Shown: positions 1 to 64,000 of the stretch, one piece after another
Layout of the letters: every line of letters begins with the position of its first letter
How positions within the stretch are numbered: the stretch's first letter is position 1
Source of the DNA: Omphalotus guepiniiformis
Lineage: Eukaryota > Basidiomycota > Agaricomycetes > Agaricales > Omphalotaceae
Reading direction: 5' to 3'
DNA: 64,000 nt
Assembly: GCA_028554645.1 (NCBI GenBank)
Contig: JAQOOI010000051.1
Span: 1 to 64,000 of the forward strand
Made by a program: the position numbers and the translations under genes
Notes under the pieces: generated by a model
Seen by the model: only the letters and a program-made list of their open reading frames with translations
What the model was told of the DNA's origin: nothing
The model's database searches: none

Positions 1-3000
1 TTTGTAAGGGCGTCGGGGCGCAGAAATGGTAGGTTACGATCATGTGACCGCGTTCGACCTCTGGAATTCAAACGTCACTCACCTTTTTGAGTTTCCTCAC
101 GGATTCGAAACGTGAGTTCGCATATATCCGTCTAGATCCTCTCTCCTCTCTCTGAATCCCCAATACACGTTCGGTTTTTTGGATGCGAGGGCAGAAGGTA
201 GTCTCTTGAATCCACCCCAACCAAGAAATGCCCCAGAAGAATTCCAATTAGGCGATAGCGTAGAACTTAAAATGGTTAGCCAGTACTCAGCAAAGCACCG
301 TCCGTGAAAAATTGATGGCCTGGGTTTCGAATTTTGCAAGCGATATACCAATTCGAAGGTGCGGACCGTGCTTCGTGGAAGTGTTGCTGATTAGACCTCG
401 CCTTTAGAGATTCACTTTCTAGTGAACCCGTTCTGATGCTGGAATCGCCTCAGTATTTGCTTTCTATTCCGAAACTACTTCGCGCCTGCTAAAGCTTGCC
501 TTCTGTTGCAAAGCCGAGTATTTGGTAACTTCGTTATCAAGAGGACGAGCCCTCGGAGAACCATCGTTCAGTCAGGAAAGGCTGAATACGGTCGTTGGAA
601 CTCTTCATTGGGATGCCTCGAACGTATGTCACTCTTCAATCCTAAATCGTTGGCTTCAACGGTGGCTGACCTTGCATTCTACGTGTCTTGCAACCGCCTA
701 GTCATACCCTATTCGTGGTACTCTGAATGCCAACGGTTCATGGCTCAGTGCAAGTACACTATGACAGACAACATGATGTATGACTCGCCTGTAATTGTAT
801 GCGACCGAGACCACTTACGCACTAACTGCAGGCGTGTCATTCCCAAGAGCGCATTTGATTCATCCGCAACTACTTCGGGAGTACGGGTCCTGTCAGGCAT
901 GACACAGAGAATTTGAGGGCACCCAAGGCGGGGAGAATGTGCTAGAATAAGAGCTTCAGAGGATGCATGGAGATGGCTGTGTTCAACACGCTTGGACCCT
1001 GCCTAGCTCATGGTCTAGCTGCGCGAATGTAAGGAAAGAATCATGGGTAATGCTGCACAGTCGCTGCGCCTTCGAGTTCGAATTCGGACGAAAGTGCGTG
1101 TTTTCTGGATTCTTGAATGATCACCAATACTTACATGGCTTACTCTGATATGTAGTACATATACCTCGAGGCTCGTACCTTAAAGTTCCAAGACTTTGTC
1201 TGATAATTATTAATTTACTAACTCTTCTCCTTGAGGAGGAATTCAGCGTTCTTCGGTGGTACTATGTCCGGGTCATAATCACAGGTTCTCACTCGCTAAT
1301 TGCTGGCGTACCTTACTACAGGCTCAGATCCTCAGGCTGAGGAACAAAGAGGAACTTTGACCGCCATTTTGAGAGATAGGCGTTCTCCAGTCAGGGCATT
1401 ATGATTGGAATTTGAGAATTTGATTGTTTCAAGACGCCGGCTCCGCCAGCATCCTAACTTCCGGATTGGTTCAAACGTGAGTCTTGTGTGTTAAGGTGCT
1501 TTCGGGGTCCCGCCACGAGCGTCTGGAAGGGACTGGTAGTGTTTTTCTTTTGCAAACTTGCTTAGCTTGACAACGAGAATAACTGACACATACTTGATAG
1601 GACAGATATCGGTTGGATTTCACTTTTCTGCTCGTGATGTCATGCTGTGCGTCATTTTGAGGACTGAGCTGTCATACAAATCGCAGCAGGCGTACGGTAG
1701 GGTACGGTAAGGGTAGAAGAGTGCCGCTCTAAAGTCTTCAAATGTTGTTTTGGATTGTTCGTTATGTAAATTCTTCGTCTGGGTGCGTGAACTACATTAT
1801 TATACAGTATTCAAGTACTTGCATCACTGATAATTCGGTAGTATGTATGTGTAGAGAAGTTAATTTCAAGTCGTAGTGGAGTCGACGACGATCTTCTGTC
1901 GCTCGGGCCCGTATTCAATATTCAATATTCAAGCTTCAAGTTTCAAATTTGTGCTCGTCCGACGTCGCGGATTCCTCAGGCTTCCCCCCTGTGTTCATTT
2001 TGTAAGACTTCTTTCTTGATATGAAACCCGAGTCATTTCATTGCTCAAAATTTTGTGTTCAGGATTCGATGGCGGACAAGTCGGGAAAATTTGTACTGTC
2101 GTTGTGATCTCTGTTGATAAGTTGTATTTCGTACAGATGGGTGTGCCAATCATCATGATGAAGGCGTACATGGATTCGAATCAGCCAGAATCAGCCCTGG
2201 ACGCTCGCCGCTGAGCATGAACAATATGACAATATGTGGGTAAGCATTGTTATCTGGTGGCGCATGGGTGACGATAAGTATGAACGTAAGTGTCACTGAG
2301 CATGCGGAGTGTTGATGCGCGTTTGCATGTACTTTAGGTGGGTTCAGGGAAAGAAGTTGGACACGGGAGCTGCATGAGAGTGCTATAGCCTGTTATGGTT
2401 CCCGGACGTACCGGGCCAGCGGCAATACCAAGGAATAGCTTAAAAAAGTGAACTATGCGTTCGTGATTGTTTTTTTTTTCTTTTTTGTATGTATTTTGGC
2501 GAGTCGTAAGGTGGTTGTAAGTAACGACTTTCAAGTCAGAACATCGTCACCGGAAAGGCCGATAAAACATGATATCTTGATTACTTACTCAGATGATCAA
2601 ATTGTTCCAGGGCTGCAGTGAGCGCTGAGCGCTGAAGGCTAAAAAAAATGGTTTTTTCTAGAGTCATAGCTGACGTCGATGTGGAGTCTGTGAGTCTTCA
2701 AGTTCGCGAAGGCTCGATATCGATGTTTAGTACGTACGTACACGCGGACTTACATAGGTCGAATTCATTGACCCCTGTTAATTAGAATTGCTACCGTCAA
2801 AAACCCACAGTTCGAAACGAAGGAACAATATCAAAGGTAAACAACGATTGAACCAAGCGTGGTGGTGCTAATTGTAAGTAAAGAGCTCATAGCTGACGTC
2901 GGAGGTCTAAACTCAAGCTCAAGTCTGGGTGTTTATTCTAGATACTTACGATGGTGGGGAGTCGACATGGAGCGAGTAGTCCTACATACAATAATACAAT

Positions 3001-3418
3001 TCTTCCGGGGTCCCTCAAGCAAGTATCGGGATCCGTTCTCGTAAGTTGCTCGGTAGATTAAGGACCGATAAGTAAGACCAGCAAAATTCTAGGAGTTCTA
3101 GTTACTTATGACGGAAGGAATCTAAAAGGTAATTGTGATATGTAGCGCTAGAAGACCTAGGCAGTATACATAAGTAAGTGCTGATGTACTTGTCAACAAA
3201 GAGGAGGAATGGTGATAGGAAGCGATCAATGAGCTTGAATGAAAAGACTGGCTAGGTCGTTTCTGGATGCAAACCAAGTCCTTGCCAGACTCTCGGATAA
3301 TGCGATGCATTGAAAAACTAAGTAGAGCAATATTCGTGTGTGGGACAGCAAGTGATGGGTACTATAACGTGGGGTATAACCAACGAGCAAGCAAGTAATA
3401 GAAAAAAAAGTCTATAAT
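1..3418. other. Intergenic region without a supportable gene
   Basis: No recognisable gene was found on either strand. The longest open frame (506-916, plus) resembles no family I know and has no visible exon neighbours, so it is not called. The region is of mixed composition with a few homopolymer runs (for example the T-run near 2470). It lies downstream of the minus-strand GH16 gene and may hold its terminator and 3' sequences. I saw no tRNA, rRNA or repeat array in it. Confidence 0.5.
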
Positions 3419-5454
3419 TCAGCACAGCTGCCACATCTTGACATAGTCACTGTTGCAATCCGAGTGAGAAGCAAAGAAGTACAAGCATTGGAGCAAAACT
3501 CACATTCTCATAGCCCGATCATCTTCACTCTGTGGCCAGGTAGCACTCCATGTATCTTGAGCCTTTGCAAAGTCATACATCGCAGTAGCAGAACCATCGT
3601 GCCAGGGTTTGTTGCCGAGGTCGTCAGGGAACCATCCAGAGGTGCCGCCTACAGCTACGTCGAGAACGAGGTAGAAGTCTTTAATCGGAAAATGTGAATT
3701 ATATGCGCATATATTGAATGAAAGAAAAAAGCTACCTTGATCGAAAGGTGCACTCCAGCTTGAACCCCAAGGATCGGTAACGACGGCTTCTGAAGAACCA
3801 TTTTGAGCGGTCTGAGGAAAGTGGCCTCTAGACCAGAATGAGTCTTTAGACTTCTTCATTGTAAGGTCGAGCATTGCTTGAAGACGAGAGTCGACGAAGA
3901 CGCGAATCCATGAGGAGGTCCATTCGAGTGTGTAGGTGTGGAAGTCTAGCGCAGAAAGAAAAAACTCAGTGCCAAGTGACAGGGCGAGTTGCCGGAGGCC
4001 GGCAGCGCGCGCGAGCGCTTAACTTATGAGAGAACACTCACCATCGCTGAACCCACCACGCTTCGTCTCCCACCAACCAAATAACTGCATCAAGAGACTT
4101 CCGCCTGCGAGTGGACCGTAGTTGAACGTCGATCGGACAAAGTTGAGGCCTTGTGCAGGGTAGGTGGGTTGGTTGCCTCGGGATTCCATGATCTGAATGA
4201 ACAGCGGGGTAATTAGAATGGAAATGAGAGAGGTCACTGGGGGCGTACGTCGATTTCGCCGCTTAGAGGCCATGCACCGTATTGGTTGTCTTGAGGGAGC
4301 ATCCATATAGCGGGCCAGAGCCAGTCGCCGCGAGGGTTTTTGGCGCGAACTTCGACTTTGCCGTACCTAAAGAAGGTTAGTTTTAACATGAAGGCCCGGT
4401 GTGAACCCACGCACTTGATGGTTTTAGTACCGTTGGTGCTGATACGGGCACTCTGAGCAGGAGGAATGACAGTCTGGGTGCCAGCATTTGATTGGACAGA
4501 ACATGCGGTGGCATTGTCGGTGGTGCAGTCGTCGCCGAGGTCATAAGTGTACCCGTCGAAAATGCTGTCTGTGCCACCAATAGAGTCGCTGGTCAAGGAA
4601 GGGATGATGTATAGCTGGCCGTTCTGGACTTTGACGTTGGTATCGGATTTTGTCATGATCTCGAATTCTCCGTTGCCAAAACCGCCGAGCTCGACAGTGT
4701 ACTTCCATACGGAAGTATCGAGTGAGCCAGAGTTAAACTCTTCGTCGAGGACAGAGCAGAGCTGGGAGTCTGAGAGACGATCGACGGAGCGGACGCCGAA
4801 GAAGCAGAGGAGGGCTGCGCCTGCGATACCTGCGATTATGCCGAGGAGGGTGAGGTAGTATGCGAGACGTTCGCGAGGTGCGGGGTTGGTGAGCCACGGT
4901 TTGTCTTGCTTGGAGAGTTTCTGAGGAAGACGAGTAGATGGGTTTGGAAGTTTGGTGGCTAGCGCACTGGAAGACACAGAAGGAGAGACTGAATCTTGCT
5001 GTGGATAAGAAGGAGGAGACCAGAGAGAGGACGAAGGACGAGAAGCCGGAGACAAGAATGGGGCACGGAAAGTGCTGCTGGGATTACGAGGAATAGAAGA
5101 CTGCTGCTGGTGCTGGGTGCCTGCACGATAGACACTGTTGGGTGCACTGTTGGGAGCACTGCTGCTGCCGCCGTTGGCCATGAAAGGAGCGATGGGGCGA
5201 ACGAGATGATGGTCGTCGCTTGAATCGAAAGAAGAACGACGAGAAGATACACCTGGAATAGCCATACCAGGATCTGGATTACCAGGGTAAGATTGGAAGG
5301 GAAAAGCGAAGGAGGAAGGAGGAGGAGTGTACAAGGATGAAGGTGACCATTCCTCTCCGACACTGCTCCTCCTCCGCCGGTGGTTGCGGCCGGGGCGGGT
5401 ACGCGTCTGCTCTCTATCTGAGTCCTCTGAGGAATCCATGCACAACCTAACCAT
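3419..5454 (-). CDS. KRE6/SKN1-type GH16 beta-glucan assembly protein
   Basis: A type II membrane protein of the fungal KRE6/SKN1 family, needed for cell-wall beta-1,6-glucan synthesis and expected to act in the secretory pathway or at the plasma membrane. The model has six exons: 5454-4415, 4366-4249, 4192-4042, 3945-3736, 3678-3504 and 3449-3419, giving 574 residues. A Ser/Pro-rich cytosolic tail covers about residues 1-190, one membrane segment about 197-221, and the rest is a GH16-like domain. Splicing joins the catalytic signature E384-I-D-I-M-E389, followed by SRGN. The C-terminus (MRIDYVKMW) is the expected family ending and only appears after the last intron is removed. All five introns are GT-AG, 48-96 bases. 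The start is either Met at 5454 or at 5439; a longer open frame reaching 5583 would run almost into the divergent neighbour and is unlikely. The family assignment is firm. Whether the domain is a hydrolase or a transglycosylase is not known for the family. Confidence 0.92.
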
Positions 5455-5594
5455 TTCCCCCCTTCTCTTCAACTTTTTATTGCCTTTCCCAATTAGGAAA
5501 TTGCACGATCGAGATCTGAATCTCACTTGGACCCCGGACACCACCTCAAGATAAAGCGAACCGGTTTGCCTCCACATTTGCACCCTCCTCTGCC
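5455..5594. promoter_or_regulatory. Short bidirectional promoter, KRE6-like / GT2 pair
   Basis: Only about 140 bases separate the start codons of the divergent GH16 (minus) and GT2 (plus) genes, so the two 5' leaders and core promoters must share this interval or overlap the coding regions. It contains pyrimidine-rich stretches (for example 5455-5480) and no obvious TATA box. Both products are cell-envelope polysaccharide proteins, so co-regulation is plausible but inferred. Confidence 0.5.
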
Positions 5595-8500
5595 ATGGAC
5601 TACGACCGTTGGGACGCCCTCCTCCACCACATCTTCAAGCAGACACAGGGCGACGCCTGGTTCAGGCCTGCAGAGGAGAACCTTTCCTCTGGCGTTGCTC
5701 TGAGAGTTAGCGATGACCCTCCAGAGTATCGTGTCTTTCCATACGAGAATCTTTCTCTCGAGCCTTTCGAGGCTGCAGTGAAGAAACTCAATCCTGTCGT
5801 CGCCGTCAAGGTTAGGAGTGCTTCCGTCCATGCTGCACTAGCAGACGTTCCTCCAGGAGCACCCTCTATTTATGTGGATGCAAATACTCGCATTCAGATT
5901 CTAGATTCTATTCTACATCTTCCTCATGCAGACAAGGAACAGTGTGCTGCTTTTATTCGTGACGAGCGTGTCCTTATTGTCTGGTCAAATTCTCTCGATG
6001 GTATTATTCCTACGTGTCAGGACTTTGAGGACCGTCTCATCAAGCTCTTGTGGCGGTCGAGACCTACAGGTCCTGATTCGCCCTCTCTCATGTCTAGTAC
6101 ACCTGAGGATACGGCATCCGTCTCTGCCCATTCTCTTGTCTCTCGTTCTGGCATGCGCCATTCTGCCTCTTCTTCTTCTCGTGGTGGTTCAAATCTTCCT
6201 CCTCCCCCTTCATCCTATCCTCCTGGTGCTAGCATCGCCGCAGCCGCAGAGGTAGAGCGTGAAAGCAAGCGTCGTGAGGCAGCTGGGCTTGCCCCAAAGA
6301 CCAAGCGCAGGTGGTGGGGAAAAAAGTATACTCCAGACGAGGAAGAGCTTACCCCCGAGCGCAAGGTTATGCTTTATGCTCCAGTCTACAATGGTCTTGC
6401 TGCCGGTCTAGCAGTTGGTGCGTATGTCGTTTATTGGTTGGTTTCTTTTACTCATTTGCTTTCAGTTTTCATTGGTAATGGTATCAAAACACTCCTTCGT
6501 GAAATGCTCCTAGACGGTACCTATATCAGGTTTGCTCTCTGCATAACCTTGCCCTTTCTCTACTGCGTCTCTCTTTTCTTTACCCTGCAAATCCTTCAAA
6601 ATGTCACGATGGCTATCGGTCCTATCGCTCATTATCATCAAAATTCAAAGTACTACTCTGCCGTTCCACCCAAGCCTCTTTCCCCGACCCATCCCAACTC
6701 GGTTGAAGCCAAGCTGCCTCATATCACCATTCAGATGCCTGTCTACAAAGAGAGCCTTGAAACCGTCTTGGCTCCCTCTATAGCTAGTCTCAAGCGTGCA
6801 ATGCAAACTTATGCTCGTCAAGGCGGTACTAGCGCCATTTTTGTCTGCGATGATGGCTTGAGAACCAGTAAGTTTGTGTTTTTCTCTCGGGGTTCGGCGC
6901 GTTACTGACCTCCCATAGATATGTCTCGTGCTGATCGCGACGAACGCATTCGCTACTACCGCAACGAAGGTATTGGTTGGGTCGCAAGACCCCGCGAGGG
7001 CTGTCCTGCTGGAGGTGTTGCTCGTGATCCAGACGATCCTGAAAAGCAGGCAATCAGCGAAAAGAAGAGGCCCAAGATTATCGCCTACCACCGCGCAGGT
7101 CGATTCAAAAAGGCGTCCAATATGAATTATGGTCTCGCTCTTAGTTTGTGTATGGAAAAACATCTCGAGACTTTGGTCGATAAGAAGATCTTGGGGAATC
7201 AGCCCGCTAGACGCTTTTCGATCGCTCCTGCTACACCAAGGTCTGGTTCTGCCATCAATCTTGTTAGAACTGGACAGTACGGTGTTCAGTACATGAACAA
7301 GGACGGCGACGATATGGCAGTTGGTGGTCAATTCGCACAGGACGGAACAGCTCGCTATAGTTCGGTTTCCTCGCCTTTGATTGGCGCATTCGCCAATGAG
7401 GTTCCTGGCACACCCAATCCCGCTGCTGATGAAGCATACAAGATGGGCCTTGAGGCGTTGTTTGCTGATGAAGATTTGGAAGAGGAAGCGTTGCAGTTGG
7501 CTATCGAGGAAATGTATGATGAATCAAGGAAGCAGGGTGACGGTGAGGGCTGGAAACCTTGGGCGGCCAATGGCAAGGCGATGAGGGTCGGCGAGATCGT
7601 TTTACTGGTTGATTCGGACACTGTCGTTCCAGAGGACTGTTTGAGGGACGCCGCAAGGGAGATGGCGGAGGATGAGAATGTCGCTATCATCCAGCATGAG
7701 AGCGATGTTATGCAGGTTGCGCATCACTATTTCGAGAATGGGATCGCGTACTTTACGAGGAGGATCAATAGGTCCATTGGCATGGGTGAGTGAAGAAATA
7801 GCTCGTGAGTGGATTTGGACTGATATTGGTGTAGCTTGCGCGAATGGTGAAGTGGCGCCGTTTGTTGGGCATAACGCGTTTTTGAGATGGAGAGCCATTC
7901 AAGATGCAGCGTTTGTCGATCCTGATGATGGAAAAGAAAAGATCTGGTCGGAGAGCAATGTCAGTGAGGATTTCGACATGGCGTTGAGGTTGTTGCAGCG
8001 GGGTTATCTCATTCGATGGGCGACATATTCGAACGGAGGTTTCAAAGAAGGCGTTTCTCTTACGGTCGACGATGAACTTAATCGGTGGCAAAAATACGCG
8101 TATGGGTGTAATGAGTGAGTAGGTCTGCCGCCGTGTAGTGGCATGGGTCCTGATGTTGGTTTAGGTTGCTGTTCAACCCACTCGTCTCGTGGTGGCGGAA
8201 AGGTCCCATCGCGAAGCAGATTCATAGGTTCATGTGGAGCAAGGCGCCGATCCATTACAAGATTTCAATGATGGCCTACATGTTTTCATACTATGGAATT
8301 GCTGCTTCTGTGACGATCGGTATCATCAACTATGTGCTTCTCGGGTTCATGCTCCCCGTTGATGGGTTCTACATGCACTCGTTCGAGATTTGGTTGGCAA
8401 CCACTGTCGTGTTCTTTGGGTCGGGAAATGTGGGTTATACGTTGTTAGAATACCGATTGGGACATAAACAGCTGGTGAGTATCAAAGACGCACTGGATCC

Positions 8501-9400
8501 GCATGTGTCGTGTCCCCCTGGTACTCTTTGAAGCTTAATGATGTGTGTTTTTAGATTTGGGGCTTCTTGGAGAATGTGATGTGGATTCCGTTCTTGTGAG
8601 TCTTATCTGTTTCTCTCAGTTCTGCCTGGTTGCCCGGACAAACCCTGAAGGGTGGTTTGGTTGCGTAAAAACACCGCCAATCCGTTATCGTTCGTGCCTG
8701 ATGTAAGAGTCCCACGCGGGCATGCTCTGGTCGTTTGAGGGCTCGAGTTCATTTCACCATGGCATGGACGTGCGTGTTGGCTGTCTGTCTGCCTGGTGCG
8801 GTGATGGAGAAGGGTCGTTTACTTCATGATTGTTTCCTCCCGTCGCTTTGCTTGCGGTGACTAACCCTCCTTCTCCTATCTCTGCAGCTTCTTCTTCTTT
8901 GGAGGGCTCAGTATCCCCGTGAGCCAAGCGATATTGGCACATTTGTTCTCGTACAATATTTCTTGGTCGGCGACGATCAAGGAGGTACAGAGGAGTAATT
9001 TCTTCAAAGAGATTCCAAAGATTATCAAGAGGTGAGTACTAGTGGCGGGTGTAAAAAAATGTGTCGTATTGACGATACGCGCTCATCAGGTTCTGGTTTT
9101 CGCTTCTGGTGTCGATCATTATCATCGTTGCCATGATTATTCTCAGCACGAACCTTGTTCCGTACGAATGGAGAGTAGACGGATCTTCCTGGGCTGTCAT
9201 TTTCCCACTTGCGTAAGTTGCTTTGTTGGTGTATAATGGAATTGTGTCTTTAATGGTTCGGGTTTTCTGTAGCGTCGTCACCGCCTGCCATATCTTGTTC
9301 CCGGTGAGTTGGGTTTGACTGGTTTTGTCTTTTAGGGGGTAAACTGACACGTCGTACTTAGATATTGCTCAATCCGTGGTTAATGGTGTTTTCGTATTGA
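5595..9400 (+). CDS. Membrane glycosyltransferase family 2 (chitin-synthase-like)
   Basis: A processive-type GT2 enzyme with several membrane spans, expected to polymerise or extrude a surface polysaccharide. Nine exons: 5595-6867, 6919-7785, 7835-8114, 8165-8474, 8555-8595, 8888-9031, 9090-9212, 9273-9303 and 9362-9400, giving 1035 residues with every junction in phase. Membrane segments lie near residues 270-340, and more follow residue 840. The GT2 core starts at HITIQMPVYKE and carries the DSD motif (656-658), the E-D pair of SEDFD (758-759) and the R-W-Q site (797-799), which takes the place of the Q-x-x-R-W motif of chitin and hyaluronan synthases. It is not a canonical chitin synthase: no QRRRW or chitin-synthase N-terminal domain is visible. 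It resembles the broadly conserved fungal GT2 class. The substrate is unknown. The fifth intron (292 bases) is unusually long for this locus. Confidence 0.85.
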
Positions 9401-9690
9401 GCTGGACGAGGGTTGTTTCTTGGACTTGGTTGTTTTTATCCTTCACATTCATTTGTTATACCCTGATTGTCCTAGAGGCGACGTGTCGCTCCTTTCTGCG
9501 CTATTAACGACCGAACGAACATTTCTTTCGTGCTCTGGTGTGGCATTCACACACGATTTGTTGTCTGTTTTAAGTTTACATGGACTTCTGTACCTACATA
9601 CATCCTCATTTCTTCTTGTCTCGCAATCACGTATATTCTTATATTATACCGTAGCTTACACCATGTCAATGGACTTTGCTGACTACAAAC
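9401..9690. other. Convergent 3' intergenic spacer
   Basis: The GT2 gene (plus) and the alpha/beta hydrolase (minus) end facing each other here. The spacer is T-rich and should hold both terminators and poly(A) sites. No gene was seen. Confidence 0.5.
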
Positions 9691-10867
9691 TCATTTCGAG
9701 AAAACCTTGTTGATAAACTTGTACATCCTCTCCATCTGAACATCAGGCTCACGGTCATATGAATGGTTCAGACCTTGAAGTTCCTCATACTCATATTCCA
9801 CGTTCATACCCGACTGTTTCAGCTCCTCGAGTGCGGCAGCTACATCCCGGGCCTGACGAACGGTGACTTTATCGTCAATGTCCCCATGAACGATGAATGT
9901 GGGTGGAAGAGCGTATTTGCCTGGGGATGTTTTGAGAGAAGACGCGATAGAGAACGAGGTTGGCGGGATATTGGTGCCGGATAAGAGAAGGTCTGCAAGA
10001 ATTGATCTGGTTCTTTTAGATTGGGAGAGGAGAGAAAGGGGAGAAAAGAAAGCTTACTCTTGAAGCATGTAAGAGTAAAAGATGGCCCGCTTATCATCAA
10101 CCGCGGACCCAGACACTTTACTTCGTTCGTCATCCGGGTTAATGAAGGGTTGAACTTCTTCCTCCGTTATCATCCTACCGAGGTATGGTACAGGATGCTG
10201 CTTCTTTGTCCAGAACTCATCTTGTAGATCAGTGATAGGGTATATCGCTGCGATACCTTGAACAGGGGGAGGTCTTGGGAGTCCGGATTCGTCGAACCCG
10301 ATTCCAGTACCACAGAGCAGGGATAACCAGCCACCAGCGGAAGAGCCAGAGACGACAACGCGGGAAGAGTCTGCGCGGCTAGAGACTGCTTCTTTGAATG
10401 TAGAGGAATGGATGAATGTCATGGCGGCGGAACAGTCGGAAAGGACTGCTGGGAATCGGAATTGGGGCGCAAGACGGTAATCTGCGGAGACGAAGCAGAT
10501 GTTGTACGTCGATGGGGCGTTGAGGTGGTGCGGAGCTACGGCTGTAAAGGTCCGGGTCAGGACTGTAAAGTAATGGCTATTAGGGGCTTTTACCTTTTCT
10601 TGTTCCCTGGAGTGGGAATGGAATTAGAAACTGAATGCACGGCGTAAGATTCTAGTCAAGTACCTGAAGTAATCCACCCCCTGCAGGATATTGCTAAGAA
10701 TTCAGAACGTGGACGCTATCTAGGCTGATTGGAAACTTACCGTGCCACCAAAGAAGAATGGGAGCTGGGTTCTCCTTCGTCGCGCTCTCTGGAAGATATA
10801 CGTCCATGTAGATATCAATGCCATCAGCCTGCTTGAAAACGAGCTCAAGGGGTTTCGGTGCAGCCAT
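9691..10867 (-). CDS. Alpha/beta hydrolase-fold esterase/lipase-like protein
   Basis: A 318-residue alpha/beta hydrolase of the fold-3 (HSL-like) type. Five exons: 10867-10741, 10680-10664, 10606-10594, 10541-10058 and 10006-9691. The second and third exons are microexons of 17 and 13 bases. Only this arrangement joins WWHGGG (oxyanion-hole motif) to the following GTRKAVAPHH segment in frame. The nucleophile is S120 in G-S-S-A-G-G. The acid is in HGDIDDK near the C-terminus and the histidine in NHSYD. No signal peptide is evident. The substrate is unknown; small-molecule ester hydrolysis is a family-level inference. An upstream in-frame Met (10900) would add 11 residues; I prefer the MAAPKPLEL start. 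The acceptor at 10006/10007 is chosen over a nearby AG because only it keeps frame. Confidence 0.85.
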
Positions 10868-11157
10868 TGTGTTGCAGTGGGAATGCCTGATATCAGTCAT
10901 TCGCTAGCAAGGGAATTTATACATCTGAGCGCTGCAGTTCGCACACATATAATTGGATGCACTGGAGACAATCTTCATACTAGACCTGCTGACCGACTTT
11001 TCACAGGGACTCAGAAATTGGTTGTGGAGTGCTGATAAGTGGTTGAACGTGAAGTTGGTGCGTGTGGAAGTGGGCGGCATATGCCGGCAGTCAAAAAATT
11101 CTTTCCTGGTTCCAACACCGTCGGTCGACGAGAAAAGGCCAGTACTAGTTATTCAGC
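10868..11157. promoter_or_regulatory. Divergent promoter, hydrolase / eIF3 subunit L
   Basis: About 290 bases between the start codons of the minus-strand hydrolase and plus-strand eIF3l. It must contain both promoters. No clear TATA box or known factor site was recognised. Confidence 0.4.
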
Positions 11158-13568
11158 ATGGCACAACAACGTATGGCGATTTGGGCTGCCGAAGACATAG
11201 ATGAGGACCTTCAAGACGTCGATCTCTCTCTTGCCATTGGAAACTATGGCCAAAATGGTCACTTTGATGACGGTCTGTACTTCACTCGTCTTTCTGCAAA
11301 CACGTATTCAAGCTGGGAGTCCATTTTATAGCCCACATTCAGCACTCTCAAATAGATCAAACCCTCGTAGCAATGCAGCAACACATGGCCCAGCAGGCAG
11401 CTTTTTCACAAATTCCTGATGTGGTCAAGGGAGTAGGTCACCGATAGTCTGCTCAGGTTCGGTCTGTTGCTCACCACTTTTCAGTTCATCGTCCATTTCT
11501 ACCAAGCAGTGCTTGAAAACAATCTGGCGGAGATTACTGTCGCATACGAGAGTGGCTGGAATAAATACACCGAAAAGTTTTATTCCCGGACAGAATGGCC
11601 TGAAGCCGAAATTATCGCACCTTTGGTTAACGACAGTGCGTGTCTAGCAGAATCCTTTGCCCTGCAATCATATTAAATCTGTCTTCCTTCAGATCCTATT
11701 TTCCTGATTCTCTATCGCGAACTTTACTATCGACATGTTTACTCACGTCTTCAACCGAACATTGACGATCGATTCCATTCTTACGAGAACAGCTGTGAGC
11801 TGTTCAACTATCTCCTCAGTGAGTACTGTTCCTTTGCGTATCAACTCTTATCTCATTTGGTTTTCAGACTCTGAAGGACCAGTTCAGCTCGAGCTCCCAG
11901 AGCAGTGGTTATGGGATATTATCGACGAGTTCATTTATCAGTTCCAAGTATTCTGCACGTGGCGCTCAAAAGTCAAAACAAAAACGGATGATGAACTGCT
12001 GATGCTTGCTGATGGTGGAGGAGTGCGTATTTGACGGCCTTTACCCAAACGGCTACTAACTCAAATGTCGTTGCCAATAGGTTTGGAGCTCCTACAGTGT
12101 TCTCAACGTCCTCTACTCTCTCATCCAAAAATCAAAAATCAACGAATATATAGTCGCTCAGCAAGAAGGGAAATCCCAGGAGGAAATTAGGTTTGTTATC
12201 GATATCTTTACCTGACCTGCGTGCGCTCATACCGTCTGACTGCAGTGAGATTGTCGGAGAATATGGCGTTCGACCATTATACCGAATGCTTGGATACTTC
12301 AGTATCATCGGCCTCCTTCGGGTACATGTACTACTAGGCGACTTCACGCTGGCTCTGAAGGTCATGGACAACGTAGAACTCAATCAAAGGGTAAGTCCGA
12401 TGAAGATAGTTTGTTTTCGTTAATTTTAATCTCTTCAGAGCAGTCCCCTTTCACGCGGGTGACCGCATGTCATGTAGCCACGTACTACTATGTTGGATTT
12501 TGCTACATCATGCTACGGCGATATCCTGACGCAATCCGAACGTTTGTGACGATATTGAACTTCATCCAACGCATGCGCCAATATCACACACGGAGCTACC
12601 AATACGATCAAGTGAGTTTAATTCACATTTGTTGCTGTACTTGCTCTGATACGGGTTTCTAGATAAGCAAGACGGCTGATAGGATGTATGCTCTCTTTGC
12701 TATATGTCACGCCCTCTCCCCCAGTCGTTTGGATGACAATATCACGAATACTGCCAAAGAACGTTATGGGGAGCAACTGACTAAAATGGCCAGAGGAGGG
12801 TGAGTTGGTATCAGCTAGAACACGGTCGATGTCTAATTGCTTGTTATTCTCAGAGAGGACGCTCTTCCAGCTTTTGAGGAATTGTTCCTTTATGCTTGTC
12901 CCAAGTTCATCAACGCCAACTCTCCACCATACGACGATCCGGCGGCTATTTCTCAGATACTTTCCGCCTCTCCTACCGCCTCCCCCACCCAACGTCAAGT
13001 GGAGCTTCCGACGTCCGCCACCCACACCGACCCCGCCCACCGCCATCTGCGTCTCTTCCTTTCTGACGTCACAGCTCAATCGCCTGTGCCTACGCTTAGA
13101 AGCTTTTTGAAACTTTATACGAGTCTAGGCTCTAAAAAGCTTGCGAACTTCTTGGATGCAGACGAAGAAGAGTTGGTACAGAAGATGATGGTTATGAAGC
13201 AAGCGAGCAGGAGTATAAGCAGGGTGGGATCAGAAAAGGGCAGCCTGTTGGATGGCCAGACTATTACAACAAGCGACTTGAACTTCATTATCGACGACGT
13301 GAGTGTCTTTTCTTATTTTCTTATCAGCAATAAACTCAATCTTTCTAAGAACATGGTACACATTGCCGAGTCCACTATTGGCAGGAAGTATGCCGGCTGG
13401 TTCATTAAAAATACTGAGAGAACTCAAAAGATTTTCGATGATTTGCGTAATACCCCGCTTCCGATTTCGTCAAAGCCTAGCATCTCTACCAATACTGCGC
13501 CAACAGAAGCGCCAGCTAAACCTTCTCGAGGTCAAAAGGTAGCATGGGGTGGAGTAAAAACAGCTTGA
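11158..13568 (+). CDS. Translation initiation factor eIF3 subunit L
   Basis: A subunit of the eIF3 complex, which loads mRNA and initiator tRNA on the 40S ribosome in the cytosol. Eleven exons: 11158-11272, 11332-11432, 11485-11635, 11693-11818, 11868-12022, 12081-12190, 12246-12390, 12441-12611, 12663-12799, 12854-13298 and 13350-13568, giving 624 residues with all phases consistent. Family-specific blocks are clear: the helical segment around [17 protein letters not shown], the [20 protein letters not shown] block, and the C-terminal PCI-type region ending near [19 protein letters not shown]. The last intron (51 bases) is a multiple of three without a stop, so retention would insert 17 residues. 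The acceptor at 12441 is two bases past the first AG; the first AG would shift the frame. The identity is secure. Confidence 0.95.
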
Positions 13569-13776
13569 TGTTTTTGTACTTCGTCTTTTTGTAGCCCTGT
13601 GCAAATATCCTAGTACATGATCTGTCTTTCCCGCGAGCTTAAAAAAAGATATAAGCATTCGTATGTATAATGTGAGATATCATATTCTATTCAAGTGATA
13701 ACTCAGTCATAAGCAGGATCACTCATCACGCTGCGGTCACACAGCCTCTGTCGCTCCTCATTCTTGTACCTTCATC

Positions 13777-15575
13777 ATGCAGCATCTAGGCAAAGCCGCA
13801 TTACGAGTTACGAAAAATTATACCAAAGGCTATTCTGATACACAAGCCAAAGTCCGAGAGGCAACCTCTAACGATGCCTGGGGCCCGTCGGGAACGCAGA
13901 TGAACGAAATTGCGCAATTAACTTATAACCAGTTCGTACCTTATTGTTGTCTCGCCATGACTGTAGATATGACGATCAACATGTAATTCCCCCAAGGAGA
14001 CTTTGTAGAAATTATGGAGATGCTTGACAAAAGATTGAATGACAAGGGCAAAAACTGGCGGCACGTCTTTAAAGTATGTACGATTGACCTTGCTCTGCTG
14101 GCCAATTTTGCTAAAAATGGTGATTCTTCCCCTTTAAAAGCTTGACGGTCCTTGATTACTGTCTTCATCAAGGCTCAGAGAATGTCGTGATCTACTTCCG
14201 AGACAACATTTACATTATCAAGACGCTAAAGGAATTCCAGTACGTTGACGAGGAAGGTAAAGATCAGGGTGCCAATGTGCGCCAGAAGGCCAAAGATATC
14301 ACCAACCTTCTTCAAGACGAATCCCGGCTGCGCCAGGAGCGCCGTGCACGCGCACATATGCGCGACCGCATGATTCGCGGGGCAGCTGGAGGTGGCGACG
14401 ATGAATTTGATCCAGACGAGGATGAGAATAATCGAAGACGTACATTGGGGCCACCTACAGCTAGGGGAAATAAAGATGAGGATGATTTGAGACGGGCAAT
14501 CGAGGAGAGCAAGAAGTCATTGGCACAGGAGAGGCTGACTGCTGAAGACAGGGATCTTCAGCAGGCGATTAAGCTGAGTCAGGAGGAAGAAGAAAAGCGT
14601 AGTAAGGCTGTGGAGGATTCGAATGCATCCGCGTTGTTCGATGACAACAATCAACTGTGCGTCGCGTTCCTCGATCGGATTAAGTCCTTGCTAAACGTTT
14701 CGTAGTGTTACTGGTGCGGACTCGCATTTCAGTAACAATCCTTTTCCGACATTGTCCGACCCTACACCATATACCGTTGGACTGCAACCGCAGTTTACTC
14801 AGCTCCAACCTCAATTCACGTCATTCAATCCCTACCAGCAGCAGCTGCAACAAGAAGCGGCTCAAGCAGAATTCTTACGCCAGCAGGAACTATTCCAACA
14901 GCAACAGGCGGCACAACAAGCCCAAATGCAACAAGAAGAATGGATGCGACAGCAATTGCTGCTTCAACAGCAACAGCAGCAGCAACAGGGCTTGTTTGTC
15001 CAGCCGCCGTTAGCCGCTCAACCCACAGGTTTTGGGTAAGGTGTTTTCCGATGATCAGAATGCTACGCTTCTGACATTCACTGTACAGTTCCAACAACCC
15101 CTTCGCTCCACGTTCGTCGCCCACTTCCCCGGTGAACAGCAATACACTCAATCCCCCGTCATTCAATCTACAAGGAACTTATGCGAACAATCCCACTGAC
15201 AATCTACACCACCTCAGTAATCCACCTTCGACTTTTTCTCAGTCTCCTTCCCCTACACCTCAACAACAAGGCGGTCGACCAATGAATGTGAAGGTGCGCG
15301 AAAGCGAGAATCAGGAGCTGGCAAACTTGTTTGCGGATCGAGAAGGAGGGCAGGATACGTTTGGAAATATTGGCGCATTGAGGTGGGATAATTCGATTCT
15401 AGTAATTCAGCAGCGTCGTTTACCATTGCCTTTCTATTTCAGATACGGTCACAGCAATGCAGGGCGTCTGATATCTCAGCCGACTGGTGCCCCTAACCGG
15501 CAGCACAACCCATTTGCATTGCAGCAGCAGCAGCAATCAGGATTTAACAATGAGCAACCATTTTTTAGTGTTTGA
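13777..15575 (+). CDS. Epsin (ENTH-domain endocytic adaptor), two out-of-frame junctions
   Basis: An epsin of the Ent1/Ent2 type: the ENTH domain binds phosphoinositides at the plasma membrane, UIM helices bind ubiquitin, and NPF motifs bind EH-domain proteins. Apparent exons: 13777-13931, 13997-14073, 14141-14656, 14706-15035, 15089-15382 and 15443-15575. The ENTH domain is split over the first three. Two UIM-like helices (near LRRAIEESKKSLA and LQQAIKLSQEEEE) follow, then a Gln-rich region and three NPF motifs (NPFPT, NPFAP, NPFAL). The anomaly: both the first and second introns join the ENTH coding blocks one base out of frame with any GT-AG pair I can find, although the blocks themselves are well conserved. 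Sequence indels, non-canonical splicing or a damaged allele could explain this. The later introns (49, 53 and 60 bases) are clean. Confidence 0.8.
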
Positions 15576-16171
15576 AGTTTACATGGTTTTGAATATTATA
15601 CTTTCTTTCTCTACTCTGGCCACTTGGACAGGGCTACTTCCACCTTTTTCTCTGTGTTACCACTGTACAGGATTGCTTGTCGCTCTTGGGCCTCTTCAAA
15701 TACTGTATTTTGCTTGTTTAGTATAGTCATTCTGTTAAGTCAGTGTTGACTGATGAGACCACAGGCCACTGTGCTCCAGAGATGCTATCTAAGTTGTAGT
15801 TCGATAGAATTAACGTATGAGATATACAGCAAAGCAGCAAAACTCACGAAGCTGCATTGGACTCTTTCCTTCTCCCCTCACCTGGGCTCCCAAAACTGTC
15901 ATTCCTCGGGGTCGGAGGTAAGACTGAGGCAAATCCAAAAACAATGATCCTGGAGATGAAAACCTCGAATTGCGCGCATGAGAAGATGGCTCGTCTTCGA
16001 GATCAATCTTGAGCGCGCGAGGAGAAAGTTGAGCTAGATTCTGCGATGTTCGTCAGCAATCTGGTGTGCAAAGGAGCATCGGATTCGATGCACAGCGACT
16101 CAAGTCACATCACATGACCGCATCTCCCCTCCCCTCCTCCCCTCCTCCATCCACTCCACAGTGGTCCTTCG
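15576..16171. other. Intergenic spacer, epsin / RRM gene
   Basis: Nearly 600 bases with no supported gene. The first part is T-rich 3' sequence of the epsin gene. The last 60 bases before the ATG at 16172 are a C/T-rich tract (around 16125-16165) typical of a fungal core promoter. Confidence 0.4.
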
Positions 16172-18287
16172 ATGGATCCAACGCTCACGACGAAACGTCT
16201 CCACATATCAGGTCTAACACCTACCCTAACACCAAAAGACTTAACAACCCGTCTATCCCACTTCGGTACCGTTAAATCCGTCGAAGGTTTCGATAAATTA
16301 GATGGTGTGGGTCAACCTAGGAAGTTTGGGTTTGTGGAGATGGAGATTGGGGATGGGGCGCTTAGGAGGTGTGAGTGTGTTGGTGTTTTTTTGTTTTTTC
16401 TTTGGTTTTCTCTTTGATTTTGGGGTTTTGCGCTCGAGGGTGTTTTCGTTTCATGAAGGAATGCATTACTGAGGTTTTTTTGTTTTTTGTTTTGTTTTTT
16501 AGGTCTCACGACACTCAGCGGTACGACGTATAAAGGTGCTAAACTACGTATCGGGGAGGCTAAACCAGATTACGCAGCAAGGTACTCTATTCTCCCCTCT
16601 TTCCCTCCTCATCCTCCTTTCCGACTCATTCATCTAATCCACCCAACTGTTCTCCGTTTCTTCTTCTCTTCAGATTAGCAAAAGAACGCGCTGACCAACA
16701 AATCTCACCACCCACGAAAAAACGCCGCACCAACTCGCACTCAAAATACACCGCAACATACCACCCCGATATGACACCCATCACGCGCGAGAACGCGGGT
16801 GAGAGACCGGGGTGGAAGGTTATGCCTTCTGGGAGGGTGGTGAGGGTTATGAAGATGAGGCCTGGGAAGCCTTTGGTCGGGGTTCCCGTGAGGCGGGATG
16901 GGGAGAGAGAGGTGGGAGATGCGAAAGGGAAAGGGAGGGAGGGAGGAAAGGAGAGGAAGAAGAAGATGAGGGAACCTGATGTGAGAGCTAGGGTCAAGAC
17001 GATTGATGTTACGAGGTGGGATGGAGGTAATGGGGCGCCGTATTTGAGGGGGGAGTTTTTGAGTGGGAGTGGGAGTGGGGAGGTTGGTGCGGGTGTGGGT
17101 GTGGGTAGAAGGGGGAGTCCGCTGCTGGAGGAGAAGGAGAAGGAGGGTCGTGTCGACTTTGACTCCTATGACTCTGACTCGGAAAGCGAAAACGAAAACG
17201 AAAACGAAACTCAAAATCTACTCGCAACCGACTCAAATCATACCTCAATTCCCGTTCCTCCACAAAGTACTAAAACTATCCAAGACGCAGACTCAACAAA
17301 CCTATTAATCGAACGCGCACAAACGCTTTCATTTATCGATTCTCTCTTCGATTCTCACTCCGCTTCCACCAAAACCACCAAACCCACTAAACCTACCAAA
17401 ACCACCAAAATCGCTGACGCTGACGCGAACGCGGACGTGGATGTACTCCCCGTAGAATGGGACTCTGACATCGACCTTGATGAGGCTGAGGCGAGGGTTG
17501 TTCCTGCTGCCGAGGTTGACGCCGATGCTGAAGAGGAGTATGAGGTTGTTCCGAAGAGTTGGGGTTTACGGAAGGATGTGGACGTGGACGTTGATGGGGA
17601 CGTTGATGAGGATGAGGTGGAGGTGGAGGTGGAGGGGCAGATGGACGTTGATGTAGAACCGATTGAAGTCGAAGTTGAAGCTGAACAGCCCGCGGTAAAG
17701 AAAAACGCGTTGAAAGAGTTGTTCAAGCCGAGAGAAGATGAAGGTACGTTTTCTTTGTATTTCCGTGTCCATGTTTCTGTCTACACGAGCTCACCCCCGT
17801 ATCTACACGTACAGGCGGCTTCTCACTTCTGAATCACCTCGATCTCGAGTTGGACGATGATATAGATACGACATTGGGTTTATCATTTGCTGTCGGTGGG
17901 GATTTGCCTCAACATCATCAACAAGTCAACGCACCTCGAACAGAGTCTGTATCCCCATCCCCACATCCTACCCACCCGCACCCGCACCCGCACACACGCA
18001 TACACCCACACCCCCAACCAACCGTAGACCCCAAAAAACCCTTGTTCTTCCCTCGCCCAGGATCTCTCGTCCCGTTAGTGACGACATTTGTCAACGATCC
18101 CTCACCGTTCTACGCGCTCGACACACCCGAGGAAAGGAAGAAGAGGTGGGAGGAGAGTAAGTGGGAGTTGACGAGTGGGTGGAAGAAGAGGTGGAGGGAG
18201 GCTGGGAAGGTTGGGAGGAGGAGGGGGGTTGGGGTTGGGGCGGGGGCGGGGGCGGATGGGAAGGGGGGTGAGGGGGATGGGGTGTAG
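16172..18287 (+). CDS. RRM protein resembling nucleolar protein Nop8
   Basis: A 606-residue protein in four exons: 16172-16370, 16503-16581, 16674-17743 and 17815-18287, all in phase. An RNA-recognition motif occupies about residues 8-90 (KRLHISGLTP near its start; RKFGFVEM as the RNP1-like strand). A basic KKRRTNSHSKY stretch follows, then a segment with RMKMRPGKPL-like basic repeats, a long Asp/Glu/Val repeat, and a C-terminal block ending in FFPRPGSLVPLVTTF and a Trp/Arg-rich helix. This order matches the Nop8 family of 60S ribosome-assembly proteins in the nucleolus. The match is by overall layout rather than a unique motif, so the name is probable rather than certain. The acidic repeat (about 17570-17690) comes from GTGGAC/GAGGTG-type microrepeats, and a purine-rich GGGGTTGGGG tract encodes the low-complexity tail. 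Confidence 0.65.
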
Positions 18288-19129
18288 TTGTCGGGTTGTA
18301 ATATTTGTGACTATGGCATATGGGATAGGTGAAGTTATTACTAATCAATATCAGAATGTGTTGAACCGCCTTACACTTTAGCCTGCAAGTCCTCGCAAGC
18401 AAGACGTGGCGCAGTAATTCAAAACGACGTCGCAGGTGTTGCTTTCTCTCACTGGGGCAGGGAATATGGAAGATACAATACATGTAACGTAACACCCTTT
18501 TGGATTCGTCAGAATTTGACGGGAGGATTACGATTCCACTGACAAGGGTGTATTGTTATCGTACCCCACACACATACACACTTCGAATATCATCCGGGAA
18601 TATCATCGTCAAGAGCGGACGCTGATTTGAGAGAATCATTGTACTTGCTTACTTGTGCTCAGGCTGTTCTCTGTTCTGGTGACGAATTACAACAGGTCTT
18701 CGACCGTGTATTACTTGAAATCAAAGTTGAAGCAACAAAATTGCGCTCTACATCTACATACTACATAGCTGAAAAGTGGACGATGTACACTTCATGCCAG
18801 AAGTCCAAGCTTCACAATCAAAAGATAAACAGCCTAGTCATTATACATACTTGGACTGTTTTATGAAACACCAAGAGCGGCAAATTGAGCAATTGGAACT
18901 GAGAGTACGTAAGGTAGGGAACATCCATCCCCCGCCAACCCCACATGATTGTGACAATCCGTGACATAGACTACCATACTCTCTCGGAGACTCCTTTATT
19001 TCTTTGTCATGTTCTTTATACCAAATTGGAAACCATACTTTTGCTTTAATTACAGTATAGAAGCCGCATGCAACAGCTTTTGACATACAGACAAGAATTA
19101 AATGAGGAGTAGTGAAGTTACTATTATGC
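18288..19129. other. Transition from host genes to repeat-rich DNA
   Basis: No supported gene. A short open segment (18776-18964, plus) has a coiled-coil-like stretch but no recognisable family. AT content rises from here on and mobile-element relics begin just beyond. Confidence 0.35.
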
Positions 19130-19925
19130 TATGGTATTCCCTCCTCCTTGCACTCCTTTAGAATACTTTCAGGCAAAACATGGTGTCCCCGATACTTCCT
19201 AGAAGCCCAGGCTGCTTGTTGTCCACTAAGACCTTGAGAATATGCATTCATGAACCGACGAGACCAATTAGCAAATCTGGTAAAGGCACGAGAATGTCAG
19301 ATAAGTTACTTATTGTTATTTTGAATTGATTAGGCTTACTGTCGCATGCTCTCCAAAGGAATTGATTCAAGTGCCTCCAGTGTATTCTTCTCAAGTTGGT
19401 CCTCTTGAGATGACTCTGGAAAGTGACAATATACACATTATGCATAACCCCAACACTGTTCAATGAAGTTAAGCTCACAATGGAACTTTGGTAGAAATAT
19501 AACTGAAAATCCTCGAGCATTACAAGCACACTCAAGAATGGAGTTAACATCAACAAAATTGGGCTGGTTGAACAGAATGCGGCGGCAACAACAATCAACA
19601 GCACCAACTGCACATTTGAAGTTCTTACACTTCACATTCTTAAGACCACCTTGAGCACCTAGCTTTGAAATATTGATTCCTCACTCCTGCAAGATTACGG
19701 CCATTCCTTTAAACATCCCTGCATCCTTCTGACCATCAGGAAAATACAGGTCTTGTGACTTTCCATCTGCAAACTTGGCTGGACCCATGCAGATTTTTGT
19801 TCTCGTAGATTCCATCAGGTTGGTATATTGGCTTGCCGTTTTCATTCCGCTTTGTGACTTTAATGAACTATTCCTTCGGATTCTTTGACATGTGGCAAGC
19901 AGACAAGGCACTGTCAGGACACTTC
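19130..19925 (-). pseudogene. Relic of a DDE-superfamily transposase
   Basis: Minus-strand fragments match the Agaricomycete DDE transposase-like family that has a Cys-rich block (CCCRRILFNQPNFV) followed by FLPKFHCELNFIEQCWGYA. The Glu in NFIEQCW is the expected third catalytic acid. Upstream pieces (FADGKSQDLYFPDG, MFKGMAVIL) are collinear but in shifted frames. An in-frame TAA at 19440-19438 follows WGYA. The C-terminal exon (FANWSRRFMNAYSQGL to LPESILKE) is still recognisable behind an apparent retained intron. The N-terminal half and the first catalytic residues are missing, so it is inactive. The family is known from memory of the motif, not from a search. Confidence 0.7.
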
Positions 19926-21624
19926 AGGTGAGTCATAGCATTGTCATAGATGTGTCAGTGACTCAAGTTATCAAACTCAAATAACCAAACACAAAGATCT
20001 TAGTTTCACACGAGTAAGAGAAAAGCAGAGAATAGAATTGAGAAAAGAAGCAATACAAAGGAATATGCTAAGTACAAGTCTAAACTCAAGGAGTTATTGA
20101 CAAGATTGAAGCTAAAGAAATCTCTACCTAAGCGGACTTGTTATATATGTAAATAAAACCCTAAACCCTGGGCTATAACACTTGACTAATTCACCGTGTG
20201 TCTACCATGAGTTCAATCATCTCAAGTGTTTCATTAATGATCGTGATCACCTTTAGTTCTACATGCTTGATCTCGATCATCATGCTACCTACATGTGTAT
20301 TTAATATAACTCTAGATCTATAACTTAAGATGCTATCTACTAATAATAAAAGTGTCTATATGTACAAACAATGAGATAAGATGAAAAAAGAAAATGTTCG
20401 TAACATGAACCCCTCCTTAGAGACGATGTTCCCATTGTCCTAACTTCACTGCTAATGCTTCTGTTGGTATCTTCTTTGTTACGAATTTGGAGTGTAACGA
20501 GAATTCGTTCTTATGGCGGCACCACCCAGCCAAAAATTTGACAGTTAAGCGGGCCTCCGATTTGAATGGAATACATCCAATTCTTAGTCAGCTGCTCTTC
20601 TCCCTTCAATCTCGTGCTAGTTGGTTGTTTAAGCTGGCCTTTCACGACACCTCGGTTTTGCCTCGGTTCATCTTTCTCTCGGCTATCTGGTATAATCCGA
20701 ACACTCAGGATGTAGGTTCCCTTCAGGATCCTACTGAGCATTTGAAGATGGCATTCAATTTCTCAAAATATTCTGCATTCTCACCTTGCCCCCAAGTGTA
20801 CTTACTCACCTGGTCCCTCAAGAACTTCCTTGCAACTTAAGTGGCATATAAGGAACATTATAAGCAAAGGAAACGAAGACGTCTACAGACAAGGATGTGT
20901 GTTATTCAAGTGAGTCTATATCAGTGGTGCGGAAGCCTAGGCTGAGTGTCCACTATCAATCTCAGGAGTGGACAACAATGACAGAAAGCTATTCTTACTG
21001 ATGACGGGTATCATGCTGGGCTGGAGTTTCTGACTCAGAGAAGGAGGTGATGACACTCAGAAGGGTATCAGATCCAATCCCTTGGAATGCTTTCCGTACG
21101 TTGATATTTTGTATCATGGGTCTCAGTCATGGCTTTTTGAAATGTTGGAACGGTTTTCAGAGCGTAACGTCCTTCTGCGTTCCTCGTCAAAACACAAATC
21201 TTCACGGCCGTCAACAAGTATTTGTGAGTACCATCCTATCCATCGGCTTTCCACTTGATTTTATGATTCGGCCTCTAAACAGACCAACTTTATTCAACAA
21301 CCACTCCCTCTAGGCTCTCACCCGGGTGCAGGCTTCAAGGAAGGTCAATCAGGTGCTCTTGCAATGGGTCAGCAAGCATCAACGGGTCTTACGATGTTAA
21401 ACCAGTTCTGGTACGTGATTCTATGCCATTATGTCTTGTCATCCGGTCACGTCTCCCCCTCACAGGTGCTATGTAACACCCTGTCTTGGCGCATTCATTG
21501 CCCATGCTCACACCCTTTCCGCTGACCCTACCTCGAATTCGCATTTGCCTGCATCAAAGGATGCAGGCTGACACTACAAGTTTCTACTACTTCTGTACAT
21601 GCTTTAGGGATAGGTTGTAACAAT
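19926..21624. other. AT-rich repeat-derived DNA, nothing coding supported
   Basis: About 1.7 kb without a recognisable gene. 20000-20460 is AT-rich and resembles LTR or element-flank sequence. Open segments at 20487-20840 and 21047-21313 (plus) have no family resemblance, although the stretch near 21300-21410 keeps a gene-like reading frame. The 3' LTR of the neighbouring Gypsy relic may lie at the right edge, but I could not define its ends. Confidence 0.3.
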
Positions 21625-23527
21625 GATGTCAGAAATAAGGAAATTGGGACCTCAATATTTCTTAACTGAGGTGGTCGTGGTTTATTGGGGAATTTTTTAT
21701 GGAACTCTTCAATTGCTTCCTTTGCGTTTGCAAGGTTTGCTAATGGTTTCCATGTTTGTTTGTGCTGTGAATATCCCTTCTATTGTACTTTGTAACCAAA
21801 TCTCCCTCCCCTATATTTACCTGAATCTACTACTTCTTCTACTTCGAACTCCGGTTCTTCTCCTTCTATCACTGGTGGCAGATTGTCATTCATGGATTGC
21901 TCGGGAAATTCAGGTGGATGATATGGTGACAGTAAGACTTTGTAAAAGACGGGATGTATCCTTTCCCAAGTCTTTGGTATTTTTAGCTGGTATGACGTCG
22001 CTCCAACTTTCTTTACAACTTCAAAAGGACCAAATCATTTATCCTTCAACTTCTTCATTGGTCAATCAGAAGTCAGATTTGTCGCTTCAAGCCATACTTT
22101 GTCATTAGGCTTATATTCAACTGATGGTTTTCTCTTCTTGTCATAATACCAAGTCATATCCCCTTTTGCCTTTTTGAGTGCTGCCCCTACTTCTTCCCTG
22201 ATCTTGATCATCTTATCAGCAAATTCCTGTGCTGTGGGATTTGCCAATGGAGTCTTTGGAGCTGTTCCCTTATATGGATGTCATCCCATATCAGCATAGA
22301 GTGGAGTGACACCCATAGTTGGGTGTATTCTATCATTCAACATGAATTCTGCTGTTGGTAACCATTCATGCCAGTCGTGTTGATGTTGATTGATGAATAA
22401 CCAGAGATAATGTTCAATCTCTTGGTTCATCCATTCTGTCTGTCCGTTCGTCTGTGGGTGATATGCCATTGTGAAACTCCCCTGAATGCCTAATAACTGG
22501 TATAGTCCCTGCATGTTAACGACATGTGTGTGGGTATCAAACATGTTTGTTTTGTGAAATGGTCCACAGTCACACTTATGGCATTAAAACCTCCAGCTTC
22601 TGGTAATTCTCCAATCAGATCTGTTCCTATGACTTCCCAGGGGCCTTGTGGAACATTATTTGTGACTAGTGTTTTTGTTGGTTTAGTTCGATGAATTTTA
22701 TTGGCCTGGCACTTTTCACACCCTCTAATGTATTTCTGTACATTCTGAGTGATTCCCGGCCACCAATAGTTTCTCGTTACTAATTCTGTAGTTTTAAACT
22801 GCCCTGGATGTCCTGTAAGAACTGTATTGTGATGCAATCCAATGATCTTTCCTCGTAACCTATTGTCAATAGGTATGTAAATCCTATCCTGCCATGTCAC
22901 AATTTCTTCCTCTGACTCAATCCAATCCTTCTCTTTTCCTTCCAAAGCCTTATTCACTAGATTATCCCATACTTTTGACTTATAAGATCTAAGATCTCGT
23001 CCTCAGGCATCTCTAGTCTGTTGATCGAAAAAAGTTATGGCTTTAAAAGTACCACATCCTCGTTATCATTCTCCCCTGTCTTATGATTGGCCATCCTGGA
23101 CAATGCATCTGGCTTTTCCATCGACTTTCCAGGTTTATGAATCAATGTGAAGTCATATTCTGATAATTCAGTGATCCATTGGGCTTGTCGGTGATTCAAT
23201 TTCTGAGGTTTTTTGAAGCACTGAAGATTTTGATGATCTGTATAGATCTCAAATGACTCTTCCACACCCATCAGATATTGTTTCCAATCTGCTAAGGAAT
23301 TCATAATGGCCATCATCTCCTTATCGTAGATCTCATAATTATGTTCTATTTCATTTAGAGATCTAAATCTGAATGCAATAGGCCACCATTTTCCATCTAT
23401 CTTTTGTGATAAGACAGCTCCGTTCGCATAATCTGATAAATCTGCCTCCACTCTGAATTGTCCATGATCACGAGGTATGGTTAAAACAACTTCTTCAGCA
23501 ATTCTACTTTTGAGTTCTTCGAATGCC
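21625..23527 (-). mobile_element. Truncated Ty3/Gypsy chromovirus (RNase H-integrase-chromodomain)
   Basis: The minus strand carries, in order, the end of reverse transcriptase with RNase H (23527-23035; motifs VEADLSDYANGAVLS and YTDHQNLQ), the integrase HHCC finger (HHNTVLTGHPGQF ... CEKCQ, about 22830-22700), the integrase core with its first Asp (GTDLIG) and its Glu (NGQTEWMNQEIE), a linker (KVWLEATNL) and a decayed chromodomain (about 21900-21640). It is broken: frameshifts separate the blocks, a deletion near 22545 removes the expected second catalytic Asp, and stops interrupt the post-integrase region (about 22060). The 5' side is cut off at 23527 by an LTR-A fragment. Inactive. Confidence 0.85.
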
Positions 23528-23890
23528 TACTGAAACTGTTGCTGTCCCTGCTGTTCTGTCTGTGCTGTTCTGCCTGCTGAAACTGTTGCTGCTACTGTTC
23601 TGATTGATACTGTCACTGTTTGGACCATTGGATCGAGTTGCCCACTCTGATTATTGCCCTGAACCATCCCCTGAACTCCTGAGAAACTAGTTGCCCTCTG
23701 TCTTGAATTGCCCTGTCACTTATACCCTGTTCAGAGCAGACTGCAGACACTTGCTAGCTCAGTATTGAGTTTGATTGTCGAGTTTAACTGTGCAGAACCT
23801 TTGCCAACGCCAGCCACACCTCCACAAAACCCCCTAGAATTGAGTTAGAGGTTGTTTCTTGAGACTCCCTCTCAGTCAAATTCTTGCACA
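23528..23890 (+). repeat. LTR-A fragment (terminal 363 bases)
   Basis: Nearly identical to the last part of the full LTR-A copy at 35278-37048, in the same orientation and ending at the same CTTGCACA terminus. It joins the truncated Gypsy element on the left to the DIRS-like fragment on the right, so both were broken by this insertion or by later deletion. Confidence 0.8.
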
Positions 23891-25027
23891 TTATCATGTT
23901 CCAGGAAAACTCGTAAGTCGATATTGTACTTGATTAGGATGTTGACAGAGACCTTAAGTAAGGTGTTATATCCTGGAGAAGCACAAAGAGAAGCAAATAT
24001 GTTGACAGAATTCAAGCTGTCTGAAAAAATGACAACTTTGTGAATAAACTCCTCAAACAAGTTGATAGACCAATTTGCTGCTATGAAAATTGCAGATGCT
24101 ACGCAGAGAGCTTCAAAGAAGAAAATGTTATTGACTAGAAGACGCAGAGGTGTTGGGCAATAGAGACCCAGCTTTTGCTTGGGTATCCAGATTCCCATAC
24201 CCTTTAGTGACACGTCACAATAGATCACAAGATTTGCTTTGTTGATTCTCCACATCAAGGATTTGAACAAAAACACTCCACTCGACTTCTCAAGATGCAC
24301 TATCATCCACTTCATGCCATCCCGTACACCGTTATTGAGTGCTATCTCAGCGAAAGGTTTTGTTTTTCCCTTTATTTTCTCATAGACATGACATAATCCA
24401 GGCTTCAACAGAGGGTTGACATTAAAAGACCAGTTTGACCACCCAGCGATTTGAAGGAAATATTGTAACATCTTCCTTCTAGCTTTAACAAAATTGTACA
24501 ATGCTTCTAATAACTCCCTTTTGGACTCAGAAGTCATTGTAGCAGACATCTCGTTAGGGTCAATGTCAAAACCTATGATAGATAGGATGAGGCCATGAAT
24601 TTGTTTTGGAAAATTGTGAGGGATGCTGAGACGGTCCCACAAGTTTAGCAGTGATGTTTGGTGAGTTGGGAACATTTTATGATACGGTTGATACCATTCA
24701 AACTCTCCGTCAAGTTCAAAACCAAAGTTGTCATCAACATATGTGAACAAGTCCTCTATTCCTTCAACATTGGCAGCTATCCAGTTCATGAGGGTGTTAA
24801 AGGATATGAAGACCCTTCCACCACTACGGTTTTCAAATGTATTGTTCTGGTCAATGTTGCAAATCAACGTATGTGAAATTCCGCTATGTATTTCTTCAGA
24901 AGTTGACTGATTCATCGTCACAATTTGCTTGATTTGCCATAGTGGGTGCATAGAGCAGAGCTGATAAGCTCCAGAGATATTGGATTTAAACATATGTAGG
25001 CGTATTTGATAACCATGTCATTCCTGA
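23891..25027 (-). mobile_element. DIRS/Ngaro-like reverse transcriptase fragment
   Basis: An uninterrupted minus-strand frame of about 370 residues from 24993 down. It has the reverse-transcriptase active site FTYVDDNF, followed by the downstream blocks typical of tyrosine-recombinase retroelements of mushrooms: LLGW-like AGWSNWSFNVNPLL, the RNase H-like LVIYCDVSLKGMGIW, FFFEALCV and a PGYNTLLKVSVNIL block. The frame runs into the LTR-A fragment at 23890 (C-terminus lost) and stops near the LTR-B copy at 25028 (N-terminus lost). No tyrosine recombinase was found nearby. The surviving frame has no stop, so the truncation may be fairly recent. Confidence 0.75.
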
Positions 25028-26066
25028 TGTAGTGTCTATGAAATGAACGAGAGTGATACTCAAATGAGCACAATCCAACTCAAATCAAAAATGATGTAGG
25101 GTTCGGTGTGACTGGCATTGTCAGAGATTCCGCACAGTTAGACACAACAATTGAACTTCGAATCTGCAGAGTTACAGATGTCTTTATCTCAATTTGGATG
25201 AAAAATGGCAGAGGGTATCTCAAAACACAAGATTCAGACAGAAGGTAAGGGTGGTTTTCAGGGTTCAGGAGGGTTTCAGGACAATCAATCTCAATGTTAA
25301 ACTCGATCCAATGGTCAGACAATGCAGGGAACAGTTCCAGATGCAGCACAGACAGTTTCAGCAGGCAGATTCAGCACAGACAGAACAGCAGTTTCAGCAA
25401 AGATTCAGTATCTCTTTCAATCTATCTGCCACAAGGGACTTTACAGAAGTTTTCACACCTGGATATTTCTCAAACTGAACTCTAAAGAGCCAGGCTATAT
25501 TTTGTCTAAGAAGGGTTTCCTGCTTTGGCTTGTAGCTTTGGGCAGTACTAGCTTAAGAAAATCTAAATAGATACTCTGTAAGCTATATATACTAAATCAT
25601 AAAATCAAACATATATCTCGAAATTAAAAGAGTAATCTGAACAGTAAATGAGTCAAAAGTAAGTAAGTATCAATTGAGCAGAGATTGGATTCTTTTTAGG
25701 TAGTTTTCTAGGTAACTTTTCCAGTTAGATAGTCAAAATGTAGGAACTTTGGGTATAGATTGGTATAAAAACAGAAATATATCACTTTGTCCGCGTTCTA
25801 GATGTGTTAGGGTGTACCCAGGGTATATTTCTTGTTTAGGATGGCTCTCAGTTTCTCCTAGGACAGTATTCTATCCCACAGTTTCGTCTAAGACCTCCAA
25901 TTAGAGTGCCTTTGTCTTTCATCAAGTTCAGAGGGTTACTGAATTTCAGAGAGATACTCAGATCCAGAGAGATACTCATTTTCAGTATCTAACTCCTTCC
26001 ATCATGAGTATTGAGTACCTATCTCACTTGTGTAGATGTAACTTTGAATCTACTTCCATTATTACA
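25028..26066 (+). repeat. LTR-B, 3'-truncated copy
   Basis: Begins with the LTR-B terminus TGTAGTG-CTATGAAATG (one substitution) and follows the family sequence to about 26066, where similarity to the 46690-48533 copy stops. An internal stretch near 25815 is deleted relative to full copies. It has the same orientation as the LTRs of the complete element on the right. The small open frames within it recur in every copy and are not genes. Confidence 0.85.
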
Positions 26067-26900
26067 GATTTTTGATCCTTCTTGGCGGTTTATGAGTGCT
26101 AAGTGCTTAGTGCTTATCGATGATCACTGACTGGTAGGGCCACAGAATGGGCAGTTCAACAGCAAAAGTGTCATAGGGCAATCTCCAGGTAGTACTGATT
26201 TTATCAAAAAATTTGGCCATTTTTAAAAAGTTGTGGGAAAAACTTTAGAGGTTGATTTTTTGATGTATTTCAATGTCCAATTCAGTCACCTTTTTACCTA
26301 AAAATGCCTATTCCAGCCCCCATCAGGGATTTATCAAATTGTCAACTTTGACTGTTCTCAACTGTAGCTTATAATTGAATTTGGGTCTGCTATGACTTGA
26401 AATATCACTTGAAAGATGATGGTGATAAAATTCACTGTTAGATTATAATTGAGGTTTGGTCTGCTATGACTTGATAGATGGTGATAACTTGTATATTGAT
26501 GTAATACAATAGAGAGTAGATTTTATTAATCAAGGCTTTGCTACTCTATACAGTCAGTCTATACAGCCTATAATTATTGAAACTTCTATTTAAGAACAAC
26601 ACACTGCAGGTAAGTTTCAAACACATAGACATATAACAAATATCTATAGTAAAGAAGGCAGGATAGGCAGACCATGTGTTCTACATTTATTATTGTGTTT
26701 TCATTGAATACACAAACTTTGCATCTTTTCTTCATCCCTCCCCTCCTCCTCCAGGTCCAGTATTTACATACAATAATACTCTGCCTGCATTCACCAACTT
26801 GAACTGAGGGTCACACAGTCATTAATGAAGTACAGAGGCGGTAGGTTAGTGGGATGTGTGGCATATTAAAAATAGCATGTAGATATCACATCTCCGGTAA
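26067..26900. other. Non-coding spacer between LTR copies
   Basis: AT-rich, no supported gene. It contains a short imperfect direct repeat (ATAATTGA followed by a GGTCTGCTATGACTTGA-like string, near 26370-26475). Origin unknown. Confidence 0.3.
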
Positions 26901-28202
26901 TGTGCAAGAATTAGACTGAGAGGGAGTCTCAAGAAACAACCTCTAACTCAATTCTAGAGGGGTTTGTGGAGATGTGGCTGGTGTTGGCAAAGGTTCTGCA
27001 CAGTTAAACTTGACAATCAAACTCAATACTGAGCTAGGAAGTGTCTGCAGTCTGCTCTGAACAGGGTATAAGTGACAGGGCAACTCAAAAACACAGGTTC
27101 AAGACAGAGGGCAACTAGTTTCTCAGGGGTTCAGGGGGATGGTTCAGGGCAATAAGCAGAGTGGGCAACTCAATCCAATGGTCCAAACAGTGACAGTATC
27201 AATCAGAACAGCAGCAGCAACAGTTCCAGCAGGCAGAACAGCACAGACAGAACAGCAGGGACAGCAACAGTTTCAGTATCTCTCTCAATGTTTGCCACAA
27301 GGGACTTTACAGAAGTTTGCACAACTGGTATATTTCTCTATAACTGAACTTCTAAGAGCCAGGCAATTTTTGTCTAGAAGAAGTTCTGCTTTGGTAGTGA
27401 GCCTAGGCAGTATTAATTTAAGGAAAAATATCTACAAGTAGGTAGCTCTTATATACAGGTTAGAAAATAAATATAGTAAATCTCGAAAATCTAAGGGAAT
27501 CTAAGCAGAGTAAATAGAATAGATAACAGAAAGACTAATTGAGCAGGGATTGGTGTCTTTTTAGGTATTTTTGTAGGTATTTTTCAGTTAGATACTGTCA
27601 TGTATAGGTATCTTGGGTATAAAAATTGTTATAAAAATCACTTTGTCTATATAGTGGCTTGGCAATCAAGTCCAGGGTATCTAACCAGGGTGTACAGCAT
27701 GCAATATCAATCCAGAATGGTGCCATATGACAACATCTTTTATGATCTTGAAATTTGCAACTCTTTTGGTTTTCCTAACTGGGGGCTGCTGGTGAGGTTC
27801 CTAGCATATCCAGTGGTTATTTCTTTGTTTCTGAGGTCATCTAGACCCTACTCCATTGTTACTATCATCCACAAGCTGTACAGTCGCACATGTGTCTTAT
27901 CTGGCCAGATCTTGCATCTGATTTGTCTCCAGGAGGTACTTCTCCTTTTAGCTGGTTCTAGCACCAAGCTATGGGCAGTATTATGTCCCAATAACTGTTT
28001 ATTCTTCCCTATTTGGGTGTCTGGGTCCAGGGTATCACTCATTTAGATGTTACATTTCAGAGGGATACTCCAGAATCAACATCTAGCTCCAAGGTAGGAG
28101 AGCTTGAGTATCTAGCTCCATTCTTCAGAAATGACTTAGAGAAATTTTCCTCTCCAGCCAACAGACTAAGGTGGTTCACAAGTTGTAACACCATCCTAAG
28201 CA
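26901..28202 (-). repeat. LTR-A, truncated copy, inverted to the one at 35 kb
   Basis: Starts TGTGCAAGAA and matches the reverse complement of the 35278-37048 copy for about 1.3 kb, ending near CACCATCCTAAGC (28202). The two copies form inverted arms around the KDZ transposase relic. It lacks the last ~470 bases of the family. Confidence 0.85.
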
Positions 28203-28509
28203 GAGTCCTGGACATTCCCACATTGGCTGCAGTAATCTCAGAAATATCTCAGGCACATTCTGGAACATTCCTGGTAGCTTCCCGGACACTCCCTGGAAAC
28301 ACTCAGGAGCACTCCAGGATGCTACCAGATGGGCTTGGAACATACCTGAGATGAGTTGCAGTACTTTTTGACTTTCCGATCCCAGTTTCAATGGCAATGT
28401 GCACTTCAGGCACAGCAATAATACACAAGAAATCATTATAAATTGATTGATTGAGGTCTGTCTATCTTTGATGTCAATCTGTCGCTATATAACAATGGGC
28501 TCCATTACA
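28203..28509. other. Spacer between LTR-A copy and KDZ relic
   Basis: No gene. It contains a run of imperfect short repeats on the theme CTGGACATTCC / GGAACATTCC (28207-28350), possibly a small decayed tandem array. Confidence 0.35.
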
Positions 28510-31500
28510 TGTCAGCAAGAGGTATATCCCTCCATGATCTGGAGCACATCAAGGTGCTCTACAAGGCCTGTATCCACATCCTCCTTGAAATCCATCTCAA
28601 GTTCATAAGTCTCCTCATTAGCCTCCTCATCATCAGCCTTATCTCCACCAATCTTATTTGATACTTGTAGCTCCTCTTGTGAAGGCCCCCAGCCAGAAAC
28701 ACCATCAGATGTCTTGATTGCTGTGAAGTATTTCTGCCAAGAAGTACACAGTTTGCAGAGTGCGTCCTTGCGGTGCTGAAGTTGATAAATGACATCCTCA
28801 TCGTCTAGAAAGGGATAATTAGAATCATAAGTGGACAAAGATATAGTTTCACACCTGTTTCTGTCATAGCATCGCACATGATCCACCATTCTTCCGAGAA
28901 CCAATCCTGCATTGAGTCCCACTTATGCTGAAGGCAAACCAGTTCTTCATTACAGCGATCCCAGATCAGCAGTGCATGAATACCAGATCGAACCTCCTTG
29001 TTCACCAACCATGACGGAGGCTGAGAGTTTGCATCAGCATCATCTGTTAGACCTACATCTTGCCAGATGTTGTCATCGACATCCAATGCGAAGAGTTCTG
29101 TCTTGGGGTGCTATAACATTACGAGGTGCTCTGTGGGAGTTGATCAATTTCTGCATCTTCAAGCAAAGTGTGTTGTACTGGCGTGCTAATTGCTGAATCC
29201 CGGGATCACACCGCTTCACTGAACTTTCTGTATGCTCATCGATCTTATGATCTAGGGCAGATAATGTGAGTCCGCAGCCAATAGTTCTGACATACTACTA
29301 ATGATACACACCATTCACCTGCTTTTGAAAAGTTCAAGTCTATCATGTTTGAATTTGCGAGCTCGAAGCCCCTTAAGTAGACAGGTCTTTAAAGCCCGTG
29401 TGTTCATACGAGCAGTCAAGAATGGGCTGTTGACAAGATATTGGAGTTCCTGCTGGTCATCAACTCCAAGTGCACATTCTTTAGACTTCAAGATTTTCTC
29501 AGCTTGCTGCAGCTGCACACGTGCTCCTGGCAGCTGTATAGAGGCATCTGCCTGCAGATAGTCTTCAGCTGTCAAGTCCAGCAGAAGACTCTCAGGTGAG
29601 CACACCCAAGATCTGTGCACCTCTAGCACGCTGCATAGACGAAGAATTTCCTCTACTACAGTCTTTCCCTTGTTCTTGGATTGTGCTAGGTAGGTGACAA
29701 ACTCAGCAAAATGCAAAACTACAAAACTGCGCAGAGTTACAACTTACATGGCAGAGGCTTTGTTTGTGCCTCAACCTGGAGTTTCCACTGTTCACGTAGA
29801 TAACGACCACATGAACTGAGAATTTTGTCAGCTTCCAAACATTTGGTGTGACATTGACTTCTTTTACGATGCAGCCACTTGCCTAGCTGCTGAAGACTTT
29901 GCTCGTCAGCATGTTGCACTTGTGTATCAAGAGTATAGTCTTAGGTGATACTAATGAGATATTCAATCAGAACCTTTCGCCCACACATAATCAATAATGT
30001 AGGCATACTCCACAGACTCTAAGATAGGCAATAAGCTTGCTAATTGAGTGCCAGAAGCGCTCGCAGCCTTTGCCATCAGAAAGTCCAAATTCCTCGGCCA
30101 TCCTAGGATGATAGATCAGCTAATAGGCCCACTGGTGACCAAAGGCATGAAAGACGGATATGCCAAAGATGATTTGGTCAAGATAAGGCTTCAAAAATCC
30201 CCATTTCACACAAGTTCAATGTAATTGACATCCAATATCATATAGTAATTCAATCTTGAATATTGAAGGTGAATGGTAGAACATGGTCTCAATGAGAGTA
30301 AGGGCATAGTGTTGCTTCTCCCCAGCTGATGTCATGTTGACCAACCACAATACTCGATTATGACGGCAAAGCAATGCCATCAGCACAGTACAATCAAAAA
30401 ATTGAGTACTACCCTTCTCGCGGTGCTCATCAGCTGTGGTAAAGCTTTCCTCACACCCGTCAAGCACAGACTTCGTACTTGTCTGGTTCCTTCAGATCCT
30501 TGAGATCAACAGAATCTTTCTGCTTTGATGACTTCGAGGGCTTTCTAGAGGGGCAGACACCTTCAACTTGTTCTTCCATTGAACACACATCCTCTTCAGC
30601 AATGGAGACGGACTTCAGATGCTGTTGTGGTGGGTCTTGGGCTTGCTTATTATGCTTCTGTGTAAAACAAGCATTAACACAGACGATCACATTAAACCTG
30701 GGATGGATTTTTCAGTTCTCTCCATTCAAGTAGTGAGCAAACAGAGCACATATCCAAGAGACATATCAGCTGGATAATTACCACCAAAGCACAATGGACA
30801 TCAGGCTCACAGATAGTCACTTGGTCGTGTGAGCAGGGACATAGGTTGAGTGCTTGACTCCCGGCGTGCCCGCTTCCTCTGAGCCACACCATTGGACTTG
30901 CTTGAGTCAGAGTCATCACTGGGATAGGTGGAAGGTGGCCTTTCCTCACCTAATTTTGCCCAAGAGGCTGCAAGTAAAGAGTTGACGAACATATTGGTCT
31001 CATGCTGCAGGCTGTTATACCACTGCAAGGTGTTAGCAAATCTTCATCGAAGTGGGTCCTAAAAGACAGATCAACCTGATATGCCTTAATTAGCATAATA
31101 AATGAACTTACCTCGCCCTTAAGCACATATCCTTGATCATTCAGAAATTCTTTCAAGGTATTACACCATGCCGTATGGTTTGGAGAGATGCGCACAAACA
31201 GTCAAGTAACAAAATTTAGAACACGTAGGTCCACCACTAGTGTTGGATGCAACAGAGCTGAAAGAAACAGTCCACACTCCATCAATTGGATTGCAGCTGG
31301 ATAGCAAGCACAAATGTCTATACATATGTTGCTTAAAGCTTAGTATTTCACGTCAGCCCATGGATCCACGTCAAAACATATCAAATAGCCTTGAAAACAA
31401 ACAATGATGATATTCAACAACCGAGACGCTCTCATACATGTACAGGTACACTCTGTAATGACTGAGACACATGAAGGTTGTCGGTCGACCGCATCAGAGA

Positions 31501-31775
31501 CATATAAGGGACGATAAGACAAGGAATAATCTCATTTCTCTAGCGTTCAGATTGCGCAGCTCTTTTGTGGTGATGAGAAGATGTCACTAGTTGATCCAGG
31601 AACACAGAAAGGTCAATTGTGATTTGGGGAGCCTTGTGTTTATCAGTGACTGTGTCTTGAGGCCCTTGCTGGGTGGGCAAGGAGTCATTGGGGTCACAAA
31701 GCCCTACTTGACTATGAGGTATAGGCATAATAGAGGAGCAGCTCGATCTGGCTGAGAGGAATGGTGAAGACACTT
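28510..31775 (-). pseudogene. Decayed KDZ (Kyakuja-Dileera-Zisupton) transposase
   Basis: Minus-strand blocks collinear with KDZ transposases: N-terminal pieces (31773-30700), the catalytic segment VCVNACFTQKHNKQ (about 30690-30640), FFDCTVLMALLCRHNRVLW and the YDIGCQLH block (30467-30216), HAFGHQW and EGCERFWHSISKLIAYLRV (about 30170-30020), then the long C-terminal helical region (29919-28512). In the family the catalytic segment normally reads C-x-D-A-C-F; here Asp has become Asn. A frameshift near 30470 separates two blocks, a TAG at 30122-30120 interrupts another, and further stops follow near 29980. It is therefore a dead copy. No terminal inverted repeats could be paired. Confidence 0.85.
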
Positions 31776-31947
31776 GACAGGTATCAGTTCATTTGAGGGG
31801 AGTGTATAAGCTGTGGTGCATGCAGATGCAGAATGCGACATTGGGGTGTACCTGCATGTAGCAATGAGCAGGTTTAATGTTTATAAAGTAAGACAAACAC
31901 ATCCTCAGACACATTGTTCTGTGGTCTCCCAAATATCCACTGAACTC

Positions 31948-32073
31948 TTATTATATATTTGAGGACAGAACACCACTCAGTGTTATACTGACTAGGTAGG
32001 TACATGTACAGCTTTTATTATAGATTTGAAGACCAAATGCCACTCAGTGTTATACAGACTAGGTACATGTACA
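31948..32073. repeat. Tandem duplication, two ~60-base units
   Basis: Units 31948-32010 and 32015-32073 share the order TTATTATA-ATTTGA, CACTCAGTGTTATAC-GACTAGGTA and ACATGTACA. The second unit abuts the left arm of the fold-back element at 32069. Confidence 0.75.
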
Positions 32074-32311
32074 AATTCAAGAGAGCAGAACATGCAAAAA
32101 TGGGAATCTGGCATTGAATTCGGACAAAGATCAAAAATGATCACATGATCTCAGACTTGTGCAAAGGTGAGTCACCACCGGATAACAGCTTTCATATCCA
32201 GTGGTGACCCACCTTTGCACAAGTCTGAGATCATGTGATCATTTTTGATCGTTGTCTAGACTTCAATGCTGAATTCCCATTTTCACATGTTTTGCTCTCT
32301 TGAATTTGTAC
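32069..32311. mobile_element. Fold-back (MITE-like) inverted repeat
   Basis: Two arms of about 110 bases (32069-32178 and 32201-32311) are near-perfect reverse complements around a 22-base loop, with GTACAAATTCAAGAG at the outer edges. It has no coding capacity. This is the architecture of a snap-back MITE. The family of any mobilising transposase is unknown, and no clear target duplication is visible. Confidence 0.8.
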
Positions 32312-32980
32312 TACGACGTTGGTGTTGAATTCATTATTGCTCTTCCTGTTGTTGCCACTCCCCTCTTGTCAGACTCCACGTATATAACCCATGTCGTTGT
32401 TCTGGTCGAACCTTGGCTTGGTTTGTAGTAGTAGGGATAGGAAACAGTGAACAGGAAACAGGGAGTATTTCTCTTCGCCCTTGTACATGGTGTGTCTTGA
32501 TACTTTCCATGCTGATGCGTCATATTGATGGCTGTTCTATATCAGGAGACATTTCGGCTCTGGTGCACACCCTATCTTTGCTGACCGATGTAAGCTTGTT
32601 GCTGTATGGTGCTTTCAGAGTCGTTAGGCTTCTCAATTGAAATAGTAAGTCTCAAGTTTCTCATATACGTACAACACTTGAACTTGTTGTTATTACCCCA
32701 TCCATCTAAATATTATACATACATACATATATTGATGAGCGAGATACCAACATGAGTTTGGATTCAACTGTGAGATCAAAAGTGTCGGTAGAAACTTAGC
32801 AATGATCTTCTCGAGCAGATGTCCTGTGTGCAAACACACTGGACATGCAGTGAAAACAACGGCTCTGACATTTGCTTTTGGACAGTAGAGAACCCAACAC
32901 ATATTCCTATTAGTTATCAAATGTTACGCTCATTTGCTGCTGCACTAGTTTTTATCAGCTTTCTGAGGCCTTTATAACTC

Positions 32981-33487
32981 ATGAGTTTTACTAGGCCAAG
33001 AAAGATGATGATATTGCTACACTCAAGAAGCCTCCAACTAATGCTGACTAATGCTGATTGGGATCATGTTTACTCCAGCTCTAAAGGACAGGTTTCTCCA
33101 CTACTCCAGTGTCACATAACTAGTATCAATTCTCAGAGCAACAACTCTCCATCCATCCTAGCAATTCACTCCTATATGCCCAACAGTACCCCAACTGTGA
33201 GCAATCCTGCCATGTTGGCCCCTATTACTACACCTCTACTCCCTGCTGCATCTATTGCCTCTGCACCTGCTCCAGCCATGCTTTTTTGTTCTCATGGACT
33301 AGGCACTGATATGAAGATTGCTGAATTTTGTACACAATATGAACTTTGTGATGTGCTTCGTGATCAGTTGATTGAGAAGGATTTTATGAAGCCGAAGACT
33401 CTCAGAAATATGAACCGCCAGGAGCTACAGAATATGGGCTTTGAATGTGGTAATGTAGAATCACTGGCAGATGCAGTTGATGAATGA
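32981..33487 (+). CDS. Short open frame with a SAM-like C-terminus
   Basis: A 168-residue open frame. Residues 1-110 are Ser/Pro/Ala-rich. The last 60 (about IAEFCTQYELCDVLRDQLIEK to VESLADAVDE) have the helical spacing and the L-x-x-M-x-x-x-x-L-x-x-M-G-F pattern seen in SAM-like domains of Agaricomycete proteins of unknown role. No introns, promoter or neighbours support it as a working gene, and it lies among transposon relics. It could be the last exon of a damaged gene. Confidence 0.35.
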   Translation: MSFTRPRKMMILLHSRSLQLMLTNADWDHVYSSSKGQVSPLLQCHITSINSQSNNSPSILAIHSYMPNSTPTVSNPAMLAPITTPLLPAASIASAPAPAMLFCSHGLGTDMKIAEFCTQYELCDVLRDQLIEKDFMKPKTLRNMNRQELQNMGFECGNVESLADAVDE

Positions 33488-33564
33488 ATCAAGGACCTAT
33501 AATTGCTTCACATAGCCTAGATACACCAGACTCATGTTCATGGATATATTGAGTTACTAGAAAT

Positions 33565-34330
33565 ACCTAGCGTGAATGAAATAACCAATAGCATCATCAG
33601 CAGTAACAATATTCATAGCCTCCATCATGTTGTATAACTTTCCAGCACCCTGAGATGCCAAAAACATGTCTGAGTTCCGATGGATAAAAGCCTTGATTTT
33701 CAAGAAAGCTGACCTTCACAAACTATACTAGCCATCATGCCATCAACAGTAAGAAGACCAGTGCCAGTCAGACATTCACCTCGAACAAGTGGTTGCTTCT
33801 GTTGTGCCCTCTGACCTCTTCTAGCCCTTCCTCTCCTTCAGTCAGTCCAGTCATCCTTCGAGGTCTCGTCAATGAAGCCAATCTGCTCTGGATCAAGGTC
33901 GGCAGCTTGCGCAAGATAAGCCATGCGCTTCTTCTCACTTCTTTCAGAGGCAATTTTGCACAGTTTCTTCACGGAGTATCCAGAGTGTTCAAGATAGCAA
34001 AAAATTGTTGCAAAGTGAACAGAAATAAAGCAGTTATCTCAAAGAAGATTCTCCAGTTCATCAAAAAACCAATTGGGTCAATGTCTGACAAGGCAGAGAA
34101 GGTAATCAACATTGTCAAGTACAAGCTTTCAAGGCCTTCCTAAAGGTCCAAAGTGATGGCAAACAACGTCTCCAGTCTCCTTCCACAAAGCAAGAACACA
34201 AAAGAATGTTCTTCTGCTGAAGCCAACGGCATCCAAGATATCATCAAGGCCCAGTAGATCTTTCTCATGGAAATTGATAGCAGCTAGTTTGAGATCTCTA
34301 TCAATTTTTCGACGAGGGTTAGAAGCTGAA
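33565..34330 (-). pseudogene. DDE (Tc1/mariner-like) transposase relic lacking its core
   Basis: The minus strand begins with a helix-turn-helix region (SNPRRKIDRDLKLAAINFHEK is its first part; then FSRRTFFCVLALWKETGDVV). A middle block follows in broken frames (RNAWLILRKLPTLIQ-like and LTGTGLLTVDGMMAS). It ends with the C-terminal tail AFIHRN-like, SQGAGKLYNMMEAMNIVTADDAIGYFIHA. This order matches the Agaricomycete HTH/DDE transposase family, but the second Asp and the Glu region between the VDGMMAS block and the tail are deleted (about 33710-33700). Stops and frameshifts are present. The first residues directly abut an intron acceptor of the accessory-gene relic at 34385. Confidence 0.75.
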
Positions 34331-34384
34331 AGAGAAATGAGACTTTAAATGTCAAAAGAATTGACCCCTGAGCTAGATACTCAC

Positions 34385-34977
34385 GATAAACTTCTTGTGC
34401 AAGTCATTGTATCGAGCTCTGGAAGGACACCAAGGTGGCTGGGCGAAGGTTCCCGGTCTCTGTTGATGTAGCCAAAGAGCAAGATTCAAAGTCGCAAGGA
34501 AGGTACCAGTGAAGTAGTTGGGAAGATAGGTGTCATTCTTCTGACAACGATTAAATACTAATGCGATGTGAGCCTATACAAAGTAAACACGCATTAGTAA
34601 AAGCCTAAATAAGAAACAAAAACGAAACTTACAAGAGCAAATTTTGCCTCCTCGAAAGTGGTGGACATTAATTTAAGGCGGAGACCTGCACCATAGTGTT
34701 CAAACAATTGGTCGCGGAGTCGATGATCAAAGTCCCCAAGTTTGGAGCAGACGGTAGAAAGAGCCTGGTAGTTGTTGGCCTGCATAGTGTGTACATGCTA
34801 AGTGGGAAGTGAGAAAAGAAAAGGAAAGGGAGACTTCATGGGACGGGAATCTCAACTATATATGACACAATCAAAACGGTCCGTGAGAGAAAGAAGAAGG
34901 AGTTGACTCATGAACTCAATAGAGGCATCACTTCCTAGAGTAATGGAGTTAGCAGGTTCCCTAGAAAAGTCGTCCAT
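34385..34977 (-). pseudogene. Relic of the LTR-borne accessory gene (paralogue of 48839-51369)
   Basis: The first exon starts at 34977 with MDDFSRE, like the MDDFSRQ of the intact gene at 48839. The next block (HTMQANNYQALSTVCSKLGD ... RLKLMSTTFEEAKFAL) and the following exon (IALVFNRCQK ... YLPNYFTGTFLATLNLALWLHQ) align with exons 2 and 3 of the intact gene, with introns at the same places. It sits directly inside the LTR-A copy, antisense to it, exactly as the intact gene sits inside its own LTR. The later exons are gone; a DDE relic begins where exon 4 should. Residue identity by eye is moderate, so the copies are old relatives. Confidence 0.75.
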
Positions 34978-35264
34978 AGGGAAACTCAGCGAGATGTGAA
35001 GAATGAGAGGGGTCTTCCATATTTGGCTGAACTTCGATGGATGCAGACATCGGGTTTCTCCGAATTGAGCATTGCCGAGGCATGCCAGATGAAAAACGTA
35101 CTGATTGGTGTTTCAATTGAGAAGTCTGCCTAGTGGCAGTTCACTGTGACAAGGTGTCAACGTGATAGTAAAGCATTTGACTTGACTTCTGTGACTATCT
35201 ATCTGAGAAAGTAGTATCTAACTCGATATTGGCTATCATGGATGATTGAGGTCGATCTTATTTT

Positions 35265-35277
35265 ACTTTGGGGGAGA
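35265..35277 (+). other. Polypurine tract next to LTR-A
   Basis: ACTTTGGGGGAGA immediately before the LTR terminus TGTTGCG. It matches the tract of the complete element (48534-48546 read on the minus strand). This shows that the remnant element runs on the plus strand and that the LTR at 35278 is its 3' LTR. Confidence 0.75.
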
Positions 35278-37048
35278 TGTTGCGACTAAAAGCAGTCTAG
35301 GCTTGAAATCATGCAGATTGAGAAAGATTTTGGTTGTTCAAACATTGGAAACTGAACAATGAGAATTAGAGTTCACCCAGGCTGCTAGTTAAAACATGAG
35401 AACACACTTAGTTACTCAAGCCTGAGTGTAGAATTAGCTACAGTACATGATATGGTACTTGGCAACTGTGACCAATGGGATCATGGAAAGAGATACTAGT
35501 TTTGCCTCTCACTTTGTATTGGAGTATCAATGTTCCATGCAAAGTTGAGTTGGTCACACCCACCCTCTAAAAACTAGAGACTCTCATGAGTGTTGTTTGA
35601 TTGTAATCCAAGGGAATGATGGAAGTTACAATTCAATCTGAGAAACATCTAAGTCCACTGGGCTATCTGACTCCAGCTGGTCTTGCTAACTCAGGTTGGC
35701 TGTAAAGACTGAATGCTGAGAGTGCAGACAATCTTGTATTGTTTTGACCAGAGATATATGTTGTACATTTGGTACTATGCTTAGGATGGTGTTACAACTT
35801 GTGAACCACCTTAGTCTGTTGGCTGGAGAGGAAAATTTCTCTAAGTCATTTCTGAAGAATGGAGCTAGATGTTGATTCTGGAGTATCCCTCTGAGATGTA
35901 ACATCTAACTGAGTGATACCCTGGACCCAGACACCCAAATAGGGAAGAATAAACAATTATTGGGACATAATACTGCCCATAGCTTGTTGCTAGAACCAGC
36001 TAAAAGGAGAAGTACCTCCTAGAGACAAATCAGATGCAAGATCTGGCCAGATAAGACACATGTGCAACTGTACAGCTTGTGGATGATAGTAACAACGGAG
36101 TAGGGTCTAGATGACCTCTGAAACAAAGAAATAACCACTGGATATGCTAGGAACCTCACCAGCAGCCCCCAGTTAGGAAAATCAAAAGAGTTGCAAATTT
36201 CAAAATCATAAAAGATGTTGTCATATGGCACCATTCTGGACTGATATTGCGTGCTGTGCACCCTGGTTAGATACCCTGGACTTGATTGCCAAGCCACTAT
36301 ATGTACAAAGCGATTTTTATAACAATTTTTATACCCAAGATACCTATACATGACAGTATCTAACTAAAAAAATACCTACAAAAATACCTAAAAAGACACC
36401 AATCCCTGCTCAATTAGTCTTTCTGTTATCTATTCTATTTACTCTGCTTAGATTTCCTTAGATTTTCGAGATTTACTATATTTATTTTCTAACCTGTATA
36501 TAAGAGCTACCTACTTGTAGATATTTTTCCTTAAATTAATACTGCCTAGGCTCACTACCAAAGCAGAACTTCTTCTAGACAAAAATTGCCTGGCTCTTAG
36601 AAGTTCAGTTATAGAGAAATATACCAGTTGTGCAAACTTCTGTAAAGTCCCTTGTGGCAAACATTGAGAGAGATACTGAAACTGTTGCTGTCCCTGCTGT
36701 TCTGTCTGTGCTGTTCTGCCTGCTGGAACTGTTGCTGCTGCTGTTCTGATTGATACTGTCACTGTTTGGACCATTGGATTGAGTTGCCCACTCTGCTTAT
36801 TGCCCTGAACCATCCCCTGAACCCCTGAGAAACTAGTTGCCCTCTGTCTTGAACCGGTGTTTTTGAGTTGCCCTGTCACTTATACCCTGTTCACAGCAGA
36901 CTGCAGACACTTGCTAGCTCAGTATTGAGTTCAATTGTTGAGTTTAACTGTGTGGAACCTTTGCCAACGCCAGCCACACCTCCACAAACCCCCTTAGAAT
37001 TGAGTTAGAGGTTGTTTCTTGAGACTCCCTCTCAGTCTATTTCTTGCA
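35278..37048 (+). repeat. LTR-A, full-length copy (1771 bases)
   Basis: Termini TGTTGCGACT ... CTTGCACA (TG...CA). The start is preceded by a polypurine tract and internal sequence, so this is the 3' LTR of an otherwise degraded element; no matching 5' LTR in direct orientation was found in the window. LTR-A and LTR-B share stretches at the TGTTGCG end and around the AACAGTTTCAGCAG-type repeats and are clearly related families. Confidence 0.85.
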
Positions 37049-37102
37049 CATTAGCGTTGTGATGGACGTCAATCATTGCCTCAATGCCTCAAGTGAAAGC
37101 AG

Positions 37103-38945
37103 TGTTGCGTCAAAAAGCCTTTCAGTGCTGAAATCTATCAGATTGAAGTAAATATGGAATGTTCAAGCATTGGAAACTGAACATAAAGGACTAGAGTCAC
37201 CTCAGACTGCTAGTTAAGACATGAAACATACTTGTACTCACAATGCCTAAGTGTAGTGATTGCTACAGTACTGAATCTGGTGCTAAGCAACTGTGACCAA
37301 TGGGTTATACAAAGAGATACTAGTTATGCCTCTCCAGATGTGTTGGAATTCCAATGTTCCATACCAGATTGACTTGGTCAGACCCACCCTCTAATAACTA
37401 GAGACTCTACCAAGTGTTGTTGACTGTAATCCAAGGGGTTGATGGATGTTCACTTCAATTGAACAATTATCTAAGTCCTTTGGACTGATCAAAAGTTCCA
37501 GCTGGTCTTGCTAACTAAGTTGGCACTACAAGATTGAATGCTGAGAATATGAGCAATCTTGAAGATTGTATTACCAGAGAAATATTGTACATTGAGTACT
37601 ATGTGAACATAATGTCACTAAGATGAAATGCCAATCTGTGTAATAATGGAAGTAGATTCAAAGTTACATCTACTCAAATGAGTTAGATACTCAATGCTCG
37701 TGATGGAAGGAGTTAGATACTGAAAATGAGTATCTCTCTGGATCTGAGTATCTCTCTGAAATTCAGTAACCCTCTGAACTTGATGAAAGACAAAGGCACT
37801 CCAACTGGAGGTCTGAGACGGAACTGTAAGATAGGATACTGTCCTAGGAGGAGCTGAGAGCTATCCTAAACAAGAAATATAACCTGGGTACAAATCTGAC
37901 CAAAAAGAGATGTATAGGGGTAAAACTTGAAATAAACAGCTACTGTACCTTACTGTGGCTGATAGAAACAATGAAGCATGGTCTAGATAAGCTCTAGAGC
38001 TTCTACACAACTCCTAATGCTGCCCTAGTAGAGGAGAATGTGCCAATTTTGGAGAAACTTATAGGAGACCAGATTTGCAATGCACTGAGGAGAATGTCAA
38101 CTGTCATGATACTGGTTGCTATTTACATGTTCTGGACCTTTATTTAGATATCCTGGGTACACCCTAACACACCTAGAATGCGGACAAAGTGATATATTTC
38201 TGTTTTTATACCAATCTATACCCAAAGTTCCTACATTTTGACTATCTAACTGGAAAAATTACCTAGAAAACTACCTAAAAAGAATCCAGTCTCTGCTCAA
38301 TTGATACTTACTTACTTTTGACTCATTTACTGTTCAGATTACTCTTTTAATTTCGAGATATATGTTTGATTTTATGATTTAGTATATATAGCTTACAGAG
38401 TATCTATTTAGATTTTCTTAAGCTAGTACTGCCCAAAGCTACAAGCCAAAGCAGGAAACCCTTCTTAGACAAAATATAGCCTGGCTCTTTAGAGTTCAGT
38501 TTGAGAAATATCCAGTTGTGAAAACTTCTGTAAAGTCCCTTGTGGCAGATAAATTGAAAGAGATACTGAATCTTTGCTGAAACTGCTGTTCTGTCTGTGC
38601 TGAATCTGCCTGCTGAAACTGTCTGTGCTGCATCTGAAACTGTTCCCTGCATTGTCTGGCCATTGGATTGAGTTTAACATCAAGATTGATTGTCCTGAAT
38701 CCCTCCTAAACCCTGAAAACCACCCTTACCTTCTGTCTGAATCTTGTGTTTTGAGATACCCTCTGCCATTTTTCATCCAGATTGAGATAAAGATGTCTGT
38801 AACCCCGCAGATTTGAAGTTCAATTGTTGCGTCTAACTGTGCGGAATCTCTGACAATGCCAGTCACACCTCACCCTACATCATTTTGATTTGAGTTGGAT
38901 TGTGCTCATTTGAGTATCTCTCTTGTTCATTTCACAGTCACTACA
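37103..38945 (-). repeat. LTR-B solo LTR with GCAG target duplication
   Basis: Complete LTR-B (1843 bases), inverted relative to the copies at 25028, 44399, 46690 and 61376, with termini TGTTGCG and CTACA. It is flanked by GCAG at 37099-37102 and 38946-38949. No internal sequence is attached, so this is a solo LTR left by LTR-LTR recombination. Confidence 0.9.
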
Positions 38946-39081
38946 GCAGGCTTGTGTTGCAAGTTGCAGTTTCCATATTTGGTAGCATGCAAACGGTAGC
39001 CGTGGACTACAGTTGTGTTTGGCATCTTGAGTGAGTTGCCACACCATATAAATTCAAAGTTGCACATAACATGATGCTGAT

Positions 39082-39846
39082 TTGTCCGATTGCAGGTCTA
39101 AATACTTCTTACATGAAATTTGTGGCGCTCCTCGTCTTGGATCGTTCTTTAGCTTTAAGCCGACTTACACACCAACTTACGAAGAATTGATACAACAAAC
39201 TTGGCACACTCAACAGTCTTTGGTGCTTTTGCCTCCTCCAAAACCACACCGTGCAGCTACTCTGCTTCCTGACACATATGAACTTGACCAAAGTGGCAGT
39301 TCTTTTGACCCTCACTCGAAAACCCCTGAACAAGATAGACCTTGGATTGAAGACCTCCATATCTGCATGGGTCTGAAAGGCATAAAGATGATTGTTGACA
39401 TTGTCACAGAAGGTTCCGGTGGCCCCAACAAACTGATCTATATTGAATACAGAACCAACAGGTTTTACTGAGTTGTCTTGTACTTCAGGCAGACAAGACT
39501 GAAGAAGACTTATAAGGTTGCACCGTGATACATCTGTGCATCGTCCCAGCAGCCCAAACCTATGACAGAGACAAGTTTGATGATTGTCGTGCACGATCAA
39601 CATTCAGGGAAGCTTGTTTGACGTGTAGGACAGAAGTTCACGGATGAAGCACAGACACCTGAAAAGGCTGAGCTTATTTTGCAAGTAGTCGAGATTGACA
39701 GAGATAGGCAGAGGGTTCTTGACAAAGAAATCTGCTTACCTGAGAGCAAGTTAGCCTTGGTTAAGGGGTCTGCAGACATAAAACACATTGGGAACCAACT
39801 CATGAAACCAATTTGCCAGGAGGTTGCAACTAGACTGTTCATGTAG
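39082..39846 (+). pseudogene. Pieces of an unknown multi-exon gene
   Basis: A plus-strand frame (39082-39471, ending IEYRTNRFY) appears to follow a splice acceptor (CGATTGCAG, about 39096). A second coding-like segment covers 39640-39846 (KFTDEAQTPEKAELILQVVE ... CQEVATRLFM). Residues around DLHICMGLKGIKMIVDIVTE look protein-like but match no family I recognise. The 5' part is separated by LTR insertions at 37103 and 35278. Probably a broken host or transposon gene. Confidence 0.35.
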
Positions 39847-39999
39847 AAGTGATGTGCTTATTTCTTGTAGAATACCTGGTATTTTCGTGTAGAATTGATA
39901 TGCTTATTTCTTGTAGAATACCTGGTCTTGTACATAGATAAACTACCAATGTGTATGTTGCTTTGCCCAAATGCCAGTCGCATGATTTTAGCCTTGAAC

Positions 40000-42050
40000 A
40001 ATAGCTAGTGTCACTGTGGCTTGTAGACAATAGCTCATAACATCTACTAGTAGCTCATATTATATAGCAGCAGCTGACATTAGCTAGAATTAGCTACGAG
40101 CAGCTGGCATCACTCGCAGCATTTACTCACAGCTCACATTATATGGCAGCAGCTAACATCAGCTAGCTTCAACTAGCATTAGCTATGAGCAGCTAGCATT
40201 AGCTAGAATCAAATCATGTAGCATCAGCTAGCAGCCACTCACAGCAACAGTAGCAGCTAACACCAGCTGGCATTAGCCAGCAGCAGCTCACAGCATCTAT
40301 CAGCAGCCCATATCATATAGCAGGTGGCATCAGCTAGTATCATCTGGCATCAGCTGACATCAGCTACTGGATAGTGTTGGATAACTTGAGCAAATGCTAG
40401 CAGCTGTCTAAGGTTGATACACGGGCTGTTGCTATTTGATATGAGCTAGGGCTAGATAAAGCTGGCTGATACTGGCTGATACTACATAATACAAGCTGTT
40501 AATAAATATAAGCTGATGCTAGATGATGTAAGCTATTGTCAGCTGTTGTCAGCTACTGCAAGATCATGCTAGCTGCTGTCAGCTGCTTCTAGCTGATGCT
40601 AGCTATTCCAAGCTACTGCTATCTGACCTGAGCTGCTGGTAGATGCTGTGAGCTGCTGCTAGCTGATGCTATATGATTTGATACTAGCTAATGCTAGCTG
40701 CTTGAAGCTGATGCTAGTTGAAGCCAGCTACTGCCAGATGATGCCAGCTGATGTCCGCTGCTGGTCAATGCTGTAAGCTAATATCAGCTGCTCCTAGCTG
40801 ATACCAGCTGATGTCAGCTACTGCTAGATAATGCCAGCTGCTCCTAGCTGATGCTAGCTAGCTGATGCTAGCTAGCTGCTGCCATATGGTGTGAGCTGCT
40901 GGTAGATGCTATGAGCTGATGCTGGCTACTTGTAGCTGCTCAAAGCTAATGCCAGCTAGTGCTATCTGCTTCTAGCTCATGCCAGCTGATGTCAGCTACT
41001 ACTAGATGATATGAGCTGCTAGTAGATGCTGTAAGCTAATGCCAGCTACTTGTAGCTGCTCATAGCTAATCCTAGCTGATATCAGCTGCTGCTATATAAT
41101 GTGAGCGACTGGTAGATGTTGTGAGCTAATGTCAGCTGATGCTAGCTGATGCCCCATAATGTGAGCTACTAATAGATGTTATAAGCTGATGTTAGCTGTT
41201 GCTAGCTGATGCCAGATAATGTCAGCTGCTGGTAGATGCTGTGAGCTGATGTTAGCTGCTGCTATAGGATGTGAGCTACTAGTAGATGCTGTGAGCTAAT
41301 GTTAGCTGCTCCTAGCTAATGCCAGCTGATGCCAGCTGATGTGAGCTACTTGTAGATGTGCTGTGAGCTTATATCAGCTGATGTTATCTGCTCCAAGCTC
41401 ATGCGAGCTAATGTCATCTGTTTCTAGCTCATGCTAAACTAATGTGAGCTACTGCTAGATACAGTGAACTGCTCATAAATGCTGTGAGGTGATGTCAGCT
41501 GCTGGTAGATGTTGTGAGCTGATGTCAGCTGATGCTAGCTGATGTGACATAATATGAGCAACTGATACATGTTATGAGCTGATATCAGCTGTTGCTAGCT
41601 GATGCCAGATAATGTCAGCTGCTGGTAGATGCTGTGAGCTGATGTTAGCTGCTCGTAGCTAATCCTAGCTGATGTCAGCTGCTGCTATATGGTGTGAGCC
41701 ACTTGTAGATCTTGTGAGCTGGTGTTAGCTGCTTGTAGCTATTGCTAGCTAATGTCAACTGATGCTAGGGGCTGCAAGCTGCTACCATATGATGTGAGCT
41801 GCTGGTAGATACTATGAGCTGGTGTCAGTCACTCCTAGCTGATGCCAGCTGATGCCAGCTGATGTTAACTGCTGTCATATGATGTGAGCTGCTGACAGAT
41901 GCTGTGAGTTGGTGCTAGCTACACCTAGCTGATGCTATATGGTGCCAGCTAGTGCTAGCTACTGCCAGATGATGCCAGCTAATGTCAGCTGCTGCTAGCT
42001 CCTTGTAGCTGATATCTGCTGCTGCTAGCTGATGTCTGCTGCTGCTTGCA
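40000..42050. repeat. Minisatellite with an internal orientation switch
   Basis: About 2 kb built from variants of a roughly 12-base unit, AGCTGATGCTAG / AGCTGCTGCTAG, with a loose higher-order unit of about 60 bases (AGATGCTGTGAGCTGATG recurs). From about 40010 to 40375 the units run in one orientation (CATCAGCTAGCAGC). After a short non-repeat bridge (about 40376-40430) they run in the other orientation to the end. The units contain frequent stops in all frames, so this is non-coding. Confidence 0.85.
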
Positions 42051-42055
42051 ACTTT

Positions 42056-42500
42056 TGAGTATTATCCTGGAACTATGCAAACTAATATTCAATACTGCAC
42101 TGGACCTATGGTAAATCAAAATCAAAATCTTTCCTGAATTATGCTCACACTATGTAGAAAATATATTCATACTTCTGTGGGATTATGCAAACTATATTGA
42201 ATATCACTCTGAACTTCTGAAAATTCAATATTAATACTTCTCTAAAATTATAATGATTTAATAAATCACTTTTGAATATATTTCTAGGACTATGTAAACC
42301 ATCATTCAATACTCCTCTAGAGGTATGGTCACGGTAATTTATGTTAATACTATGTAAACCACTTTTAAATGTATCTGTGGAACCATGCAAACTGACATTC
42401 AATACTTCTGTGGGAGTATGATAATACTATCTCACTTACTTATGGATAGATCACTGAAACTATGCAAATCAACTTTCAATATTCTTCTGGAACTGTAATG
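42056..42500. repeat. Decayed AT-rich tandem repeat
   Basis: Variants of GGAACTATGCAAACTAATAT followed by TCAATACTTCTGTGG recur near 42068, 42180, 42290, 42345, 42390 and 42455, at irregular spacing of about 45-110 bases. It lies directly downstream of the minisatellite but has a different unit. Non-coding. Confidence 0.6.
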
Positions 42501-42865
42501 GTATTGCTCAGATCAGTATAAAATTGCATGTGTTTTTTTATAATTCTGTTATATTATTTCTGCAGATATCTTGATTGTAAGGCCTATGCAGTGCGACATA
42601 TATAATTCCATATCTATAGTGTAAATCCAGTATATAGCCAAAGAAAATTATTATGAAATATTTTTATTATAAGATTTTCATAATTCTTGGTGAAATAATG
42701 GAAGACTTACACTGTGACAGCTTGTCACACTCTCAAGATATCATACTACCCTCTGGAACTTACTGTAGAAGTATGGTAGATATATTATAACTCTAAAAAA
42801 ATTTTATAAAAAATAAGTTTTTAATAAATCTCAAAAAATTATCAGCATATTTCTTATATAATGCT

Positions 42866-43873
42866 GTGGGAATTATGCTTTACCGGGCCCAGTGTGTAGC
42901 AATTTGCAAGGCCATGAAAGAGCAAATTGAGTGGTATGAGGAGACACTGGTCTCGTACCTAGATGGCCAGAAGAATAGAGGCACTTTCAGACATACCATG
43001 CAGAAAGTTACAGATCCATTCATAACCATGGTACGCTCTGTTTGCCTTTTACACCTCTTCGTCTCTCTGATTGTACTGTGCAGGCTCAGCATGCGTATGA
43101 TAACTATGGTGTTCATGTATCTGGCTTTGCAATCCTCACTCAGCGTGACCTTACTGGCAGAAGCTATAGTTACATGTGGGGAGGAACTCTGCAATACCAC
43201 AAGATGAGACAACAATTCGACTTGGCGTGTTGTGCACAAATCACCAACGTCAAGGCCATGATTTGCAGCCTGGAAATGGAGAAACACAATGTATCTGGCG
43301 TGGATGCTGTGCTAAATAGGGAACTAAGGCCTTCCAAGAACGATCACGACTACCACCGTAAACTGCTCACAAAGTATCTCCAAGCTGGCACAGGTATGTG
43401 GCATCAGTGCTCAATCATCAGTGTACCAACTCATGATTGTATTCTCAGTGGCCATTTTAGGCAAGAAGAATTCTATTGCCTGCAATGGTTTTATCAAGAA
43501 AGCTTTTGTGCACAAGCTCCAAATTGTCGGCTGGCCAAATGGCATTTGCATTTCCGGGATGGAGAGTACTATATTGAATTCTCTAAGCAAAGAAGAGATT
43601 AGCTCAGTTGTTACACCCAGACTGGAGTATCTAATTAAGGTGGTGGAAAACCAGAAGATAGACAATGAGGATCACAACTATGTGAGGGTGGAGAAGTGGA
43701 ATGAGAGTAAGTTCTCAATATAGCTTTTTGGTAGACGCAGCAAGTAATATTCATGAACAGATGAGCTGGAACTCTTGCTAGAGGTACAGGCTGAAGGCCC
43801 CAATCATAACTGACATTGACAGCTATGGTCTTCTGCCTGCTGCAACTTCAAGGTTTTATCTTGACCTTTGATT
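42866..43873 (+). pseudogene. Unknown four-exon gene with a one-base frameshift
   Basis: Exons 42866-43030, 43084-43393, 43449-43706 and 43761 onward join in frame through canonical introns of 53-55 bases. They encode a soluble-looking protein (QHAYDNYGVHVSGFAILTQ; VAILGKKNSIACNGFIKKAF; EEISSVVTPRLEYLIKVVE). In the last exon the frame runs into a stop at 43811, but moving one base at the CCCC run (about 43798-43801) continues cleanly as IITDIDSYGLLPAATSRFYL to about 43873. I do not recognise the family. It is either recently broken or contains a sequencing error. Confidence 0.5.
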
Positions 43874-44125
43874 TGGCAAGACCACAAAGACATCCAAAAG
43901 GAAGGCTAAGGCTGCCTCTCCAGAGCCCGAGGAGCCTGTAGGTATGCCTCTATATGACTCTGAGACTCTGACGATGATGTACCACGGCATGTCACCCCCC
44001 TCCTTCTCGAGTACGTTGATGAGAATGAAACGGGAAAATGAACTGCTAATGGGCTAATGAACAAAAACCCAAAAACAACCAAAACAACCAAGTCACTTGA
44101 AAGATGCGAGTCTGAGGGGGCGTTG

Positions 44126-44398
44126 TCAAAGGTTCTGCACGATCAAACTTATGGCTTCTTTATTAGAACTTTATATCTTTATCACAAGAACTTTATAGTT
44201 GAGCTTTTAAAATGCACTCAGGCAAAAGTAGCACAAGGGGGTTTTGAACAACAACAACAACAACAACAACAACAACCACCACCAACCACCACCACCGGCC
44301 CCCCAACCCCAGTCCAAAACCGTCAGAGATCTTCATAGCGATTAATTCTCTCTATTAAAACCCTATCGAATTATACCTAAGACTCGTACAAACCCCAT
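44126..44398. repeat. Possible third LTR-related fragment with (CAA)n run
   Basis: GTTGTCAAAGGTTCTGCACGATCAAACTT resembles the corresponding part of LTR-A (GGCAAAGGTTCTGCACAGTT) but then diverges. It contains a CAA/ACC microsatellite at about 44247-44300. It is cut on the right by the LTR-B copy at 44399. Ends not defined. Confidence 0.35.
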
Positions 44399-45561
44399 TG
44401 TAGTGACTATGAAATGAACGAGAGAGTTACTCAAATGAGCACAATCCAACTCAAATCAAAAATGATGTAGGGTGAGGTGTGACTGGTGTTGTCAGAGATT
44501 CCACACAGTTAGACGCAACAATTGAACTTTGAATCTGCAGGGTTACAGATGTCTTTATCTCAATCTGGGTGAAAAATGGCAGAGGGTATCTCAAAACACA
44601 AGATTCAGACAGAAGGTAAGGGTAGTTTTCAGGGTTCAGGAGGGATTCAGGACAACCAATCTTGATGTTAAACTCGATCCAATGGCCAGACAATGCAGGG
44701 AACAGTTTCAGATGCAGCACAGATAGTTTCAGCAAAGATTCAGTATCTCTTTCAATTTATCTGCCACAAGGGACTTTACAGAAGTTTTCACAACTGGATA
44801 TTTCTCAAACTGAACTCTAAAGAGCCAGGCTATATTTCGTCTAAGAAGGGTTTCCTTCTTTGGCTTGTAGCTTTGGGCAGTACTTGCTTAAGAAAATCTA
44901 AATAGATACCCTGTAAGCTATATATACAAAATCATAAAAATCAAACATATATCTCGAAATTAAAAAGGTAATCTGAACAGTAAATGAGTCAAAAGTAAGT
45001 AAGTATCAATTGAGCAGAGATTGGATTCTTTTTAGGTAGTTTTCTAGGTAATTTTCCAGTTAGATAGTCAAAAAGTAGGAACTTTGGGTATAGATTGGTA
45101 TAAAAACAGAAATATATCACTTTGTCCGCGTTCTAGGTGTGTTAGGGCGTACCCAGGGTATCTAAATAAAGGTCCAGAACATGTAAATAGCAACCAGTAT
45201 CATGACAGTTGACATTCTCCTCAGTGCATTGCAAATCTGGTCCCCTATAAGTTTCTCCAAAATTGGCACATTCTCCTCTACTAGGGCAGCATTAGGAGTT
45301 GTGTAGAAGCTCTAGAGCTTATCTAGACCATGCTTCATTGTTTCTATCAGCCACAGTAAGGTACAGTAGCTGTTTATTTCAAGTTTTACCCCTATACATC
45401 TCTTTTTGGTCAGATTTGTACCCAGGTTATATTTCTTGTTTAGGATAGCTCTCAGCTCCTCCTAGGACAGTATTCTATCCCATAGTTTCGTCTAAGACCT
45501 CCAATTAGAGTGCCTTTGTCTTTCACCAAGTTCAGAGGGTTACTGAATTTCAGAGAGATAC
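44399..45561 (+). repeat. LTR-B copy interrupted by element D
   Basis: Starts TGTAGTGACTATG and follows LTR-B, with a deletion of about 48 bases in the CAGACAGTTTCAGCAG repeat region, up to CAGAGAGATAC. There the TGTTACGGC terminus of element D begins. The missing ~700 bases should reappear beyond D, outside the window. Confidence 0.85.
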
Positions 45562-45924
45562 TGTTACGGCTATGCGCCGGAACTCCGGGTCAGACCTCCG
45601 GTTTCTAGAACTTCTTTGATTTCTTCTTCCTGACATCTATTCAATCTTGCCATATGGTTCACTTTACAAATTCACGCTTTCCTATTCGCTTTTATTATTC
45701 TTTTCTACTCCGGACATCCGAACGTCGCCGACGTTCCATGTTCTTATTGTTCTTTAGTTTCATTCTTCTCACACTATTGTTTTATTACTCCGAGTATCTC
45801 CGGTAGAATACTCATATAAATACTTCACGCTTATACTGTATATACTTTAGTTTTAAATCAATTTAGTCTCCGGACTACTATCTTGAATTTCTCGTCTGAA
45901 CTCTCATCTCTCCTCGGACTTCCA
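45562..45924 (+). repeat. Probable 5' LTR of Ty3/Gypsy element D
   Basis: Begins TGTTACGGCTATGCGCCGG, exactly where the host LTR-B sequence stops. A CA end at about 45924, followed by ATC and TGGGTGCAGCACGGG as a candidate primer-binding site, suggests a 363-base LTR. The right border is tentative because no second copy is in the window. It contains CGG-rich direct repeats (TCCGG / CCGGA). Confidence 0.45.
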
Positions 45925-46135
45925 ATCTGGGTGCAGCACGGGGGGCAGTATCGAAATAATACTGCCTACTGGGTGAAGTCTTGTTGCCGGAGCAATTCGG
46001 GGCTCCTGGTTTATCTTGTCTTGTTCCTTTCGAACTCCTTCTCTCGGACCTCCTCGGAGGTCCTCACTTTCTTACCGTCTCTAGTCCGCACGGACTTAAC
46101 AGTATTTAAAACTCTTCTCTGTGCTGCTATTGATC

Positions 46136-46689
46136 ATGTCACAACATCCTACAAACCCCTTACTTGAGGCTTCACAGTCTCACGCACCATTTTACCAAGG
46201 TCGCGATCCCAATGCTCTTCGTGAGCGGCGGAGATCCGGTCTTTACTCAGTTCGCGCAAGCGAATTCGTCTCACCAAGCCGAGGCTCACGCCTTTCTCAA
46301 CAACCTCCGGTTCTATCAACATTATTTTCACCAGGTCATTTGCCTGGTTTTCGAAATCCTCCGGTAACTCCGACTCGTCGAACTTCCACAATGCCGGGAG
46401 TATTACCGATACATGAAGACGTTTCCGATACTGCTCCTGAAGAGCAGAATGACGAAGACGATGACATTATCGCAGCGGCTACGGAAGGAGAGGCTGGGGA
46501 TCAGCCGGAAGGAATAGGAGGTAATGGTGGGGATCCTGGAGAAGGCGATGAAGGTAATGGTGGTGGTGGACCAGGCCATGGAGGTCCGGGTGGACCTGGC
46601 GGGCCTGGAGGACCAGGTGGAAATGGTGGCGGTGGACCGGGTGGACCTGGAGGTCCTGGGGAACCTTCCGGGGGTACCGGTGGCACCGG
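46136..46689 (+). pseudogene. Gag of element D, N-terminal part (interrupted)
   Basis: An open frame from the ATG at 46136 encodes MSQHPTNPLLEASQ, an acidic stretch (EEQNDEDDD) and a Gly/Pro-rich linker (GGPGGPGG). It is cut after GGTG by the inserted LTR-B element at 46690. Removing that element plus one CCGG duplication joins it in frame to 63225-64000, where the capsid-like part follows. It is a Ty3/Gypsy gag interrupted by insertion rather than by decay. Confidence 0.85.
46686..46689. other. Target-site duplication (left), CCGG
   Basis: CCGG directly precedes the 3' LTR of the complete element (TGTAGTG) and is repeated directly after the other LTR at 63221-63224. It could be read as five bases with a shifted boundary, but the solo LTR at 37103 also shows four. 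Confidence 0.8.
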
Positions 46690-48533
46690 TGTAGTGACTA
46701 TGAAATGAACGAGAGAGATACTCAAATGAGCACAATCCAACTCAAATCAAAATGATGTAGGGTGAGGTGTGACTGGCGTTGTCAGAGATTCCGCACAGTT
46801 AGACGCAACAATTGAACTTCGAATCTGCAGGGTTACAGATGTCTTTATCTCAATCTGGGTGAAAAATGGCAGAGGGTATCTCAAAACACAAGATTCAGAC
46901 AGAAGGTAAGGGTGGTTTTCAGGGTTCAGGAGGGATTCAGGACAATCAATCTCGATGTTTAAACTCGATCCAATGGTCAGACAATGCAGGGAACAGTTTC
47001 AGATGCAGCACAGACAGTTTCAGCAGGCAGATTCAGCACAGACAGAACAGCAGTTTCAGCAAAGATTCAGTATCTCTTTCAATTTATCTGCCACAAGGGA
47101 CTTTACAGAAGTTTTCACAACTGGATATTTCTCGAACTGAACTCTAAAGAGCCAGGCTATATTTCGTCTAAGAAGGTTTTCCTGCTTTGGCTTGTAGCTT
47201 TGGGCAGTACTTGCTTAAGAAAATCTAAATAGATACTCTGTAAGCTATATATACTAAATCATAAAATCAAACATATATCTCAAAATTAAAAGAGTAATCT
47301 GAACAGTAAATGAGTCAAAAGTAAGTAAGTATCAATTGAGCAGAGATTGGATTCTTTTTAGGTAGTTTTCTAGGTAATTTTCCAGTTAGATAGTCAAAAG
47401 TAGGCACTGTGGGTATAGATTGGTATAAAAACAGAAATATATCGCTTTGTCCGCGTTCTAGGTGTGTTAGGGCGTACCCAGGGTATCTAAATAAAGGTCC
47501 AGATCCTGTAAATAGCAACCAGTATCCTGACAGGTGACATTCTCCTTAGTGCATTGCAAATCTGGTCCCCTATAAGTTTCTCCAAAATTGGCACATTCTC
47601 CTCTACTAGGGCAGCATTAGGAGTTGTGTAGAAGCTCTAGAGCTTATCTAGACCATGCTTCATCGTTTCTATCAGCCACAGTAAGGTACAGTAACTGTTT
47701 ATTTCAAGTTTTACCCCTATACATCTCTTTTTGGTCAGATTTGTACTCAGGTTATATTTCTTGTTTAGGATAGCTCTCAGCTTCTCCTAGGACAGTATTC
47801 TATCCCATAGTTTCGTCTAAGACCTCCAATTAGAGTGCCTTTGTCTTTCATCAAGTTCAGAGGGTTACTGAATTTCAGAGAGATACTCAGATCCAGAGAG
47901 ATACTCATTTTCAGTATCTAACTCCTTCCATCATGAGTATTGAGTAGCTAACTCATTTGTGCAGATGTAACTTTTGAATCTACTTCCATTATTACACAGA
48001 TTGGCATTTCATCTTAGTGACATTATGTTCACATAGTACTCAATGTACAGATATTTCTCTGGTAATACAATCTGCAAGATTGCCCATATTCTCAGCATTC
48101 AATCTTATGGTGCCAACTTAGTTAGCAAGACCAGCTGGAACTTTTGATCAGTCCAAAGGACTTAGATAGTTGTTCAATTGAAGTGAAAATCCATCAACCC
48201 CTTGGATTACAGTCAACAACACTTGGTAGAGTCTCTAGTTATTAGAGGGTGGGTCTGACCAACTCAATCTGGTATGGAACATTGGAATTCCAACACATCT
48301 GGAGAGGCATAACTAGTATCTCTTTGTATAACCCATTGGTCACAGTTGCTTAGTACCAGATTCAGTACTGTAGCAATCACTACACTTAGGCATTGTGAGT
48401 ACAAGTATGTTTCATGTCTTAACTAGCAGTCTGGGGTGACTCTAGTCCTTTATGTTCAGTTTCCAATGCTTGAACATTCCATATTTACTTCAATCTGATG
48501 GATTTCAGCACTGAAAGGCTTTTTGACGCAACA
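46690..48533 (-). repeat. 3' LTR of the complete element (LTR-B)
   Basis: 1844 bases, TGTAGTG ... GCAACA on the plus strand. It borders the polypurine tract at 48534. Very close to the copy at 61376-63220. Confidence 0.92.
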
Positions 48534-48546
48534 TCTCCCCCAAAGT
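48534..48546 (-). other. Polypurine tract of the complete element
   Basis: Read on the minus strand this is ACTTTGGGGGAGA, directly abutting the LTR start TGTTGCG. This is the standard position for the primer of plus-strand DNA synthesis. It fixes the element's orientation together with the primer-binding site at the other end. Confidence 0.8.
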
Positions 48547-48838
48547 AAAATAAGATCGTCCCCGATCGTACCAGATTGGCCAAAATCGAGTTAGATACAA
48601 TTATTACTAGCAGATTTGTCATAGAAGCGCATTTCATACTGTTCAATATCACAATATCACGTTTCACGGACTGCCATTAGGCAAAACTTTTCTCGATTGA
48701 TCGCCAGTCAATACATTTACATCGGCATGTGACGGCAATGTCAGACTTCGGCGAAACCCGCAATCTGCTTCTGTCGAAGTTTCAACTTAAACAGACAGTG
48801 ATTCTCGTTTTTCTTTTCACATCTCACTCCGTCCCCCG

Positions 48839-51369
48839 ATGGATGACTTTTCAAGGCAATTGGCTTCCTCTATTACTCTCAGTAGGGAGCCTTCCGAGGT
48901 ACCGGTAAGTCCTTTTTAATTCCTTTCTCTCACGCGCTGCTTTTCACAGTGTGTCACATATATATTCGAGAACCGTTCTCAATTGACGGCCTCTTTCTTT
49001 CCTTTTCTCCCTCACAGCTCGCAGACATGAATGAAGAAGACTATAAATCTCTTTCCGCCATCGTTTCAAGACTAGGTGACTTGGACCGACGTCTACGCGA
49101 CCAATCGTTTAAGGAGTTCGGCAAGGGTCTCAGGTTGAAAACCATTACCTCCGCCTTTGACGACTTGAATCTTGCCTTGGTAGGCACCAATTTCTTTTCA
49201 TCTTTGTTATAGCTAACCTCATCTTTACAGACTCGCGTTGCTTTGACTTTCAATCGCTGCCAGCGAGCACATACACATCTCCCTGACTATTTCACAGGTT
49301 CTTTTCTTTCCGTATGCAACCTCGCGCTATGGCTTCACCAAGCAAAACCAACTTCATTTATTGTGCCGCCTTGGGGCCTAAATCGCGCTAAGCTCGATTC
49401 TTTCTGTCTCAAATATACAGTAAGTATCTTTCAGATCCGTGTCATTTCTTTTTGCTAACCTTTTACAGCTTCGCAATTTATGGGAACCACTACCTCCATT
49501 TCCTAAGCTTAAGCAAACTCCGCAGCTCGAGGAGGACAACGACGACGATGAGATCTTACTCCCGCCTCTTGCCACTCTTGCTTCTTCTGCTAAGGCCGCT
49601 CGCGCTGGATCCTCGAAGACGCCGGCTCCGGTTTCAAAACCAAAACCTCAGCCAAAGGCAAAGGCCAAGACTGGTGTAACGCCCTTACCGGGTTGTTCAG
49701 TAAGTCTTTTCTTTTGTTCAAAATTGTCATTTCTTAGTCTTATCATTCTCAGATGAAACGCAAGATTTCCGACGTCGAAGCCACTGCCGAATCTACTGAG
49801 CTGACCGACGACGACGATGATGACACTGGCTTCGAGTCCGAGAGCTCTGAGCCTCCGGTCAAGAAGTCTCGCGTTTCTGAGGGTAAGAAGCCTGCAGCTG
49901 CAGCTTCAAAGGTACGTTTCCTTATAGATTTATTTATTCTTTTCTCATGTTTTCTTACACAGGGCAAGGGTAAACAGGTGGTCAAGCCAAAACCGAAGAT
50001 TCGGAAGATGCGTGTGGAAGAGCCTGCCAATGACCCAGCGTCTCGAAAGACTCGCTCCAAGGCGACTTCAATTACTGTTCCTGCATCCAGCGACGAGGAA
50101 GAGGAGAAGAAGGAAGAGGAGAAATTGGTCAAGACTGAGGGTGCTAAGGCCCCAGTCAATCTCAACGTCGACTTTGAGGCACCTCTATGGGCTTCTCGCG
50201 CTGATTTCTCTACTTCTTCTGTTTCTCTTGCTCCGGGCACTCGTTACGAGGCCCCAAATCTTCAAGTAAGTCTTGTCATTTCTTTTTATTTCATTTCCTT
50301 TTACTGACAATGTCTTTCCTCAGCGATCGGATGGACGAACACCTCAAAATCGTGCAAAGGAGGACTTTGAAGCGATACCCGGTAAGTATCTCTTTTATTT
50401 CATTTTTCTAGTGTTTGTTTAACGGTTCTTTTACAGGCCGTGTTGTCTTTGGATGGCCTTATGGCCGTCCTGTTACTTTACAGCAACTCGTTTCAGTCAA
50501 CCGCACATTCGATAGGGTGAGTATCTTTCTGACTCGAGATTAATACCCGCTAAATTTTCTTTTCGTCACTCTTTTAGTTCTTCGGCGACTCCATTTGTGC
50601 TGCCTGCGTCGGCGGTACTCACACTGAAGGTAGAGAATGCCGTCCTCAGTTCAACAGCAAGACTTTCGAATGGCGCTGCGCGACTTGCGCGAAGGACAAT
50701 CATACCTGTAGCTGGTCGTACGGTTTGGAAGGCAGCGATCAGTTGCGATGCCTTTCATACACATTGGCTCGCAGCGGCAGTACAGGTAAGTATTCCTTTC
50801 ATTTCTTTAGACATCTTTTATTAAAGGTTCTTCGTTTCTTAGTTGTCTCTCAGGAAGCTGAGCAGTTGCAGATTCTCATCGACACCTACGAGGACATGCA
50901 GAACAGCGTCTCCGCGCAGATGCGGGCGATGGAACGGGTACACCGAACGATTTTGCAGCGTCAAGATCATATCAAAGCTTCGTGTCGCGATCCTCGTCTC
51001 GTTTTACATCAGGTTCAGACTGGCGACCCGACGTTCGACTATTCGGACGAACAGCTCAAACTACTGGCTACCGCGCTTGGATGGGACATCAACCTGGTGT
51101 CTCGGGCCAGCTACATCGCTAGGAACGAAGCAGGTCATTTCATCGTGGTGGATCCAGAGGTCGAGCCGCAGCCCGGTCCTTCCAATATCCGTTCCACTCC
51201 CGTTGCTACAGCTGACATCGACGAATCGCCTCAGGCGGTCGGTGCTTCGCAAGTCACGGTCGAAGAGGACGAAGACAAGGAAGACGAGCTGGAGGAGGAG
51301 ACAGCCGGCAAGGTACTGGTGCCAGAAAGCAGTCCACTAGCTGGGAGGGACGATCCCCTCTCAGAGTGA
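48839..51369 (+). CDS. Antisense accessory gene 1: Cys-rich, acidic protein in an LTR element
   Basis: Ten exons: 48839-48904, 49018-49179, 49231-49419, 49469-49699, 49753-49911, 49963-50265, 50324-50381, 50437-50516, 50578-50785 and 50843-51369. They give 660 residues with no stop and every junction in phase. Introns are 49-113 bases, all GT-AG. Layout: an N-terminal helical domain (about 20-140, LGDLDRRLRDQ and YFTGSFLSVCNLALWLHQ), shared with the relic at 34385; a Lys/Pro/Glu-rich, probably disordered and nuclear-type middle (KKSRVSEGKK, GKGKQVVKPKPKIRK); a Cys-rich block (C423-x2-C426, C437, C450-x2-C453-x6-C460) likely to bind zinc; a coiled coil (about 490-540); and an acidic tail. Function unknown. 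It starts about 300 bases inside the 3' LTR and is antisense to gag-pol. Exons look richer in G+C than pol, closer to host genes, which suggests capture. Confidence 0.8.
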
Positions 51370-52208
51370 CTTTCAAGGCTCGGGTGCACGCATAGTTCGT
51401 ACCCCTTTTTCCCTTTACTTTCTCCATCTCTCAGTCCCAATCTCACAGATCTGTCGCTTTCTTCGATTGGCTGGGACCTGCCGTATCCGTTCGCATTTCG
51501 TCGCGGGTAGCCTTGGTGTTCAACACACCAGGTTGCCCAAATATATATATCTTAACGTATCATTTACTCGCAGATACTCCCTGTACTTACTTTATAGTAG
51601 TATAGGTCGAAGTATCTTTATCATAGTCCTGAGCTTTTATGCTCAAAAATATATATCTCATTTTTCTTGGTATGAATCTGGTGTGAAACCTAAGAAATCG
51701 GTTTGAGAGTCTCCTTCAAATTGAGTATCTAACTCGATTTTGGAGGGAAACAATTCTTTAAATGACTTAAGCCCACAATTTTCAATAAGTATCATTTCTT
51801 TTTGAGGATACATTGAATTTAATAAGTCCTTTCTGTCAAGGTTGAGAGCTTTTCGATTACTCGGCAATGCTATTCGGCTAAGTCCTCTGCGGTCAAAGCT
51901 GTCTAGATCTCCAGATTTGAGATATTTGAAATTTCAAAAATTCAAAATTTTTGGCCTTGTAAACTTTGTGTGCTCTCTCCCCCCAAGTAAAATTAACTTC
52001 AACGTCCCCGTTGATCAATCTGCTACGCTGGCTAGGCCTCATTGTGCCTGTTTGAACAGCATAGGAGTAATGACCAACTTGCAGATTTAGACGGGGTAGA
52101 CCAGATATAAAAGGTGCCGCGCAGATTCAGAACGACTCAGCACCATCTATCACTTGGTTCTACAACCCTTCCACTTTTATCATTTCTCTATCTCTACATT
52201 TTACAGTT
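51370..52208 (+). promoter_or_regulatory. Spacer with second polypurine-like tract and promoter of accessory gene 2
   Basis: Holds the 3' end of accessory gene 1 and the upstream region of gene 2. TCTCCCCCCAAGTAAAATTA at 51976-51995 followed by GTCCCCG closely resembles the sequence next to the LTR (48534 on), so the leader of gene 2 looks like a copy of the leader of gene 1. GATATAAAAGG at about 52105-52115 is a good TATA box, roughly 95 bases before the ATG. GAGTATCTAACTC occurs at 51723-51735. No gene was seen. Confidence 0.5.
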
Positions 52209-53602
52209 ATGGCCCCTAAAGGTCCCAAGACTTGGCCTGAGCGTCCTGAGTGGGTTGCCACAACGCAGCGATATCTTTCTCGAGCTACTGGAGCCATGGA
52301 GGCCAAAGATGCGGATACTGAACTGCTTGGGATGCTTATTACAGCCCTTGCTAGTCATCTTGTAAATGTTCAATCTTTGATTCCAGGTCCAGTATCTAAC
52401 TTGATTTCTTATTACAGAAGAAGTCTCTGCCTGCATATGCAGTTGCTAAGTCCGAGGAAGCGTTCACTTTGTTCGACAAAGGTGTCAATCTGGTCGCAGA
52501 TGCAGTCAAGAAGTTCCCATCTGTAGGTGAACCTGACACTTTCTCCGCCATTAAAGCTTTCCGGGACGACTTGGCAAAGCGCAGAGAGACTCTCAGCGGA
52601 TCTAAGAAGCGCAAAGTACGTTTTTATTGACCATCCCTCTCATTTCGAGTATCTAACTGCCTATCGGTGTGTAGCCAGCTAAAACTCCCGAACTTATTGA
52701 GGATGATGATGATGACGATGAAGAGATTGAGGTCATTACTGGTGACGGAGACGTTACTGTATGTATCTAACTCCTGAGTACCTAACTCAAATCTCAACAT
52801 GGTCTTTCTTTTCTTAGATGGCAGATGGACCTTCCCTTGGGCTTTCTGCGTCGATCCACGCTCCCAATAAGGATAACAAGGACTCTAGCAAGGACAAAAC
52901 CAAAGGTTCTCCCACTACTACCACAGTTCATAAGCCTTCCAAGGAAAAAGTAGTAATTACTTCTCCAAGGGTAAGCAGATTTATGTTCAGAACTGTTCAT
53001 TCATTTCTCTAGACTGATGTACCATGGTCACTTTTACAGGCCACCTCAGTTGGACCCAAAGATGTAAGTTTTTAGTTCCATCTGGAGTTGCTCAAGTAGT
53101 TCCATGTACTGATCATAAATGTTCTTGCAGAATGAACCTATTCCTGAGCCCCACAAGGTGATTGTCATGAAGAAGCCTCGTATTGAGAACCCAATCGTCA
53201 ACCTTAGAGAGGAGACAGACCGTGAGTAGTCACCCAATCTGCGGTTTTTCGAGTTTCTAACTCAATTATCCTGCAGATGAGCGCAAACTCCGGGAGAGTG
53301 GAGAAGAGATTGTGACTCGTATCACTGCTCTGTTCCCTTTCATGGACTTGGACCACTTCTCTCCTGAGGTTCTTCAATCAATTTCCAACTTCTTGAAGAC
53401 AGAACTCAGTGTTCATCAACATGCCATTCAGTATCATCATTCTCAGTACAGATTTGCCTACAAGGAGTTTTCCCGTCTGGAATTGCTCCGAAGACAGAAG
53501 GAGAAGGCTTACAGGGCCAACCAGAGTCCCTTGGAGTCTGGTCCAGGTACTGCTGATGATCCAGCTCCTTTCCATGCATTTCCATCTGCAGACATTCTCT
53601 GA
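52209..53602 (+). CDS. Antisense accessory gene 2: acidic/coiled-coil protein in an LTR element
   Basis: Seven exons: 52209-52361, 52418-52615, 52675-52758, 52818-52970, 53040-53063, 53131-53221 and 53277-53602, giving 342 residues. All six introns (55-69 bases) are GT-AG and in phase; exon 5 is only 24 bases. The N-terminus is MAPKGPKTWPERPEW, then a helical region (about 18-110), a basic KKRK followed by an Asp/Glu run (LIEDDDDDDEEIEV), a Ser/Thr/Lys-rich linker, and a C-terminal helical domain (ITALFPFMDLDHFSPEVLQ then FAYKEFSRLELLRRQKEKAY). No known domain was recognised. It ends 200 bases from the end of pol on the other strand (convergent). Three introns carry GAGTATCTAACTC-like motifs. 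Function unknown; intactness argues that it is maintained. Confidence 0.75.
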
Positions 53603-53803
53603 CTTTAATGTTACATCTGGACATCTCAGTATCATTTATGGGCAGTTTACACGGTATTGGTACATCGTATAGGACATCCTCAGACACCCTTTATGTTTAT
53701 CTTAGTAGTGCATACTACTGTTACCCACTTTTTACTTTCATCTGCAGTTAGGTAGTCACTTTTCAGTGTCTATCTCTTACTTTGTTCAAATATAGTGTGT
53801 TTA

Positions 53804-56800
53804 TCATTTATTTTGTGAAGATTGAGACCTGGTCTGGACTGGAGCGTCCCAATCTGGTTCTTCTTCATCTGCATCGTTTGCAGATTGTAGTTCTTCATCA
53901 CTGGACTCATCAAGATCTTCATCTTCAGCAGGAATTCTCAGTTGAGGAATACTGTCAAAGATGTAATCTCTCTCAAGTTCAGGGTCTAACTCAAAGTTAT
54001 CATTGACCATCTCTTCTAGTTGTTCACTAGTTAGGTCTATAAGTTCATGAATGTTCTCAGGCAGTTCAATTGGTTCATATCTAGCTACATGGGGTAGTAC
54101 TCTGAAGGCCGCAACCTTTTCTCTGAGTACTGTACCATCCATCTGGGCCACAATGTAGGATCCCCCTTTGGTTCTCCTTATTACAATCATGGGTCCCAGG
54201 TACCTAGGATACATCTTTCTGTCCAAGTTCTTTTCAACTTGTGTATTTCTGACTTGTATAAGTGTACCAGGTTTGAAATCAAAGTCTCTGATAACATTTC
54301 TGTATTCTTCTTCATATTGTCTAAGAGTCTCTTTCTTGGTTGTATCAATTCTAGATATCATTTCCTGCACATGGGTTCTATGCTTAGCTAGAGCTTGTGC
54401 CCTATAGCCAATAAGTTCCTCATATGTCAAGATTCTATCTGGAAGTTTTACTAACCATGTAGATTCAACAATATCCAAGGGTAGGATAGGTTCAGCTCCA
54501 GTAACAAGGAAGTATGGTGAACATCCAAGTCCTTTTCTAGCTGTAATTCTATCTGCCCAGAAGACATGTTTGAGAAACCACCACCATCTCTTTAGATCTC
54601 CACCTGTAGCTTTTGCCAAGGCAGTTCTAATGTCAAAGTGGGCTCTCTCAATCTTGCCATTTGCTTGGGAATTGTAAGGAGATATAGTAATTCCTTTAAT
54701 TCCATATTTATCTTCTAGCCATTTAAGCATAGCTCGCATCTGGGGTGCATTATCAGTTACTACTTCATCCGGACATCCCCATCTGCATATAATATCATCA
54801 AAGAACCATTCTCCCAATGATCTAGCATTGTCAGATCTTAAGGCTCTTCCTTCAGACCAGGATGAGAGTGCACATCTGCCATGTACAACATCCTTGCAAC
54901 CATTACTTGGAGGTGATACTTTGAACACATCTACATGAATCTTCTGAAACAGGGAGGGAGTGTGTGTAAGAGTGGGGGGAATCTTCAACAATTCTAATTT
55001 TCGGTTCTGGCAGATTTGGCAGGATTTGACAAACCAATTGACATCTCCATTCAAATCTGGCCACCAAAAACGCTTCTCTATGAGAGCTTTTGTTGCAAAC
55101 ATTCCTTTATGTCCCAGATGGTCATGAGCAGCATGCATCATGTACATCCTTTTCTCTTTAGGCACAACCAGTCTATGCTGGCCTCCTGTATCATCATTCC
55201 TTCTATAGAGTCTACCATCTCTGTCTACAAAGAACTTTACAGCCCTGGAAATGACCTTTTTCATAGCAGTCTCACCTAGGTGAGCTAGAGGCTGATTGCC
55301 CTGCAGGTACCAATCTTTGATTAGGTCTAGTTGTTCATCCAGTTCCTTTGTAGATGCAGATCTGTGATCCTCTCTATATGGGTGTTCATGTTTCCATTCA
55401 GTACCTCCTTCAGGTATAACCAAGGTCTGTGCAAACTGCAACATCGAGTTAGATACTGGATGTTGAATTGCTAACAGCTCTCTAATGGAATTCAAGTGAC
55501 GTTCTTCTTCAAGAGCTTCTTGCAAATCGTCCTCAAAGTCGTCTATTGACTTTGCAACTTCCTGCAAGTAACCACCTCGTGTATCTATTTCATCTTTAAA
55601 GGCTTCAAAATCAAAGGGTACCTCAGATTCACCATCTCCCATTCTGAATTTCACCGGCAGACCATCATCTTCATCAACAAATGAATCCGGATCTCTAGAT
55701 GCCGCTCTTTCAGTTGGTATGGTTCCTCTAGGTGGTCTAGATAGTCCATCTGGTCCCTTATGTTCAGTGCCCTTGATGTGTACCAAGGTGAAGTGGAACT
55801 TCCTTATTTCTTCAATCCATCTGTTTATAGTTGCATTGGGACCACTACTGGGTTTGTCAAGCATTCCTTTAATATAGCTTGCATCTGTTTCCACAGTAAG
55901 ATCCCTACATCCATATGTCTGGTAGTATGTTTGTTGTAAGGCCAACATCAAGCCATATAGTTCTCTCTTGGGTTGAGAAAACCTTGCTTCTCTCTCATTT
56001 AAGGTAATAGAACCCATCCAATTGTAGAACTTTTTCTTTGAATCTGCAGGGTCTCTCTGATATAGTTGGAAACCTACTGCCATCCAGGAAGTATCTACTG
56101 AAAGGGTGATTCCAGTACTTAAATTATAGTCAATAGGACGGAGTGCTGGAGCATTCCTAATCCCATCTTTAATCATTTCTACAGCTTCCAGTTCTGCAGG
56201 ACCCATTTGAAAAGGCACATCTCCAGTTAAGATTGTCAAAGGTTTTGCTTTCTTGGCATAATCCTTTATGAACATCCTCATCTGACCAGCAGTGCCCAAA
56301 AATGACCGGATATCTTTCTTCTCAGACCATTCTGATGCATCACAAGTCAGGACAACTTCAGCTAGCCTTTCCACTGGCTTTTCTCCTTCATAACTGACAT
56401 GATGTCCAACAACATCACCTTCAGCTACACAGATGAAAGCTTTGGTCCCTGCAAAGGTACCACCAGCATGTTTCATTCTTTGCACAATTCTGTTCATATT
56501 CTGCAGATGCTCCCACACAAACCTTCTGATGCCAGAATTTTCAGGGATAGTTTCATAACCTCCATCTGCAGTTTCATATCTGCTGACAGGCCCTTTTACT
56601 GGTACATCATCAATGTAAGGTTTAGTTACATGTGGAATTTCATCTCTGAAGATATATGTAACATCATCATGATAGATAGGGACAGAGTTTGTCCAACCCA
56701 TAGGTAACTTCACTAATCTATGTGGGCCAAAAGGTGTTTGGAAGGTGGTAAGATCTCTTGAACTTTCATCAACCAGCCTCTCATCATACCCAACAAAGAT

Positions 56801-57847
56801 ATCCAGTAAACCCAAACATGCTCTTCCAGAGAAGCTTCTAGCTATATCTGCAGTTGCAGGAGGAATTCCTGAATGTTGAATAGTCACTTTATTGAGTGGT
56901 TCTAAACTATGGACCAATCTTAAGCTTTTCCCATCTTTCTTTAAGACACAGAACCATCTGGATCTATAGGATGAACTAGAAGGCTCATATACACCAGCAT
57001 CTATTTTGTCCTTAATCATTTTACACACTTGATCATAGATCCCTGGAGGTATAGGAATATTCCTTTCTATCCAAGGGGTGTGTGGTAACACTGGAAACTT
57101 TACTGGAGGAAAGAACTCTGTATTAAAGGTTCCTCCTTCAGATGCTTCCCATGCAAATGCTTTTTCTTGGACTTTCATAAGATGGTGTACAAGTTTCATT
57201 TCTTCAGGCCATAAGAAACCTTCATTATGATTCTTGTCTACAATTTCTTTTCTTTCTTGAGAGTACCTCTCACCAGGAGTGAAATCTGGAGGATGAGTAG
57301 GTAACTCAGGCATATCTTTTAACGGATCTCCAATTATTTTTCTTTCAATCCGGAACTCCGCAGGTAAGGTAGCTTTAACAGGTTTGACCTTAATAGCAAC
57401 TGGTTTGTACTTTCTAGAAGCCAAAACAGTCACCAATCTGGCCATTTTGTTGCCATTCTTATCTCTACTCCATCTGGGTCTTGAAGATTGGACTGGTTTC
57501 GGTTCTCTTTTGACCGTTTTACCCTTATTCATCCTCTTTTCAGTTCCAGATGCGGGTTCCGAAGTGTGATTAAGTACCGTGCAAGTATCTAAGTCTGAAT
57601 TCTGAGTATCTAAGTGCTCTTTTGAATTCAAATTTAAATTTTCTCGCCAGGTACAGAACACTTGTTTCTTTTCTGAGTCTACAGACCGATTTAAATACGA
57701 TCTAACCGAATCTGCAGCCGCTATATCGTTTTCTCTTATGATGGATTCAGCTGCAAACACAAATGCCTCAGCCTTTTCAGGTTCTGAAAACAATTCATTG
57801 TCTGGCAGCTTATATCCAGCAATTGTGGCATTGCCATCTTCATCCAT
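53804..57847 (-). CDS. Pol polyprotein: reverse transcriptase, RNase H, integrase
   Basis: A 1347-residue open frame without stops. Reverse transcriptase lies around residues 245-450 with the active site Y411-I-D-D414 and the upstream GLLDIFVGYD and LPMGWTNS blocks. RNase H follows (LSVDTSWMAVGF; VETDASYIKG; HIKGTEHKGPDGLSR). Integrase has an H-H-C-C finger (HDHLGHKGM ... CQICQ) and the triad D973 (HVDVF), D1032 (TDNAPQ) and E1067 (NGKIERAH). The reverse transcriptase-RNase H-integrase order is that of Ty3/Gypsy. The frame is open upstream of the first Met to the slippery site at 57904-57910, so the protein is probably made by -1 frameshifting from the protease frame. All key residues are present, so it looks functional. 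Confidence 0.9.
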   Translation of the reverse strand: MDEDGNATIAGYKLPDNELFSEPEKAEAFVFAAESIIRENDIAAADSVRSYLNRSVDSEKKQVFCTWRENLNLNSKEHLDTQNSDLDTCTVLNHTSEPASGTEKRMNKGKTVKREPKPVQSSRPRWSRDKNGNKMARLVTVLASRKYKPVAIKVKPVKATLPAEFRIERKIIGDPLKDMPELPTHPPDFTPGERYSQERKEIVDKNHNEGFLWPEEMKLVHHLMKVQEKAFAWEASEGGTFNTEFFPPVKFPVLPHTPWIERNIPIPPGIYDQVCKMIKDKIDAGVYEPSSSSYRSRWFCVLKKDGKSLRLVHSLEPLNKVTIQHSGIPPATADIARSFSGRACLGLLDIFVGYDERLVDESSRDLTTFQTPFGPHRLVKLPMGWTNSVPIYHDDVTYIFRDEIPHVTKPYIDDVPVKGPVSRYETADGGYETIPENSGIRRFVWEHLQNMNRIVQRMKHAGGTFAGTKAFICVAEGDVVGHHVSYEGEKPVERLAEVVLTCDASEWSEKKDIRSFLGTAGQMRMFIKDYAKKAKPLTILTGDVPFQMGPAELEAVEMIKDGIRNAPALRPIDYNLSTGITLSVDTSWMAVGFQLYQRDPADSKKKFYNWMGSITLNEREARFSQPKRELYGLMLALQQTYYQTYGCRDLTVETDASYIKGMLDKPSSGPNATINRWIEEIRKFHFTLVHIKGTEHKGPDGLSRPPRGTIPTERAASRDPDSFVDEDDGLPVKFRMGDGESEVPFDFEAFKDEIDTRGGYLQEVAKSIDDFEDDLQEALEEERHLNSIRELLAIQHPVSNSMLQFAQTLVIPEGGTEWKHEHPYREDHRSASTKELDEQLDLIKDWYLQGNQPLAHLGETAMKKVISRAVKFFVDRDGRLYRRNDDTGGQHRLVVPKEKRMYMMHAAHDHLGHKGMFATKALIEKRFWWPDLNGDVNWFVKSCQICQNRKLELLKIPPTLTHTPSLFQKIHVDVFKVSPPSNGCKDVVHGRCALSSWSEGRALRSDNARSLGEWFFDDIICRWGCPDEVVTDNAPQMRAMLKWLEDKYGIKGITISPYNSQANGKIERAHFDIRTALAKATGGDLKRWWWFLKHVFWADRITARKGLGCSPYFLVTGAEPILPLDIVESTWLVKLPDRILTYEELIGYRAQALAKHRTHVQEMISRIDTTKKETLRQYEEEYRNVIRDFDFKPGTLIQVRNTQVEKNLDRKMYPRYLGPMIVIRRTKGGSYIVAQMDGTVLREKVAAFRVLPHVARYEPIELPENIHELIDLTSEQLEEMVNDNFELDPELERDYIFDSIPQLRIPAEDEDLDESSDEELQSANDADEEEPDWDAPVQTRSQSSQNK

Positions 57848-57882
57848 TTCAATACAAACAGCTACCTCTCCCTGATCTCTTA

Positions 57883-58941
57883 TCAGTTCATTGAGGTCCG
57901 ATGAAAATTTTGAGAGTCTCCCTCATTTTTCACAGGGACACTCGCAGATTTCTGTGTTTCAGGGACAAGCTTTGGTTCACCAGGAATATGTTTAACCTTG
58001 ATTCCTCTACCTCTGTCATATGTTCCCATTGTACACTTCATTCCACTGTTTGGATCTGTAATGGTGATCTCTTGTTCTCCAGTTTCAAAGTTTCTGACTA
58101 CACTGCTTGTTAACACATCAAATGGTCTTCCCAAAAGAACATCATAAGGCACTTTATCTATTATGTGAATCTGCATATAGATAGTTATTTCTCCAAAGGT
58201 AAATGGTACATTTCTTGCTAGTCCCCTAGTAGCCTGTAATTGACCATTTGCACTTTGCATATGGATCACAGTCTCTGGGTCCCATCTTAAACCAAGTCCA
58301 ATAGCTACTCTTGTATCCATGGACACGATTTGAGAACCACTATCAACTACTGTCTCAACTTGTTGATCAGAGTGATTAATCTTTGGGTAGATTGCCTTTA
58401 GACTGTCAGTCTGGCTGGCTACTATAATGATCTTGTTCCTCTCATCTGGAGGTACATCTTTCTGATACTGGTCCACAACATCCTTGTGTACCACTGAGCC
58501 TTTCTTAAGGTCATCTGTGTCTTCATCTAGGACAATAAACACATCTTCCCTTTCATAGGCCATATCTTCAATAAAGACCATATAATTTGCCTGTACCAGA
58601 TTGACATCTTCTTCTGGTAGAATACCATCAGGATCATCTTCATCCCTTACTTCATGAACAAAAGCCTTTACAGGACGCTTATACACTCTGTTGTTCTTCA
58701 ATTTTCTCTGCATAATCTTCTGAAGTGCCGGAGATATAGCAATGAGGTCCCCACTACTTATATCTATCTCAGATCTAAAGATTTTGTCTGCAATTTCTTC
58801 TGCTAGACCCGGTTTGAATAGTGAGTTTCTAAGCTTGAAATCGGGCTCAGATTTACGCGGAGGCTTTGTGTATACAATAGCATTCCTTGTATCATTACTC
58901 ATTCCATCTTTTAGTTCCAGATTGAGCTCCTTCAGTCTCAT
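57883..58941 (-). CDS. Retroelement aspartic protease
   Basis: 352 residues. The active site is D200-S-G202 in VVDSGSQIVSM, and the retropepsin flap/C-terminal signature DVLLGRPFDVL follows. The N-terminal 150 residues are acidic and of unknown role. The frame opens just after a stop near 58970, so Met 58941 may not be the real start: the upstream 128-residue frame (59281-58895) looks like the same protein in another frame. It overlaps the pol frame by the interval between the slippery site and the stop at 57883. Confidence 0.85.
   Translation of the reverse strand: MRLKELNLELKDGMSNDTRNAIVYTKPPRKSEPDFKLRNSLFKPGLAEEIADKIFRSEIDISSGDLIAISPALQKIMQRKLKNNRVYKRPVKAFVHEVRDEDDPDGILPEEDVNLVQANYMVFIEDMAYEREDVFIVLDEDTDDLKKGSVVHKDVVDQYQKDVPPDERNKIIIVASQTDSLKAIYPKINHSDQQVETVVDSGSQIVSMDTRVAIGLGLRWDPETVIHMQSANGQLQATRGLARNVPFTFGEITIYMQIHIIDKVPYDVLLGRPFDVLTSSVVRNFETGEQEITITDPNSGMKCTMGTYDRGRGIKVKHIPGEPKLVPETQKSASVPVKNEGDSQNFHRTSMN
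57904..57910 (-). promoter_or_regulatory. Candidate -1 frameshift site, protease to pol
   Basis: Read on the minus strand in the protease frame, the codons CAA AAT TTT contain the heptamer A-AAT-TTT, which fits X-XXY-YYZ. Slipping back one base enters the pol frame, which stays open to the integrase end. The protease stop is 20 bases downstream. A stimulatory structure was not tested. Confidence 0.55.
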
Positions 58942-59281
58942 TTGACCTATTCTGGCTCCCTACAGGCATTCCCTTTGGTATAGGTGGCCTATCTATTGCC
59001 TTTACATGATCAAACGGACGGTTAGATACTCTCCGTGCAACATCGTTGTTATTTTCAGAGGGAGATTCAATCTCCTCAGTGTCAGAATCAACGGGTAGTT
59101 CAAAACGAACGGGCTCTTTTCTCATAGCAGGGGGTCTGTATTTCTCCCTTTCAGATGGTCTTAGTGTAGGTAGTAACACTTCAACTCTCTTTTTCTTTAC
59201 AAGTTTATTTTCCTCAGGAGATTGACCTGTTTTGTGAGAAGGATTCTGAGTATATACAGCTTCTTCACCAATCTCCTTCAT
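58895..59281 (-). CDS. Protease-region upstream frame (128 residues)
   Basis: Encodes a basic/acidic stretch (ENKLVKKKRVEVLLPTLR, then ELPVDSDTEEIE) with no known domain. It begins nine bases after the gag stop and overlaps the protease frame by 47 bases. Gag can enter it by a -1 slip at 59293-59299, because the frame is open across the gag stop. Getting from here into the protease frame would need a +1 shift, an intron or a repaired indel. I read it as the N-terminal part of the protease protein. Confidence 0.5.
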   Translation of the reverse strand: MKEIGEEAVYTQNPSHKTGQSPEENKLVKKKRVEVLLPTLRPSEREKYRPPAMRKEPVRFELPVDSDTEEIESPSENNNDVARRVSNRPFDHVKAIDRPPIPKGMPVGSQNRSNETEGAQSGTKRWNE

Positions 59282-59289
59282 TGGAAACT

Positions 59290-61203
59290 CTAGTTTTTCG
59301 ACTCAGAGTTGTTTTCCCCTCGTTTCAGAATCTGCTTAGTTTCAGATTTAGCTGCTGGTGCCAGATTCTGCAAAGTATTGCAAACCTGACTGAATTGAGC
59401 AACAAGGCTGTTGATAGCATCTAATGAACTACTTTGAGAGGGACCTGCTATAGCAGAATCCTCATCCTCAAAAGCATACAAGTTCTGGTCAACATGAGAG
59501 GAAGGTTGTTCCCATCCATGTCTTTTGGCAATTTCCTCAATCTTCTCCTTCTTAGACCGAGTATCAGATGGATCAGCTCTTGGCCAATATACTCCATCTT
59601 TCAATGCCCATTTACCAGCACTATTTTTGATCATCCACCCCAACCTGATAAATCTAAGTTGATGTGGACAGTCCATAGATCTATGTCCAGGCTCATCACA
59701 CATATAGCAATTGGAGTCAGCATGAGTATTGTTATTCACAGATGACATCTGGGACGATCTTTGTACACTATTGTGTCCATTAGAGTTCATTCCAGGTCCA
59801 GATTGGGAATTTGGAGCATTCATGTTCATCCTAACTGAGCTAGAAGTTGCTTGGGTCATTTTTGCCAAGTTAGCAACTGTCTCAGATAGCTTTGCAAGAG
59901 CTGCCAGATTCGTTTCCTGGGCTTGTCTAATCTGGTTAAACTGGTTCTGGTGACTATCCACTGTTGCAGACAATTTCATTGCCCACTGATCTGGTTCTGA
60001 CTTCACAGTAGATGCTACTTGGTAAGGATCATATAACTTCCTTGTAGCATTCTGCTCAGTTGTTGGGAGTATCCTAGAGTATCCTTCTGCCAGATTTGGA
60101 CCATTCAAGAATAAACCAAAGTTGTATCCCCCTGCTCTTTTTACAGAACAGAGTTTTTCAGCCTCAGACATTACATCTTTCAGAGTAAAAGGGTCATCCT
60201 CTCTCTGAACTTGTAAGTGGCCATTGATCACTTTGTTTTCTAAGCGGTCCAGAAGTTTCCTTCTGAAGGGTTCATCTAGGGCACTCAAGAAACCAGCTAC
60301 AGCTTCTGAGTTTGATACTACAGGTGTAGTACCAGAAGATAGTTTCTCATACTCAATCTCATACTCTCTTTTAAATGCCATCAGTTTCTGAATAGCACCA
60401 AGCACTATGAGCTTATATGCATCAATGATAGCATACAATCTTTGTCTAGATCCCAGTCCTCTATCTGCAGATTCAGGGAAATTTTTCATTAATGCCTCTT
60501 TGAAAGCATCCCAATCCAAATCTTTAACAGCTTGAAGCCGTTGAAACTCTTCACGGGTATGGAACTCCATGTATCTGAGTGCCAACATCACTTTAGCCGC
60601 ATCTGTTTTAGTTCCGGTTGACACAAAGATGCCTTCCAGCTCTGCCAACCATGCAACCAATTCAGATGGATGTTTCTTATCGAAGATGGGGGCCTGCTTA
60701 GAGACTTTAGGTAGTTTCTCATTTTGCAACTCTTTAGCTGCAGGAACAGGAATCTGCATTCCTGTTGCATTTCCAAAAATGAAGATCTCTTCCATCTCAA
60801 CAGGTCCTTGGGTAGGTCCTTGTTGTTGGGGAGCTTCATTCCCAGTAGCATTGTCATGAGTAGACATATTGTTTCTCGGGTTCCTTATTATTTTAACAGG
60901 GATTCTTTTATGTGTCAAGGCAAAATATTGAGGACTGTTAACAAAGTTCCTCTTATTTTTCTTGTATCTAGCTGAGAGTTCAGATAAATCTGGAGGTGTA
61001 TTCCGTTCAGGAATCGTACTTAGGGACGAAAGAGACGAAAGGGAACTTGAATCTGGTTCAGGTATGACTTCTTTCTCTTTTCCTTTGGAACTTTTCCTTC
61101 TGGATGACTGGTTCAGTGACAGTTCTTCTGTTCCAGCTCTCTCAGAATTCTTAGTCTTTCTAGGACGTGTGTTTCTCTGTGAGCTGCTAATTTTGACAAG
61201 CAA
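59290..61203 (-). CDS. Gag polyprotein with CCHC zinc knuckle
   Basis: 637 residues. The N-terminus is Ser/Arg/Lys-rich. A capsid-like helical domain (about 150-330) contains LVAWLAELEGIFVSTGTKTD and ALRYMEFHTREEF. The nucleocapsid knuckle C499-x2-C502-x4-H507-x4-C512 follows, then an acidic C-terminus. It binds and packages the element RNA into particles (family knowledge). It is the first gene after the 170-base leader with the primer-binding site, and its frame ends in AAA AAC TAG. Confidence 0.9.
   Translation of the reverse strand: MLVKISSSQRNTRPRKTKNSERAGTEELSLNQSSRRKSSKGKEKEVIPEPDSSSLSSLSSLSTIPERNTPPDLSELSARYKKNKRNFVNSPQYFALTHKRIPVKIIRNPRNNMSTHDNATGNEAPQQQGPTQGPVEMEEIFIFGNATGMQIPVPAAKELQNEKLPKVSKQAPIFDKKHPSELVAWLAELEGIFVSTGTKTDAAKVMLALRYMEFHTREEFQRLQAVKDLDWDAFKEALMKNFPESADRGLGSRQRLYAIIDAYKLIVLGAIQKLMAFKREYEIEYEKLSSGTTPVVSNSEAVAGFLSALDEPFRRKLLDRLENKVINGHLQVQREDDPFTLKDVMSEAEKLCSVKRAGGYNFGLFLNGPNLAEGYSRILPTTEQNATRKLYDPYQVASTVKSEPDQWAMKLSATVDSHQNQFNQIRQAQETNLAALAKLSETVANLAKMTQATSSSVRMNMNAPNSQSGPGMNSNGHNSVQRSSQMSSVNNNTHADSNCYMCDEPGHRSMDCPHQLRFIRLGWMIKNSAGKWALKDGVYWPRADPSDTRSKKEKIEEIAKRHGWEQPSSHVDQNLYAFEDEDSAIAGPSQSSSLDAINSLVAQFSQVCNTLQNLAPAAKSETKQILKRGENNSESKN
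59293..59299 (-). promoter_or_regulatory. Candidate -1 frameshift site at the gag stop
   Basis: Minus-strand G-AAA-AAC directly before the gag TAG (59292-59290). The A-site codon AAC in an A-run is the part shared with retroviral gag-pro shift sites. A -1 slip would read through into the frame of 59281-58895. The first base is G instead of A, so efficiency is uncertain. Confidence 0.45.
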
Positions 61204-61355
61204 ACTCTAAGTTATAAAACTTATAGATGGTTCAACAACTTCAAGGAAATTGTTGCTAAGTGAGGAACAGGGCAAAGTTCAACACAGAAAAGTCCAGATT
61301 TATTTCCAGACACGTGTAAATACACAGATAGTTCAATTATCAAGTCTAAAGCCAC

Positions 61356-61373
61356 CCCTCGCGGTGGGCTCCA
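61356..61373 (-). other. Candidate primer-binding site
   Basis: Two bases after the 5' LTR end (CTACA), the minus strand reads TGGAGCCCACCGCGAGGG. It begins with TGG, as expected for pairing with a tRNA CCA end. The tRNA was not identified. Confidence 0.6.
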
Positions 61374-61375
61374 GA

Positions 61376-63220
61376 TGTAGTGACTATGAAATGAACGAGA
61401 GAGATACTCAAATGAGCACAATCCAACTCAAATCAAAATGATGTAGGGTGAGGTGTGACTGGCGTTGTCAGAGATTCCGCACAGTTAGACGCAACAATTG
61501 AACTTCGAATCTGCAGGGTTACAGATGTCTTTATCTCAATCTGGGTGAAAAATGGCAGAGGGTATCTCAAAACACAAGATTCAGACAGAAGGTAAGGGTG
61601 GTTTTCAGGGTTCAGGAGGGATTCAGGACAATCAATCTCGATGTTTAAACTCGATCCAATGGTCAGACAATGCAGGGAACAGTTTCAGATGCAGCACAGA
61701 CAGTTTCAGCAGGCAGATTCAGCACAGACAGAACAGCAGTTTCAGCAAAGATTCAGTATCTCTTTCAATTTATCTGCCACAAGGGACTTTACAGAAGTTT
61801 TCACAACTGGATATTTCTCGAACTGAACTCTAAAGAGCCAGGCTATATTTCGTCTAAGAAGGTTTTCCTGCTTTGGCTTGTAGCTTTGGGCAGTACTTGC
61901 TTAAGAAAATCTAAATAGATACTCTGTAAGCTATATATACTAAATCATAAAATCAAACATATATCTCGAAATTAAAAGAGTAATCTGAACAGTAAATGAG
62001 TCAAAAGTAAGTAAGTATCAATTGAGCAGAGATTGGATTCTTTTTAGGTAGTTTTCTAGGTAATTTTCCAGTTAGATAGTCAAAATGTAGGAACTTTGGG
62101 TATAGATTGGTATAAAAACAGAAATATATCGCTTTGTCCGCGTTCTAGGTGTGTTAGGGCGTACCCAGGGTATCTAAATAAAGGTCCAGATCCTGTAAAT
62201 AGCAACCAGTATCCTGACAGGTGACATTCTCCTTAGTGCATTGCAAATCTGGTCCCCTATAAGTTTCTCCAAAATTGGCACATTCTCCTCTACTAGGGCA
62301 GCATTAGGAGTTGTGTAGAAGCTCTAGAGTTTATCTAGACCATGCCTCATCGTTTCTATCAGCCACCGTAAGGTACAGTAACTGTTTATTTCAAGTTTTA
62401 CCCCTATACATCTCTTTTTGGTCAGATTTGTACTCAGGTTATATTTCTTGTTTAGGATAGCTCTCAGCTTCTCCTAGGACAGTATTCTATCCCATAGTTT
62501 CGTCTAAGACCTCCAATTAGAGTGCCTTTGTCTTTCCATCAAGTTCAGAGGGTTACTGAATTTCAGAGAGATACTCAGATCCAGAGAGATACTCATTTTC
62601 AGTATCTAACTCCTTCCAGCATGAGTATTGAGTATCTAACTCATTTGTGCAGATGTAACTTTTGAATCTACTTCCATTATTACACAGATTGGCATTTCAT
62701 CTCAGTGACATTATATCCACATAGTACTCAATGTACAATATTTCTCTGGTAATACAATCTTCAAGATTGCCCATATTCTCAGCATTCAATCTTATAGTGC
62801 CAACTTAGTTAGCAAGACCAGCTGGAACTTTTGATCAGTCCAAAGGACTTAGATAGTTGTTCAATTGAAGTGAAAATCCATCAACCCCTTGGATTACAGT
62901 CAACAACACTTGGTAGAGTCTCTAGTTATTAGAGGGTGGGTCTGACCAACTCAATCTGGTATGGAACATTGGAATTCCAACACATCTGGAGAGGCATAAC
63001 TAGTATCTCTTTGTATAACCCATTGGTCACAGTTGCTTAGTACCAGATTCAGTACTGTAGCAAACACTACACTTAGGTATTGTGAGTACAAGTATGTTTC
63101 ATGTCTTAACTAGCAGTCTGGGGTGACTCTAGTCCTTTATGTTCAGTTTCCAATGCTTGAACATTCCATATTTACTTCAATCTGATAGATTTCAGTACTG
63201 AAAGGCTTTTTGACGCAACA
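61376..63220 (-). repeat. 5' LTR of the complete element (LTR-B)
   Basis: 1845 bases with the same termini as 46690-48533. About twenty scattered differences between the two were seen by eye. It should contain the promoter for gag-pol on the minus strand. Confidence 0.92.
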
Positions 63221-63224
63221 CCGG
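63221..63224. other. Target-site duplication (right), CCGG
   Basis: Partner of 46686-46689, directly after the GCAACA end of the LTR. Confidence 0.8.
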
Positions 63225-64000
63225 TGATGAAGATTTTAGGCGGATGATGCAGGAGTTTCTTACCACTAGCATGGCTGGTTTTACTAACATGGCTAGGGCA
63301 TTTAATACACAGGCATCCGCGGCTCCGGAGAGCAAATTGCGCTTGAAGGAGCCAGACGTTTTTGACGGCTCGGATCCGCGGAAGCTCCGAAACTTCATCA
63401 TTTCCTTGGCCCTTCACCACTCAGATCGGCCTCAATATTTCTCTTCCGACGATCGTAAGATCACTTTCGCGCTCTCTTATTTGTCTGGATCAGCTCTGGA
63501 ATATTTCCAGCCAGAGCTACTGAACCCGGATCCGGACGATCCTCCGGCATGGATGGTCAATTATCAGGCCTTCATGCAAGAGCTGATGGAAAATTTCGGA
63601 GAGTACGATATGGAAGCGGAGGCTGAGCAACGCCTCAGTGGACTCAAAATGAGGGATACGGATCGAATCCGTAATTACAATGTAAAGTTTGGAGCCTACG
63701 CAGCAATGGTTCTTTGGGATCAAGCTGCTCTACGCTGGGCCTATTATCAAGGTTTGCCATCTCGTATTAAGGACGAACTAATGAGGATCGAGTATCCAAA
63801 AACCTATCAGGGGACCAGGAAAGAGGCCACCAAGATTGATGCTCGTTACTGGGCTCGCTCTGCTGAAAAGCAGCGAGAACAACGGACGTCTGGTGGAGGC
63901 TCCGGGAACTCTGGAAGTGGCTCCTCCACTTCACAATCTGGCTCGCAGAAGAAGAAGAGTGGCAATCCCAACAAGCCCTCCTCTTCCTCTAACAACCGCT
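63225..64000 (+). pseudogene. Gag of element D, capsid part (continues past the window)
   Basis: Open to the window end. DEDFRRMMQEF is followed by the Ty3/Gypsy capsid domain (LKEPDVFDGSDPRKLRNFI, ITFALSYLSGSALEYFQP, FGEYDMEAEAEQRLSGLKM, YYQGLPSRIKDELMR) and a Ser/Gly-rich linker (SGGGSGNSGSGSSTS). It is in frame with 46136-46689 once the inserted element is removed. The zinc knuckle and pol of D should lie beyond 64000. Confidence 0.85.

Follow-up and report, generated by a model that had tools for sequence, protein, structure and literature searches.

A conserved pair of antisense genes and dispersed group-specific motifs in Ty3/Gypsy retrotransposons of Omphalotus guepiniiformis

Anatomy of the element

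The window analysed here is a stretch of 64,000 nucleotides of Omphalotus guepiniiformis contig JAQOOI010000051.1. It contains a Ty3/Gypsy LTR retrotransposon at 46690-63220 whose coding sense is the minus strand. Two plus-strand genes, A and B, occupy the interval from pol to the 3' LTR and run antisense to gag-pol. The features, in window coordinates, are:

46686..46689: flanking repeat CCGG, 4 bp, left copy
46690..48533, minus strand: 3' LTR in the sense of the minus-strand element, from LTR comparison; holds motif sites
48534..48553, minus strand: 3' polypurine tract GGGGGAGA, adjoining the LTR in element sense, plus an A/T-rich stretch
48554..48567: hairpin upstream of A (arms GATCG/CGATC, loop TCCC)
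48839..51369, plus strand: gene A, 10 exons, 660 aa (exons 1-5: 48839-48904, 49018-49179, 49231-49419, 49469-49699, 49753-49911; exons 6-10: 49963-50265, 50324-50381, 50437-50516, 50578-50785, 50843-51369)
48950..49850, plus strand: mosaic segment of gene A, 85-92% identical to four other copies
50596..50709, plus strand: six-cysteine zinc-cluster-like block, gene A exon 9
51723..51735, plus strand: family motif GAGTATCTAACTC, one perfect match
51975..51989, minus strand: internal copy of the polypurine tract
51999..52014: hairpin upstream of B (arms TCAACG/CGTTGA, loop TCCC)
52106..52113, plus strand: TATAAAAG, about 100 nt upstream of the B start codon, read by eye
52209..53602, plus strand: gene B, 7 exons, 342 aa (52209-52361, 52418-52615, 52675-52758, 52818-52970, 53040-53063, 53131-53221, 53277-53602)
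53804..57847, minus strand: pol ORF (RT, RNase H, integrase)
57883..58941, minus strand: aspartic protease ORF, upstream of pol
59290..61203, minus strand: gag ORF, with zinc-knuckle and Ty3 capsid matches, both sub-threshold
61355..61373, minus strand: putative primer-binding site TGGAGCCCACCGCGAGGGG
61376..63220, minus strand: 5' LTR, from LTR comparison
63221..63224: flanking repeat CCGG, 4 bp, right copy

The LTR pair is 99% identical (17 differences over 1842 aligned bases) and, with the flanking repeat and the sequences resembling a primer-binding site and a polypurine tract, marks the element as an LTR retrotransposon. The initial 18 bases of the primer-binding site are identical in the representatives of three further families, fam2, fam3 and fam4. 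Protease, RT-RNase H and integrase follow each other in the Ty3/Gypsy order, and the RT is closest to that of Ty3: pol residues 273-720 match Ty3-G pol RT/RNase H (E 2e-34), and residues 892-1124 match PFV integrase. The Pfam RT core model was absent among the Pfam matches of the element ORFs.

Gene models and proteins

The A and B models agree with those of a preliminary description of this DNA, which had reported a retrotransposon with two intron-rich antisense genes of 10 and 7 exons: each of the 15 introns is GT-AG and 49-113 nt long, and no stop occurs. A fam2 relative keeps the same 9 + 6 introns, again all GT-AG; 13 of the 15 fall in the same alignment column and phase as in fam1 and two are shifted by one column, while intron sequence is 58% identical and the exons are under purifying selection. 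Several intron positions are common to families at 24-35% protein identity. Among further DNA matches to B, the next seven in rank all have an open frame, and six of them have every splice site intact. This conservation suggests that A and B are spliced at these junctions. A gene finder trained on the fam1 and fam2 genes reproduced the fam1 exons but departed from the hand-made fam2 models (added upstream A exons, a B exon partly skipped), and hence gives no independent proof. In the fam2-5 representatives TATAAA lies ~47-113 nt upstream of B (read by eye).

Searches of Pfam, PDB and protein sets gave no significant match for A or B. In a set of 5.8 billion proteins neither had a match at E 0.001, nor did an alignment built from five A proteins of four families at E 0.01, and a scan of viral contigs with the B alignment gave 600 pattern matches, 0 confirmed. 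Direct comparison of A with B gave no support for their being paralogues.

The likely zinc-binding block of the preliminary description holds as a pattern. Six cysteines, arranged CxxC-x-C ... CxxC-x-C, are found in A of all five family representatives (one per family), and the block is Zn2Cys6-like in this respect. It shares with AlcR-type fungal factors the two CxxC...C halves and six cysteines, but the spacing in fam1-4 is longer and variable, and A had no match to PF00172 (Zn_clus) in the Pfam search. The PDB zinc-domain match of A, AlcR Zn2Cys6, is far from significant (E 3.4), and the structure model of the block is poor (pLDDT 59). In one fam4 copy, L027, the block was not found unbroken.

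Copies, families and selection

The same genome has 126 B matches in four families (fam1-4). An antisense pol lies 0.3-1.7 kb downstream of B in 116 of 128 B matches, and a same-sense pol in none; A is found upstream of B in 103. Conversely, 116 of the 121 fam1-4 pol entries come with B. Since both genes recur at one position across most copies of the four families, they are not passing cargo, and they sit where the class of extra antisense ORFs does, between pol and the 3' LTR. A fifth family, fam5, has the same anatomy at one locus; the zinc block is what weakly links its A by homology to the others (hhalign: E 0.006, probability 6%), and its B is assigned by anatomy alone. In the fam2-4 representatives the two LTRs are 99.8-100% identical, which indicates that these families moved recently.

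Incomplete copies occur in both directions. Both loci inspected among the 23 B matches lacking A proved to be deletions, and not swapped alleles. Among the 21 A matches without B in place, none of the four inspected resembled a free host gene; one of the four, L024, carries decayed pieces of A and B, with no pol in the 10 kb covered.

Both genes are under purifying selection, with dN/dS of 0.06-0.15 across comparisons. Between fam1 and fam2 the values are 0.15 for A, 0.13 for B, 0.14 for gag and 0.11 for pol; the last 57 aligned codons of A are under weaker constraint (0.43). The dN/dS check proposed in the preliminary description thus supports a conserved module, and its suggestion that the genes serve the element is supported by this and by their place in most copies. 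The genes are neither single-copy nor confined to places outside retroelements, the outcome which that description had named as counting against it.

Hairpins, polypurine tracts and a mosaic gene

A purine tract and a covarying hairpin precede both A and B. This claim rests on ten hairpin blocks jointly, which were centred on the hairpin by hand: 0 of 500 shuffles reached the observed pairing and covariation score, 61 of 500 the two-sided pair count and 42 of 500 the pair-type count. Singly, compared with shuffles, the hairpins gave P values from 0.005 to 0.29, and the longest stem in blocks f1A and f5A is another stem than the hairpin.

Gene A is a mosaic. The flanks of its divergent segment are mostly 97-100% identical among the same four copies, with two exceptions: one copy is at 86-92% again from ~50150, and one is at 93% at 50001-50150. 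Likewise, the A genes of two fam4 elements are deeply different, although the rest of the two elements is 95-100% identical. Within fam1, three A alleles differ by 53-57 synonymous versus 14-17 non-synonymous changes; we rejected positive selection as the cause of the mosaic because these alleles differ mainly at synonymous sites.

Dispersed short motifs

Short motifs specific to family groups are dispersed over the elements, strongly in fam1/2, fam3 and fam5, and not in fam4. With words chosen from the same sequences used for counting, and one representative per family, AGTATCTAA occurs 8 times in fam1, 15 in fam2 and 0 in fam3, 4 and 5; CTAGACCC occurs 13 times in fam3 and 0-1 times in the other families; and CGCGGTA occurs 14 times in 6.5 kb of fam5 and 0-1 times elsewhere. 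The best fam4 word, ACCGGA, occurs 9 times, and simulations gave up to 10. The window element, counted with one LTR, has 17 motif sites within 2 mismatches. Genome-wide, GAGTATCTAACT occurs 398 times versus 3 for its reversed control, and 71 of the 100 places listed fall in the interval from -7 to +10.5 kb around a fam1/2 B match; such intervals make up ~2.5% of the genome. A fam5 word of 10 bases did not discriminate at this scale (102 versus 60 for the reversed control). Candidate target words are AGTATCTAACT for fam1, CTAGACCC for fam3 and CGCGGTA for fam5.

Sites lie on both strands (plus/minus 6/2 in fam1, 8/7 in fam2, 9/4 in fam3 and 9/5 in fam5), which favours recognition as DNA. They also occur in LTRs, spacers and gag-pol, and their density per kb is higher in non-coding DNA in fam1-4 and in coding DNA in fam5. 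Five of the 17 fam1 sites are inside B introns, all in B sense with CTAAC; for three of these the distance to the intron end, 20-22 nt, is that of a branch point. Splicing may therefore account for part of the fam1 signal. The fam1 A introns hold no motif sites. The motif does not vary in parallel with A, given that fam1 and fam2 share one motif at 60% A identity and that fam4 elements sharing LTRs differ in A.

Relation to known systems

Extra ORFs that run antisense in the interval from pol to the 3' LTR form a known class, described in plants for Grande, RIRE2 of rice, Retand and PvRetro13, and among fungi for Boty of Botrytis (PMC7264820), so the preliminary view that nothing similar was known in fungi was too strong. 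Our element shares with these the place, the antisense orientation and presence in most copies (PMC7264820, PMC11963269). In maize Grande, gene23 is driven by a promoter of its own and its product is nuclear, and the TRP28 protein of Silene Retand is predicted to bind DNA (PMC7264820, PMC11963269). The fungal form described here differs from these: there are two genes, each with at least five introns in the representatives, whereas the main text of the Retand paper does not use the word 'intron'. Further differences are the six-cysteine block, the group-specific dispersed motifs and the hairpin-purine block before each gene; the mosaic A is a new feature as well. A and B showed neither TRP28 (PF04195), the domain of the antisense ORF in the Retand lineage, nor any other Pfam domain.

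VANC proteins of Arabidopsis VANDAL transposons are likewise element-encoded and work in trans on the family they come from; YAGTATTAY is the sequence bound by VANC21, and related VANCs affect other families (PMC5735166). The likeness would be one of working, through a dispersed group-specific motif. VANDALs are Mutator-like DNA transposons and ours is an LTR retrotransposon, and VANC21 sits in non-coding DNA and VANC targets are often tandem repeats (PMC5735166), whereas here sites are dispersed and reach coding DNA too. Sireviruses, too, have short repeated motifs peculiar to the element, together with additional polypurine tracts on the upstream side of the 3' LTR, yet they are plant Ty1/Copia elements with palindromic motifs in the LTRs and before env; as described in PMC2829016, their upstream tracts lack an inverted repeat, while here both tracts have a hairpin, and the parts consulted propose no cognate protein for the motifs.

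Proposed function and alternatives

We propose that A and B are an old two-gene accessory module of this Gypsy lineage, in which A and/or B bind the family motif and act in trans, most likely to counter silencing or to set transcription. Internal promoters would transcribe the pair against gag-pol, and the introns probably survive retrotransposition because, being antisense, they would go unrecognised in packaged RNA. A probably encodes a zinc-cluster protein that binds DNA in the nucleus, and B would be its acidic/helical partner; the dispersed short motif of the family group may be read by one or both, so that the pair would act on all copies. Deletion derivatives without A are consistent with trans action. 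The most likely effect, by analogy with VANC, would be on silencing or on the level of transcription. We give the whole proposal a probability of about 0.45, short of even odds and lowered from 0.5 by the branch-point overlap in fam1. In a bolder form, which we consider unlikely, it would be a self-recognition system of a fungal LTR lineage: the zinc-cluster protein of the antisense pair would read a group-specific word, and its gene would be a cassette open to exchange, flanked by two polypurine tracts that are each marked by a hairpin, which would let plus-strand segments swap between co-packaged elements. Mosaic A between the two tracts would also be a natural case for recombination during reverse transcription. 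The function of antisense extra genes in LTR retrotransposons is called unknown in PMC7264820; with one genome, five families carrying the gene pair and candidate words for three groups, the question becomes one of direct binding tests, and a true protein-motif link would bring a VANC-like strategy to a retrotransposon and to a fungus.

It is rather doubtful that A and B are instead conserved accessory proteins with a role in the particle, in reverse transcription, in integration or in nuclear import, with the motifs as unrelated cis signals for splicing or transcription. Selection on A and B is near that on gag, the hairpin-polypurine block before each gene links this part of the element to reverse transcription, some of the motifs in fam1/2 introns coincide in part with a branch-point-like CTAAC, and plant antisense extra ORFs have been proposed to function like retroviral accessory factors (PMC7264820). 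This leaves unexplained, however, why the words are not the same from one family group to another and why they are found on both strands in LTRs, spacers and gag-pol as well, and A resembles a DNA-binding regulator more than a structural protein.

Self-limitation, with A or B a repressor damping all family copies, has the same anatomy of one protein and many dispersed group-specific sites. In mycobacteriophages such stoperators are dispersed, serve one encoded repressor and vary in consensus between phage groups (PMC6550527); that repressor is a phage helix-turn-helix protein, and a sequence relation to A or B is not expected. Against this reading, which we judge improbable, none of the evidence points to a sign of the effect, and fam2-4 moved recently despite any repression. 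Capture of host genes in transit, as the preliminary description had considered, or conservation by hitch-hiking alone, is very improbable as an account of their present state: intron-rich structure like that of host genes, searches that gave no homologue marking A or B as viral and the decayed L024 locus would fit it, but against it stand the inspected A matches, which hold no free host copy (4 of 21), and 126 B matches in four families, with shared intron places and purifying selection.

An antisense gene pair in a Ty3/Gypsy element

The window holds a Ty3/Gypsy LTR retrotransposon, the representative of the family that we call fam1, with the following parts:

46690-63220, minus strand, whole element
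46690-48533, minus strand, 3' LTR
48839-51369, plus strand, gene A (10 exons, 660 aa)
52209-53602, plus strand, gene B (7 exons, 342 aa)
53804-57847, minus strand, pol
57883-58941, minus strand, protease
59290-61203, minus strand, gag
61376-63220, minus strand, 5' LTR (right end)

The LTRs show 17 differences over 1842 aligned bases, CCGG stands on both flanks, and pol has PDB matches to Ty3 RT/RNase H (E 2e-34) and to foamy virus integrase. All 15 introns of A and B are GT-AG and measure 49-113 nt; our gene models and LTR and ORF positions bear out the coordinates, exon and intron counts and protein lengths of the preliminary description. Antisense placement spares introns from splicing of the genomic RNA, so that an intron-rich gene can ride along. 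By eye, the element is apparently inserted in the gag frame of another Gypsy element, on the plus strand (46000-46689 and 63221-64000). The window also contains solo or broken fam1 LTRs (25028-26066, 37103-38945 and 44399-45562; about 96-97% identical) and remoter LTR pieces (27077-27637 and 35030-36982).

A and B are a module of the element

A and B are a module of the element, not cargo. The same genome (42.5 Mb in 80 contigs) was queried with B exon 7 and a 137-residue part of A exon 10 (E up to 1), yielding 128 B matches, distributed over four families except for two pieces of one decayed copy.

B matches by family, with identities to the window element (stops counted, not frameshifts; the weakest three fam4 matches have E 0.2-1, with A or pol adjoining each)
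Family; B matches; B match identity; stop in exon 7; pol identity; A/B identity
fam1; 44; at least 90%; 1/44; -; -
fam2; 17; 77-81%; 0/17; 90%; 60/74%
fam3; 35; 33-37%; 5/35; 69-70%; 23-35%
fam4; 30; 26-37%; 1/30; 67-72%; 23-35%

Downstream of B, at 0.3-1.7 kb, 116 of the 128 matches have pol in antisense and none has it in the same sense; upstream, at 1.5-4 kb, 103 have A on the strand of B, and 96 have both in place. B is present beside 116 of 121 fam1-4 pol matches, drawn from 150 scored of 195 candidates. The fetched fam2, fam3 and fam4 elements (one or two each) have the order of parts of the window element and LTR pairs 99.8-100% identical. This consistent genome-wide placement fits the proposal that the genes serve the element; its counterpart, that they are captured host genes in transit, found no backing, since none of the four inspected among 21 A matches without B in place looked like a free host gene.

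Rearranged copies also occur. Locus L028 (C46:82001-92000) is a fam4 element in which an inverted gene A, together with its LTR, adjoins the protease gene, and L024 (C19:1125001-1135000) carries fragments of fam4-like A and B separated by a purine tract (3672-7395), no pol being found within the 10 kb fetched. At two further loci, a piece of fam3-like A stands next to the pol of another, unrelated Gypsy: a 155-residue antisense ORF just upstream of pol (L025 4834-5298, L026 4983-5447), which matches the end of gene A of fam3 at 71-81% identity and is possibly a second, independent uptake.

A fifth family, fam5 (29 pol matches, 56-58% identical), had no B match beside any of the 29. The single locus fetched, L029, has the anatomy of the other families. 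A purine tract and hairpin at the LTR edge precede a gene of some eight exons that encodes a six-cysteine block; next come another hairpin, whose purine tract is poor, a TATA box and a gene of some six exons, and last antisense pol. Its A shows weak homology to the other families, restricted to the zinc block; none was detectable for its B. The introns on either side of the zinc block, and in B the first and the last intron, share their phases and, by eye, their positions with the other families.

Selection and splicing

A dN/dS below 1 among copies had been named beforehand as a sign of a conserved module. Between fam1 and fam2 (Nei-Gojobori, own script) we obtained 0.15 for A and 0.13 for B, with synonymous sites of both near saturation, next to gag at 0.14, protease at 0.09 and pol at 0.11; over the final 57 aligned codons of A the ratio reaches 0.43. 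Three other fam1 copies (a fourth ends at the fetch border) depart from the window allele over A exons 1-5 by 53-57 synonymous and 14-17 non-synonymous changes (dN/dS 0.06-0.08), and every projected splice site is preserved. Among DNA matches to the window B, the seven ranking next are 98-100% identical, with frames intact in all seven and every splice site kept in six; each has 2-4 synonymous and 1-3 non-synonymous changes, so that their ratios (0.07-0.30) rest on few changes.

A and B introns of fam1 and fam2 are all GT-AG and 58% identical between families, and 13 of 15 positions share the same alignment column. In column and phase, fam1-4 all share three introns of B and one of A, and three of these four families share one further A intron. 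Intron conservation, together with kept frames and splice sites, is strong indirect evidence that the predicted splicing is real.

Hairpin blocks, and exchange and loss of A

A purine tract adjoins the 3' LTR, and on its inner side comes an inverted repeat centred on TCCC; this block is repeated between A and B, so that one stands upstream of each gene. Pairing holds in 98% of 49 pair cells across ten hand-centred blocks (with a bad fit for one fam5 block), and 12 cells are changed on both sides; when partners are slid by 1-3 columns, pairing is 52% or less. The tract pattern occurs 161 times genome-wide, versus once for the control. Plus-strand synthesis may be primed at the internal tract; alternatively, the block may be part of a promoter.

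Two fam4 elements, on contigs C72 and C20, are 95-100% identical outside the A region (250-base steps; pol dS 0.047), while their A proteins are 67% identical (47% in the initial 236 aligned residues) and synonymous sites of A are saturated. The left-hand alignment stops 10 nt into the reading frame of A; the right end is gradual, near the internal tract. Likewise, 48950-49850 in the window A is 85-92% identical to four fam1 copies with flanks mostly at 97-100%; in one copy divergence resumes at about 50150. Such mosaic identity indicates that A alleles, kept under purifying selection, are swapped between elements; a segment between two plus-strand primers would be expected to swap when two RNAs are copied together.

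A is absent in place for 23 of 126 B matches (8 of 17 in fam2). Both cases examined are internal deletions lacking all or most of A (L034, C78:634000-639200, which has also lost the start of B, and L035, C59:336600-340900), as fits a trans-acting product.

Family words

A 13-base word, (G/C)AGTATCTAACTC, recurs in fam1 and fam2 on both strands and in unrelated surroundings, and fam3 and fam5 have words of their own.

Word counts (one representative per family, one LTR excluded; background, 20 kb of the window)
Word; fam1; fam2; fam3; fam4; fam5 (only 6.5 kb); background
AGTATCTAA; 8; 15; 0; 0; 0; 0
CTAGACCC; 1; 1; 13; 0; 1; -
TCGGCGA; 2; 0; 14; 0; 0; 3
CTCGAGC; 2; 1; 21; 0; 3; 6
CGCGGTA; 1; 1; 0; 1; 14; -
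CCGCG; 7; 8; 5; 6; 84; 19

In second-order simulations (300 each) the observed counts were never reached in fam1, 2, 3 and 5; the fam4 candidate ACCGGA (9 copies) lay within the simulated range (maximum 10). As the simulated words were picked from the same sequences, other families, reversed words and the genome-wide count are fairer controls. GAGTATCTAACT occurs 398 times genome-wide versus 3 for its reversed control, and 71 of 100 places listed are near fam1 or fam2 B matches; some of the remainder may be solo LTRs like the window's. Several motif copies outside the window element are in or near solo, broken or distant LTR pieces.

In fam1-4, most markedly in fam2 and fam4, the counted non-coding part has more words per kb than the remainder of the element; in fam5 it has slightly fewer. 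Five of 17 fam1 sites lie inside B introns in the gene's sense, with CTAAC, three at branch-point distance. Four of six B introns of the window element (52362-53276) hold the word or a near form, and fam1 A introns hold none. Splicing could explain these B-intron sites, but not those in the LTR, spacer, gag-pol or on the other strand.

Proposed action and the cysteine block of A

A TATA box precedes B in all five family representatives (by eye), and separate promoters would let A and B be made apart from gag-pol. The module would most likely act by A binding the family word, perhaps jointly with B, and its effect may have either sign; the family would so protect or regulate its own copies, a mechanism testable at once. 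VANC is the closest working model (PMC5735166). Retand antisense ORFs include TRP28, with predicted DNA binding (PMC11963269), and in Sireviruses additional polypurine tracts occur beside repeated motifs that are specific to the element (PMC2829016). Fungal DNA transposons carry TET/JBP genes thought to aid escape from silencing (PMC12730594), which makes an anti-silencing role for A and B plausible.

The arrangement had been presented as not known to be described. Antisense extra ORFs between pol and the 3' LTR are in fact a recognised class, one fungal case included (PMC7264820); what appears new is the intron-rich pair in a fungal element, which was not found in titles and abstract starts of mostly open-access literature. 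A term search of one Laccaria TE paper gave no mention of antisense.

The likely zinc-binding block of the preliminary description stood as a cysteine pattern. Exon 9 of the window A reads C-x2-C-x10-C-x12-C-x2-C-x6-C and the fam5 block C-x2-C-x6-C-x8-C-x2-C-x7-C; the fam5 spacing is close to the classical Zn2Cys6 pattern. The Pfam zinc-cluster model did not match A and the AlphaFold2 model of the block was poor, so we call it Zn2Cys6-like only. A six-frame scan of the window and loci L009-L035 missed the pattern in one fam4 copy (L027) and picked up, besides the A genes of these elements, a single other gene. A repeated gene with a six-cysteine zinc-cluster pattern (L017 around 1735, minus strand; L024 8768-9637, plus strand, with a weak Pfam Zn_clus match, E 0.0083) perhaps belongs to a different mobile element.
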